Assembly: GCA_037039685.1 (NCBI GenBank)
Contig: JAWNGF010000001.1
Location: 9,796,001 to 9,860,000, forward strand
From: Ceratobasidium sp. AG-K
Taxonomy: Eukaryota > Basidiomycota > Agaricomycetes > Cantharellales > Ceratobasidiaceae
Length of the DNA: 64,000 bases
Direction of reading: 5' to 3'
Below the pieces are notes generated by a model, which did no database searches, had not been told where the DNA came from, and worked only from the letters and a program-made list of their open reading frames with translations. Positions 1 through 64,000 of the stretch are shown one piece after another. A program made the translations under genes and the position numbers. Numbering within the stretch: position 1 is the stretch's first letter; each line of letters starts with the position of its first letter.

Positions 1-2691
1 TATTGATGTGTATCGCCTGGTCTCGTCAGCCCCTGGGCGACGAACATATGACCACACATGCACTTCGGGCCGCAGGTATATAGATCATATGCGCAGCCCA
101 GTTGTCCCCCATGGATATCGCATCCTATCACCTATGCCCACGTTCTTTATCATCATTCGATTCGACGTGTTCGACCGCCCTATGACGGCAATCCCATGAT
201 CCAATTATTTTCACCCTAAATGAGATACAATTGCAAATTCTAACACGATTGCTTTTCGACGACCTCGACCCCGGGTGGTGAGGCAACAAGCTAGTTGCTG
301 GTTCTACGCACCGACCATGATATCTATCTAAGCCCTTATATACCGGACTTGCCTGTATTCGGGGACCGACAAGGGTCCGAATTCGGAATCCAAGAACCGA
401 ACCATACTCGTGTGAAGCTCCACAATCTTGCCTCTTGACCCGACGTCGACATGGGTGTACTCGGCTCGATTAAAATAGCTCTCCTAGGAGCCTCGCCTGA
501 GATTAAAGCAGAGCGACGACTCGTAACTAAAATTGACACTTTTGTCTTGTCGTTCCTGTGCTTGATTTTCTGGAGTAACTATCTGAATCGGTCCAACTTG
601 CAGTTTGCTTATGTCTCTGGGTGCGCCGAGGTATCTTTCTGCTACTGAGCCTATCTGAATATTGCCTACATGGATAGAATGAAAGAAGCTATTGGACTCG
701 AGGGGAATGATTATACTCTTGCTACGACCGTGTTCTACGTTGGGTCGGTTTCTCGGCTACTTGCTTTCTCCCGGTCTCATGTGATTCTAGATATACGGTC
801 GGACAGATTCCCCACAGCTTCGCAATTCAATATCTCCCCGCACGGTAAGTATCCCTGTTACCCTTTTCTTCTCTCTTACCCACCCACCTAGGTACTGGTT
901 TCCTCTGATGGGATGGTACGTCAGAACATAATTCGACGTCATGGCGCTTACTGCAGTCTAGTTTGTGGGGGTCGCTGAGTTGCGCGTTGTCGGCTGTCAA
1001 GACTCCAGGTCAGCTATACGCTATTCGGTTCCTCCAGGCACTCGCGGAGAGTAGTACGGTACGTCATTGCGCCCTTAATGGCAATATAATCTTCTCATGA
1101 TTCACAGTTTTCGGGCTCGCATTGGCTACTTGGCTCGTGGTACAAAGACGCCGAGCTGGGGAAACGTACGTACAAGGAATCGCATTTAGGAAATTAATCA
1201 ATTAGAGACCGAATCGTAGGCTCTGCGCTTTTCGCATGCTTTGCACAAATCGGGTCTCTTTTCTCTGGCTTTATGCAAGGGGCGATTTACACAAGTCTCA
1301 ACGGGAACCTCGGCAAGTCAGGGTGGCAATGGACATTCATCATTGGTGCATATCTCTTACTTCGCTTTGACGCCCCTAATTCTTGTTCCTGCAGATGGTA
1401 TTATAGCTATCGCCATCGCTCTGTACGGCGTCATCGTCTTCCCCGATACACCTCGCACGACCAAAGCGTTCTATCTCACTCCCGAAGACCGGCAACTTGC
1501 CATTTCTCGAATCCCGGTCCGACCCAAGGTCACATTCGACAAGGCCAGCGTAAAGCAGATCTTTGGAGGGTGGAGGTACTGGATGTTTTCGCTCTTATTC
1601 GTGGTAACGAGTCAACTTGAAGCGTAAGTCTCTATCTTGTGGGCATGTTTGTGTGTTGATATGATCGTGAAGGTACGGAACGAATGGAGTTGTTTCGATT
1701 TGGCTTACCCGTGATGGAATAGCTGGGCCACCAAAAAATAGCTATTATGCGCTTGGTTTGATTGCTGTGGCTATATTTACGACCATTTGTGCGGGGCTGG
1801 CAACGGACATATGGGGAAATCGATGGAGGGTAAATATTTTCATGGGGGTAACGCTGTTGATCTCGAGTATCATGTTGTTGGCGTGGGACATTCCATTGGG
1901 AGCTAGTAAGTGTGTTGTGTGGGTTCAAGGTGGTAAACTGACTCAGATTGTTTGACAGAATACTTTGCGTTTTGTGAGTCGGCGGGTTGTATGCACCAGT
2001 AGATGTGCTTATTGTTGGGTAGTTCTTGGTGGGTGCGGATACGCAGGTCAGGGTTCGAATTTTGCCTGGTAAGTCTGAATGATGACATACTGGAGAGCGA
2101 CTAGGTGAACCGGGTTCACATAGGGCAAATGAGGCTTCCCGCTCCGACCTCGAAAGATCCTGTGAGTAAACTATTAACCCGAGGTTATGTTGAGGCATGT
2201 GCTCATTGCTCCTAGTCATCCTCTATTCCATGAACATGTGGAGGTGTGTGGCTGGTGTCATTAATGGAACAATGCGCTGATTCAGATCTTGGTCTAGTAC
2301 CGCCTTTACTGCATGGTGGATCATTCTAATTTGGCCTGTGTCGAGTGCACCAAGATACCGTCGAGGAATGATATCCACCATTCCAATGAGTATCATGTCC
2401 ATCCTCTTTGGGTGGATTACGCATATGCTGCAATTACGGGAGCGGCGGAGGGATGGGAGGGATAAAATGGGTCCTGTCGAGGAGGACGCTCAGAGTATTG
2501 CTTCAAGGGAAGAGCTTCGGCAGGGAGCGGGCAAGGGACAGGTGGATTGAACTATATTTTACTCGTTTATACACTGTTTTTGATTCTCAAGTGGGGATTC
2601 CAATTCGATATTTTCCACGTTCCTCATTCACCGTCACTCTCTGTGGCCATCATTGGAAGAGGGGGCGCGCATATATTGATAACTAGAAAAC
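1..2691. repeat. Direct repeat copy A (2.7-kb segmental duplication)
   Basis: This stretch is almost base-for-base identical to 58680-61370 in the same orientation, with only scattered substitutions and a few 1-nt indels (for example near 154 and 245). Identity ends at the right shortly after ATTGATAACTAGAAAA. The left limit cannot be seen because the window starts inside the repeat. It contains a whole MFS transporter gene plus about 450 bp of upstream and 140 bp of downstream sequence. In copy B the repeat begins or continues just beyond the 3' end of COX6A, so copy A may have another COX6A end just outside the window. Confidence 0.93.
451..2550 (+). CDS. MFS transporter, allantoate permease/anion:cation symporter type (copy A)
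   Basis: A plasma-membrane symporter of the fungal DAL5/pantothenate-like family is predicted; the substrate cannot be told from sequence. Reading with about 13 short GT-AG introns gives one continuous product. After the ATG at 451 come KIDTFVLSFLCLIFWSNYLNRSNL (split here as KIDTFVLSFLCL then IFWSNYLNRSNL), YVSG/MKEAIG across the first intron (about 613-669), QIPHSFAIQYLPAR, FLQALAESST, SGFMQGAIYTSLNG, PDTPRTTKAFYLTPEDR, an RWRVNIFMGVTLL helix, GYAGQGSNFAW and a C-terminal Arg-rich tail ending at 2550. These are the usual landmarks in the usual order, so the gene appears complete, near 480 residues. The short reading frames visible without splicing are exons, not evidence of decay. Acceptor choice at the fourth intron is uncertain: a CAG at about 955 is lost in copy B, while TCTAG a few bases on works in both. 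Confidence 0.82.
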
Positions 2692-2766
2692 GGCTCTAGG
2701 TCATGATGGTCTATGAGTCTTGTTCTAGCCACGCTCTAAATAATTTAGATTGCTAGCAGTAACTTC

Positions 2767-4459
2767 TTAAATCCAGTCCTCGATGATCTTGGTATTGACC
2801 TGAATAAGAACAGCCAGTCAGGTCTATCTGATTCGTGCATGAACGCCACACATACCAAGGTGGAGTTAATCTCAGCCAAGCTCGTTACCCCAACAAGCTT
2901 CATCTCAGTACTCAGCTCGGTGCTAAGTATACTAATGAGCTTGTCTACGCCGTCTTCACCCCAAATGTTGGCAAACATGGGCCTTTTCAAACTCGTCAAC
3001 ATGAAAACGGAAGCGAGACAATCGTAAGGAACCTACGAGCGACCCAGCCCCACAGCCCGAACTCCGAGTGCCAGAAGCTTCAAAATATCTGATCCGTGCC
3101 GAACGCCTCCATCAGCATATATCTCCATCTTTCCGTCTTCCAAAACTTCTGGTGCGTTCTTGCGCAGCTCGAGCAAGATCTCCGCGGCCGTTTGCTGTCC
3201 ATCAATCAGGCGGCCGCCGTGGTTTGAGATGTAGCATGCCGGGAAACCGAGATCGTAGAGGAGCTTGGCATCTTGCCAATTGCTGATGCCTTTGGGTATG
3301 ATGGTTACGGAAGTCTGGTTTTGAAGAGTGGCAAGGCTCGAAAGCTATTAAACGGGGAGTTAGTCGCTTCCCGGTTGGAATAATAGCGCATATACTGACA
3401 TCGAAATTCTGCATATGCGTATTACTAAATCATGAACGAGTGAAATGATATTAGCAATAGGCTTCTCAAGCAACAACTGACGCGGGTCCTACCTGCTATC
3501 TGGTGCGTCTTGCCTCCGAGCCCTCGTCCGGATGCCATCCTCTGTCGGATTGTCCACGGTCAAAAAGATGGCCTTGAATCCTGCCGCTTCGATCTCTCTG
3601 AGATCATTTTGTAAGCGGGTGGTGTTCGACCACGGGTACAACTGAATATCACGAGGCGGGTTAGATATGAGGATGGAATACCGAGGAATGTAATCGCGTG
3701 CAAACCTGACGGAAGAGAGTTTGATTGTTTGCCGCAGCTGCGCCAATCTCTGCGGTGGTCTTATTTGACGCAATACTGGACTATTAACACAAAGGTTCAG
3801 ATAAGCTGGGGCAAGTAGCAGAGTTCTGGAAAACACATACTGTGTATAATATTCCTGCTTTTGCCGCCGATTTGACAAAATTGAGTTCTGCATTCTCCGG
3901 ATCGGACAATCCAGCCCAACCGGCGGAAGTGATAAAGAAGGGTTGGTTGACTTGGTGCCCAAGGATTGTTGTTCTATCCAGTGGGGATTTAGAAGACCAT
4001 GGGATATTTGAACATTTGTCACATACTGAGTGCTAACATTGGCCACGTTTCTGAAAGCGCGAGCTTTGAGTTTGATGTTTTTCCAAACATCCAGGTTCGC
4101 GTGATATGCTAAAAGATGGCATGTATGAGAAGTGCTCCGGATGAAAGTCAAAACACTTACTAATTTCGTCGAGAGCTCCAGTGCGATAGTAAGCTATAAT
4201 AGTGGTTTGGCATGGTGTCATCGACCGCAAGAGGATGCTCATTTGCGAGTGGCTTACCATAACCGGACCGGCTCATCGTATTCTTGGCTGCCAGTTGCAT
4301 ATCATGAAGGTTATAGATATCAGACAAGGGGGGCACTTGACCTGGGATCCACATAGTGGTGTTCAGGCCAGTGTCAGGAAGGCCCTCAGTGTCAATGACG
4401 GCCGCCCAAGTCATAGGAGCAAGCAAAGCGATAGTGACAGCGACTTTAAGTGAGTACAT
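2767..4459 (-). CDS. Secreted FMN-dependent alpha-hydroxy-acid dehydrogenase
   Basis: A flavoenzyme of the lactate dehydrogenase (cytochrome b2)/glycolate oxidase fold is predicted, oxidising a 2-hydroxy acid. I start at 4459 because MYSLKVAVTIALLAPMTWAA is a clean signal peptide; an in-frame upstream start at 4528 would bury it. Exons then read PLSDIYNLHDMQLAAKNTM, YYRTGALDEI, QPFFITSAGWAGLSDPENAE, LYPWSNTTRLQNDLREIEAA with LTVDNPTEDGIRTRA, YISNHGGRLIDGQQTAAE (catalytic His and Arg), then DGGVRHGSDILKLLALG and GLGR (FMN phosphate site), FANIWGEDGVDKLISIL and a last exon ending VNTKIIEDWI-stop at 2767. No heme-binding cytochrome b5 domain precedes the flavin domain. A decayed paralogue lies upstream at 5640-7245. 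The product looks intact; the substrate is unknown. Confidence 0.82.
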
Positions 4460-4529
4460 GGTGAAAAGAGGAGGTTGAGAGGGAGGGAGAAAACGGAGCA
4501 AGATTGCTAGTAGTGACGGAAAGTTCACT

Positions 4530-5639
4530 GCTCGTGCTCGTTGCTTATATCCTAGCAGTAGTCAGGGAGAATAACAAAAGGACAGACAATACACATTACA
4601 CATCGTGCCGTGACCGCAGGCTGTGGATAGCTAGATAGTCACTCAGCCAGGTGATTGCTCGCCGTATGCGGGGTCGCGTACGCAGTGAGCATTTCAAGTA
4701 CCTTGAAATTTGTGATACCCTAGATTCGGGTGCGCTGATATAATAGGGTTTCTCTGAATACATACCATCAGGTAGATGATATCAAAAGAACAAAATACTA
4801 GCTCTTGCAGCGATGTAAACAGGTTTGTGCCTACAATTAGTCACAATCGTATTGCGTCAGAAGTTCCAGTAAGGGGAAGATACACTAGGCGCTTCCTGTA
4901 GATCGGCTTGGCGGGAATTCCGCAGTACTCAAAAATAGCTGCCGATTTTGTGAATTTGCGGTTAGAAGTAAGGGGTAGTCTGGTTCGTGAGATGGTGAAG
5001 ACCGGCACTCGGCTGGTTCAGTCGCATAATTCATCCTCCGATACTCTGAGTAAGTTTAGTTGATATCTACCAGCATTGATTTAGGTATGATATTGACAAC
5101 TTTTCTGATTTATGGGCAGAGAGTTTGGACGAGTCGCTGCAGCGGTATTTAGTAGCGTGACATTGGGTTTCAACAGTATTTGCGTAGGTTAGAGAGAAAA
5201 GTGATGCAAAATGATGAGAGACTATAATAATAGCGAAGTTTGAGGGCTCGCAGGTTAAACCTGCATATAGGCGAAACGTGCACCGGGCTCCAATCTGCTA
5301 GGGCATCCTAAGAGGCGGGCTGAAATCCCACCACGTCCTGTACCTGCCGTCAGTTTATTGGAGCATTCTGGCCCAATATACATTCAATAGCAGCCCATAG
5401 TGCAACAAACAACCCTTCCTGGATTGCGAGTATCTCTGCAGCCCAGTCAACGCGTGGCGCGCCGCTTAGACTATGAAGCTCCAGCATTTTGTATTGGAGT
5501 GACATGTACAGAGGGCCGAGCTAGTTAGACTTTATTTCAGTTATCAAGGGTCGGTGAATCATCATAAATTCGCCGTTCCATCAATTCCAAGTAATTGCCG
5601 ATGAGACATGGGCGGTCTCTTACTGATGCAGATAAGGAA
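4530..5639. other. Intergenic, no gene seen
   Basis: About 1.1 kb between the intact and the decayed FMN dehydrogenase copies. It holds the promoter of the intact minus-strand gene near 4460-4560. I see no long frame, no known motif and no clear repeat in the rest. Confidence 0.5.
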
Positions 5640-7245
5640 TTTGATTTCGGCCCGCAATCATAGCCTTACGATTTCAGGCGACCTTGCAGTGAGTGCACAC
5701 ATATCTTACAGCCAACCCTCGACTACCTCGGCATTGACCCAAGAAAATCCGCCCAGTCCCAAACGCACGGGAGGCTCAAGCCAACAATCCGAGCATCAAG
5801 CGCTAACAGCTTTAGAAACCTGACCCATATCTCGTACCTCCGTCAGCATATACCTCCATTTTTACGAAGCTTCTGGCAAAACTTCGGCGGCCGTTCGCTG
5901 ACCATCTATGAGGCGGTCGCCATGGTTGGAAATTTAGCACGCCGGGAAGCCCAGCGAGTGGACGAGGGTGGTAGTTGTTGACGCCTTTCGGGGTTATGGT
6001 AATTGAATTTGGTTCCGAAGGGTATCGAACGCAGCGAACTATATGCGTTGTTGCAATAATTTGGCACTGCAGCGGAGCGGAAAATTAATGAGTACCCATA
6101 TCCGAGGTTTGAGAATGCATATCGCTCAGGAATCCATGGTAGGTAAATCCTCTCAAACGGATGGGAGCAACTGGAAGGGCTCACCTGTTATCAGGTCCGC
6201 CCTCCCGACGTAATCAAGTTTTCACACCATCCTCATCTGGGTTATCAACAGTCAAAAATATACCTTGAATCCGGATGCTTGGATCTCCTTCAGATCAATC
6301 TGCAAACGAGTGGGGTTGGACCAGGGATAAAGCTGAAAGCGATAATGTGGCCTTTGTAGAAAATTGAATATTAGAAGTGTACATACCTGACGAAACGGAC
6401 TTTGCTTACTGGTAGCCGCAGCTCTAATTTCAGCCGTAGTTTTATTCGAAGCAAATCTCGGCTAGTAGTTTGTATGCGTTAGCCGACAGAATATATACGC
6501 AGTTACTGGCGCCATGGCGGGGCATTCGTGCGGCATATAGAATCCCCGCCTTCGCTGCGGATCGAATAAATCTGAGTTCACTATTCTTTAGATCAGATAG
6601 ACCGGCTAGACCGGCCGATGTGATAAAAAAAGGCTGGCTGAAATTATGTCCTAGGATGGTTGTTCTGCGAATGATGTCATTTGTGTCTCAGGTTATCGTA
6701 ACTGGCCAAGCTAACAGACGTACGTAGCCCTAATGCGTTCCACATTTAGGAATGGTCGTGCTCTGAGTTTGAAGTTTTCCCAGACATCGAGGGTCGCATG
6801 ATAGGCTGAACGACGTCATGATATTCGATTCAAGAATAGTTGGCGGGCTCACTTATTTCACATCAAGAGTTCCGGTCCGCAAAAATGCTGGTGGAGTAAA
6901 AGGTGATTAGTCAACGGGAATTGTGTCCGTTCGCTAGAAATATTGTCCCACCATAATTCGTCGCACTCAGAGTATTCTCTTGGCTGCGATCTGCATATTG
7001 TGCGGATTGAAGATATCGGTCAAGGGGAGATGAATTCGCAGGCGAGCTCTCCGTTTGTATGGGAATAGCGGATAGCTGTTCTCTTCACGGTAACTCAACG
7101 ATATGGCATGCGGATGACCAGTTGACGTCGCCGAACTAAAGGCAAGCACCTGCGCCGGCGCCCGCGGGGAGGACGAATGGCACGGCTTGGGACATGATCC
7201 CGCTTCGTGCAGGACCAACGAGCGGGGAAGAACCACGGTTCTCAT
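5640..7245 (-). pseudogene. Decayed tandem paralogue of the FMN-dependent hydroxy-acid dehydrogenase
   Basis: Scattered blocks align in order with the intact gene at 2767-4459. They are PLTDIFNPHNMQIAAK (about 7040-6975), QPFFITSAGLAGLSD (about 6640-6585), LYPWSNPTRLQIDLKEI (about 6335-6285), a His/Arg active-site block near 5900-5960, and MEVYADGG near 5850. Between them the frame shifts repeatedly and in-frame stops appear, for example after AAKRIL where the intact copy continues. No intact signal peptide precedes the first block. This is best read as an old tandem duplication that lost function. Confidence 0.75.
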
Positions 7246-7646
7246 CGCGCAATAGCAGCATGCCAGAGCGATGTGTTAAATATCAGTCTATCAATGGTAA
7301 AGCGGGTGAATACATTAGGAGGCAAGGGGCATAAAGCGACTAGAAGGTTAGCAAAGAATAGAAATTAATCGCGAGTAGTGCAAGGTCCAATTACTTTGCA
7401 TTTAAGTTCAAGTTTTAGAAGTTTCTCGTTTGTTTGATAGGGGGGAAAGAGAGGTTACCCTAACCTCTTAACTTGGCTCGAATGGTGGTAATGGTGGGTG
7501 GCACTGTCGTAGACTCGTAGTGGTTGCTTACCAAATTCAAATTAGCCATTCATGAAGCGTGGTGCAGGCTCACGTGACCGAGTGACAAATGCAGACCCTG
7601 TAGGGAAGCTGACGCGTACAAGTGAACGACTACACTCATCCTCGAC
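7246..7646. promoter_or_regulatory. Divergent upstream region of RPN2 with hairpin and CACGTGACCG
   Basis: There is no gene in this 400 bp. A perfect inverted repeat AGAGGTTA-CCC-TAACCTCT sits at 7450-7468. A CACGTG core followed by ACCG lies at 7571-7576, 71 bp before the RPN2 start codon. The same CACGTGAC core lies upstream of the Zn-cluster genes, so it may be a general promoter element in this genome. Confidence 0.5.
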
Positions 7647-10600
7647 ATGGGACCCCAACCGAGAACCTCAGCGGCTGGTATTCTAGCGCTATTGTCCGAG
7701 TCTGAGGTTGCTATCAAGCAGCGAGCCATTGTTGAGCTAATTGGACTTGTCCCCGATTTCTGGGCTGAGATTTCAGAGGAGATCTCTGCGATGTGAGCAT
7801 TTACGCGTCGTTTGGCCACTTGTATTGAGCTAGCTAATCATTTACGCACCTAAAGTGAAACCCTATCCGAGTCGAACGAGATTCAGCCTGATGCACGTGA
7901 AAATGCGGCACTGGTCGCCAGCAAAGTCTATTATTACCTGGGACAATATGACGATGCTCTCTCGTTTGCCTTGCGGTCAGGAAACGCATTTGAGACCGAG
8001 TCTAAACAGGAGAGATCCGCGGAGTATGCTGAGACAATAGTTTGTGAGTCTGGTATTGGGATTGATGAGCTATGTCTAAATGTACCCCAGCAAACGCAAT
8101 CGACAGGTACATCGACCAACGAGTCCATTTTGTCGCTGGCACCGATCCTGCCACTCTTCCCAACTCTGGAGCCGACTCAGACAAAATCGACCCCAGGTTA
8201 CGTGCGATTATCGAACGTATATTCACCCTAGCGATCGAGGGAGGAGACGTGCGCCAGGCGTTGGGAGTCGCTCTTGAATCATCCCGACTGGACATCGTAA
8301 CTCGTATCTTTGAGCATACCCACGACACGGATCTTTTGTCCTACGCAATGGACGCTGTATTGGACGCCGGATTCAATCTCGCCGCCAGGACTCGTGTCTT
8401 GCACCATCTTTGCCCCCTTTTCCCTCTCCCTAAACCCGGTGCGAATTACACTCTTGCTCTCACTCGACTTCACGTCGCCCTTGCCACCCCCAGTGTTACG
8501 ACCCCCCTGTTCGAAAAGCTGATCGAGAGCGGGGACAAGACAAACCAATTACTTGCATGCCAGCTCGCGTTCGATCTTGTTGAGGGGTCCACTCAAGACT
8601 TTCTCCGTCTAGTATCCAACTCGCTCCCCTCGTCCGAAAATTATAACATTGTCCGCCAAATTTTGTCCGGCGCCGACTCGATCAGGCTCAAGCTCGATTT
8701 CCTTCAGCGAAACAACAAGGTTGACTTGCTCATCCTTAAGCATACGAAGGAGTTGCTCGAGCACAGAAGTAGCGTGTACCACAACGCTTTAACTCTAAGC
8801 AATGCATTTATGCACGCCGGTACCACGAGCGACGTCTTCCTCCGGAATAACCTCGACTGGCTCGGACGGGCGAGCAACTGGTCCAAATTTAGCGCAACCG
8901 GCGCTTTCGGAGTCATCCATAAGGGGAACGTTGCCCAGGCCATGGAGTTGCTTGGGCCATATCTCCCTGGTGCGTCAAGCGGAGCTGGGTCGAGCCCGTA
9001 CAGCGAGGGAGGAGCCCTATTCGCGTTGGGCATCGTGCATGCCGGGCGAGGAAGCGAGGTGGAGGGATTTTTGAGGGAGAAGGTCCGGCAAGCCGCTGGC
9101 GGGGAAGTCGTGCAGCACGGTGCGGCGCTTGGATTGGGCGTCGCCGGAATGGCAAGTCGATCCGAAGGTGTGTTTTCATTCAGCCGGTTTATCTTTGATT
9201 CTGAGAGTGAGCAGAGGCGTATGAGGAACTCAAAGAGGTGCTGTTCACCGATAGTGCAGTCGCCTCCGAGGCCGCGGCTTATGCAATGGGGCTCGTGATG
9301 CTTGGATCTGGATCTCAAAAAGCGACCGACGAGATGCTCTCATATGCTCACGAGACCCAGCATGAGAAGATTATCCGTGGACTTGCTATCGGAGTGGCCT
9401 TCCTCTACTATGGTCGACAGGAGTCCGCGGATGGCGTAATTGAGACCGCTCTCAAAGAAAAGGTGAGCGTAATCGTGAAGACAATATCCTTGAGACTCAC
9501 GTTGCTTCATAGGACCCACTTCTCCGATATGGCGGTGTCTATACTCTCGCCCTGGCGTATGCGGGTACGGGCGACTCACGCGCCGTTAGGAAGCTACTTC
9601 ACGTTGCAGTGTCTGATACATCGGACGATGTCCGTCGAGCAGCTGTGACCGCGCTCGCATTCTTACTGTTCAAGAGCCCGAATCAAGTCCCTCGAATCGT
9701 CCAGCTTCTGAGCGAGAGCTATAACCCTCACGTTAGGTGCGTTATCTATTTTAACCCGACCTATATATTTACCAACCAAAAAATCAGGTGTGGAGCGACC
9801 CTGGCCCTTGGCCTTGCCTGTGCCGGTACTGGCATGCAAGATGCGATCGACCTCCTCCAGCCCATGACGAAGGATCCCGTAGATTTCGTCCGCCAAGGCG
9901 CATTCATCTCCCTCGGCATGATCCTCGTTCAGCAATCTGAAGCATCCTCGCCCTCGCTATCACCTACCCGTGCATTGTACCACAAAATCATCTCGGACAA
10001 GCATGAGGATCCGATGGCTCGATTCGGTGCTGCCCTCGGACAAGGCTTTATCGACGCCGGTGGGCGGAATTGTAGCATCTCCCTCATGAGCACTACCGGC
10101 AGTGGGAACATGAGTGCGATTGTCGGAATGGTGCTGTTCTGCCAATTCTGGTACTGGTACCCACTTGCCCACTGCGCGTGCTTGGCGTTTGAGCCGACGG
10201 GTGTTATTGGACTTACCGAGGAACTCAAGGTGAGTCTGGGTGCCATTTTACGTTGGGGCGTGTATTGATGTATGCGCTAGACTCCATCATTTGAATTTGT
10301 GTCGAACGCGCGTCCAGCGTTGTTTGCTTATCCCGCACCTGTAAAGCCCCCGACCAAGGAGACTGTAGAAAAGGTTGCGACGGCAGTGCTATCGACCACT
10401 GCCAAAGCCAAGGCACGCGAACGTACCAAGGAGAAGGAGAAGGCGGCCGAGGAAAAGATGGATACGGTGAGTCATTCCCATAGCGGCGATGACCGGTAAT
10501 TGACGTGTCTACACAGGACGAAACCCCCGCTCCTGCCGAGCCGGTTGCCCAGGACGAGGAGATGAAAGTCGACGAACCTGTACCAACTCCTACACCCAAA

Positions 10601-10976
10601 CGAGCTGCCCCAGCACCAACATCTGAGACTCTCCAGAACCTATCGCGAGTGACACCCACGCAGATGCAATACATCTCGTTCCCGACCGAGAGCCGATTCC
10701 AGCCGGTCCGACCTATCGGCAAGGGCGGAGGAGGAATAGTGATGTTGATTGATAAACAGGAGGGCGAAGAGGTCCAGTGGATCCAGCCGTTCGGCACCGG
10801 GGCTGCCCCGGCCGCCCCAGCGGAAGGCTCTGGCGATCAACCTCAGCAAACAGGACAGCAAGCATCAAACGACGATGAGCCTGCGCCGCCGCCTCCCGTA
10901 CAAGTGAGTGCGCGTTTTTCTCGATTTGCCGTGGAGCTGACGTTGGCTGTGTTTGTAGTACAATTTTGGGTCGTGA
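7647..10976 (+). CDS. RPN2: 26S proteasome regulatory subunit RPN2 (PSMD1)
   Basis: RPN2 is the large non-ATPase scaffold of the 19S base; it binds the ATPase ring, RPN13 and substrates. The start at 7647 reads MGPQPRTSAAGILALLSESE and continues through about eight exons. The N-terminal helical region (SRLDIVTRIFEHTHDTDLLS, YHNALTLSNAFMHAGTTSD) is followed by the proteasome/cyclosome repeats: GGALFALGIVHAG, HGAALGLGVAGM, LRYGGVYTLALAYAGTGD and CGATLALGLACAGTG. A Lys/Glu-rich linker (ARERTKEKEKAAEEK, 10412-10456) precedes the C-terminal beta domain (RYQPV-like RFQPVRPIGKGGGGIVML). The last exon is only YNFGS-stop, ending at 10976. Order and length match the family, and the gene appears intact. 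The upstream CACGTGACCG may drive it. Confidence 0.93.
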
Positions 10977-11283
10977 TTCTTGCAGTCGATAAAATAATTG
11001 TATATTCAATCAATACAGCTGCTTTCTATTGTCCGTTCTGTACGATATCATTGTCCTAAGAACCTTCCATCAAATACTGCCCAGAATCACTCCATGAGTC
11101 TAACGACCTAGCATACAATAACCGGAAACATAGAATCGGTTCCGATAATTATACAGTAAAAGTGGAACAACTAAGGCTCACTTTCACGTGACCGGACGGA
11201 GGCTGACTCACCATCCAGTTCGGCCCCGATAAAACACGGTTCGATGATGTAGACTCTCACCTCTTGCCCAAAGGCTTATCCAA
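10977..11283. promoter_or_regulatory. RPN2 3' end / promoter of Zn-cluster copy 1
   Basis: The core CACGTGACCGGACGG begins at 11185, 99 bp before the ATG of the next gene. It combines a palindromic CACGTG with two CGG triplets, the half-site type bound by Zn(2)Cys(6) proteins. Equivalent cores sit at 13860, 33489 and, reversed, 53395-53400. Confidence 0.55.
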
Positions 11284-13595
11284 ATGTCCACCAAGCACAC
11301 CAGATCGAAGACGGGCTGTTTGACCTGTAAAAACAGGTATGACCTATAGTATTATTATACTACTGCGTGACGCATGATGACCCGAGTGTACAGACGGAAA
11401 AAGTGCGACGAGACTCGGCCAATATGTGAACGATGCACAAAGGCAGGCATGTCTTGTCTTGGGTACTCTTATCTTGACGAACAAAGTCAAAAAGTAGCAA
11501 AGATTCGATCGAAAGCCTCTCTGCGCGTTGCAGCGGCATCTACCAGCGCGGACGAACTCTCTGGAGCAGGATCATCACAGCCACCCGCCTCGACAACTGA
11601 AATAATGCCATTGCCCCTCCGAGCTCAGAAGAATCCCATCGATCCGCTCATATCTATCACCTCGCAAAGCCAGCCCTTGCTATCCGAGGACGACTTCCAA
11701 AGGTTACTCGCCGAACTGTCTCCGGACGGACTTTTATCGAACGACACCACCTTTGACTTCCCCTCCATGTCCCGGTTTGGCTCGCCATCCGGTCTGCAAG
11801 TGGTTCACGCTTCAACCTCGACGTGGAATGAAACCTTGAACCTGGCTGAGCCCCACCACCCCGTGTTTGTTGGGTTGTCCGCCACGACCGCTTTGGGGGA
11901 CCCCTCGGATGCATTCAGGCAACAAGGAAGCTTAGAGTCCCGCCCGATACACTACCCCAAATCATCTTCGCCTTCGACATCTGCACAGGCGACCCTACTT
12001 AGCAATTCATCAGGCCTGGGTCAACCTTTGATCGGGTCCGTTTTCCCTCCTGCGGCATCTTCTCACTTCGGCGGTGCTGCAACGCCCATTTCACACTTCC
12101 CAACGTCGCCGACGCCAGAACCCAGCAAGAACAGTGATGCGGGCGCGAGCGAGGACCTCGATCCTGAAGGTATCAGGGAAATAGTTGTTGGGGCGCCAGC
12201 GTTGGATCCTGCCGTGCAAAGCAATTCGTTGCCGTTCGTACTTCAGAGTTGTGGGTCCATCCATAAAGCGTCCGAAATGAGGCTCATAATTTGAGGTATA
12301 GATGCCAATTGGATGACACGTGTGGTCGTCGAGCCGTTGAGGATGGCCCCTTGGCTGAGGCAGTGGCTCACAACTCGCTTCACGAGTTCGGGCGACTCGC
12401 AACTTACTGTCACAATGTTTTCTGGCTTGTTAGACGCCATGTGGACGAAAGGGGCAGCGGCCAGAGCCTATATGCAGATTGCTTCGTTACTCAACGAACG
12501 CACCAAACGTCGTGTGATTCAAGCCCGCTCAGAGCTGCAGCTGGGCGTGAAGCGCAAGGAGGATATCGATAAGGCGCTTTACGAATCATTGGAGGTGCGT
12601 GTTCCTTCGTTTTCCTGCTCTTCCCCTCATCGTGGAAATTTGGCAGATGATATCAATTCTTGGCCTGACCGCTCGCTCAGGAGTACCATTAGAGCTGCTC
12701 AAAGAGACTGCTCCCCTCTTTCATCGTGCATGCCCCGAACCTCCGAGTGAACTCATCGACCTTCCGAGCAAGTTTATTCACTCTGAAGTCAATCTCCGTC
12801 ACTTTATAATCCTCGATGTGCTTTTCAGCATTTCTTATGCCCGACCGATGCTTTTTCGGTACAAGGTTGAATACAACCCTGACCAGTGTTTTACGCCTTC
12901 CGCTACCGACCAAAATGCATTGCAGTGGTTAAATGGCGTTCCCGACCATCTTTTGTTCTTATTTGCTCGAATGAGTATGCTACGCGATGATTATGGATCA
13001 AACGTCGACCCTGCGACAATAGAGGAACTCGCACAAGAAATACGGGACTTTAAGCCGCAGCCCAGCTTTTCGACTGATGCATTTCTTACCGTGGCGAGGC
13101 TCGCGGTACAAGAGTTTTGGAGGCTTTCCGCATATATATACTTATATATGGTAAGTTGTTTACTGCGTAATAGGTCAACCGATGCGGCTTACTTCAATTG
13201 AACATAGGCGCTGGGCAGAGCGAACGCACAGGATCCTCGAGTCGAAAAAATCTGTAGGAACTTTATGCGGCTATTCGAGAGAACTAAGCCAGGTCGAACA
13301 CCTGATGCGTTCGTGACTGGTCCAATGTTGCTGGTATGCTCCCTTAGACTGGCGTTGTTGCCTTCGCTCACTGTATACGCAGATGGGCCTCGCAGTGAGT
13401 AAGGAACGCGAACGAGCCATGATTCACCGACGACTTCTCGGAATTCGAGAGTGCGCGAACCCTGGAACGTGCGGAAACGACGTGGTGCTAGTCCTTGAAG
13501 ACATCTGGTCTCGGTCTCGTGCTGAGAGACGACCGGCTGTGTGGGAGGATTTGCGAAGAGCGTATTCGAAAATTCTGGGATATGATAAGGGTTAG
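11284..13595 (+). CDS. Zn(2)Cys(6) transcription factor, family copy 1
   Basis: A fungal-type regulator with an N-terminal binuclear zinc cluster. Exon 1 reads MSTKHTRSKTGCLTCKNR; after an intron of about 60 nt it continues RKKCDETRPICERCTKAGMS-C. This gives the full C-x2-C-x6-C-x6-C-x2-C-x6-C spacing. A Ser/Pro-rich linker follows, then an acidic DPEG stretch and NSLPFVLQS. The C-terminal half (WMTRVVVEPLRMAPWL, ELLKETAPLFHRACPEPPSE, RHFIILDVLFSISYARPMLF, VARLAVQEFWRLSAYIYLYM) has the look of a fungal transcription-factor regulatory domain. The last exon ends at 13595. About six introns; every exon stays open, so the gene looks functional. Copy 2 follows 360 bp downstream in tandem. Target genes are unknown. 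Confidence 0.85.
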
Positions 13596-13859
13596 TTGGG
13601 AAAATCAGTTTATTTTGAGTTTGGAACATAGTTTGTACCGTCGTCCCGTTGTCATTTAAAAGTTTCGTAATTCGCATTCCGAGTGGCACATCGTATTGGT
13701 GCATTTAGGAAGCCCGCGGTCAGCAAATTGGTTAGATCGTGAGTTGATAGATGAGGAGACACAATTAGTGTCGATCCTACCCTACCCCTTCGAACAACGA
13801 TGGCGGAATGCCGCAATATCGGGGGAACCAAAACTTCGGGGAGTCCGATTCTATAAAAC

Positions 13860-13865
13860 CACGTG
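13860..13865. promoter_or_regulatory. CACGTG core upstream of copy 2
   Basis: CACGTGACTGAGTGG lies 97 bp before the ATG at 13957, almost the same distance as in copy 1. Confidence 0.5.
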
Positions 13866-13956
13866 ACTGAGTGGGACGGCGAACCCGGAAACCACGCCTC
13901 CGACCCCACGATCCATATCCTGTGTTTTTTTCCTACACATTACCCCCCTCTAAAAT

Positions 13957-16235
13957 ATGGCTACCGAGTCGAAGAGATCGAAAACCGGATGTCTCACATG
14001 CAAAAACAGGTATGTGCAACGATCTTGATACTTGGCGGCACATTCGACAACCTCATAGGCGTAAAAAGTGCGATGAAACTCGGCCAATATGCGAGCGGTG
14101 CATTAAGGCAGGCATGAATTGCCTTGGATACTCCTACCTCGGCGACCAAGGCCACACAGTTGCTAGGGCTAAATCGAAAGCTGCCCAACGCGTTGCGGCT
14201 GCATCCGCCAATACGAACAACCTGTCACGAGATGATGCATCGCAATCGATCGCTCCTCCAGCGGAGCCCACAGGACCATTAAATATCGCAGAGGTTCTCG
14301 CGCCTAGTATAGCTCAAAGCTACGAACCAACGGCGGAGGATTCTCAAAGGCTTTCTGGTGACAGTCCTGCGGGCGGGCTTCTGCTAGAGGATCCTGTCTT
14401 TGATTTTTCTTTCTGGTCTCCTATGGGGTCGTACTCCTCGTCCAGCCCTGAGACTATATGGGACAATAACCCGATGCTAGGGGCAAGCTCAAGCCCGATC
14501 AGCTCCAACGACTCTGTGCCTTCCCCGAAATTGAGCTCGCCTTTGATGGGGAATCCTCCGAGTACTTCGAGACAACAGCTATATGTAACACCTCACCCGA
14601 TGCTAGACTCTAATGTTCTGTCGCTGTTGAATTCTGCACAAACCCTTCTGCTCGGTGACATCTTGAATCAAGCTCAATCTTCAGTTCAACCAGCTGATAC
14701 TGTTCCGCTGCCACTCTGCCTCGCTGGCGGTACCACACTTGATCTGCAAGTGTCAAATCTATCGCAGTCCGAAAGCCAAAAATGTGAAGATGCAGGAGGA
14801 AGCGAGAATTCCGATCCTGAAGGTGCCAAGGTAATCCTTATTGGAAGCCCGACGTTAGACCCTACGGCCCAGAGTAACTCGTTGCCGTTTGCACTTCAGA
14901 GTTGTACGTTTACAAACGTCTCCCGAATTTGAGAAAATGCTCATATGGTGAGGACCAGATGCTAATTGGATGGCCAATGTGGTTTTCGAGCCAGCCAGGC
15001 TCGCGTCCGCCTTGAAATCTCGGGTCACGATGAACTTTAAGCGCTCGAAAGATTCACGAGTTACTCTAACTATGTTTGCTGGACTATTGCATGCTGTGTG
15101 GACGAAGGGAGCACCTACGCCAGACTACATAAAGATTGCTTCACTGCTGGGGCAACGCGTAAAAAGCCGCGCTATCCAAGCTCGCTCGAAGCTGCGACTC
15201 ACCGCAAATGACAAGGATGATATCATGGTCATTCGGGAGTGCCTAGAGGTGAGCACTTTGCCTATTTTGAATTTCGCTTATATCAAACCGCATGAAGATG
15301 ATACCGCTGCTTTGTCTGACCTCACCCTCGAGATCCGCTTACGACCTTTTGAAAGAAACGGCCCCAGTGTTTCGTCGCGCATGCCCTGAGCCTCCAGGCG
15401 AACCCATTGACCTGCCGAGCAAGTTTATTGACTCAGACGTCAGCCTCCGGCATTTCATTGTACTGGACGTATTGCTAAGTATCACTTTTGGCCGACCGAT
15501 GCTATATCGATACAAAGCCAATTATGACTTTGCCGGTGGGTACGCTGCCTTTTCAACCAGGATCAAGGGTCTACAGTGGTTGAACGGAATGCCTGATCAC
15601 ATCGCGTTCCTGGCCGCCCGAATGAACATGCTACGTGCTCACCACGAATCAAAAGTGGATCCGGAGATAATATTAGAACTGGCGCAAGAGCTACAAGACT
15701 TTAAACCGCAAATCTGTACCTCGGATGATGCATATCTTCCGGTCGCTCGCTTGGCAGTGCAGGAGATCTGGAGGCTTGCAGCATTGGTGTTTTTGTACAT
15801 GGTGAGCCACGCCTCGAAGCTCAGTTAGGCACTATGTTAACTCTCAGAAAAGGGACTAGACGGTGCAAGCGCAAATGATCCTCGAGTCGTGAATGTTTAC
15901 AAGAACTTTATTCGCTTATTCAGGAGAACTACAGCAGGTAGAATGCCGGACGCCTTCTTGGTTAGCCCAGTTTTGATGGTATGCCATTCCTTCACGACTG
16001 CACATCAGTCAACTTATTTTGTGCGCAGTTGGGTGTTGCGTCACAGGACGAACAAGAGAGAGGACTGATTCTTCAGCGATTACTCGGTCTTCGTGAATGC
16101 GCGACTCCTGGAACATTCGGAAATGACGTCGTACTGGTCTTAAACAATATCTGGGCTCGCTCAAATATTGAGGGGCGACCAGCCGAGTGGGATGATCTGC
16201 GAATCGGGTACTTGGGGGTTTTGGGAGACTTCTGA
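13957..16235 (+). CDS. Zn(2)Cys(6) transcription factor, family copy 2
   Basis: Tandem paralogue of copy 1. Exon 1 reads MATESKRSKTGCLTCKNR; across a 49-nt intron it continues RKKCDETRPICERCIKAGMN-C, so all six cluster cysteines are present. The linker is Ser/Pro-rich and ends in SENSDPEGAKVILIG and NSLPFALQSCT. The C-terminal domain shows WMANVVFEPARLASALKSR, ELL-type block LLKETAPVFRRACPEPPGE, RHFIVLDVLLSITFGRPMLY, VARLAVQEIWRLAALVFLYM, and a last exon with LGLRECATPGTFGNDVVLVL ending at 16235. Exons are open throughout. It is the closest relative of broken copy 3 downstream, sharing DPEGAKVIL, FKRSKDSR and the LTSPSRSAYDLLKETAP region. Confidence 0.83.
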
Positions 16236-16485
16236 GGATTGGGTGAAATAAATACTTCCATTTTGGGGTTTCAACTTAGCAGCACACGGACTTTTCGCCT
16301 GGCGGTGTGAAGTGGTAAGAAGGACTACACCACAGTGTTACAGAGCAAGAATTTTAGTGACTAGGTCAGGGCTGGATTTTCCCAAAAACACTAAACCTAG
16401 CGAGCGACCAGCTCACTGGCCGTGGGATGGGGAAACTCACATGTATTTTTCTCGCCCACCTGCTGGTAAACGTGGGCTCAAAGTT

Positions 16486-17216
16486 TTTATTTTTATTTTT
16501 TTTAATCATTTATACAAATAAGTTGCGTCGAGGCATAGCCTTATGTACAACTTCTGTAGCGCCCGAGGGTCAAGCGAGAAGAGAGGAGGAAACCGAAAAG
16601 AGCGAAAGGACATCTAAGCACGAGGGAGAGGAAAGGAAAGCCAAAAGTACACTAACTAAACAGAGGAAACTAAGTTAACTATCTAAGCGAGGAAGCGAAG
16701 CGGCCCGTGGCCTTGACGTAGCCGAGAAGAACCCGGATGCCCTCCGGCGTCGAGAGGAGAAAGCTGAGTGCTAAATACTCCCGTCCCAGTGAGCCCAGGT
16801 GCTCGTGTCGCTCCGCCCCGAAGGCTGGACATCGTGCGATAAGGTGTGTGATCGTCTCGGGCTCCGTGTTGCAGAAGGAACATACGTCGGTGTCTATGGA
16901 GTTGATACGATGCAGGTGAAAACCGAGGGCGACGTGCCCTGAGATTAGGCGAAACAGGAGCGTGGCTCTCGAACGATTGAGGCCGTTGACCATTCCGAAA
17001 AAATATCTAGGATCTAATGCATTAAGCCTCCTTCTCAGCTTGGATGCCGCTTTTGAGTCGGCCCAGAGTTTGTCCGCCAATTCGCGGTTTGCTGCTACGA
17101 AAACTTCCCGGAGTTTCTGAGGGTCTTTTAGCGGGGTGTAGGTCGCAAGGAATGGGGGTATTCGATCGGTGGGGTATGCCTTGCCACGCGCTGCAGCTTT
17201 TGCTTCTCGGTCGGCC
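16486..17216 (-). mobile_element. 5'-truncated non-LTR (LINE) retrotransposon insertion
   Basis: The insertion is bounded by a 13-bp target-site duplication, TGGGCTCAAAGTT, at 16473-16485 and 17217-17229. On the minus strand the element ends in an A-rich tail (AAAAAAAATAAAAATAAA, against 16486-16503) directly at the duplication, as in target-primed reverse transcription. The 5' end is cut inside the RNase H region, so only the last 730 bp remain. Confidence 0.88.
16679..17216 (-). pseudogene. C-terminal remnant of a LINE reverse transcriptase/RNase H polyprotein
   Basis: The open frame begins at the truncated 5' end with ADREAKAAARG, the typical end of a LINE RNase H domain. It continues RELADKLWADSK, RATLLFRLISGHVALGFHL and CSFCNTEPETITHLIARC, a Cys/His (CCHC-like) zinc motif common at the C-terminus of these polyproteins. 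It stops at 16679 after GRFASSLR. The endonuclease and reverse-transcriptase domains are missing, so it cannot move by itself. Confidence 0.85.
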
Positions 17217-17339
17217 TGGGCTCAAAGTTGGCAACAATTTGAAGCGCATACAATTGAGCTCATATCTAAGTCGACGAGCCCTAACTCGCTCATTTATGGG
17301 GAGATCTGGGGCGAGCAATCCTAGCGTTAGCAGCCTGTG

Positions 17340-17585
17340 CTATCGTTAGTGAGTCAGTCCCTCGATCCCGAAGGTGCCAAAGTGATCCTATGTGAGACTC
17401 CAGCGCTGGACCCCAAGGTTCGAGATAGCTTCGTCCCATTTGTACTCCAGAGCTGTACGTCCAGACTTTCGTTATTCAATCCTATCCCTCTAAGTTAAAG
17501 ACAAGACGCTAATTGGATGGCGCGTGGGGGTTTTGAATCGATGAGGCTAGTATCCTCGTTAAAAATGCGAATCGCATCGCGTTTC
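17340..17585 (+). pseudogene. Zn(2)Cys(6) regulator family copy 3, left part (interrupted)
   Basis: The fragment starts within the linker (SLDPEGAKVILCETPALDP, then PFVLQSCT) and continues over an intron into WMARGGFESMRLVSSLKMRI, matching copy 2. It breaks at 17585 where the 14-kb transposon begins. No zinc-cluster exon is found upstream; the preceding 1 kb holds the LINE remnant and unrelated sequence. The gene was therefore already 5'-truncated, or its 5' end lies elsewhere. The right part is at 31597-32790. Confidence 0.8.
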
Positions 17586-18039
17586 TAGTGCAAGCCGGAG
17601 TGATACTCGTTTTGATCCGGCACAAACCGACGGATGCGGATGCAGTTAGACCACGTGAGTGATACTTCCGCTAGCGTGTCAAGCGGTCGCCGGGGTCTCT
17701 GTAGGGTCAAAATAATGCATCCACTAGTGGCGCACTAGTGTGACACTAGTCGGAAGATCCTAATCTCCGCCCGGCAAGACCCTGTCGAGCCCCACAACCC
17801 CGGACACTTCCTCGCTTGTCGAAACTGTTCGTGTTTGCATTGTTGAGGATGCTTGGGACGCCCTGCTTGTGAACAGGCGGATATGTATATAACACAAATA
17901 TAACTCATACTACACACTGCCCGGTAGGGCTCTCAAGCGCTCACAATTACGAGTTTTGCGTCGGACTCCTGAGTTACTAATAAGCACTCGCCGGAACTCG
18001 TGAGCTCGGGCCGAATTCACTTGCAATGGCTCGTGCGTA
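17586..18039 (+). repeat. Left terminal inverted repeat of the 14-kb element
   Basis: About 455 bp pair with the reverse complement of 31140-31596. The first mismatch is at 17776. Beyond it identity stays high with small indels, fading after TGGCTCGTGCG near 18037. It holds a cluster of three ACTAGT motifs at 17721-17753 (CCACTAGTGG, GCACTAGTGT, ACACTAGTCG), likely transposase contact sites by analogy with subterminal repeats of other elements. A TATA-like ATGTATATAACAC lies near 17882. Confidence 0.93.
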
Positions 18040-18236
18040 TTGGTTTCGTGATGTACCGGCTTGCGTTCACACGAGGGACTTGTGATTGGCTCGTAACATG
18101 TGGTTCAGAGGGATTACTAAGCCTCATGCTTATGGACCGATTGCGTCCATCCTGATCTATCCCTGCACGATTTTGGTTTACCCATCACCACAAGACCACG
18201 ACTTCCCTCCTCAAGTCTAACGACGCTGTCACTTAC

Positions 18237-20048
18237 ATGAATATGGATCAACAATCGGGCGTGGTTCTGCCCACATCGAAGAGCCAGATGCCAAGCAATA
18301 TCCCACCCAAACCGGTGCTCAAGGGACAGTCACCGACCGTTCATTCACATTCGGAGACCGCAAACAATGTGAATGTGAGTAAGTTATTTTAGATCACATG
18401 AATAAACAGCCTACATGTGCGTCAGGAGAGGGGGAACAGGGGCAAGGGGAAGAAGGGCAAGGGGAAGAATAGCAAAAAGATCAGTAGTCGTATAAGAAGA
18501 AGAAGGCGGCGTGGTGAGTTACAATTACTATCGTCGCACGCCAGCTAAGCATTTGCTAGTGGCTGAAAGAGCCCTACGCGCGTTTGAATTATTGGAGTCT
18601 ATTGGTCACAAGATTGTAGACCGACCCTTGAACGAGCTTACGCAACGCGAACTTGTCGATCTCAGCGAGAGGCATATTTATATTCCTGGTACCGAGGGAA
18701 ACGAGACGTCACGCGTGATAATACTAGACCTCGACGAGTGGGTCGCTTTTTGGAAACAAAAGAACAAGATACAGGACCCAGGAAAGCTTTTTGCGAACAA
18801 GCGAATGGGCGTTCGGCAGGCCGAACTCGAGCGGCTTGGTTTCAAGTTTCTCAGCCATGGCACGGTATATGCGATCAAAAAGGAAGCTGGCGTTGACATA
18901 CTTGTGTTTTCCGTTAGCTTCCACCCAATTGGTTGTGACAGGGACACTCCTGGGGGTCTCACGCTTTCAGAGATCCGAGATATCCAGTTCTTAGCGGTGT
19001 GGTTTTACCAACTGAAGGAAACAGGTAAATTGATTACTACAAATCGTGCACATCAAGGCACTGGCCAAAGTAAGTCTCCATTGTGGTGAATCGGCTGTCT
19101 AACCTTATAATTTTGATGAATAGATGGTGGTATGAATGCTGCGGGTTGGCGAGCTGGAAGCGACAAAGGCTTTTGTGTAGGCTTGTATGCACTGCATAAG
19201 AAGTTTATGGATTGGATTCAGCACCAGAACGGGATGCGTCAAATAGCGGCAAGTCACTTAGCTTTTGTTCAGCTTATTCCTGACTGTTATCTCAGCGGAT
19301 CTATACTTCATTCTTCAAAAAATTGGCTCCAAATGTGTGCGAAGCTGCCCAAACGTTTATGAAAGCGTATAAACTCCCCGAACTTGGAAAGATCACCTAT
19401 AAACCTCATGCAGAGTGTGTAGTTGTTGAGGTGCGAGCTCAATATCAATTGTCTGAGACCTGCTATCAATAACACTTGCACCGTTTGCAGAATAGCAATA
19501 TTCCTGCGCATACATCCAACAGAAGGGCCTCAGGTCAATCAACTGTGTCAACTGATTCACAGGACTCGAGTGGCCCGGACAATGCTCTGAGCCCAACTGG
19601 CTCTAGCCTTTATGTATCGCATTCAAACTTCTATAACGAGGTTCATCACGATCATGACATTAGCCCGTATGCATTTGGATTATGGCTAACGACCCGAGGA
19701 TCGGACAAGAAGGTGGAGCGATCGCCCGAGAAGATTGCTGCCCATATTAAGGGTGGGCAATTCTTTTTCCCAGATTATGGCGTAGCGATCGATTTCAATC
19801 ACTGCGGTGGTTTGACGTGTGTCACCTGGCGAGCACCCCTTGACCGACACGCTACGGCATTTACTAGTACTGTTCGATCGGAAGAAAACTACATGCGATG
19901 GGGTTCGTCTATTCAGGTCACAAAGCGAGTCTTCAATGCGGCGCAAAAAGTGCGCACTATGGGAAGTGATGTGCGGGATGCGCATGCGTATGCAGACGGA
20001 AGAGTTGGAAGTGGAATTGGGATCGGAAAACAAAAGGGAAAGAAGTAG
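18237..20048 (+). CDS. TET/JBP-like 2OG-Fe(II) dioxygenase, transposon cargo
   Basis: A 2-oxoglutarate/iron oxygenase of the TET/JBP-type group expanded in Agaricomycetes is predicted; relatives oxidise 5-methylcytosine or thymine in DNA. The start ATG at 18237 is followed by a short exon, then a Lys/Arg-rich exon (GKGKKGKGKNSKK, RIRRRRRR) that could be a nuclear signal. Then come FELLESIGHKIVDRPLNEL, FLAVWFYQLKETGKLITTN, GWRAGSDKGFCVGLY, SNFYNEVHHDHDISPYAFG (H-x-D iron ligands), GGQFFFPDYGVAIDFNHCGG and WRAPLDRHATAF (distal His). The product ends at 20048. Two splice points are unusual: a GC-AG intron at about 19249-19297 and a possible 31-nt intron near 18514-18544, so exon 2-3 joining is uncertain. 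It lies just inside the left TIR and reads away from it. Confidence 0.72.
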
Positions 20049-20164
20049 TTAATGTAGAGACAAACAATACATTTCATTTTTTATTTCGACCCTCTCGTCT
20101 CTTTCTATTTTTCACTTCTCGGAGCTCTTGGACACTTCCTCAAGGCGCCTTCGGCCGCCTTTTT

Positions 20165-21240
20165 ATGCACTCTCTTACTTGTAAATTAAAGCGGCTCGGG
20201 AGTTCGATGCTCCCTACCACTTTCGACTCCAATTTACTCGCGTTTGATGCACTCTACCCATCTCACTTTCGCACTTCGTCTCATTGCCCTTGCCTTTCCC
20301 GACGTCGCCAGCCCTCCCCAACACTGTCGCACTCACTCTTCCCTTTCAGCGCTTGCCGCTTACTCAGCAGCGCCCAGTTTCAAGTCCAACACGTACCTCG
20401 CCCAATGCTCGCTTCCTCACGTCCCGAGCTGCCCTAACCATTCCCGCACAGTTCGTGGTGCGCACGACTGCCCACAAAACTCGTACCCGGCAACTCATCC
20501 GCACCCTTGCACGGGCCGATGGGTAATCGTGGGCCTTGGACCATCGGGGCCAGTCTGCGCTGTCTGGCCTTCGCGTATCGACAAACAACTCCCCCATTTC
20601 GTGTTCTATTTTTCTCTCCCATCCCTCTCTCTCCTTTGCTCCTTGGGGCTTTCGCGCTCTTTCTTACAACACCTTCGGCTTCGAGTCTTCGCTTGTATTC
20701 TCGGCTTGTATATACAAAGTGACCTGGGAGTCCGATGCTCCCTATTGCTTCCGAATGTAATGTATTTTATCTATTTCTACTACCTTGCCTGCCTCTTGTT
20801 ACAAACCGAGTTGTAACATCAAAGACAACCGGCACGTGACCAGCCATGAACCACACCGTCTCTCACGTCTCGACGAGCACCCGCTCCCCTGCTCTCCCGG
20901 GATGCCCAAACCATACTTGCGCCATTCCTGTTGCGTATGAATGCTCGGCGACCTACGACTCTCGTCTCAGCGGCTCCTCAGCATCCGAGCGCGGCCCGGT
21001 CGGGTAAACATGGTTGCTTGGGCCATCGAGCCCTGCACGCGTCATTTGGCCTTTGCCTGTCCGCGAATACCTTTGCCCGTTTGATTTTTCTATTTTGTTT
21101 TCCCCTAGTCTCTCTCTCTTTTCGCTCCTCCTCTCTCTCGGACTCTTTCTCATGGCATCTTCAGCCGCATTTACTTGTATTATCACATTTGTATATAAAA
21201 GCGGCTTGGGAGTCCGATGCTCCCTACCCTTTTCAACTAT
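20165..21240 (+). repeat. Degenerate tandem units with GGGAG-loop-CTCCC hairpin
   Basis: Three related units end in TGTATA/TAAATT-like sequence, GCGGCTYGGGAG, then TYCGATGCTCCCTA. The hairpins are at 20198-20214, 20726-20742 and 21208-21224, spaced about 528 and 482 bp. Upstream of hairpins 2 and 3 similar blocks recur (a GGGCC-rich block, a CTCTCTC-rich block and a CTTCGGC/CTTCAGC block), so the whole unit is duplicated, not only the hairpin. The loop of copy 1, TTCGATG within a 5-bp stem, resembles a tRNA T-arm. No protein-coding gene is supported here. Confidence 0.6.
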
Positions 21241-22064
21241 AATCTACATGTACACTTACTATCTACTCGCTCGCCCCCCCCCCCCTCTGCACTTCATTGC
21301 ATGGCCGTTGACTGGTCTCGCTTCGCTTGCCTCGGCGCCGTCCTGCTCGCTCTCTTCGGTCGGCGCTTACTGCTGAGTCAGCAGCGTTGCGCGCTTCGCC
21401 ACATCGTCTTTGCTCTCATCAACGTCGCCTAGCCTTCTCATGGCCGCCGCATTCGCCCTCGTCCCTAGGTAATTGCTACCTATTCAGCAAGCATCTCGGT
21501 ATGAGTCTCGTATCTCTGAACAGTCGGACACTCACCAACAGTCTCATTTGAGTAGGTCATGTGACCGGGCCAGTTGTTATGTTCTGTGGCTCCGCGACTG
21601 GATTTGATTGGGTTAACCACCACCCCAACCTCACGTGTCATCGTTGTACTTGCCTGGCAATACGACACAAATCGTGCTCAGAGCCTATTTGAAGGCACGG
21701 GCGTCGTTTGGTGGCACTGTGCGCGCGTGGCATTGTTCGCAATCCTTTTGGAATGCGGACTTGTGAGACCGACCGCAATGTGATTTATCACATTGGTTCT
21801 AAATTTGGGAACAGGGGCTTATCGAGAACTGGGGGTACATTGGGAACTGGGGGCTCATCGAGAAGTGTGGATGCATCACGAACTGGAGGACTTGTGGCGG
21901 TAGATGAACTTAGTTTGTTTACCGAGCAAGACTTGTTCGTGGCCAATTCGTTTTTCTATCGATATTTATGTTGCTTTGTTGTCGATCTCAGTAGGTTGTT
22001 GAGCTATGTGTCAGTCCTCCCTCGGCTAACCACCTGCGTCAGTTTCTAAAGTTGCATATGGATA
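21241..22064. other. Non-coding spacer inside the 14-kb element
   Basis: A 12-C tract at 21274-21285 opens the stretch. Near 21820-21890 there are short repeats of the type GAACTGGGGG and GAACTGGAGG. I see no coding gene. A candidate promoter for the next gene would lie here. Confidence 0.45.
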
Positions 22065-25000
22065 TTGTCGGCGTGCAGCCTTGTATTGATTCTACCTGTA
22101 AGTCGGCGGCGCTCGGTCATGTTTGCAATACTTACTCCAGTCAGCGAGCTGGCCGTGTGTTATGCAGGCACGATCCCTCCCCCAACCTCGCATGTCCACA
22201 AGCAGGATTTTCCTGCACCAACGAGCCACACAAGGTCAAGACCACAACTCAAGAAGTAGCGGCCAGAGCAACCAAGGGGGACTTCGTAATCGAGGGGAAC
22301 ACCCAATTTTCGGGTGGGAAGGGAGGGTTCGATGGCGACAAATAGCAACGGGCGTGACCGGCATCACCAACGGACTCAGATTCTGCACTGACAACGACAA
22401 GGACAAGGAGGCAGAGCCAGAGAGCGTACCAATACCGTCAGCGCCAACCCCTCCACAGTCGACGGCCGCTGCTCCCGCGGTTGTTTTTACCAAACCACCC
22501 GAGGCGTTGGGTGTGAGGTCTAACCCAGCTTCTTGGTGGCTTCAGGGCTGACACGACCATAGACCGCAAGACCCTCGCTCGACGCGTGAGTTTTGCCGCT
22601 ATGGCTCAAGTTCAGTGAGTATCTTGTACGCGAGGTGGATTCATATATCTTATGTCCCCCAGTATGTTTGAGTCAACCGTAAATTCGGATGCGGCCGCTT
22701 CCTCTTCTTCCCCTGCCCACTCCTTGCCCACTGCCAACCCTCCTGTCCCCGAAGCTTTGACATCAAAGTGGAGCCCGGCTCCCACGCGCTGCGCCAACAG
22801 TGAAGAAATTGGTGAAGCCTCAATGGAACTCGACGGTGACAGCGAGCGCAGTATGGAGGCCGGTGATAGTTTCGGAGCCGAGGAGAAAGCATTTGATGGT
22901 GGCAAGGGTGAAGGAGAGGATAGCATGAAGTTGACGGACACCTATCAGATTGGTACCCCCTCCCGACGTCATTCCTTGGCTCCCATGGCATCCCCCCCCC
23001 CTCGACCGCAGCGTAGACCGATGAGACCTCAGTTGTGCCAGCGATATGGATGAGCAGACAGAAGAGCTGCCCAAAGACAAGGAGAAGGATAGCAAAGAGT
23101 GGTCAAGACTGGCAAGTCTATTGTCCCCCAGCGGAATAGCGAGGCTTGGGCCGAGATTCAAATCCTTACGCACGCAGGAGAGGAGCCAGACGACGATAGC
23201 CCCCCCAGCACCATGAACTCTGAGTTTTGGGGTGGATTTATTCCCGCGTCCCAGGATTCGTAGTCTGCCCCTTTCAGCTTGCAAGACACATATCCGACTT
23301 CGAGCTCCCAGCGGAGCACTACCAATCGGGACATGGGGTTGGACGATGCTCTCTCGCGCCTGCTAGCTGTCAGACAGAGCTTGGGCGCTGGGGGGGCCGA
23401 CATCCCCATTGACGACGAGGACGACAACCGCTCAAGCTCGAGCGGTGACTTTGAGGGACGATTTGATGGTGAAGACTGCACGATGGACGTGACCGCTGTC
23501 ACTGGGGGACTCAGACTCTGTGGACGAGGCCGAGGGAGAGAGCGCGCCTGCACCATCAGTGCTGGCTGCTCAACAACTGACGGCCCCTACCCCTGCCTTT
23601 GTCTTTATTGAACAGCCCAAAGCGTCTGGTGTGGCGTCCAACCCGGCTTCAAGCGCTACTCCCAACTTGCCAACATTTGCTGTAGAACCTCCTTTGCCTG
23701 CTGCCCCCGAGCCCCAGGCTCCCATTGCACCCGCCGCTCCTATCACTTTTGCTGTCCCGTCTTCTCCAAAGCCGACCGCCAAAAAACCTGCTCCCTTGTC
23801 TGCTCCCGCGCCAACATTTGCAGTCGACCCAGCACCTGGACCATCTAGCCTCGCAGCACCTTCAAATCCTCAGCCTGCTCCTTCGCCGAGAGCGCGATTG
23901 CCTCTCACCTTTGAGGTTTCCCAGTTGCCCGTGCGCCCACCTCCCGTATCGTGGAGTCCCCGCAATGCGCCAGGGCCTTTCGAGTTCAAGCTCCCGGGTG
24001 GGAGCACTCCTTGACGCTGTTCGTCTGCTGGGGGCTTGAACGTGACCTCCACCCCCCCACGCGCGACTACTCCCATCCCCACTGGAACCCCGAAGACTGT
24101 TGACGCTCCAACTCGCGCTACGTCTGCGCCTCCTACACTCAAGCGCCCTCTGGAGGAAGCCAAAGAGCAGGGGGCAGCGAGGAAGAAGCAAGCATTGGCG
24201 GCTCCCAAACCAGAGAAGAAGGGCACAGCCAAGCCACGTCGTCGGAGCTTTGCGCCTCGCATGTCCATGTCAGTCATGGGTCAGACTGGTCGCGGCGTTC
24301 AAGATCCAGCTCCTGTGGTTGAACCTTCCCCTCCCCAGGCCCCGTCTCCTCCTCCGGCTCCTGTAGCGTAGCAACCCGCACCTCAGCCTCCCTCGCCCGT
24401 CCATGAGCCTTCTGTTGCTGCACGTGCTAGCCCACCGCGTCCTACCACTCCGCTGAGCACGAACCGTCAGCGTCAGGTGCCCGCTTTGCCGAAGCCAGCG
24501 GCGTCGCTCGAGGAGATCAGAGTTGCCAGCCCACTTTGCTCTTGCGTGGGCGCAGTGAGGGCCAAGTCGCCCGCACAATGGAGAACAGGCGCGCAGAATG
24601 AATTGGAGCTCGATGATGTAAGTTGCATTGACTGCCGTGCTATATGGAAGTACTCATCTTGTTGTGTAGGTTCCTGCGATCTTGGCGAGCGACTTTTTGA
24701 AGATGACTCGCATCTTGTTTATGGATGGGCTTATGGTCAAGTGTCGCTCAACTGTCGGGTTGGGTATCCTCGGTCGCAAGCAGAGAAGCGAGAACCAGCC
24801 TGTCCCTGGCGTAGCGGGTAACATTACTGCAATGACTGTTGGTGTCCCACAGCTCGAGACGTTTAACTATGTGAGTAGACCGGAGGACACGGAGATTCTA
24901 CAGCTTGACTAACTTCATCCGAATAGGCAAGCACAGAGCTTAAAGAGTACATCTCAAATGGCAAAAAGGCGATCCGTATCCTCGAAGACGACCTGGATGC

Positions 25001-25580
25001 GAATAACCTGTACTTGTTTAAGGAGTACTCGGCGAGTGGGGAGGATGATTGTCGTGCGATCACGGTTTGTCGTTCTTGTCTGCAATCCCAACTGAGACTG
25101 ACACATTGCCTTATAGGAAACCTTGGGGGCCACAAGGAAGCTATGCGCATGCGTTCCAAGATGTCCTGGTACAAGTGGAGGTATAACTTCGTCACTGATA
25201 TGCAAGCTGCTTCTGATAGCCAGACGAAACTACTTTAACACGTAAGTTTGACTCTTGATTTTCTACACAATGTTTTAATGGGTCTCCTGCAGGATGTGGC
25301 GTCGTTGCGAGTGACTGGCAACCAACTTACGGAGCCCATCATGTCCCTGCAAGAGGAACACGTGAAGCTCAAGGCCCAGCTTGCAGTGGAGCGCGTTCCA
25401 GTTGAAGCACTGAAGGATTGCAATCCGGAACCCATGAGCGAACTCATGACTGGAATAACAGGACAAGAGTAAGCCACTTCTTCAGCCCTGCTTCAGGCCT
25501 GGTCTGATTGTCCGGGACAGTTTCTCGTCAGATTGCCACGTTAAACCTTGAAGAACGTGCGCATACAACTGATGAAGCTC
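22065..25580 (+). CDS. Pro/Ala-rich low-complexity protein gene, transposon cargo (exon structure uncertain)
   Basis: I do not recognise this gene. The middle (about 23560-24370) encodes a disordered stretch rich in Pro, Ala and Ser (APTPAFVFIEQPKASG, then LTFEVSQLPVRPPP) followed by a basic segment (GTAKPRRRSFAPRMSMSVMG). The 3' part has well-formed introns near 24619-24668, 24871-24926 and 25062-25117. Its exons read VPAILASDFLKMTRILFMDG, VPQLETFNY and LKEYISNGKKAIRILEDDL, and the gene ends in a probable coiled-coil (LTEPIMSLQEEHVKLKAQL). An internal duplication links 22345-22530 with 23480-23665 (both read roughly GLR-C..., then FTKPPEALGVRSNPAS versus FIEQPKASGVASNPAS). Start, stop and the 22.1-23.5 kb exons are not certain. 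Being between the other cargo genes and in the same element, it is a candidate accessory protein. Confidence 0.4.
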
Positions 25581-26032
25581 CCTCGACAAGCATGTTAGTT
25601 TATTGAATGTAGTTACCTTGTAGTCTAGCCTAGGTAGATTGTGGAATAAATACATTGCATCTAATATACTATTAGACAGAGCCCAACTTGAAACACACTG
25701 CAGGCAAATTGAGGCGTGAATAGCTGTGCGTTTGGCACATCAGGTAGTGGTGGTGCTTGTGGGCTGGTCAGCGCATTGATGGGGTGCAAAATAGGTATGG
25801 ATTATGTCTATCAGGACGCCAACAACCAAATCGCAAAAGCATAAACAGAACCTATAGTAACGATGATTATGAAACGCAATTGGCCATCCCAATCGGTCTG
25901 GTTTGGCCTCTTGCAGTGCAACATTAAAACTCCAGACGAAGGCGCAATGGAAAGGAAAGTAAGCGAGAATATTATTGGGGGTGCAAAAGAAGTAGCAGTA
26001 GGTCACAAAGGAACGTTGGGGAAACAAAACAG

Positions 26033-28813
26033 TTACTCGACAACAATATCATCAGGGAGAACAATGTCGCCAGGCTTGAAGTACTCGCAAAGATGTTCCC
26101 TTCGCATTGATGCTGTTGTGGGAAATCTAGGTACGTCTCTGGGACATTTCCACCAGCAAAGAGGATTCCTAAATCACTGCAATCACATATGTAACCATTA
26201 GTGCATTGTACTCATGTTATAGTAGAACTTACGGGTTGGTGATCATCTGCGGGTCAGTGAGAATAATTTGGCCTGTGTTCGCATCAACGCCACCTGGATT
26301 CAACGTCTCAGCAGTTGGCATTATACTCCACTTTGGGCACGTACCTTGCCAATCCGAACAGAATGCCCGACCCTTTGTGATAATCCATTGGATGTGCTGC
26401 GCAAAAGCGCAGAATTGCGCAGGATCCTTGCATACGTGCCCAGCAGGGAAAACACATGGTATCGCGGATGCGTTACCTAGAAGCCAAACAAACGTCAAGG
26501 ATGAAGGAATCAGTTCCTCGACTAGAAACGTGCCATGAAGAGCTTCAGAAGCCTTCTTCCCGGGATGGATTGACTTGGCAAGGCCCACGTTTACAAAGCG
26601 CATGCATGGAATTGCTGGAGCCTCATAATCGGCCAACGCGGAGGTCTTCTGCTCCTCAATAAAGGAGTAGACACCAGTGAGCAGAGCATCAGCCCATTGC
26701 CAGGTCACGGCTTCCGTAAGAAGTAGCCGTAGCTCCTCGGGAACATGGTATCGTGTCGTTGTACCTGGTCGGTTTGCGTCGGTCTGAAAGGGTCGCTTAA
26801 GGGCAACAATCATTGTTGCCTTGTTGCTGCTTGGCCAGAGTGGGGCGCATAAAGAGATTTGACCTTTGAAGCAGTGCTTGAATCGACCTGTCCCAAGAAG
26901 ATTCCTGATGTTGTACGCCACAGTGCCATTATTGACAGCTGTAACATCGTCCATAAGCTCTGGAATAGGTGGCACATTGTAGAGATCCTCGTAAAGGACT
27001 TTGGGGATCGCGTAGAACTGAATCATGTCGGATTTGGATCCTGGTACAATTTCGATAAAATCAGCTTCTTGACGAAGACCCGTGTTACGCGAAAGAAACA
27101 AAACAAGGACAATGTGGAGATAAAACATACCATTTGACTGACTAATATTTATCTGCTGGGCATGCTTACGAAGTGCACCATCCACTCGAGAGCTGGATTG
27201 GATAACACGAGATGCAGCAGACAGCGAGAAAGCCGGTTGAGTACGCTTGTGTGGTGGTGAATTTGGTGGGGAAGTGGGAGACAGCTGACATTGACGGATC
27301 ATGAAATCATGTAGCCAAGTCACCAAGAAAGCACAACATACCGGAAGCGCTCGCTTTTTGCCTTTTGACTTTGGCGTGATTGGCTCCAGTTGTGCTGAGT
27401 GCAAAGGTTCGTGATTCCTCCGGGGTGTAGCAACACTAACTGAGAGTGCTCGGTTTGGGGTGGTTGAAGTAATTACGGTCATTGGAAGGTCGGTACAGGT
27501 ATACGCACGCGCCATGGAGTTGAGCAATCCGTTGTCGGCACTACTATTGTTTTGATCAGCTCTTTGCAGGGTTACAGGGGTCGAGCTTGCTGTAATCTGT
27601 GGCTCCTGGTTGATCTACATTACGAAAAACAATCAAGCTTGGTTCAAATAATTGTGAGCCACGTACCAATGCTTTTTGAGTTGTGATATGCTCGTCAACA
27701 ACTTCGTACATTGCGCTATCCAGGACTAGAACCACCTTCACACTTTGATGGTGTTTGAATCGACCAGTGCCCTTGACGGTGTTGGCAAGACAGAGGCGGT
27801 AAATTGCTTCAGATTCGGGGAAGTCGCGTACAAGGTCAACGTTCGTCTTGGCAAGGCGCAGAGTAAAAATCTCATCCTCAAAGGGATAGTTTACCGTTGC
27901 CTTTGCCCAATGCTCAGCCGCATGATCCATAACAAGCTCCTTGAGTTGTGGGCCAGTCAAGTGGGCATCAACGTTGGAGATACCATCCAACGGAATCCGC
28001 TGAGGGTGTATATTTCAGTACTGGCAATACAACTACTGACGGCATACTCGACTCACAAAGATTGGCCTGCTCTGCTTTCCAAACTGTGCTTCAACTGAGT
28101 AGCTTATAACACAAACTTCAAGTGCCCTAGGGTCAGAAGCCAACCGAAGCTGACGAGTTCGGGCATTCATTGGAGCATAATGGGCATGAACAGGGAGATA
28201 CCCTCTCTGTGACGATGGCTCGGAGCCTGGCACATATGTTGATGGTCCCTGAATAAACCGTGAGGATGACACACGAGCTGGAGAATATATGCCCGGTATG
28301 GCCAAAACTTGAGGTTTGAGGAGATCTATTAACGATGAGAGGTCCAATGAGCAAGGGAATTGCCAAGTTCAACATGGGCCAAGAAACCAGCTTACCGCCA
28401 CGCTGGCTGGCACTGGAGGCCGCCCGAATTACAACTGGATCAACAGCATGCAGATGCGGGCCTTTGTATTGTATTCAGCTGACAACTCAGTCACCCATTC
28501 TATCAAATAAAAACATACCATGACTCTGAGTGGGTGACGCGATCTGTCTTGAGCTTGGAGTAATTTGTCGCAGCTTGGTCCCCGGCTTCTGATCAACATA
28601 TGCTTTACAGTGTTCGCATAGAATGTAGAGCTTGTTCGTATTACTGCCTCCAACTGGGAATGAGGGCTGGCCTGGGTGTATCGTTGGCCCTGCAGGGTTT
28701 TTACATCCTGTTGGGTACTGGCATATCTGGGCTGTTGGTGGGGCTGGAGCACTGAACTCAGCAACTACCTCATAACCATGAGGAATAGGCGCAGCGTGAG
28801 GGACCTGGTTCAT
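26033..28813 (-). CDS. Alpha-type (MHCK/eEF2K) protein kinase, transposon cargo
   Basis: The alpha-kinase fold is an atypical Ser/Thr kinase family. I start at the ATG at 28813 (MNQVPHAAPIPHGYEVV). An N-terminal Cys-containing segment (CQYPTGCKNPAG ... LYILCEHCKAYVD) may bind zinc. A middle region (VRDFPESEAIYRLCLANTV, GTGRFKHHQSVKVVLV) joins, through an intron near 27610-27663, a Ser/Pro-rich linker. The kinase core follows: NLLGTGRFKHCFKG (Gly-rich loop), MIVALKRPFQ (Lys), GTFLVEELIPSS, CAFAQHIQWIITKGRAFCSD and GQIILTDPQMITNP, then DLGILFAGGNVPETYLDF after an intron near 26180-26235. At 26089-26091 the frame slips by one base: the family's C-terminal Cys motif (CEGNIF-C-EYF) is only read with one extra A. 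The conserved frame stops at 26033; otherwise translation runs to about 25977. Confidence 0.72.
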
Positions 28814-29003
28814 GGTTGTAGCGGACGACAAAGACAGGATGCAACATTGTTTGTATTTGTTATAACTAGTTCAACTGACAGCTGATTTGCTTTTCTGAAA
28901 AGGCAATTTACCTTGAGTTGTCGCTCCAAGTAACTGACCTGCATAGCATTGAGAGGCAGTCTAGGATTTCTTGGTTGCCATAAATACATTGCCTCCTACA
29001 TGT

Positions 29004-30731
29004 TTACCAATCACATCCAGGCCCATTCCCCTCTATATCCTCATCCCCACTCAGCTCACCAATATCAAGTTCGCCCATAGCATCAATGTCATCCAGCCCA
29101 TTCGCAACGTTGTTCCACTCCTCAACTGGCCCAAGGAGCTGGAGGTCGTAACCCCACATATTACCACGGGCAGCGCCAGTATCCGATTGCTCCAGCAGCA
29201 TTTGATACAAGTTTCCTTGGTATAGAACCTGCTGCTGGCCAAGCATACTGAGCTCGTAGTTCACAAAATGCGCAACAATACCCTGATAATAGAACCACGC
29301 ATTCGCCCTCTCGATTGGCTCGCCCCCAACCGCCTGGTGAAGTTTGTTGACATGTTCAGCAAATTCGTGTGGGAGGAACTCAAAAACAGGGTCATTGGGC
29401 GGTGCGTACAGCTGGCGGACGTGGCTCAGCGCCTCAGGAGGGACTGGAATCTTTGAAAGTGTCAGGGAGTTAGACGTATAGGGAAAGTGTTGGGCACAGA
29501 CAGATAACCACTCACACAAAAATCCTTGGCACCATACTTCTCCGGCCATTCATAAATGTTAAGTGGTGCGTCATTTGGGAGCACTGACTTCCGGCTCGAG
29601 CGGCGTGGACTTGAATTGACTAGGGTCATGTACAAGTCAAGTTCACGTTGGATAAGTGGCATAAATATGAAGCGAAAAACAAGGCTATGGAGGAAGAGTT
29701 AAATCCAGTACCAATATAATAGGCCATCTATGTTACTTACAATTGTACATGAATGTGCGGGTCATAAATACCTTGCTCCACACCTTGTGAGAGTAACTCG
29801 GTAATGGCGGGAGCAAAACGCCGACGAAGGCCTGCCCATGCGACCTCTGGTTTCTTGTTACCATGTTTCTTGGAGTGAATATGCTGCATCGTTCCCTGTA
29901 GACTTGGATCCAACATTTGGCGGAGGGTGCTCTGCGCATTGGCAATGCCGTAGTTCTCTGTACCAGGGTCACTCTGTGTGAGCATTGGCATGCCTTCAAG
30001 GCATATTCGTAAGTAGTTCTGAGAAGAAAGATTATAATAACTCACCTTGGTGACCAGCGCGTTCAATTGCATCTAGGAAGTATCCACATATTAACCGAGG
30101 GTTAGAATTTGTCCACCAGACGTTCATCCAAATTATGAGCCCGCTGTAATTATCGACGCAGACATGCAACCAGAGGCCATAAAACTTCCATTTGTCGTGT
30201 TGGTCAACGGCCCAGATCTCATTTACACCAGCGCAAATGAACGGCTTTCGAGGAATGACTTGTGACTGACGTGCGAGAACCTTCTCGGGCTCGTGAAGCC
30301 GAGACCACTCCTGAATTACAGAGCTGAACGAGGTGATGAGAAAGTCAGATTGCAACTCAGGAGAACACTCACCGTGGAACACGAAGATTTCCACCGAGAC
30401 TTTCCACTCGAAGCAGATGTCGTGTGTCAGATACACCCGAGTTGGGATGGCGCTCACGTAGGTCCATCATCACTGGATGGAGTGTCTCTACTGAGTGGTT
30501 CTGTTGGCGAACGCCCAGGAGACCTAAATCCTTTCGTAGCTTTCGGAACGATTGGTAACTGAGATTTCGGGAATTCAAATGGAGATACCACAGTCCAGCA
30601 ACGCAAAGAACTAACCTTAAACTATAGCGGCTAGTATCAATATGTTTCTGAAGGAGGCGTTCATGGATTTCCTTATCTCGGAGCCCACGAGACCAATATT
30701 CTCGGATGAGTGTCTCTAACTCAGGGGTCAT
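29004..30731 (-). CDS. Integrase-core (DDE) transposase of the 14-kb element
   Basis: The likely transposase. I start at the ATG at 30731 (MTPELETLIREYWSRGLRDK), which opens a helix-turn-helix-like N-terminus. Five GT-AG introns then join clean exons: SYQSFRKLRKDLGLLGVRQQ, EWSRLHEPEKVLARQ, VNEIWAVDQHDKWKFYGLWL (first catalytic Asp), VDNYSGLIIWMNVWWTNSNP, MPMLTQSDPGTENYGIANAQ (second Asp), GNKKPEVAWAGLRRRFAP (Glu), LVFRFIFMPLIQRELDLY and a C-terminus with YAPPNDPVFEFLPHEF ending in an acidic tail at 29004. Basidiomycete genomes contain many proteins with this integrase core and the D-Q-H-D-K-W and VWWTN motifs. All exons are open, so the protein may be active. It reads towards the alpha-kinase gene and lies near the right TIR. 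Confidence 0.85.
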
Positions 30732-31139
30732 CTCGGCTGATACAGATGTTTGACCAGCAATAAGCAATCAGGCCAACTGACTAGCATTCATACGCACGGA
30801 GCTTTCGTGGGCCAACCACCTTTGTGCCAAGGGGTGGCATGACGATAGTAATGCTTGGTTGTAGCTGGGATTGGTAGGATGCGAGTGAAAAAAACGAAAA
30901 AAAAAAACAAACCAAAGTGTCACCAGCTGCCATTTTTTATACGTAAGTCCAGGAACGTTTCAAATCATACCCAAACATAACAATCACATACTAATAGTGG
31001 CGCATATATACACTCTCAACAAGCTCGACATAGTGGAAAGAATCAACTACGTGCGCTTGCAACAAATTCCAAGTTCATGGGGTTTCATCATCGTGACGAC
31101 GCTCTCTCCGGACTCTGGCAGACTTGCGAGGGCCAGCAG
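30732..31139. other. Spacer between transposase start and right TIR
   Basis: About 400 bp containing the transposase promoter region. There is an A-rich run near 30885-30910 on the plus strand. No gene seen. Confidence 0.5.
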
Positions 31140-31596
31140 ATGCGCACGAGTCATTGCGAGTGAATTCAGCCCGAGCTCACGAGTTCCGACGCGTGCTTAT
31201 GAGTACTCAGGAGTCCGGCGCAAAACTCCTTGTCATTGTGGGCGCTTGAGAGCCCTACCCAGCAGTGTGTAGTAGAAGTTATATTTGTGTTATATACATA
31301 TCTGCCTGTTCACAAGCAGGGCTCCCTAAACATATTCAACAATGCAAACACAAACGGCTTCAACAAGCGAGGAGGTGTCCGGGGCTGTGGGGCTAGACAG
31401 GGTCTCGCCGGGCGGAGATTAGGATCTTCCGACTAGTGTCACACTAGTGCGCCACTAGTGGATGCATTATTTTGACCCTACAGAGACCCCGGCGACCGCT
31501 TGACACGCTAGCGGAAGTATCACTCACGTGGTCTAACTGCATCCGCATCCGTCGGTTTGTGCCGGATCAAAACGAGTATCACTCCGGCTTGCACTA
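31140..31596 (-). repeat. Right terminal inverted repeat of the 14-kb element
   Basis: Reverse complement of the left repeat at 17586-18039, with the outer 190 bp identical and the inner part diverged by substitutions and small indels. It carries the same three-fold ACTAGT cluster near 31429-31461 and ends CCGGCTTGCACTA against the CGTTTC duplication. Confidence 0.93.
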
Positions 31597-32790
31597 CGTT
31601 TCAAACGCTCGAAGGACTCGCGGATCACCTTGACCATGTTTACTGTTTTAATACATGTGGTCTGGACCAAGGGAGCTCCCGCGACCGATTGTGGAAAAAT
31701 CGCTTCCCCTCTTGGGCAACGCGTGAAGGGGTGTGTAATTCAGGCCCGTTCGGAGCCACAACAGAACTTGAATAGCGATGCAGATATCAAAGTACTTCAG
31801 GAGGCACTGGAGGTGTGTGCTTCATGATTGTTTCCATTTTTGTCTCAAACTACAGCATTTACATATGGTACCCCTACTTTGCCTGACCTCCCCCACAAGA
31901 TCTGCTTACGAACTCCTGAAGGAAACAGCACCTGTCTTTCGCCGCGTATGTCCCGAGCCGCCAAGCGAACCAATTAATCTCCCAAGCAAGTCTACCGACT
32001 CAGATGTCAGCCTCCGTCATTTTACGATCATTGACGTGATGCTGAGTATGGCCTTTGGTCGCCCGACTCTTACGCCGATTACGGGTTTCCTGGAGGCTAC
32101 AATGCTTTCGCAACCAAACTCCAGGGGCTAGCGTGGTTACATGGCGTACTCGATCATATCGCGTTTTTGGTTGCTCGAATCAACATGTTGCGCACAATGA
32201 GGGTGGGCCCAAAGCCGCTTCTGAGACGATAGTTGAATTGGCGGAAGAGTTGCGGGAATTTAAGCCCCAAGTCGGTGATTCGGAGTACGCATTTCTCAAG
32301 GTCACCTGCTTGGTGGTCCAAGAAAGCTGGAGGCTTGTGGTGTTTGTATTTCAATACACGGTACGTTATATATATCGGGAATTTTAATTGATTTGAACCA
32401 AGGGACTGGCCGGTGCGAACGCAAATGACCCCGGGGTTGTGAAAGTTGACAAGAACTATGTTCGCTTGCTCGAGAGGGCTGCGCCTGGATGAACTCCTGA
32501 TGGGTTTTTAGTGAATCTGACTGCTTACGTATGTTTTTACTTGGACACGCGTCGCCTCAACCTGACTGTATGCACAGCTGGGCGTTGCTACACAGGATCA
32601 AAATAACCGGGAAATTATTCGCCGATGGTTGCTCGGAGTGCGAGAACGCGGCACTCCTGGAACATTTGGTAGCGACGTGTTGTTAGTCTTGGACGACATA
32701 TGAGCTCGCTCAGGTGAAGAGGGGCGGCCGTCCGTGTAGGAGAATTTACATATTGCGTACACGAAAGTTCTAGATGATGCCAGAGCGTCC
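31597..32790 (+). pseudogene. Zn(2)Cys(6) regulator family copy 3, right part
   Basis: This continues the gene cut at 17585. It reads FKRSKDSRITLTMF, VWTKGAPATD, LTSPTRSAYELLKETAPVFR, SLRHFTIIDVMLSMAFGRP and AEELREFKPQVGDSEYAFLK. Independent damage shows it is dead: a frameshift near 32075 after FGRPTL, another near 32200, and a TGG-to-TGA change at 32700-32702 in the last exon where copy 2 has NNIWARS. Some of the damage lies over 1 kb from the insertion, so it does not depend on it. Confidence 0.85.
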
Positions 32791-33593
32791 GGTTAATGCA
32801 CCTGCGCTTGGGCAGCGCGACTTTCTACCATCAATCCCTCGGCCATTTGTACAATATAGCTATTTGCTCTCATTTCATGTATATCACGCCTATACGTAGT
32901 CTCTTGGTTAGTAAACCAGCCTATGGCTCCCGGAGCGGGGTGACCACATGGGTTATTAGGTAATGGCAAACCTAGTTTCAGCCTGCGGTGAAAGGTGCCC
33001 GGTTACCCTCTAATTCTGGTACAGTAATAACGGCCAACAATTCATCCATTCGATTTAACGTTGTTCTTTCAAGAATTGGTCCAAGTAGGGTTGTGTTCCT
33101 CGGTCGTCTGAGGCCACCAGATTTGGTATGTGTACGTTGTAAACCGACATCGACACAGTTAATATGAATCGTGCTTGCAGCCAAAGCTTGAGCTCCACAA
33201 CGAGCCGGACTCAGCCTAATGTGCCCGACTCTGAATGACTCAGAGCCGGTGATGTGTGACCGAGGGTTTGCTATCGTGTCTCAACCTCAAAACGACGAAT
33301 TGGTAATGTAACTGCAACCGAGCTGAGTGCGGCTAAGGAGAAATGCACTCATGACGGGTTAGAACTCCATGGATGCACTTAATGCCGTATCATTTTGAGA
33401 TGGGATATGTATGGATATTTGTACAAGAAGGGGTGCGCAATGATCGATCACAGCACCGACAAGCGACCTGATCAATCCTTGGATATGCCACGTGACCGGA
33501 TGAAAATGCAACTCAGCCACGCCCTCGGCGGCAATCGCGGGGGTTTCCTGCGTATATTTTCTTGGTCATTGGTCTGCCTACGACGACTGCGTC
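32791..33593. promoter_or_regulatory. Intergenic; promoter of Zn-cluster copy 4
   Basis: No gene seen. CACGTGACCGG is at 33489-33499, 105 bp before the ATG of copy 4, matching the spacing in copies 1 and 2. Confidence 0.5.
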
Positions 33594-35969
33594 ATGTCTG
33601 CTCCACTATCCGCTGGGAGGGTGCGGTCGAAAACCGGGTGCTTGACATGCAAGAATAGGTTCGGTCTAAAGACAGTCGCCGGCTCTTGGCTGATCATCCC
33701 TACAGGCGAAAGAAGTGTGATGAAACTCGGCCATTGTGCGAAAGATGCAAAAAGGCGGGGATGACATGTCTGGGATATTCTTACCTTGAAGACTCGGGGG
33801 ACAAGGCAGTCAGGATTAGGTCCAAGGCTGCAGCTCGGGTGTCGGCTGCCAAATCTGCTGCGGCAACGCACGGAAAGAATGATTCCCCCCATCCTGGCCC
33901 ACCCCAAGTCCATCCGCCAGTCACTCCTCCCACTCCTTCGACGGCTGCTGTAGCAAGCCCACCCATGCCAGCCCGGACCTCCTTGCTACCATTGATTCCC
34001 GGCATGGCGCGTGACAGCAGTATGTTGCCGACATCCACACAGACGACATACGACACCACGCCCAGCGGCCACTCTGTGTTCAACAGCGTCTTCGACTTTT
34101 CATTTCTGTCTCCTCTCCAGCCTGGTGCGGCATTTAATCCTGGGCTCGGCGACACCACCGAGTGGAATGTGATTTTCCCACCGGGAGAGGTTGGTGATGC
34201 GAACTCGGCCCAGCATTCTGAAGCGTATCTGGACCCGGCATATGGTACACAAATCGACCGGCAACTTGCGTGGGGTTCATCTGGCCTGTCCGAGATCAAC
34301 CAGATGCCCGTAGCGCCCAGCACACGACCGAACTCGAGCCCTGACCAACCTCGCTCAATGACGTCTGGTCAAGCAAGCCTGTTCAATGCTCTTTTCAGCC
34401 TCGGGCAACCCTCCGCCGAACCCACACTCCCCACCCCTGCTCCCTCGACCAGCTACACCACTTCGCCCGCCTCGACCTGGCCATCGCCCGACGTCGAAGT
34501 GGACTCGGATTCGAATACGAGCGAAGATTCGGATCCAGAAGGAATTAGGGAAATAATCTGCAGCACGCCAACCCTGGACACCACCGTCCAGAGTAACTCG
34601 CTACCGTTTGTTCTTCAGAGCTGTAAGTAGGCATTCAAACCCTGGGACCGCTCTCACCCTCGCCCAGATGCTCAATGGATATCTCGAACGGTCTACGAAC
34701 CGCTGAGGCTAGCTTACAAGGTCCGACACTGGGTCACGCTCCGTTATACCCAGTCAGAGGACACGCGGACAAGCATCACCATGTTTGCAGGATTGTTGAA
34801 CGCCATGTGGAAGAAAGACGCCTCAACGTCCGAGTATCGTCCCCTTATCTCGATGGTCAGCGAACGCGTAAGAACCCGGGTGATCCAGGCTACCTCTGGG
34901 TTAAGACTGGCGGCAACGAGCCAGGCCGAGGCTGCAAGTGCCATGGACGAGGCGACTCAGGCGTTGGACGAGGCCATGGAGGTGATTACACTCTGACTCT
35001 TTCCATCTTTTCTGGCTCACCACGCTCGCAGATGGTAGCAGTTCAAATGCTATCAGCTCCCATGCATAATGCCATGAGCCTCTTTATCGAGGCTGCCCCA
35101 CTCTTTCGCATGGCTTGTCCCGAGCCTCCTCACGAGCCCCTCATCAATCTCCCAGGCCTATTCATCCACCAGGACCTCAACCTACGGCATTTCGCAGCCA
35201 TTGATGTCGTCGTGGCCGCAACCCTCGCCCGACCGATGCTATTCCGTTACGACGTGCACTACGATCCGGCAATGTGCAACGGAATTATGGATACCGAGGA
35301 GATAGGCCTGCAGTGGTTGAATGGGATCCCGGACCAGATCGTACTTTTATTAGCGAGGATGAATATGCTCCGCGACGATTTCGGACCAAACGTTGACCCG
35401 GGAGTTATCCAAGATGCTGAGAGGGAGCTGCGAGACTTTACTTCGCAGCCTGGAGTCTCAACGGACGCCTATTTGATAATTGCCAGGCTCGCCGTACAAG
35501 AATGCTGGAGGCTAGCGGCGTATATTTACTTGTACATGGTAGGTTATTTACTATGTGATATAGGGCTAGACTGACTTTGTTAGGGTTTGTGCGGCGCGAG
35601 CAGCGCTGACCCTCGAGTCCAAAAATACACCAAGAGCTTTATTCGTCTACTCGAGAGGACCAAACCTGGTCGAACCCCCGACTCGTTCCTAATCGCCCCG
35701 TTGTTATTGGTAAGCCTTGGAACCTGACGCTGGGTCCCCAGTCTCACATTATTGCTCAGGCTGGTGTGGCAGCTCACCGGCAACGCGACCGAACCCTGAT
35801 CCAGCGGCGACTACTGTCGGTCAAAGAATGCGCCAACCGTGGAACGACAGGAAATGACGCTGTGCACATGCTGGAGGACATATGGACCCGGACAAGTGCC
35901 GAGGGACGCCCGGCTACATGGAACGACCACAAAGTTGCTGCTTCGAGTATTTTGTTTGGGCTATCGTGA
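33594..35969 (+). CDS. Zn(2)Cys(6) transcription factor, family copy 4
   Basis: Exon 1 (MSAPLSAGRVRSKTGCLTCK) joins across a 48-nt intron to RKKCDETRPLCERCKKAGMT-C, so the binuclear cluster is complete. The linker is longer and richer in Pro/Thr than in copies 1 and 2. It contains SGQASLFNALFSLGQP, a block shared with copies 5 and 6. EDSDPEGIREIIC and NSLPFVLQSCK follow, then YEPLRLAY, FIEAAPLFRMACPEPPHEP, LRHFAAIDVVVAATLARPML, IARLAVQECWRLAAYIYLYM, and a last exon with SVKECANRGTTGNDAVHMLE ending at 35969. All exons are open. It lies about 0.8 kb downstream of dead copy 3. Confidence 0.85.
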
Positions 35970-37536
35970 GTTGTATTGGTATGTTAAATTAATCTGTAGG
36001 TAGACTTTCTGGTGTTTTGTTGCTTTGTGTATCAGATACATGATATTTAATACATATCGTAGCTTTAGTAAATTAAATTCGTTTATCCGATCAAAGTACC
36101 GCTGCGACTCGTCCAGTTTGATGATCGCACTGTAATTTACAACTTTCGGCAAGTGGATTCGCGGCTCTGAAATCTGGTCGAAGCTCAGGAACTGATGATC
36201 CACCGGTTTCAAGTTTGTCCCGGTTCTTCGGGGTTCACGCCCCTATCTCCGCACTCCTGATTCGGAGCCGAGGGGTAATCCTTCTGCCAACAAACATGCA
36301 GAGATGAATATTCGACTATATATGCGCAAACCACAAGTCCAAATATCGCAACTTCCCGAGTCACTCGAATGTGTCGAGTCGTCAATGCAACTGACTAGTC
36401 AGGCGTGCCACTCACCGCCATTTGCGTCTTAAACCTGAATAACCATCAGAAAATCGTGTGAATGTTACGTTGAGTCACTTTTCGAGATTATGCGCCTTTC
36501 GGGAACGCAATTATGCTTTCATCCGTTGCAAGCTTAGGTCACGTCGTCTGGTGATATCTATATCATGTTTCCTGCATATATCTTACACTCATGCCCGACT
36601 TTTTTCAGCCCATTTCTCTCTAATTTCTCCCATCGTGTAACTTCTGCGAAAACCGGCCAACTCATATCCTATCCGAGTCAAGTGGCAACGGTGCATAGCC
36701 TCTGGCAGCCCTTTTCGTACGATGTTGATTCAAGAGCAGTGCCAGGCTCAAGTGGGCGTGCCTAGTGGAAATACGATGGATGCGATTCGACTGGAGCACA
36801 CCCGTCACAATCACACTTCGGTGAGCAAACGAGAGGTGATCAATGGAGCCTCGTGTGGTAGCCACTGGCCCACGGCTCGGCGTATGATCTGGGACGAGGA
36901 TCGGCACGCAAAGTACAATGGAGGATGGGCGCGGCAACGTATGTGAGTGAAATACCCCACCAGCTGGGTTCGATGCGCACGGCGTTTCCCAGTCGAGCTA
37001 TAGCCACTTGCCACCAACGTGCGTGAAATGAGTGGTCCTAACCATTGAGAGGAATGGAAGCCAGCGACCGAACAGTGACTCGGAACGTGGGTATGACCGA
37101 TGACCAACGCGAGATTCGAAGATGGCAGGCCAAATGCGAGAATATTCCGGATGATGCCCTAGCCACTCTAGCCGCCGGTTGTGACTATTATGGTCGACGG
37201 GTACCGAGTATATGCGCAAGCGGCCTGATTTGGCAGTTTGAGCCACGAGGCTTATCTCGTTGGGGAAGTTCGGGTTGAGAAGCGCCGAGAAGACGTCCCG
37301 AGGTCGCTATCCGGGGCGTTTCTGACCTCATCAATTTGCAATAGTGGCTGGGACTGACTCGGCTCACAGCGAACAACCACCAGTGCGACACCCATACTAT
37401 ATATTACTCTACCCTAGCACGCGTCCTTGAGTGGATCGAGTGCGAATACGACATCTAGTACCGACTAATTCCTGCTTTCGTGACGTGTAATTGTTTTTCT
37501 TGTATTTACGTACGGCCTTATCACCCCTTGTCGCTG
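35970..37536. other. Intergenic, no gene supported
   Basis: About 1.6 kb between copy 4 and the BCAS3-like gene. Short frames exist, but none has a recognisable motif or consistent splice pattern. The promoter of the next gene is expected near 37400-37536. Confidence 0.5.
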
Positions 37537-40500
37537 ATGAGCCCTCTCTCCGACGATGCTGTTCCCAATCATCAACCGGTCGAGGGGGAGCTTGTTTGTG
37601 TCGCCGGAGAGCCCCATGTGCGCACTCCGGTCCCTGCTAGGTGAGTTTAATGGTTAATATTAATACGTGCTGACGTTTTTTTCAGGGAACAAAGCACCCT
37701 CGAGTCTCTAAGCTCTGCCTTTCGAGGGTTGGGTGGCATGACGCGTGCCAGCACACAGCCAACACGCACTACGACCTATGCCTCGTTTTCTCCGTATCTC
37801 GCCAGCCCTGCTCTCAGCAATAATCTCATGCTCTCTGACGACGACGGGGGCCCCGACGAGGGACTGTACGGTGCCCGCCACTCGCTGGACATCAGTGACG
37901 AATCGATCATATGGAGTGGATGGGACGAGATTTGGTGGGACGGACAGAGCTCCCCCAGGTGAGCTCCTTTGTTGTTTCGTCTTACACGGGCTAATGCCGC
38001 CCAGTCGGCTGCTATTTCTTGGATATAGAGGGGGGATCCAGGTGTGGGATTGCACAAACGAGCAGGTCCGAGAGGTTCTCAACCTGCTCTCGCCGACCAT
38101 CGGATCCGTGGTTGGTGCGGCCGTTATCCCCGCCCCTGCATCTTCCCAGGACGACTCGCTTATCGAGCACCGTCCACTTGTCGGTATATTGTAAGTTGTT
38201 TACTTGTTCTCGAACATTCTCTCACTCGTCGCAGAACTTCACGCCCGGACGAACTGGTAATCTATTCGCTACGCACTCACAAGATACACAAACGGATCCC
38301 ATTCGACTCACCCCACGCCGTCCAGGCGAGCGATCAATTCATCGTCATAGTACGTATTAGCCTCGATTTGTTATTAGGTACTAACGGTCATCTGACAGTC
38401 GACGGTTGCTCCCCCGGCTCTTCATGTGCTTAATTCGGCCACATTTGATCACCTGAGCACCATTGGCACCCCACACGTTGCCCTGCCTGAATTTGCTCTT
38501 TCCCGTCGCCTTCTAGCCTATGCCTCGACGCCGCCACCCCCGAGTGCCTCGCCTACGCCCACCCCCACGACCCACAGCCCCAGCAAGGTCCAGGCCGACA
38601 TCAGTATGGCGATCGAGGGTGCGCGCAAGGTCGGAGCGGGGGTTTGGAGCGGAGTCAAGACTCTGCTCGGCGACAGCACCGCTCCCCGGCCCGCAGTTCC
38701 ACTCTCCCCGCCACCCATGTCTCCCACGTCTCGCACGATGCTCATGTCGCCACGCGTCTACAGCCGTAGCGCTCCCACCGAGTCCACGTATTCAACAGGC
38801 ACTTCCGGGCCGCGGGCAACGCTTGCCGCAGAGACGCGCCCGACCGGTTCTCAGGGACACGTGACCGTGGTGGACTTGCAACCGCTTTTGGCCGGTTCAA
38901 CCGCCCGACGCATCGTTCAACACCATGCGACGCCCGGGCAGGCCATCGGCGTCATGTCGTTCTCTCGAGCGGGGAACATGTTGGCCGTCACGGGCATCGA
39001 CGGGATATGCGTGCGTGTATTCGAGGTTCGGCCCAAGGGACTCTATTCGCCAGGTGGCCCACGACTCCGCGACGAACTCAACGAACTGCAGGAGCGCGAC
39101 ACGGGAATTCTATGGCACTGGTACGACCTGCAGCGCGGGCTCACTCGTCGGCGTATCACGGACATTGTTTGGTCGGCAGACTCGAAATGGCTTACGGCAA
39201 TCACCGTTCGCGGCACCCTTCATGTATTCACAATTAATCCCTACGGCGGCACACCCACTGGCGAGTCGCATCTGCTTGGTTCGGGACGAGTCGTCAACAT
39301 GACAGGTCCCCAACGTGCCCCGGTTTCTCTCTCGCCACTGCTCCGTATCCACATGTCCAGCCCTTCCGAGCAAGCTTTGGGTGTCCCTGTCACCGCTACC
39401 TTTGGTCGTCCCGCCAAGCCCTCTCGCGAGTCGGCCACTCAGGACGTGTTCGTGCTCAACCGTGCCACAGGCGAGTTGATGCTCAAGCAATGTGTTGTGA
39501 GGATGCAACCCGCGTCGACGATCGAAGCGAGCATTTCGCTCCCGAGCGCGCTTTCCAATAGCATGACCGGCGTGAGTGCCTTGTCAAACATGATGCGTGG
39601 AGCCGTGGGCGGTGGACTGGACAGGGCCGAGATGGCACTGGGCGGCGTCGAGGCGGTTGGACGTACGTGGGGTATTGTGAGACGAGAGAAGGAATGGGGC
39701 GAGGTTAGGCGGGTGATGGAGAGGACTAAAGCGACCAAGACGGTCAAGCCCTCCAAGTCCTCGTGAGTATTGCGTTTGAATCATAAGGTTTTACTAACTC
39801 GGTTTAGGTGGCTTGCTCAGGCTGAAATCTCGACCTGCACCCGTTCGACCCGACTCCTCCCCGGTCCCATATACCTCTCCCATCAGTTCACGTTCTTCGC
39901 CTTGTGCCAAGACTGGCAGGCCCTCTTCCAAGGCGGACATCTCGAGCTCCCGGCGGAACGCATTGTTGTCCGACGCGAAGTCTCGGCTCGACCAATCGCT
40001 GAATCCGGCTTGGACGATACTTTTCTCGGTTCAGACAACACCCCCGCGTCGCTCGACGATCCGCTCAAGTCGGCCCTCAGTGGCTCGCTCTCTCCCACCT
40101 CGGCTGCGGCCCAGATCCCGAGCTACCCAAACGCGTACGCAGGGAGCAAGAGCACGAGCTGGAAGGTCCCAGTCAAGCGATTAACTTACATCGGCGAAGG
40201 CCTGAAGCGCGAGATTGGGCGCGTACGACCACCCGGCACAGGACTTCGCTCCCCTCGGTCGCCCCAATCGACCACCTCGACTCCTATCGGGGAGACCCAC
40301 GGCATCAAGCTCGAGTTTGGCGACGACGCGTTGTTCGAGGTCGACGAGGACTTGCCATCGAGCAACGTCGAAGAATCCTCGGGTGGCTTGCGTGCTCTCC
40401 CCGAAGACGAGGGTTCTCGCTCGGCCGAGTCTGGTACAGGCAGCGTGCCCTCGACTGTGCCCGACATGACCCACTTGGCCAGTCCAGACGTGGGCTGGGG

Positions 40501-40663
40501 CGAGGGAAGCATGCTCGACGACGACGAGTATATTCGTGCGCGCGAGGCAGAGACTGGCTTTGACGATTTGGTGGTTGGGTTTATGGACGAGGAAGAGGTG
40601 GAGCGAAAGGCGGCGGTAGAGACTGTTGTTGCGACCGGGCGAAAGACGAGGAGGAAGCGCTAG
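37537..40663 (+). CDS. BCAS3-like WD40 protein
   Basis: The gene resembles the fungal BCAS3 group of PROPPIN-like WD40 proteins, which in animals work with PHAF1 at autophagosome formation sites. Starting at the ATG at 37537 (MSPLSDDAVPNHQPVEGE), exons give LLFLGYRGGIQVWDCTNEQV, ELVIYSLRTHKIHKRIPF, then a long Pro/Ser linker, GHVTVVDLQPL, GVMSFSRAGNMLAVTGIDGI with CVRVFEV, LQRGLTRRRITDIVWSADSK and WLTAITVRGTLHVFTI. The C-terminal domain contains DVFVLNRATGELML and, after a small intron near 39763-39807, WLAQAEISTCTRSTRLLPGP. The tail is acidic and ends KTRRKR at 40663. About five introns; exons are open. GC content is higher than in the neighbours, fitting a conserved gene. It sits between Zn-cluster copies 4 and 5 with no obvious functional tie. 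Confidence 0.7.
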
Positions 40664-42125
40664 TGACTTGTAACCCGGTCAATAATGTAACAACTGCCTA
40701 GACTACCCGCGTGCTGGAAACTTGGGTCTTTAGCTTGAATGGGCTCGTTTCGATGAGTTCTAGTTGCTGGGATTTGCATTCGTGTGGTCGAGTCGGTTTG
40801 TCACGGGTGCCTCAGCAAAAAAACCCAGGGGTAATTAAGAGGGGAATAGCATATGTTTAAATGAACCCAAATTCGACGAAATCGCAGGTGATTTCATTTC
40901 GACAGACCGTCTCGCGTTTCGTTCGCCATTTGGATCACGTCAAAAATCGCCGGGATGTTTGACTGTGAGTGGAGATAATCGTGCATACATGTACCAATAG
41001 GTACACATCTAGGGCGCTAGGACTGTAGGTGTGCTCCAGGACAGCAGGTTATTGGGCTAAGTTCTTGTAATGGTACAAGTAGCAAAATGATTAGCTAACT
41101 CAAGCAAATCCGTCGATTCTCTTTTGGGCTTGTGAGTGCCAATTTGCTAAAGGGGAATAGCTGTTACAGGGGCGAGGAACAAGCCCCTGTGACAGTGGTA
41201 TCTATACTACTACAGGCGCTGTATGTACCCTTATCCCAAACCATTAGTACTCACCAGGGAGGACTGTTGGTTTTGAGTCAATGAGGACTCTCTTCAGTGG
41301 GCACTGGTTTATATACCATGGTAAGGGTACCATGGTTCTGATAAGAATCAGCCAACCAGAGGCTGAGGCATGCCCCACTGAGGGCCACGTCACAAAGGAA
41401 TCTGATAGAAGGTTAGAAACGAGATGGAACAGAGCGAGTGCGAAGCGCAGCGAGCACGAGCGAAGTGGGGATGAAAGCAAAGGGCTAGCACACAACGTAT
41501 ACTAGCGCTTTCGGTATGAGACCTCATCAGTGCTCATCCCCTTGTTTATATATCTGCTGGGAGCCAAGGAACTCCCACGCTAAGCGGCACGGCGGCCGGC
41601 TTGGCGAATTAAGCGAGATAACCTATCAGCGAATGATAGTATGACAACATGGATCTCGGCGGCCGAAGTTGACACGTGTCAACAGCCAAGACCACGCTAC
41701 TCGGCACGGTACAAAGGAACGAATCCTTGGCAGCCGGCCACGTCACTCCTCGGCTACACGTGTCCGCTTAAGCGAGCCCACGTGTGCTAAATTGTTCCAC
41801 GTCACTAGGCACCTGACAACCGATGCCCGCAAATCCCCAGCGCAAAGCGCAGCAGGAAAACACAGCGGCACCGGCCCGGCCTGTAACAGGACGCTTATAG
41901 CCTCGACCCCAGAGTTCGACCCGCCAACAAGTGCGGGGAACCGAGCTGGGGAGTATGGGCTTTGGAGTAGTCGGACCGACAGAACCAAGGGTCGAGACCC
42001 TTTGTCCACGTCGAGCCCTACCAAGGGTCCTTTAGCACCCAGTGCTAACATGTCACGTGACCGATTGGTAAGTCTTATATAATGCTTTGTCATACCAGAT
42101 GACTAACGCTTACAAAACAACAGAG
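40664..42125. other. Intergenic region with strong palindromes, possible old LTR fragment
   Basis: No gene is supported. Inverted repeats seen: CTGTTACAGGGG...CCCCTGTGACAG at about 41162-41196, ACCATGGTA-AGGG-TACCATGGT near 41317-41338, and the palindrome GTTGACACGTGTCAAC near 41669-41684. Read on the minus strand, TGTTGACACG... to ...CCCTGTAACA with an internal TATATAAACAAGGGG looks like a solo LTR. I found no matching target duplication, so the limits are not fixed. CACGTG at 42054-42059 is the counterpart of the motif upstream of the other regulator copies. Confidence 0.35.
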
Positions 42126-42210
42126 TTAGGTTAGGTTAGGTTAGGTTAGGTTAGGTTAGGTTAGGTTAGGTTAGGTTAGGTTAGGTTAGGTTAGGTTAGG
42201 TTAGGTTAGG
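42126..42210 (+). repeat. (TTAGG)17 perfect microsatellite
   Basis: 85 bp of uninterrupted TTAGG units, 17 copies with no error. It lies between the CACGTG core and the remains of the zinc-cluster exon of copy 5. The unit is one G short of TTAGGG, the usual telomere repeat of filamentous fungi. Confidence 0.97.
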
Positions 42211-42539
42211 ATCTACGAGTGGAATTCGAAGAGAGTGACATGAAGATCGGTACCGATCAAATGGCTTGGCGCTAAGAGTGACTGATCCTCGACAATGTTA
42301 GTAATTCGGGATCAAGCGCCGGGTGTGTGGCCTTTTTCCGCGTCAGCTGTCTCATAAGCCCCCAAGCTAACGAAGGTCTACTGTACCTCCTCCATCTGCC
42401 AGTCATACCGTGATGTGTCGCAAGGTTTATTGCTTACTTCTTGGCCGTTTGATCCCTGACCCCCGGCCACGTGTGACAACCCCAGAGTGGCCTGGGTATG
42501 ACCGTCTCTTTCCTACCACCACCCCGGGCTACTCTATAT

Positions 42540-44634
42540 GGCCACAGCGAAGGGCGCGCAGCTGTCCAGTTACCTGACCACATCAGGTAATTTTGTCCGG
42601 ACATATATCTCTGGTCCCCGATGTGACTGTAAATAGACAGACACAAAAAGTGCGACGAGAACTCGGCCGAAATGCCAGCGCTGCACGAAATCTGCGTCGA
42701 GTGCGGTGGATACGGGCCCCTTGAGCACCGAGATGCCAAGCCGAAGCGGAAAAAAATACGGCCTGAAACCTCGGGATTGGTGGTTGCCGCTTGGCGTTAC
42801 CCAACGCTGCTCGTACCCCATCATAATTACAGATCCTGCTGTTGAGTTCAAGAGCCTCGGCGAGTCGGTCGGGATGGGTTTGAACCTTGAAGCCCCCCGA
42901 TTTGATTTTTCCATGCCCCGTCGACAACACTTGGCATCCGTCGTTGCAACAGACTCTGCCCCCGCCGATAAATATCGAGATTATCGACCTCACGGCGTAC
43001 CCCGAGCCCTCATCCATGCCTGGCCCCTCTAAACCCTCGGGTCTTGAAGTTGCCCGACGGTCGAAACTATCCGCAGGTCAAGCTAGTCTATATCAGGCGC
43101 TATTCAGTCTGGCAAAGCCTGATCAAGCATCGCCTCTCGCTTGCTCCAGTCCATCGTCGTCTATCCCGAGTGGATCTCTCTGGTCTCCAAACACGGATCG
43201 AGACAATGCGTCGGACACGAGCGAGGACGACGATCCTGAAGGCGCGAGGCATCTTTGGTGTACCGCGCCGGTGATGGATTAGTTGCGTCGTGAGCAACTC
43301 GTTGCCATATGTTTTGCAGAGCTGTGAGTCCAGGTCTGAGTCGTTTGAAGCGTACTAATTTTTTCATAGATGCAACCTGGTTGAACTATATCAATGTTTG
43401 AGCCGCTGAGGCTCGTTTATCCGACCAGAGAATGCGTCATTGCCAAGTTTGCGAGTCCAGAGTCGCGCTCGAGGATCATACTTGTATTGCAAATGCGATG
43501 TCCATGTTACGAAAAGCCGCAAATCCCCAAGGCGTCCCCCTTGTCTCGAAGCTCACATCCCGAGTCCACCAGACCGTCACGGTGTTCAAGTCGAGCTCAC
43601 GCTCAAACGTCCCCGGCGTCGACCAACAAAATGCTCGATCAGCGCTGGACAACATTGTCGAGGTACACCTCTCGCTCTTTTTCTCGCCCAATCTCACGGA
43701 GTTCAAGCTACAGATCATGGGTATTACAATCTACTCGAGCCCCTTGTCATCCGTCATCCACCTCATGCAAGACGCCGCACCTGTTTTTCGATACGCCTGC
43801 CCCGAACCGCTCACCCAACTCGTCAGTCTCCCGGAGCTGCTCCTCGGGCCGTGGGTCCATCTACGGTACTTTGCCGTCACTGACGTGACACTAAGCATCA
43901 CTACCGGTCGACCCATGTTTTTCCGGTACGATGTCGAGTTTTCACTCCAGCTGTACGAGCAGATGGAAACGCGCAAGACAAATTTTGGCTTGACCTGGAT
44001 GCACGGCATGCCTGATCCGTTGGTGCTACTATTTGCGTGGATGAACAACCTGCGCGAGGAGGGTGGAGTGGGGGAGGAGCTCGTAGCCCGAATTGAGCGG
44101 GACGTGCAGGATTTGAAGATTGGACCGGGCAACGCGACCGATCCGGCTCTCAAAGTCGGTAGACTGGTCGTGCAAGAGTGTTGGCGCCAGGCGGTATACA
44201 TTTACCTCTACATGGTGCGTGCTTTGGCTTGGGGTTGGCCCGGTGCTGATGATGTGCAGGCATTGTGCGGGGTCCCCGCCGACGATCCACGCGTGAAGAA
44301 GGCTGTTAAAACGTTTATGCGGCTCGTGAATGGGACTAGTCCCGGGAGGAATCCGGATGCTTTTTTGGTTGTTCCGGCGATCATTGTGCGTTGCTCTTTA
44401 CTCTTTGCGCTATTTTTATTGATAATGGTGTAGGCTGGTGTGGCAGCGCGCCGACCACGCGACCGAAATACACTCCGAACCCGACTCGCCGCGCTCCCCG
44501 AATGTAAACCCGGAACATGCAGGCATGACAGTCTACTCATCCTAGACGACGTATGGAGTCGGGCTGGAGCGCAGGCGCGGGCAGCCGTATGGAGCGATTT
44601 GCGATTAGGATGTTTGAGGATCTCGGGAATGTAG
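42540..44634 (+). pseudogene. Zn(2)Cys(6) regulator family copy 5, decayed
   Basis: A family member with a destroyed DNA-binding region. Before the first intron, YLTTS stands where the others have CLTCK, so both first cysteines are lost. After the intron the exon reads HKKCDE, then one extra A at about 42660 shifts the frame; in the shifted frame TRPKCQRCTKSA is still readable, but the sixth Cys is absent. Further frameshifts lie after CTAPVMD near 43279, at NYINV/FEPLRLVY near 43396 and near 43495. Better-preserved parts are LSAGQASLYQALFSLAKP, DAAPVFRYACPEPLTQ, LRYFAVTDVTLSITTGRPM, VQECWRQAVYIYLYM and a last exon ending at 44634. At least four frameshifts make it non-functional. Confidence 0.85.
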
Positions 44635-44639
44635 GGGAC

Positions 44640-45631
44640 TTTTATTTTTTTAGAATCTCGTTTGCCTTTCACGTTATGAAGCCTAGTACCAGTTATATTA
44701 GTTGTACGATTATTGTAGTCTATATTAGGATCATGTATTTTCTTGGTTGTGTTGTGTTGGTAACCCATCACATGACCTTTACATTTGTCACCCCTCACCT
44801 TGTGGTTGTGAAATGAAAGGAATGGTCTCGACTTCCAGGCCCGGCATGAGTTCCTACAGCGATTGTCGATGGTAGTTCAGGAAGCACTGAAACTACATGA
44901 AACGTACAATTACTCAACGAGCTTCCGAGTCCGTGAAAACAAAGATTACGCAGCAATCGGTGAACTATGTCCGATGGGATAAAGATTGGCCGAGGCAACT
45001 ACGGAGAGATGTTAGGAGAATAGAATCGTATTGCATTTAGCCGAAACCATGTGGATGCCAAGGGCGAGCTAGCCTGTTCTTGCCCTATCGGCTGTTCGGT
45101 GCACGTGGGAGCCGAGTTGAATGCTCTACTGGGTATAGTACGTCAATCATCTCCTGTGATACGATCAATGTACGGAGTGAGTCATAGCCTTAAACGGTCA
45201 AGCACATATAGGCGGATCAACCCGGATCGCATCACTTCACGGGACCGTAGATCAAGCTCTATCGCGCCACAGATGGCTCTACAGCGAAGCAGGCTCGGAT
45301 GGACTGTGATGTATGCCCCTTGTTTTCTGTGATTGTATGCGCGTGAAACGGTGATATTTTCGTGCGGGAAACCCAATAGTAGCTCAACGTAAAAATTAAG
45401 CGTGGTGTTCCTTTCCTTGATCTGTGATTCGACTCGTGGATAACTAACCGTATTGTGATCAAGGAAGCTTTCGTGCCTCGTCTCGATGCTTCTGCTCCCC
45501 TTTTCACTCACTGACGTTCCCAATCATAGTATCCACTAACAGCACTCCACCCCAGGCAGGACGTATATGGTTACGCCGTATTGTGTCCTTCTGATCTCCT
45601 GCGCTCTCTGGGGTCACGCGATCGCAACTGA
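44640..45631. other. Intergenic, nothing recognised
   Basis: About 1 kb between decayed copy 5 and the receptor gene. No frame with a recognisable motif, no repeat noticed. Confidence 0.5.
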
Positions 45632-45730
45632 ATGTCGATGGTTCCTGCTGACCCACCGACCAGTACGCTTCTGGGCCAGCATCTTTCAATGAAGGTGGCA
45701 AAGCAGATCTTTGCGTGCATCGTGTTTTAG
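45632..45730 (+). CDS. Candidate small prenylated-peptide ORF (possible pheromone precursor)
   Basis: A 32-codon frame opens with ATG right after an in-frame stop. It begins MSMVPADPPTST and ends KQIFACIVF-stop. The last four residues (Cys-Ile-Val-Phe) fit a CAAX prenylation box, and the ORF ends 80 bp from the end of a pheromone-receptor gene on the other strand. Basidiomycete pheromone precursors are usually 35-100 residues with an aliphatic CAAX box such as CVVA or CVIA. Phe as last residue and the short length are atypical. It may be chance. Confidence 0.2.
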   Translation: MSMVPADPPTSTLLGQHLSMKVAKQIFACIVF

Positions 45731-45809
45731 AGGTTTGGTTCTGCAATTGCACTCGATCTGGTGCTTATCGCTGAATGTGTTGAAATTAAAAGGCGGTACA
45801 TTTTCTTTG

Positions 45810-47124
45810 CTAGTTTGCTATAGCCGTTACATTTTCCGACTCCGAAACTGGAGCAGCCTGAGGAGCACTCACGATCGGAAGAGGTACTGAAGCAGCATGT
45901 TGCGCGGTGCTGAAGAAATAACAGTCAGCTCGGGGAAGTTACTGGTGATATTTCGTCACGTACTTTATGGGTAACACTGGGTGTCGCTTGGGTTGAAGAC
46001 GAGAGATAAGATTCACCAGCTGAGCAAACGCCTTCTTACACCCCGTCGTCACTCCATTTCCAAGCCCAAAGAATCCAAAAAATACAACTGATGCCACTGG
46101 CACAAAGTACCATGTAGTCAATGACGATGTCCAGACATCGTCGGGGAGTGTGTCTCTTGGGAAGGTAGGAATATCCCACCAATCTGAATGAACGTTTTCC
46201 CAGGAATCCCATGGATCGAGCCCCTGTGATAAGTGCGTAGATATATTGCTGAGCGATATAACTGTGGAAAATGTCATCTGAGTGAGTATGAATGTGACTA
46301 GCCGAATGTAACGATCGGGGGCAAGGCTTAGTCGTATTGGCTGCTGGGCATGCTGGGACTGGGTACGACGATGAATCAGCCAACGCAGTGCAATACCTGG
46401 AGGGGGGGTTAGTAGCATCCTAAGTCTAAATACCGTGATGGTCACCTCCATAAACCGACGCTGCCAAAGAGAGCAGGAGTGAAGGGATAAAGAGGATAAA
46501 CAATGCGGCAACTGATCGGAAAACAGCCTATCAGGAGGACATATCATTACCCAAACCAACGATCAAGAGCAAGGAAGGTACCGGGTAACATCCAAAGTCC
46601 TCGTAAATTAAAAAGCGGCGTGGCTGGACTATATAATCTGTGCGTCTTGACTCAGCCCTGAGTTCTTACACCGCAACTAATCGACTCACGTAGAGCCATC
46701 ACGATGATAGGTAACACCCCACAGATTCCGACTTCGAGCTTCATGCGTTGGCGTTCGTTATTTCGATTTACGGTTACATGGTGAGGGGATGATAGCTGTG
46801 CGAGATAACGGGAGATACACATGATTGAAGCGGGAATACCGATGTTAGCACCAACTTCTAGTTTCGTGCCTATATCCGAGTTAGTTCAAACGACTATCAT
46901 ATTGTGCGAGAGGTCATACTTATGTCGCACCATACTTGGTACCTTACGATAACGTTGCCTCCCCAAATAGTGGAATTGACACCGCGGATGATATTGCATA
47001 GAGCGAACCAGACCAGGACTAGAAGTGTGCTAACATTGTGTGTCCTCCAACGCCAGTGCCACGGGAACGGAAGGAGGACTAGCACAGCACTAACGAAGCT
47101 AACGACGGGAAGCTGGAGGCTCAT
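45810..47124 (-). CDS. STE3-like mating pheromone receptor (GPCR)
   Basis: A seven-helix class D receptor for lipopeptide pheromones, of the kind encoded at the P/R (B) mating-type locus. I start at 47124 (MSLQLPVVSFVSAVLV); an upstream in-frame ATG at 47169 would add 15 residues. Landmarks are LPFPWHWRWRTHNVSTLLVL, NSTIWGGNVIVRYQVWCDI, VGANIGIPASIMCISRYLA, VGICGVLPIIVMAL, YIVQPRRFLIYEDFGCYPVP, APDRYIRLVTFILTQMTFST, LDPWDSWENVHSDWWDIP and TTWYFVPVASVVFFGFFGLG. These follow the family order, including the W-N-VHS loop. About six introns; the short one near 46535-46557 (23 nt if real) is doubtful, so a small defect there cannot be excluded. The last exon ends at 45810 after NVTAIAN. No homeodomain gene is nearby. 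Being outside a dense receptor/pheromone cluster, it may be a non-mating-type-specific receptor. Confidence 0.78.
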
Positions 47125-47817
47125 GATGGGTGCGCCTTGAGAAAAAAGAAATATATAAGAAGTACTCATTCTCTTATCTATTTTGATTGGCGCCCCCGAG
47201 CTGCAACGAACCCTCTCAAAAGCGATCGATCATCTTGAATATCAGAATCGCTAGATGGGTTGGCCCAGATGTAGCTGCGCTCCGCACCTCGAACTGATTC
47301 CACTTGGGTCTCATTATCCAAATGTGAGAGGCTGAGTGAACCTTACCATCCGAAGTCAAGTTTATGTTTGTTTAACTACACGCACCGGGAACTTCAATAT
47401 TTGAATATGACCAACGGCTAGGCAAGCAGCATGGCACACGAAAGTGAGCTAGTATCGAGGAATGTGTGATTTAGATCTGCTGTAACGGTAACACTTGCTA
47501 CATACAAAGTCGACCCACCACTCGATACGATACAGGGATGTTCCTTGCAGAAGGATAATCTTCGGGTCTTTTCAACCATTGAGAGGCTAAGACGGACTCT
47601 GTGAATCGATTAGCTGTAGAAATATTGATATTCAAGCCTGTGAGGCGGATCCTCCCGGCAATTATTGAACTATATGCATGATTTAATCTTCTCTGTGCGG
47701 CTTAATTTGCGAGCACTTGGCGTAATATTTTACGGATTGGAAGCTCATTCAGAGGCTCAAAAATCAATAGAAACAAGGTAATGAAGAGTTGTGAACAGAT
47801 GCACAGCGAGACGACAA
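47125..47817. other. Intergenic, nothing recognised
   Basis: About 0.7 kb upstream of the receptor. I looked for CAAX-ended short frames on both strands. Only an incomplete Cys-Val-Ile-stop (near 47460) turned up, and it has no in-frame ATG. Nothing else supported. Confidence 0.45.
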
Positions 47818-49577
47818 TCAAACCGGTGTTGTTTGGCCGAATATATTGTCTATTTCCTCTTGATCTGGTAAGGGCCCTGACCCCTTGGTGCCGACCCTCA
47901 AGTCCAGGGTGACACACCCGGTCAACAACAAAACAAAGACCATGAGGCCCCCGTATTCGAAGGCCGACGAGGTAAACATAACTACAAGTTCCTCTTTAGC
48001 GACAAACGGCGTGCAGAATGGAAACCAACTTACACACCCCGGCAGCGCATCCGAGAAGACACCACGCCAAAGTCGCGCGCCAAGCCGCTTCAAAAAGGAC
48101 GCCGAAGGGACGCCTGGGGCAGATACCTCGTTAGCAGCTCGGATTAAATGCCGAAACCAATACTGACGGAGGTAACGGCCCAGAACTAGACTCGTCTGTG
48201 TCAGAGAACCGGGTTGAGAGGCTCGCAATTAGCTTATTCATTTCCACCTCTAAGGAGGTCATGTAGCCGTGAAGTAGCCCAATTGGGAGTGGTGCGTCTA
48301 ATACTGCATGGAGAGCAAATACCGCTCCTATGACCTGGCTACTGAGATGGCAAGTATTTTCCAAGCGATCATCCCAGCGAACGGGGCACCCTGCTAGATA
48401 AAGAATTTGTTGATGCACTACGGTGAGCACCGCGACATAGGACAAGAAGAAGAACATCACAAATGGCAGATACCACCGCAGCAGTCCAGTCCACACAGGT
48501 TGGGCTAGGGCTGATGCAGGTACCATCTGATCTGTTGTAGTGCCGAGGAAGCATGCAAATGCAGAGGGGTAACAGCGCTGTAACAGGATGAGCGAGGAGC
48601 GAGTCATGAAGTAGCAGTTGGTTGTTGTAAGATGGCTGGAAGCCGTCAAGCTCAGGGCAATAATATGCTCATAGGTACGTACTAGTTTGGCATTTCAAGA
48701 AGAATCGATTCCAGTAGCCTGGAGACACCTTCTATCTTTGGCTGTATGCCGTTTATCTCCCCTGAGTTAACGTGGTGAGAGACTTGAGTCTCACTTGTGC
48801 GCAGACTTTCCCAGGTAGCCAGCGTGGCTACCGGGCGCGAGCCCCATCTCCCGTCTGCAGCGAGCCATGGCGCATCTACCGAGTGTATACTGATGAGAGG
48901 GTCCCGGATCTGGTACAGCTTGACCCCCTGGATAGCAGCATTGGCAGTTTTGTGGTGTACTCTTCGCGAGTGAGCCGGAGGCAATGACATCGCCTTGCCG
49001 AGTCGGTCGATGCGTGTCACAAACCGATCGTTGTTCGATATTGTAAAAAAGACGAGCAGGTACTCGTGCAAAAAGGGCGGACGACTCGACTTTCGGGCCT
49101 GGATATAGGTGATGTGTGCGCGCCCCAAAACGGCATCGACTCGAGCATGACTGGATTAAGGAGATGGCTCAATTTTCACGAAAAAGACTTGGGGACACAG
49201 GCTACCCACCTGCAAAATGTGATGATGTCTACGTTCCAAGTCGGGTTGGCTAGAAAGTGTCTACTCAATTAGTTGAGGACAATTGGAACGCCGCAATCGT
49301 GAGAGACGCACCCGTGCTGGGTTGCGACATTCCCTGTATCACTGAACCTTTAGTAGCGGGTTATTCAGAGGTTTGGTACAAGGGTAGAGACATCTCTCAT
49401 ACCTGGTAATGGTTCAGGCAAACCTTGCTCGCTGATAGTGACCTCTTCATGCCTCGATGGAGTTAAGGGGTCGCCCCTACTATTGTTGAGGTCCGAAGCT
49501 GGGAAACCCGCCAACTCAATATCTCCATACACCAAGGGCCTTGGAGTTGAAATGATGCAGGGAGGGTTATGTGACAT
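47818..49577 (-). CDS. Unrecognised multi-spanning membrane protein
   Basis: I do not recognise a named family. Starting near 49577 (MSHNPPCIISTPRPLVYGDI), spliced exons read HITYIQARKSSRPPFLHEYL, LLVFFTISNNDRFVTRIDRL, VKLYQIRDPLISIHSVD, RPVATLATWESLRTSE, TTTNCYFMTRSSLILLQRCY, WTGLLRWYLPFVMFFFLSYV (membrane helix), VIGAVFALHAVLDAPLPIGL and LHGYMTSLEVEMN. A C-terminal helix, YGGLMVFVLLLTGCVTL, precedes GQTTPV-stop at 47818. A cytosolic N-terminal half followed by two or three membrane helices is the overall picture. Introns near 48960, 48680 and 48170 have ordinary GT-AG ends, but the exact joins, particularly around 49200-49370, are uncertain. It is transcribed in the same direction as the receptor, 0.7 kb upstream of it. 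Confidence 0.5.
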
Positions 49578-50971
49578 GGTCTGAAATCGTGCACTGTACG
49601 ATGGTTCGGGTGAGGCTAGGGAGGGGGGGGGGAGGTTGTGTATCTACGAAAATGGGCAGAACGTAGTTATGGCGTACTGTGACTTACTTGTTCGAGCCGG
49701 CAGTTTGAGTATATCACACCTGTGCTTCGTCCAATTGAGTAACCTACTGTAGCTCTGCATCTTACGCCGTACCCCTGGCACAAGCTAGGGGTATATAGCA
49801 CACTTCCGTGATGTGCACCCTCGCGATTTGCGCGTCTTCTCGAGATCCTAGTGCAAAGCCCTCAGGGACTAATTCAAAACTGCTGCCAATTTGGAGGCCA
49901 TCAACGAGCATATCGCGGAAGTGTACTGTAAATTTATGGGGTATACACGATTTGAAATACGCATGTGCACATTGTGCAGCAGTATTGGTAATAACATAAA
50001 GTAGGGGATATCCATACACCGCTGCCCCCTTGACACCTGGCTTCCAGCTTGAGTGGTGTCCAGCCGATTTCCACGTATGACCGTGCCGGATTCCCAAAAA
50101 TTGGTGCGCCCGGCTGTTTTCCAGCTGGTAGAGCTTGCAAGTGGGGCCCAAAAAATTACATAAAACGGTACCACCGGCACAAATCGAACTGGTGGAGCTT
50201 TAGGGTGGTGGCTGAGTCATCGTGAGACGCGATTCTATACAAACCAAGTTACGATCCGCTAAACAATCCAGCCCAGCATGCGCAGATGCAGTACATATAT
50301 GCGTGGGTCTATATGAGCTACCCCACCCCTGATTTGAACTAACACCTGCAACCAGTGTATGAATTAGTCTCCGCTTGGGATCGGGGTGATACTCGCAATC
50401 TCAGAAGAGGACTTTGTGCCCAAGACTACTCTGAGGAAGCTCTCGCGGTTCAAGATGAGGGAGACGTATCTGGCCAGAAAGTTCCATGAGATCGAGAGGG
50501 CACAGCTGCAAATCTTGACTGCACAAGGGGTGAAGCTGTTGGGAAACGCTTGTTAGCTTAGCTGTATCCCCCCCCCCCCCCCCCCCCCCCCTAAATCGTT
50601 ACCAGAAGCATTTAGCTAAAGTGCATATTATGCTCGGTCACCACCTAACTGCAATCCGGAAACATGAAAGTGGGTACAAGGGCACAATTATGTCTTGTAT
50701 GGAGAACTCCCGATTATTCAAGTTGGACGCGATGAGTGCTGCTTGGTGGTTGTTCGACTGGAAGAATGTGGAGCTGAAAGTGGGCTCGGCCCCGTGGCCT
50801 AAATTAGGCTGGCATGACCGTATATACTCGTATAATAATGATAAAATTTGCCAACAAAGCCGAAGCATATCTCCAGGCGAGGTCTATCTGAAATACAATA
50901 ACTCGCGTCCCTCCAAGTAAAAACAATCTAGTACTTCGCTTAACAAAGCCGCTTGAGCGACAAGTCAGAAT
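49578..50971. other. Intergenic with two weak coding traces
   Basis: A minus-strand frame at 49762-50151 (containing GYPLLYVITNTAAQCAHAYF) and a plus-strand frame of about 55 codons ending at 50555 (FKMRETYLARKFHEIERAQL, VKLLGNAC-stop) could be exons of unrecognised or decayed genes. Neither has enough support for a gene call. A 24-C tract at 50568-50591 follows the second. Confidence 0.3.
50568..50591 (+). repeat. 24-bp poly-C tract
   Basis: An uninterrupted run of 24 C. Length may be unreliable because long homopolymers are prone to assembly and sequencing error. Confidence 0.95.
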
Positions 50972-53288
50972 CTATGTTCTTGTAGCCTTTGTGAGCCCAA
51001 TCTTCATATCGCCCCACACTGCCGGTCTCGATTCGCCGTCCGCTCGTAGCCAAATATATTCCAGCAATAAAACAGCGTCGCTTCCCCGAGTCCCAGGGTA
51101 TCTAAACCGTTCGCTATTAATCATTCGACGTCGGATCACTTGGCGGTCTTCCTCTCTACGTGCAGCGACGCCTGCCTGGAGAACTGTATCAATGGCTGAA
51201 AAGGATCTAGTCCAGAACAGGGACTTACTATCATAAATGTGAGTATGAGAAACGCGTCGGGTACATGACCGGGTTTCGTCCCATCCAGCAGCTTCATAAA
51301 CCTCCCAAGCGCTCTTTTTACGCTGGCATCATCCGCATTTAACCCACATAGACCCTGCCAAACCTTTCCAGTCTAGTGCTAGCGGGCTATCCGGACGGAA
51401 CTCACCATGTACAAGTACAGATAAGCGACCTGCCTCCAGCATTCTTGCACCATCAAGCGCGCAACGGTTAAAAACGAGTCGCTGGAAACACTTGGAATAG
51501 GCACAAAGCTCTTTAACAGTTGTTCCATCTCGGCAATAGACTGGGCGTTCCGAATCCCTTGTTCCCGCAATACGTTGATTCGAGCGAATACGATTACGAT
51601 CAGACTGGGGATGCCATGGAGCCACTGGAGTCCTATGTCGTTTTGAGGATAGGTGACTTGCGAGGTAAAACTTATGTTCGGGTCGTAGGAGGTGTCGTAT
51701 TGAAAGAACATGGATCGGTCGGTAGCTACGGTTGCAAATATGTCTACGATGGCGTAGTGGCGGAGACTGATGACTGGCTGTAGGAGGAGGTATTGCAAGC
51801 GGATGGATTGGTTGGGCGGGTCGGGGCATAGTCGTCTAAACAGAGGTGTGGCGGTCCACATTAGCTGGAACGCATGGAGAATAAACCCCGTTGTATAGTG
51901 GATGGCAACAACCTAAATCCTTCAGCGTCTACTTCCAAACAACCGATTTCCAACTAACCTCCATGGTATCATCCAACACCTGTACCGCTCCAGCCACCTC
52001 CCAGTCCAGAAGATCTGACTTCTTCCCGACACACGCAATCGCTTGTAGGACTCGATCTTGCAGTTTCGATACGATATGCTCGTAACTCCACGACTCTCCC
52101 CACACCTCCTCCCAATCGGTGCTTTTCGCCAATGCGCGTACGACGCTGGCAAGGTTGGTTATCGTCCATCGAGAGTCATCCGAGTTGTTGAAGTGCTTGA
52201 GAACCAAATCCCTTGTTCCTCGCGCGGCTTTACGAGGTTCAAACGCGGTTCGAGTTATCCAGCATGCATCTGGCAACAAGGTGATGAAATCGGGTCGAGA
52301 TACAATAAATGATAGCGACTTACAGCTCTCGAGAACAAACGGCAAAGTATTGCTTTCTGCGCCAATGTCAAGTGCGAGGGTGCTGCAAATAATTTGCTTA
52401 ACAGCTTCATCTTCATCTTCATCGTCCACCTGGGGATCGTCCGTCGGCTGCGACCAAGGCCACGGAGAGGCAAGCAATGCCGAAGGTTGGCGGTTGGTCG
52501 GGGCAGGTAGGGGCAGCGGAACAGATTTTTCGACGGGCTCCGACAGACTAAGCAAAGCCTCAAAGAGACTCGCCTGACCAGAGGTCATCTGAGGAGGAGG
52601 GCAGCTGAGGTTGGCAGGAGTGGATGTATACTGAGGCTGGAAGAGATTGAGGGACGACGTCTCAGGAGGAGATGAGGGTGGGACATGCTGAGATAGGGGA
52701 AAGTATTGCTGATATAATTCTTGCTGGTGATGCCCACTAGTGTCGGGTGGGTCATACTGAAGAAGCGCTGGATCCATGCTCCATAGTGCAGAAAACGTGT
52801 CTCCAGAAATATAGTCTCCATAATGAGCGGAATCGATCAAGAATGGAGAGCCGAACAAATCAGGCGAGATATCCGTGTTATTTATGCCAAGAGATCCGGA
52901 TTCCGTAGAAGAAGTCATCGGAGTCGCCCCTTGTTCGCGGAACGATAGAGACGATGGCCCAGGTTCGCCTGCTCCAGATGTAGTCCTCGGATAGCGTGCT
53001 GAGTTGGGAATCTTGACTGGCACCGGAAGCGATTCAGGAGGGATAGAATACGCAGGTTGTGTCCACCGTTTGACTACCTTGCCTCCTGAAGGATCGTCAA
53101 CATACGCATATCCTGGACATTGTAGACCAGCACGTTCGCAGCGCTGACAGTTTGGGTGTGTTTCATCACATTTCTTCCGCCTAAATCCAATCATGTCAGC
53201 ATGCACGAGGAATGAAAATGTCATCGTTGGCGTACTTGGTTTTGCAAGTCAAGCAACCACTTCGGGAACGCGTCTGGGAGGGAGGCAT
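50972..53288 (-). CDS. Zn(2)Cys(6) transcription factor, family copy 6
   Basis: The only family member on the minus strand. Exon 1 at 53288 (MPPSQTRSRSGCLTCKT) joins to KRKKCDETHPNCQRCERAG, LQCPGY, so all six cysteines are present with the family spacing. The linker contains SGQASLFEALLSLSEP and an acidic stretch (DDPQVDDEDEDEAVKQIIC), then SNTLPFVLESC. The C-terminal half has AFEPRKAARGTRDLVLKHF, WTATPLFRRLCPDPPNQ, LRHYAIVDIFATVATDRSMF, VARLMVQECWRQVAYLYLYM, and a last exon ending KIGLTKATRT-stop at 50972. All exons are open. It is the most divergent copy, with PD in place of PE in the CPEPP motif and TH in the cluster loop. Confidence 0.83.
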
Positions 53289-53394
53289 TTCAGGTCGTTC
53301 TGCGTAGAATTCTAGAAAGCCAGGGCCCAAGTGGAGAGCCGTTATATATAAAGTTGAGCATTCCCCATACGATTGCGGTGCGTTGCAAGAGGAT

Positions 53395-53400
53395 CACGTG
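53395..53400. promoter_or_regulatory. CACGTG core upstream of copy 6
   Basis: CACGTG preceded on the plus strand by GAT lies 107 bp from the start codon at 53288, in line with the other intact copies (97-105 bp). Confidence 0.5.
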
Positions 53401-54486
53401 GAGGGCTGGAGTGTCGTTTCACTGCCACAAATGGTTCTCGCGCGCGCTTCGACATGGTTTGGTTGCGGAGCCGGACTTGGCGGATGGGCGCTGATCGGAT
53501 TGGCGGAGACCAAACGATGCTCCTGTCTATGTTTAGGCTTGGATTAATGAATGGCTGTGGCCAACAATGTAAAATGCTGTCCGAGTCCCCCCGAATTGAG
53601 TGAAGCGAATGATCGACGCCAGCGATCACGCTGCGCACGCGGGGGTTTACCGTATATTTATCTCGAGCCAAGCAAAGCTGTACACCTGTTTATAGGAAAA
53701 TAATTGAGCTACTGCGCAATCAAGCGTATTGCTGCGCGCGGAGGCCGTCTCTTCATTGATGACCACTAGAGGAAGGTCATAAGAGTCAGACCATCAAGGG
53801 GTGGGTGAATTACAGTATTGACGCTATACAACCTCCTGTTATCGTATTTCGACAATGCAACTTGGCTTAGTTCTATGGAGATGAAAAACTGTATGCGTGG
53901 CGGTTCAATAGTCACAAACCCGGGTTCCTTCTAAGAAACAATCGTCCACCCGGCCGCTGGGATGGTTTGAAAGGGCTTACAACTAGCAGTATCCGCAAGT
54001 TACAGGCGCATCCCCTGTCAAGCGATTTCATTTTTTGGAACTAACCTGTGATCTGCAGTTTGGATGGTGCTAGCACTTGGGCGATGCCAACTTGATGGTT
54101 ACTAGCAAGCTCCCTCGACGACGTCGACTCCATCTGAAACTTATGAATTACAAATTATAAATAGTGCGTGTTTCGACCTCGAACTTGTTATCGGTATCCT
54201 AACTACTCACCGCCGTACTTTGCAACGTTGGGCTGGGATACTGCATTGGATTGATTATCATGGTTCCGAACAGTCCGGCGGGAAGTTCGGTTACCTGAGT
54301 CATGACATGTAACGGCCATGCATGCCCGGCGCCAATGGAAGACCGCCCTGACGATCATGAGCGCGGAGATACACGGATGGAACCACTGTTTTCGACCACC
54401 ACGACACCACCTAGGCTCTTGCGACACTCCAACTGAGAATTATATATATTAGTAATTCTGTTTTATTCTAGGCCATAAACATTAGG
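53401..54486. other. Intergenic, nothing recognised
   Basis: About 1.1 kb between the divergent copy 6 and VPS20 genes. It holds both promoters; no gene or repeat seen. Confidence 0.5.
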
Positions 54487-55416
54487 ATGGGTGGTAATCA
54501 ATCGGTTCCCAAGATATCCGCCCAAGATAGGGCCATCGTAGAGTGAGCACCTTTCCATGTTTACCGAGCTTCAGACCCATAATTACTCCTTCCCAGTCTC
54601 AAGAACCAAAGAGATGAACTCAAACGGTACCGGCGGCGAGTATGGATCCCCCACATTCTCTCACGAATGCGTCTGACGTCTCCACCAGATCCAGGGCATC
54701 CTGGACCGAGAACATGCAATCGCCAAAGAGGCACTCGCGAACGGAAATAAACGTGTGGCTCTACTTGCGCTAAGGAGGAGAAAGTACCAGGAGAGCACAA
54801 TGCAAAAGACGGATGGCCAGCTAGAGACACTAGAAAACCTGGTAGGTTGTTTGCGCTCGCGTGGTGATTCATTGATTCACTCGAAGCATAGGTATCTTCG
54901 ATTGAGTTTGCACTCGTGGAGAAGGACATTTTGTTTGGTTTGCAGCAGGGAAACAAGGTTCTCAAAGATCTTCATGCCGAGATGAGCCTAGAGGACGTGG
55001 AGAAACTGATGGAGGAGACCGCCGAGGCTGTTGCCTACCAAAACGTACGTTCATACACAACTGACAAGCGTCGATGTTCATCCGGCTTTAGGAAATCGAC
55101 GAAATGCTAACCAGTCGTATGACTGTGGACGAGGAAGAAGCAGTTCAGAAGGAACTCGAACAGTTGCAGGCTGAGGCTCTAGGCAACGTGGTAAGTTGGA
55201 CGATTCACTCGGACATCAAGCAACAACTTATTGTTGTCTCAGCCGATTCACGAACCTTCTCCACCCGAGCCGGTCAAGCTTCCTTCGGTACCCGCCCAGG
55301 AACCAACCGGTAAGAGTGCTCTTGTCTACAATATGCAACTCCTAACCCCTGTTGTAGAGCCTGTGCGAGAGGAATCGGCTCAAGAACCCGAACGGCGGGT
55401 CGCCCTCCCTGCGTGA
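54487..55416 (+). CDS. VPS20: ESCRT-III subunit VPS20/CHMP6
   Basis: VPS20 nucleates ESCRT-III filaments on endosomes, linking ESCRT-II to SNF7. The start MGGNQSVPKISAQDRAIV at 54487 has the N-terminal Gly2 expected for myristoylation. Later exons read LKNQRDELKRYRRR, ILDREHAIAKEALANGNK, RVALLALRRRKYQESTMQKT, VSSIEFALVEKDILFGLQQG, NKVLKDLHAEMSLEDVEKLM, EEAVQKELEQLQAEALGN and an acidic, Pro-rich tail ending at 55416. This is the Snf7-domain helix order: basic helices first, acidic C-terminus last. About six short introns; no damage seen. Convergent with PPIL2, whose end is 190 bp away. Confidence 0.88.
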
Positions 55417-55606
55417 GACCAATTTACGTGGTCTTACGTTACCTACTCTCCCTGGATTGTATTTCTAGACATACCCAACATATTTCTAATTTAGGTTGTT
55501 TATACGCCTTTTATAGTCCTGGGATAAGAATGCTCGCGGATCGACAACAGCCTAGTGGTAAGATTATGGGATAGTCCTACAAGTATAACGCAATACAAAG
55601 CATCCA

Positions 55607-57898
55607 CTACCAATTATCGAAATTCCCAAACCCAAGTTTCCTCTTCTTCTTGCCCTCCGCGCTCGCACTCGCAGCAGCAGCTGGCTTGGGTGCTTCCAGC
55701 TTCAAGTACTTTCCGACTCCACCTTCGCCACCCGCCCCACCCTTTGGTGCCTCGCCGATCTTTTGCCCGAACCAATTCATACTGTCCTCCAAGGTGTCTG
55801 CACCGCGCTTTTGGTTCTTTCCAGAGTCTGCTTGGTGTTCGAGTTTTCGCGCGAGACGTTTTTTGTATTCTTCGAATGGATCTTGGTATCTACGGGTCGT
55901 GTGATCAGCCAAGCAAAGAGGGGAGAATATGGCGGCGTACATGATAACCTCGGTGATTTTGATTGGCTTTGCGGGTTTATCGGTTCCTGGTTGAGTTGGG
56001 ATCGACTCCATAGTGTCAAGCACGTCTTCCCCTCCTACAAGCTTTCCGAACACTGTCGGCCAGGTCAGAAGCACTCGCAGTCCGTACCAGAAAAGATCAT
56101 ACCAGTATGCTTTCCATTGAGATGAGGCGTCTCCTTGAACGTAATAAAAAACTGTGACCTGTACTACTCATCAGTCTACATTCGGCCCTACACCGGGACA
56201 CGCACCCGTTCGAATTCATCCCCTTGTTTGCCATACTCACACACCCCCGCGCATCGTGCTTTTCTGCACGCGGCATGTCGAATTCGTCTCGGAAAGGAGT
56301 GCCCCAGTGCGATTGTCCACCCGTGCCAGTGCCGGTTGGGTCTCCGCCTTGGATCTATCAAGGTGATCAGTCAAAGATGATAATAAGATCAGGGGGGACG
56401 CACCATGAACCCGGGAATGAGACGATGGAACGGGCAATTGTCGTACTTGCCGGCTTTTGCGAGCATGATAAAGTTATAGCACGTTTTTGGAGCCTAGACG
56501 TGGTTAGTCTAAGTGTACCAAACCTGCTCGATAAACTCACCTTTTCGCAAAACAGTTCGATGTTGAGCGATCCGCCGAGGTTGGTGACCATTCGGACGTA
56601 GGCTCTTCGCGAGGCCAGGTTTTTCTTTTGATTTTTGAGTGGGCGTTCTTTGGACATGTCGTCGAACATGAGTTCTTCCTGTGACAGGTATAAGTTGTGG
56701 CGCATAGGAGATGGGGAGGGCGTACCTCGTCAAACATCGCCGCGTCGGATTTGGTCATGGGGTCGAGAGATGTACTTGTTAAAGAGGCGCCAGTGAAGCC
56801 ACTCGCAAAGGGAGAGACATTATCTGCGAGTCGTTAGTCAAGTGGGATCGAGGGCTCGTGAAGACTTACAGGGTTGGTTTTTGGCCCTTGTTACGGCTGG
56901 TACAACAGGTACCACGGTTTTATCTACTTTAGCTGTCTCAGCCGCCTGCGCAAAGTTAGACACGACCGCATTCCCAGAACGAAATACCTACAGGTTTAGC
57001 GGCCGGTTTGGCGGGTTCTGGGGTTTCCTCGGCTTTCGGCTTCGCAGTAGGAATAGGAACAGGCGCGGCGATGGATAGGGTCGTAATTCTGTGTGGGTCC
57101 TGCAACGTGATGACGTCGTCCCTAGGAATAATCAGAACGAAACGAGTAGAGTAACGCGGAAGCACTCACTTTTTGAATGATACGTCCGCAACGAGATCCC
57201 GCCCACCTGCAAACTTGGATACCGAATCTGCGAGGAACACGTTTCCAGTCGTGGCTATCGCGACGATATGTGAGTGTTCCGAGAGAGGCTTCATTGTGAT
57301 AGGATCTAACAAGGTATTAGTAGCGTCGATAGAGCTGGATAAATACCCACCTATCAACGCCCCACTCGAGTTTTTCCCATAGTGTAGTTTGATGAGAGAT
57401 GAAGGTGGGAGAGGCTCGCCAGTATGTGGATGGGTATTATTGTGCTCCCTATAGTATCGTAGGATTTATTTGGACAAATTAGAGAGACCGGGGGACACTT
57501 ACTTGAGCCATGGAATGATATTCGTCAACTCGAAAACTGTTCCCGTTCCGTCTGCGTTGCGAGCACAGACCGGAAACTCGAATTGCTGAAAGGACAAGGC
57601 GCAGCAGTCGAATGGGGTACGAGATCCCGGGTGAGGACCTTCTTGCTTTCTTGACGAAGAGGCAGTTAGGGCCCGTCGATAGAGATGTCCATAACTACTC
57701 ACGCTCTGAAGCCTCTCGAAGAGGCAGAATGCTGTCCCCCTACAAGTCCAGCATGTTCGGAGTGTGTGATGTAAAGTCTGCCAAAATATTAGTTATTTTC
57801 CGGTACGACTTGCTTTCACGCACTTGTCGCTGGCACCGTGACCCCTGCAGTAATAGCCATTAGTATTAGCTCTACCAAGAAAACGCGACAACTCACAT
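55607..57898 (-). CDS. U-box cyclophilin PPIL2/CYP8 (peptidyl-prolyl isomerase)
   Basis: A nuclear/spliceosome-linked cyclophilin with an N-terminal U-box. The start codon appears split: AT at 57897-57898, an intron of about 52 nt, then G at 57844 giving [17 protein letters not shown], the conserved family start. Next come [59 protein letters not shown] and [17 protein letters not shown] (U-box), then [11 protein letters not shown] Pro/Ala linker leads to the cyclophilin domain ([77 protein letters not shown]). The C-terminus is Lys-rich, ending [12 protein letters not shown] at 55607. About ten introns; all expected blocks are present, so it looks functional. Confidence 0.88.
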
Positions 57899-58010
57899 GG
57901 TTGTGGAGAGGAGGAAACGTAACGCTGGGCGCTTGTCGGTCCCCGGACTCAACAGCCGCCGAGTGACCCGAAGAGTTCCGCACAACTCACACCAGCCCTT
58001 ACCGATAGGA

Positions 58011-58598
58011 ATGTCGCTTACTCGCTCGCTCGCCGTTGCTCGTGTTGCTCGCAGCGGTACACGCATGTACTCTGCTGCTGCCGAGGGCGGAGATTACTAT
58101 GCCCAGCGCGCTGCTCTCAAGGCCCATGCCGCCGGTACGTCTCACGAGCCAGATCTGTGCATGGCTGATCCAAATGAACGTAGAAACCACCGAGCTCTGG
58201 CGCAAGATCAGGTAGGATGGTAATTTAATGTGCGTATATGATTGCTTATCCTTAGTTCGTAGCTACTTTGTCTGTCTCCCCATCAGTAAGTGACAATCAA
58301 CTTCAGGATGCCAGTCTTCTAACCTTTGTTTGCAGTCCTTGTCGGCTCTGTCTACGTAAAGAGGGCCGAAGACGCCCACCATGCCCACCTCGAGCACCTC
58401 AGGCACGAAAACGGAGGGGCTCTCCCAGAAAAACCCAACTACCCCTACCTCAACAAGCGCGACAAGCCCTACCCCTGGGGCATGAACACCTTGTTCTGGA
58501 ACCCCCACGTGAGTTCTTCTTTGCACCCAGTTATCTAAATCACTCCTGACTGGCGCATTGTGGTTTAGACCCAGAAGGACATGTCGATTCAGGAGTAG
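58011..58598 (+). CDS. COX13: Cytochrome c oxidase subunit 6A (VIa)
   Basis: A small nuclear-encoded subunit of respiratory complex IV in the mitochondrial inner membrane. The start MSLTRSLAVARVARSGTRMY at 58011 is a basic, Ser-rich mitochondrial presequence. The mature part gives ETTELWRKISYFVCLPIILV (single membrane helix), then GSVYVKRAEDAHHAHLEHL, NYPYLNKRDKPYPWGMNTLF, WNPH and a last exon TQKDMSIQE ending at 58598. Four introns; at the second, the acceptor GTAG before CTACTTT keeps the frame open whereas the earlier TTAG does not. PPIL2 begins 113 bp upstream on the other strand, so they share a promoter region. The 2.7-kb repeat copy B starts or continues 80 bp downstream. Confidence 0.9.
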
Positions 58599-58679
58599 AT
58601 CACTCCACAATTGTACTCCCCGAAACCGAATAAAATGCCGTTGCGAACGTTTTCATAGTTATTGTCCCCTAAGCCAAAG

Positions 58680-61370
58680 TATTGATGTGTATCGCCTGGT
58701 CTCGTCAGCCCCTGGGCGACGAACATATGACCACACATGCACTTCGGGCCGCAGGTATATAGAACATATGCGCAGCCCAGTTGTCCCCCATGGATATCGC
58801 ATCCTATCACCTATGCCCACGTTCTTTATCAATCATTCGATTCGACGTGTTCGACCGCCCTATGACGGCAATCCCATGATCCAATTATTTTCACCCTAAA
58901 TGAGATACAATTGCAAATTCCAACAGATTGCTTTTCGACGACCTCGACCCCGGGTGGTGAGGCAACAAGCTAGTTGCTGGTTCTACGCACCGACCATGAT
59001 ATCTATCTAAGCCCTTATATACCGGACTTGCCTGTATTCGGGGACCGACAAGGGTCCGAATTCGGAATCCAAGAACCGAACCATACTCGTGTGAAGCTCC
59101 ACAATCTTGCCTCTTGACCCGACGTCGACATGGGTGTACTCGGCTCGATTAAAATAGCTCTCCTAGGAGCTTCGCCTGAGATTAAAGCAGAGCGACGACT
59201 CGTAACTAAAATTGACACTTTTGTCTTGTCGTTCCTGTGCTTGATTTTCTGGAGTAACTATCTGAATCGGTCCAACTTGCAGTTTGCTTATGTCTCTGGG
59301 TGCGCCGAGGTATCTTTCTGCTACTGAGCCTATCTGAATATTGCCTACATGGATAGAATGAAAGAAGCTATTGGACTCGAGGGGAATGATTATACTCTTG
59401 CTACGACCGTGTTCTACGTTGGGTCGGTTTCTCGGCTACTTGCTTTCTCCCGGTCTCATGTGATTCTAGATATACGGTCGGACAGATTCCCCACAGCTTC
59501 GCAATTCAATATCTCCCCGCACGGTAAGTATCCCTGTTGCCCTTTTCTTCTCTCTTACCCACCCACCTAGGTACTGGTTTCCTCTGATGGGATGGTACGT
59601 CAGAACATAATTCGACGTCATGGCGCTTACTGCGGTCTAGTTTGTGGGGGTCGCTGAGTTGCGCGTTGTCGGCTGTCAAGACTCCAGGTCAGCTATACGC
59701 TATTCGGTTCCTCCAGGCACTCGCGGAGAGTAGTACGGTACGTCATTGCGCCCTTAATGGCAATATAATCTTCTCATGATTCACAGTTTTCGGGCTCGCA
59801 TTGGCTACTTGGTTCGTGGTACAAAGACGCCGAGCTGGGGAAACGTACGTACAAGGAATCACATTTAGGAACTTAATCAATTAGAGACCGAATCGTAGGC
59901 TCTGCGCTTTTCGCATGCTTTGCACAAATCGGGTCTCTGTTCTCTGGCTTTATGCAAGGGGCGATTTACACAAGTCTCAACGGGAACCTCGGCAAGTCAG
60001 GGTGGCAATGGACATTCATCATTGGTGCATATCTCTTACTTCGCTTTGACGCCCCTAATTCTTGTTCCTGCAGATGGTATTATAGCTATCGCCATCGCTC
60101 TGTACGGCGTCATCGTCTTCCCCGATACACCTCGCACGACCAAAGCGTTCTATCTCACTCCCGAAGACCGGCAACTTGCCATTTCTCGAATCCCGGTCCG
60201 ACCCAAGGTCACATTCGACAAGGCCAGCGTAAAGCAGATCTTTGGAGGGTGGAGGTACTGGATGTTTTCGCTCTTATTCGTGGTAACGAGTCAACTTGAA
60301 GCGTAAGTCTCTATCTTGTGGGCATGTTTGTGTGTTGATATGATCGTGAAGGTACGGAACGAATGGAGTTGTTTCGATTTGGCTTACCCGTGATGGAATA
60401 GCTGGGCCACCAAAAAATAGCTATTATGCGCTTGGTTTGATTGCTGTGGCTATATTTACGACCATTTGTGCGGGGCTGGCAACGGACATATGGGGAAATC
60501 GATGGAGGGTAAATATTTTCATGGGGGTAACGCTGTTGATCTCGAGTATCATGTTGTTGGCGTGGGACATTCCATTGGGAGCTAGTAAGTGTGTTGTGTG
60601 GGTTCAAGGTGGTAAACTGACTCAGATTGTTTGACAGAATACTTTGCGTTTTGTGAGTCGGCGGGTTGTATGCACCAGTAGATGTGCTTATTGTTGGGTA
60701 GTTCTTGGTGGGTGCGGATACGCAGGTCAGGGTTCGAATTTTGCCTGGTAAGTCTGAATGATGACATACTGGAGAGCGACTAGGTGAACCGGGTTCACAT
60801 AGGGCAAATGAGGCTTCCCGCTCCGACCTCGAAAGATCCTGTGAGTAAACTATTAACCCGAGGTTATGTTGAGGCATGTGCTCATTGCTCCTAGTCATCC
60901 TCTATTCCATGAACATGTGGAGGTGTGTGGCTGGTGTCATTAATGGAACAATGCGCTGATTCAGATCTTGGTCTAGTACCGCCTTTACTGCATGGTGGAT
61001 CATTCTAATTTGGCCTGTGTCGAGCGCACCAAGATACCGTCGAGGAATTATATCCACCATTCCAATGAGTATCATGTCCATCCTCTTTGGGTGGATTACG
61101 CATATGCTGCAATTACGGGAGCGGCGGAGGGATGGGAGGGATAAAATGGGTCCTGTCGAGGAGGACGCTCAGAGTATTGCTTCAAGGGAAGAGCTTCGGC
61201 AGGGAGCGGGCAAGGGACAGGTGGGTTGAACTATATTTTACTCGTTTATACACTGTTTTTGATTCTCAAGTGGGGATTCACATTCGATATTTTCCACGCT
61301 CCTCATTCACCGTCACTCTCTGTGGCCATCATTGGAAGAGGGGGCGCGTATATATTGATAACTAGAAAAT
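58680..61370. repeat. Direct repeat copy B (2.7-kb segmental duplication)
   Basis: Same orientation and nearly the same sequence as 1-2691, about 58.7 kb away. Right-hand identity ends near 61370, where the sequence turns into the flank of an LTR retrotransposon, unlike copy A. Differences seen in coding positions include a Met-to-Ile change near 61050 and Asp-to-Gly at the last codon; several others are synonymous. Confidence 0.93.
59130..61229 (+). CDS. MFS transporter, allantoate permease type (copy B)
   Basis: Second copy of the gene at 451-2550, with the same 13-intron structure. The splice acceptor CAG used in one possible model of copy A at the fourth intron is CGG here, which favours the common TCTAG acceptor a few bases later. 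Reading with that acceptor gives an open product in both copies. Silent changes in AESST-FSGSH-LLGSW and GSLFSG suggest the duplication is recent or under selection. The final codon before the stop is Gly here and Asp in copy A. Confidence 0.8.
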
Positions 61371-61691
61371 GGGTCTACACTATCTCACAATAATATTGCA
61401 ACACGTGACCTCGAAAGGTCAACATCGTTGCGACGCACGACTTAGCAAGTTTCGGGGGTCGGTCCGATAACAAAACTTGTAGCTACCGTAACTTGTAGCT
61501 TTGTGCCAAAATTTCAGAGTAATTGGCCAATTCTGCACCAAGATGTGCATCAATCTCTTCAGGAGGTGTTGCAATAATGTCGTGAGCTAGCTCACTCCAT
61601 CGGACTCGCCCGTTGTCTCGCTCGTCTGTCTCTCCCTTTCTGTTACGTTTCCCGTTTCCGTTTGCCGCGTTGCCACCTTCTTGTGGTTATT

Positions 61692-62038
61692 TGTTACACT
61701 GTGTAACGCGGCTGTGCTTTGTACGAGTCATGTCTGTTCATACAGCATGACTCACATGGACACTCCTGACTGGTTGACTGCGTTGACTCATGTGGCTGCG
61801 CCTTGTATGACTCGGCCACTTTGTGAATATATATAGAGGACCAACAAGCCTGGAAACCCCAGCTTGTTTTGTCTCGTCAAAACATCCACTTTGAGTGACA
61901 CTCAGAACCACCCCTACCCTCCAGAGCCTACAGACGCTTAAGTGCGTTGCGGTTCAAGAGGTCACTTAGGTCTTAGTGCCGTCCACTCCCCATCGCGGCC
62001 TGTCTCATAGGCATCAAGAAGAAGCTTACGACATTACA
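61692..62038 (+). repeat. Probable 5' LTR
   Basis: TG...CA-type ends, a TATA box near 61827 and a cluster of TGACTC sites at 61725-61730 (reverse), 61748-61754, 61784-61790 and 61808-61813. Limits are approximate because the 3' LTR is outside the window. Confidence 0.5.
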
Positions 62039-62063
62039 AAACAAGCTTATCAAACATACAAGC

Positions 62064-64000
62064 ATGTCTATTCAAGAAGACGGAGGGTCACGTTCCTCGT
62101 CCACTAGATCACCACGAAGAGGACCCAGTCAGGCAGCAAGGCCTACTGGATCATTAAATGAGCAGGACATCGCACAAACTCAAGCGGGAGGACCTGCCCG
62201 ATCACGCTCTCAAAGCCAATCTTCAATGCCAGGAGCTTTCGGCATCTCTGACATGACAACAGTACAAGAGGAAGAACCCACCATCACGAGTAGAGAACCA
62301 GGAGATCTCACAAATGACCCCACTCCAGCTGTGATTCGCATTTCAACCGGAAGTCCAGGGCCATCACGTCCCTTATGGCCACTAGGGACTAGGAGGCAGT
62401 TCTTTTCTCCCCAGCCCGAGGCTCATGGGGGCGTGTCGCTTGTCCCCATTAGACCTCCTCCTACACCACACATTTCCAATGTACCTACAATCCCGCAAAT
62501 TGGAGGAACCATCACCAACGCAGGACCAATCCCAATAGCTTCCCAGCCAGGCACACCAGCGATTCCAGCACCACCCTACGTCCCACAGGGTTACTCTGGG
62601 CAGTCGGCCCCGGTACCACAAGGCCCCGGTGATCCGGGAAGCTCAAGTTCAAGTTCCAGCACCAGCGGCAGGACTGTGATCAGTAATTTAGACGACCTGA
62701 ACGACCTCCTAGAAGGAAGACACAACGCCACCCTTAGGGTCATAGACGGAATGAGGGTCATCATGGATCAAAGGCTTAGTGGCCTAGAACAGGCCACACA
62801 AGTCCTAGCAAACAACCAACAAATCTTTAACGACTCCATCAACACCTTACAAGGCACCCTAACAGACATTCTGAACTCGGCAAGAAATGGCGAACACAAT
62901 TCCTTTCTAGTCGGACAAGATGTAACACGCCTTCGGAACAAAGTTGCCAACACTCAAGGGCTAGTGAACAATGTACGCGAAGAACTCAACACTACCAGGC
63001 AAGGGCAACTTGAATGGAACGAAGCAGTAACTCAAGGACTGGAAAACCTACGACAAGAGGGAACCTCCTTCACTACCAAAATCACGGAAGTACAAGAAGC
63101 TATCAACAATATGCGAGAAGAAATCGACGAAACTTCCCTGCACGGGATCCCATCTAGGCGATCAAATTCCCCACCACACCCAGACGCGGAATCTACCAGG
63201 ATCGACGAATTAGAATTAAGAATCCAACGACTGACCGAGAACCCAAACACCGGTAGCAGTCCACGACGTCCCAAAGTAACCCGCCCAGAAGCCTTCGACG
63301 GAAAGAAAGGAGAGGGTGCTGAAATGTTCATCACACAAATGGAGAGCTACTTCATGCGATTAGGCGATCAATATGCTTCCAATGAAGAAAGGATTCGCGA
63401 AGCTCTGGCAAACTTCAAATCCGAGAACAAAGCTGCCACCCACTGGGCACAAGTTCTCTTACGATCACTCAACCAGAGGGAAAATAACCAAAACCTTGCC
63501 TCTTGGGAAAGTTTCAAAGCACACTTCATGGAACAGTTCAGCGACCCAAACAAAAAATCTAAGGCCGAAGCAGATATCCGAAAATGCAAGCAAAACAACT
63601 CTGTAGCAAACTATGCTTCGGAATTCCGATATCTTCTGGTAGACGTAAACTGGGGACAGGAAGCTCTGATAAACCAGTTCAAGGAAGGATTAAAGTCGGA
63701 AGTCAAGACTGAACTAGCTCGCTTCGAACTAACCCTGATCAATGAAGATGGGACAGAACGAGAACTTTCCCTTGACCGGTGGATCTCAATCGCAATCTCT
63801 ATCGACCAGAAATTGCAACAGATCAAAACCTCGACAGGAAAGAAGGCCGCCCAACCAACCGCTAGTGGACAATCCTCTACAAAACGGCTGCCTGACGAAA
63901 TATACAAAGCAAGGATAGCAACCAACCGCTGCCTGAAGTGCGGACAGGAAGGACACCGTTCATTCAAATGCCCATCCAAGGAATGGATAACGACGGAACC
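62064..64000 (+). CDS. Retrotransposon gag polyprotein (3' end beyond window)
   Basis: An open frame from ATG 62064 (MSIQEDGGSRSSSTRSPRRG) to the window end, at least 645 codons. The first 200 residues are Ser/Pro-rich and disordered. A coiled-coil region follows (LRVIDGMRVIMDQRLSGLEQ, VREELNTTRQGQLEWNEAV). The capsid-like retrotransposon gag domain contains VTRPEAFDGKKGEGAEMFIT, QMESYFMRL, ATHWAQVLLRSL and WESFKAHFMEQFSDPNKK. Near the end a zinc knuckle CLKCGQEGHRSFKC (C-x2-C-x4-H-x4-C) is intact. No frameshift or stop is visible, which points to a young copy. Confidence 0.88.
   Translation, partial: MSIQEDGGSRSSSTRSPRRGPSQAARPTGSLNEQDIAQTQAGGPARSRSQSQSSMPGAFGISDMTTVQEEEPTITSREPGDLTNDPTPAVIRISTGSPGPSRPLWPLGTRRQFFSPQPEAHGGVSLVPIRPPPTPHISNVPTIPQIGGTITNAGPIPIASQPGTPAIPAPPYVPQGYSGQSAPVPQGPGDPGSSSSSSSTSGRTVISNLDDLNDLLEGRHNATLRVIDGMRVIMDQRLSGLEQATQVLANNQQIFNDSINTLQGTLTDILNSARNGEHNSFLVGQDVTRLRNKVANTQGLVNNVREELNTTRQGQLEWNEAVTQGLENLRQEGTSFTTKITEVQEAINNMREEIDETSLHGIPSRRSNSPPHPDAESTRIDELELRIQRLTENPNTGSSPRRPKVTRPEAFDGKKGEGAEMFITQMESYFMRLGDQYASNEERIREALANFKSENKAATHWAQVLLRSLNQRENNQNLASWESFKAHFMEQFSDPNKKSKAEADIRKCKQNNSVANYASEFRYLLVDVNWGQEALINQFKEGLKSEVKTELARFELTLINEDGTERELSLDRWISIAISIDQKLQQIKTSTGKKAAQPTASGQSSTKRLPDEIYKARIATNRCLKCGQEGHRSFKCPSKEWITTE

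Follow-up and report, generated by a model that had tools for sequence, protein, structure and literature searches.

An IS3EU-like transposon carrying genes for a TET/JBP-like dioxygenase and an alpha-kinase in Ceratobasidium sp. AG-K

Does the gene for a TET/JBP-like dioxygenase that shares a 14-kb segment with a transposase gene in the genome of Ceratobasidium sp. AG-K travel as part of one mobile element, and if so what might the enzyme do for it? We have analyzed a window of 64,000 nucleotides (contig JAWNGF010000001.1, positions 9,796,001 to 9,860,000), in which a first-pass annotation had read a 14-kb segment as a transposon with cargo. The features of the segment are collected in Table 1.

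Table 1. Features of the transposon and its insertion site, in window coordinates.
Feature	Position	Strand	Basis and remarks
Whole transposon	17586..31596		14011 bp; TAGTG..CACTA termini; ends shared by all three copies, 6-bp duplications differing
Left target site duplication CGTTTC	17580..17585		Flank sequence read
Right target site duplication CGTTTC	31597..31602		Flank sequence read; single CGTTTC at empty site
Left terminal inverted repeat	17586..18040	+	Self-alignment, BLAST
Right terminal inverted repeat	31142..31596	-	Self-alignment, BLAST
TET/JBP-like 2OG-Fe(II) dioxygenase gene	18237..20048	+	Own model with 6 exons (one intron GC-AG) coding for 517 aa; PF20515
Degenerate direct repeats	20109..21247		Self-comparison
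Decayed Spc7/KNL1 kinetochore gene copy	22535..25478	+	Captured cargo, interrupted frames
Alpha-kinase gene	26033..28813	-	Own model with 9 exons; frame shifts close to the C-terminus in the window copy
Integrase-core (DDE-type) transposase gene	29004..30840	-	7 exons, 498 aa, own model; PF24764

The segment is a genuine 14-kb transposon, one of three full copies with a mutual identity of ~99.5%. The first-pass annotation had described inverted repeats of 455 bp and a CGTTTC duplication, and both are borne out by self-alignment, by BLAST, by the flanks and by the two further copies. The repeats align in three blocks without gaps, of 368 nt (94% identity), 24 nt (96%) and 66 nt (89%), with 92.8% identity across 458-459 columns in BLAST, and the first 195 bp of the element have six matches in the genome, two for each copy. 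The second full copy (C12:48134-62141, 14008 bp) is flanked by a CAGAGG duplication and the third (C3:3919743-3944699) by GCAGCA; the latter extends to 24957 bp because another transposon is nested within it. As its own test the first-pass annotation had asked for further complete copies that have 6-bp duplications and carry this cargo, and these are two such copies. The element has inserted as one unit at three sites, each with a 6-bp duplication, bearing the TET-like, alpha-kinase and transposase genes.

The window lies in a subtelomeric region that contains a segmental duplication, with 99.5-99.7% identity in the longest blocks. The duplicated segment nearby provides the empty site of the window copy (C1:9887415-9887813), lacking the element and having CGTTTC once. 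It had also been proposed that removal of the element restores a host reading frame. At the window site the case for this is weak. The frames that cross the rejoined junction there have lengths of 73, 75 and 103 aa, and even with the element present the right-hand boundary is spanned by frames of 61-96 aa. For the C12 and C3 copies the case is strong, since the WD40-repeat frames that they interrupt rejoin to 571 and at least 577 aa. The subtelomeric duplication could invite the reading that genes were assembled by chance between inverted repeats, or that a segmental duplication was mistaken for a transposon, but we reject this as having virtually no prospect of being right, given the element-free duplicate with its single CGTTTC, the three distinct duplications at three insertion sites and the two host frames that read through.

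To which superfamily does the element belong? In profile searches the transposase model matches PF24764 (E = 7.2e-15) and, weakly, rve, with no other domain. The putative first catalytic aspartate, assigned by eye within an AVDQHDKW motif, is at approximately residue 153 of the model. Elements of the IS3EU/GingerRoot type have TA..TA ends, usually 6-bp duplications, and a first catalytic aspartate 100-300 residues from the N-terminus (PMC10045372). Both the 6-bp duplications and the TA..TA termini are found in all three copies, and the position of the aspartate agrees. By these features the element fits within the IS3EU superfamily, the comparison being with its published description only. Weak IS481 matches were found with NCBIfam in two of five proteins tested, a set outside which the window transposase lies, and a tree was made from the window protein and 37 of the 120 matches listed (268 found). 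Membership of KDZ is rejected, in agreement with the first-pass annotation: the transposase matches PF24764 and lacks PF18758, and the 14 KDZ matches of the genome lie elsewhere. PF24764 and PF02816, searched genome-wide as profiles, gave no match, not even to the element's own genes, and these searches are therefore uninformative about absence.

The gene calls made for the cargo likewise hold. The TET-like protein matches PF20515 (E = 2.6e-37 in a profile search), and has an HxD..H putative metal site within the Tet-like 2OG-Fe(II) domain. A protein search found five homologues, all from Ceratobasidium, and the H, D and H are invariant in the six aligned proteins (that of the window and five relatives). 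The PE type of TET is defined by HxE in place of HxD (Kojima 2025, PMC12730594); HxE is absent from all six, which have HxD instead. The AG type is marked by Gly331 and Asp337 of CcTET, right after HxD (Kojima 2025, PMC12730594), and at these offsets the window protein has I and G by simple counting, without a reliable alignment to CcTET. The fold of the predicted structure matches TET enzymes most closely; the model is poor (mean pLDDT 44.1), and the fold matches are therefore supportive only. Against solved structures, neither the TET protein alone nor an alignment gave a sequence match up to E = 10. The kinase half scores 23.1 bits against PF02816, barely above the cut-off of 21.3, and of two relatives P0127 scores 26.7 bits and P0126 is without a match. 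The Spc7 piece is a dead, captured extra cargo. It has a 76% match to C1:5517412-5520405, and its exon pieces match PF08317 (E = 3.5e-18).

How new is the association of a TET gene with such a transposase? The first-pass annotation had suggested that it might be without precedent. At the level of the superfamily it is not: in December 2025 Kojima (PMC12730594) reported IS3EU transposons with both TET and alpha-kinase genes from Pucciniales and Tuber indicum. The association does look new for the order and for the gene arrangement. The published elements and the present one are alike in combining transposase, TET/JBP dioxygenase and alpha-kinase, and in their 6-bp duplications and TA..TA ends. 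In the former the TET gene lies between oppositely oriented transposase and alpha-kinase genes, whereas here the order is TET (18.2-20.0 kb), Spc7 remnant, alpha-kinase (26.0-28.8 kb) and transposase (29.0-30.8 kb), with the last two co-oriented and TET opposite. The rust families end in TAYGG..CCRTA, in contrast to the TAGTG..CACTA and 455-bp repeats found here, and the present element has its relatives in the Cantharellales and a TET with HxD, in contrast to rusts and Tuber indicum and the HxE of the PE type. In Ceratobasidium sp. 392 the homologues of TET, kinase and transposase are numbered consecutively (FRC07_012031-012033), each listed on a contig of 13,636 bp, with identities of 42% for TET, 40% over 99% for the alpha-kinase (FRC07_012032) and 55% over 100% for the transposase (FRC07_012033). 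This cluster is known from gene numbers and proteins only, and the numbering shows no Spc7 remnant. Kyakuja and Zisupton (KDZ) of Agaricomycetes are likewise DNA transposons with a TET/JBP gene, from the same fungal class, but they have a different transposase (PF18758), and the Kyakuja families described have 7-bp duplications and lack inverted repeats (Kojima 2025, PMC12730594).

Within the element, changes are much more frequent at CpGs than elsewhere, and the CpG share of changes is far above that in duplicated host DNA. Among the polarised substitutions of the three copies 65 of 84 are CpG transitions, counted over gap-free columns in which at least two copies agree. The pairwise share is 37/44 for the window and C12 copies, and 41/50 and 58/68 for the other two pairs, compared with 23/76 in the duplicated host flanks; the Fisher test of element against flanks was applied to the window-C12 pair only. 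This excess matches the expectation if the host methylates those CpGs. A second control is a repeated unit outside the element that contains nine further PF20515 loci. In five of these, counting two-state sites with a majority of at least three, the CpG share is 26/77, and the strong bias is absent. For a KDZ element, seven sites depart from the majority in two copies, four of them CpG transitions, the third copy being divergent or misaligned.

The ends of the element are free of such changes. None of the 182 CpG bases of the inverted repeats and leaders is mutated, and the CpG-unmutated stretches extend 1108 and 1061 bp inward, past the 455-bp repeats, with 260 CpG bases inside. Judged from this mutation record, the body of the element may be methylated and its ends unmethylated. 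The ends are also poor in other mutations (one in 1226 non-CpG bases, with 18 in the interior, among three copies only), and therefore gene conversion among copies, or selection on transposase sites, could account for their cleanness instead. We regard this as quite possible while leaning against it. The unmutated stretch exceeds the repeats, and the arms of one element differ by 7%, so that they have not been homogenised with each other.

Could the CpG footprint result from RIP-like mutation targeted to repeats, rather than from long-standing methylation followed by deamination? Both processes usually proceed via cytosine methylation. The element is repeated in the genome, yet repetition alone does not produce the bias, given the low CpG share in the second repeated unit and in the duplicated host flanks. 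CpG-biased hypermutation between nuclei of Rhizoctonia solani AG8 is likened to RIP, but deamination of 5mC is said to yield the identical change (PMC4014442). We judge a RIP-like origin rather unlikely.

What, then, might the dioxygenase contribute? We think it probable, with some reserve, that this is an IS3EU-like DNA transposon with its own anti-silencing enzyme. The transposase would bind the long inverted repeats and mobilise the element. The TET would oxidise 5-methylcytosine on the element's DNA, chiefly towards its termini, the presumed location of promoters and transposase sites, and this would keep its genes expressed and its ends usable. The alpha-kinase may have a supporting role, at a guess phosphorylation of the transposase or of some chromatin factor of the host. 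The strong decay of the interior counts against a well-working TET, which should have reduced the loss of CpG. The first-pass annotation had suggested that the element edits methylation on its own or host DNA; the CpG footprint speaks for methylation of the element, and is not in itself a sign that its TET takes the mark away.

The enzyme might instead serve or act on the host genome broadly, including host genes and other transposons, the element gaining indirectly. Kojima 2025 (PMC12730594) cites work on Coprinopsis and Laccaria, with oxidised methylcytosine also on retrotransposons, and speculates about non-targeted action. The nine PF20515 loci outside the element could be read in the same way, but they sit in the repeated unit without strong CpG bias, and we find a host-wide role doubtful. 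A more specific form of the anti-silencing reading is self-editing by place, where TET would limit 5mC in the inverted repeats, promoters, and TET and transposase genes, and the intervening cargo would stay methylated and lose CpG. The boundary ~1.1 kb from each end, outside which no CpG is mutated, would then be a fossil of local demethylation, and the TET would form a lineage separate from PE, which might add a fourth to the types PU, AG and PE. We consider this whole proposal unlikely. Finally, the TET gene might be a chance passenger of no use to the transposon, like the Spc7 piece that the element does contain, and its homologues are few. However, its model is open in all three copies with exons intact, it has lost fewer CpGs than the Spc7 region (3 of 194 bases mutated compared with 31 of 430), and its putative metal-binding residues are invariant. 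Moreover, the three-gene homologues remain consecutive in Ceratobasidium sp. 392 despite 40-55% identity, and independent TET-carrying IS3EU elements exist in rusts and truffle (PMC12730594). We judge the passenger reading unlikely.

That a transposon-borne TET counters host methylation was offered as speculation (Kojima 2025, PMC12730594). Here there are three young, near-identical copies and an empty site, with a duplicated stretch of host DNA as the matched control. With known copies, this control and the mutation record, the anti-silencing idea is therefore directly testable by mapping of 5mC and 5hmC. TET-carrying IS3EU-like elements appear to extend to another fungal order and another arrangement of genes, and this points to repeated capture or rearrangement.

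The element is real, mobile and recently active. Inverted repeats of ~455 bp and a CGTTTC duplication had been proposed in the first-pass annotation, and both are confirmed in the window; the two repeats are ~93% identical to each other, and CGTTTC flanks the element on either side. The same annotation suggested a search with the end sequence. The first 195 bp of the element has six matches in its own genome, the two ends of three elements, and two further full copies were found in this way, each with its own 6-bp duplication. Identity to the window copy is 99.6% for the copy on contig C12 and 99.5% for that on C3. The extra length of the C3 copy is due to a 10,948-bp nested insertion (L010-L012) at the point matching window 29170, within the last transposase exon. 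The insertion encodes a Plavaka transposase (PF18759, E=1.3e-78) and has a 2-bp duplication and ends CATCA..TGATG (read by eye), the ends being like those of PlavakaB of Kojima 2025 (PMC12730594). Some of its other open frames look, by eye, like a P-type calcium ATPase.

Features of the element, its copies and related loci (bare positions are those of the window; C1 to C17 are contigs of the same genome)
Feature	Position	Strand	Details
Left inverted repeat	17586-18040		~455 bp
TET-like gene	18237-20048	+	6 exons, 517 aa, PF20515 E=2.6e-37
Decayed Spc7/KNL1 kinetochore gene copy	22535-25478		between TET and kinase
Alpha-kinase gene	26033-28813	-	9 exons, PF02816 23.1 bits vs cut-off 21.3
Transposase gene	29004-30840	-	7 exons, 498 aa, PF24764 E=7.2e-15
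Right inverted repeat	31142-31596		~455 bp
Element copy, window	17586-31596		14011 bp, duplication CGTTTC
Element copy, C12	C12:48134-62141		14008 bp, duplication CAGAGG
Element copy, C3	C3:3919743-3944699		24957 bp, duplication GCAGCA
Segmental duplication	7231-16485 and 31597-41130 vs C1:9878001-9898768		near end of C1
Spc7-like matches	C1:5517412, C3:3344378, C13:150991, C1:6622576, C11:619007, C5:1585623		
Further PF20515 loci	C3:100-120 kb (L019, L020), C3:352k, C4:312k, C4:330k, C17:148k, C1:81k, C11:477k, C8:2110k, C14:4k		

The claim that removal restores a host reading frame is weak at the window site, because the joined flanks give frames of 73, 75 and 103 aa only. It does hold at the C12 and C3 sites, where WD40-repeat frames of 571 and at least 577 aa are continuous without the element and one duplication. 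WD40-repeat frames were struck by two of the three insertions (L007/L008 and L009-L012); with three sites, such a preference may be chance. An empty site is present in the same genome. A 400-bp stretch of joined window flank gives a single continuous match of 399/400 bases at C1:9887415-9887813 (the printed 100% identity is rounded, and at least one letter differs), in which CGTTTC occurs once and the element is absent. This match lies where the window region has been segmentally duplicated, in blocks of 9257 bp (99.7%), 7647 bp (99.5%), 1900 bp (98.7%) and 369 bp (98.6%), one member having the transposon and the other lacking it. The two segments also differ by further insertions of ~0.7 and ~1.6 kb. 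An open frame at 16679-17221 (minus strand), which by eye looks like the C-terminal portion of a protein from a non-LTR retrotransposon, overlaps the ~0.7 kb absent from the duplicated segment. The C1 contig end (L038) has 80 bases of TTAGG repeats without TTAGGG, and the start of C14, the only other contig end viewed, has no telomere repeat. TTAGG is the insect-type repeat, and TTAGGG is that of most Basidiomycota in one survey (PMC10100673).

Gene models were predicted from splice signals and homologues. The TET model is open in all three copies; its intron at 19249-19295 (plus strand) has GC-AG rather than GT-AG borders. Of the transposase models, that of the window is open, that of C12 has a shift and that of C3 is interrupted. 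The alpha-kinase model shifts near the C-terminus in the window and meets an early stop in C12; its C3 version is open. Exon pieces of the Spc7/KNL1 remnant match PF08317 (E=3.5e-18), and C1:5517412-5520405, 76% identical to it, holds a 760-aa open frame (PF08317, E=2e-9). With this locus included, the captured region is matched at six further places, over 1.3-3.0 kb each. Identity between L017 and L018 reaches 99.8% across 4 kb, and fragments of the Spc7-like gene may therefore be moving along with other repeats.

The closest relatives of all three genes lie in Ceratobasidium (Cantharellales, Agaricomycetes); judged by these element genes, the host would belong to the same order. There are 268 transposase homologues at E<=1e-3, the best among the 120 listed being FRC07_012033 of Ceratobasidium sp. 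392 (55% over 100%). All five TET homologues are from Ceratobasidium (best FRC07_012031, 42%). Among 7997 candidates scored for the alpha-kinase, two are homologues: FRC07_012032 (40% over 99%) and RhiJN_11603 of Ceratobasidium sp. AG-Ba, which by gene number adjoins the transposase homologue RhiJN_11602. Since the FRC07 numbers are consecutive and each gene is listed on a contig of 13,636 bp, the trio is very probably one cluster in the same order, as read from numbering and listed contig size. A phylogeny built from 38 transposases pairs the element protein with that of Ceratobasidium sp. 392 (100/97), and the pair nests in an 8-row all-Ceratobasidium set (100/99).

The partnership of TET and an integrase-core transposase, first thought possibly new, is already published as TET-carrying IS3EU (PMC12730594). 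That paper describes such transposons in seven rust species and Tuber indicum, all with TET between a transposase and an alpha-kinase that are oppositely oriented. Its TET carriers in Agaricomycotina are Kyakuja, Zisupton, EnSpm, Plavaka and Helitron, and its main text does not mention Cantharellales, Rhizoctonia, Ceratobasidium or Tulasnella. IS3EU has TA..TA ends and usually 6-bp duplications, according to PMC10045372. The partnership itself is therefore not new, and the element is a variant of it. The variant looks new; the papers listed in the literature searched, mostly without subscription papers, held no report of such an element in Cantharellales.

Nine further PF20515 loci lie outside the element. 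Six of the seven fetched belong to a single repeated unit and hardly differ from one another (C3:100k and C3:342k are 99.3% alike over 27.5 kb); the unit also carries a SIR2-family gene (PF02146, E=1.1e-18); no transposase or borders were found for it at the fetched loci. The C14 locus is an older relative (~70-77%).

Substitutions polarised by majority among the three element copies (n=84) comprise 65 CpG transitions, 10 T-to-C changes and 9 others. C-to-T change affects 65/1538 CpG bases against 2/5593 non-CpG C/G bases (odds ratio 123, p=2.4e-41), with 31 CpG transitions in C3, 25 in C12 and 9 in the window. Between the window and C12 copies 37/44 differences are of CpG type, compared with 23/76 across the duplicated host flanks (19.1 kb; p=1.5e-8) and 26/77 in another repeated unit of the genome. 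The changed CpG bases number 0/182 in the inverted repeats and leaders, 3/194 in the TET gene, 11/302 at 20.05-22.3 kb, 31/430 in the Spc7 region, 16/238 in the alpha-kinase and 4/164 in the transposase. Their absence from the ends is unlikely by random placement (Fisher p=5e-4; permutation 0.0002), and the outermost lie 1108 and 1061 bp inward. Other mutations are also scarce in the ends (1/1226 non-CpG bases, against 18 inside), so gene conversion or selection is a possible, if less favored, cause of the clean ends. The footprint suggests a methylated body with unmethylated ends. The genome has one candidate C5-methyltransferase locus (C2:1309 kb). Any function of TET read from the CpG footprint is an inference; what the three-copy set contributes is the mutation footprint itself, with matched controls.
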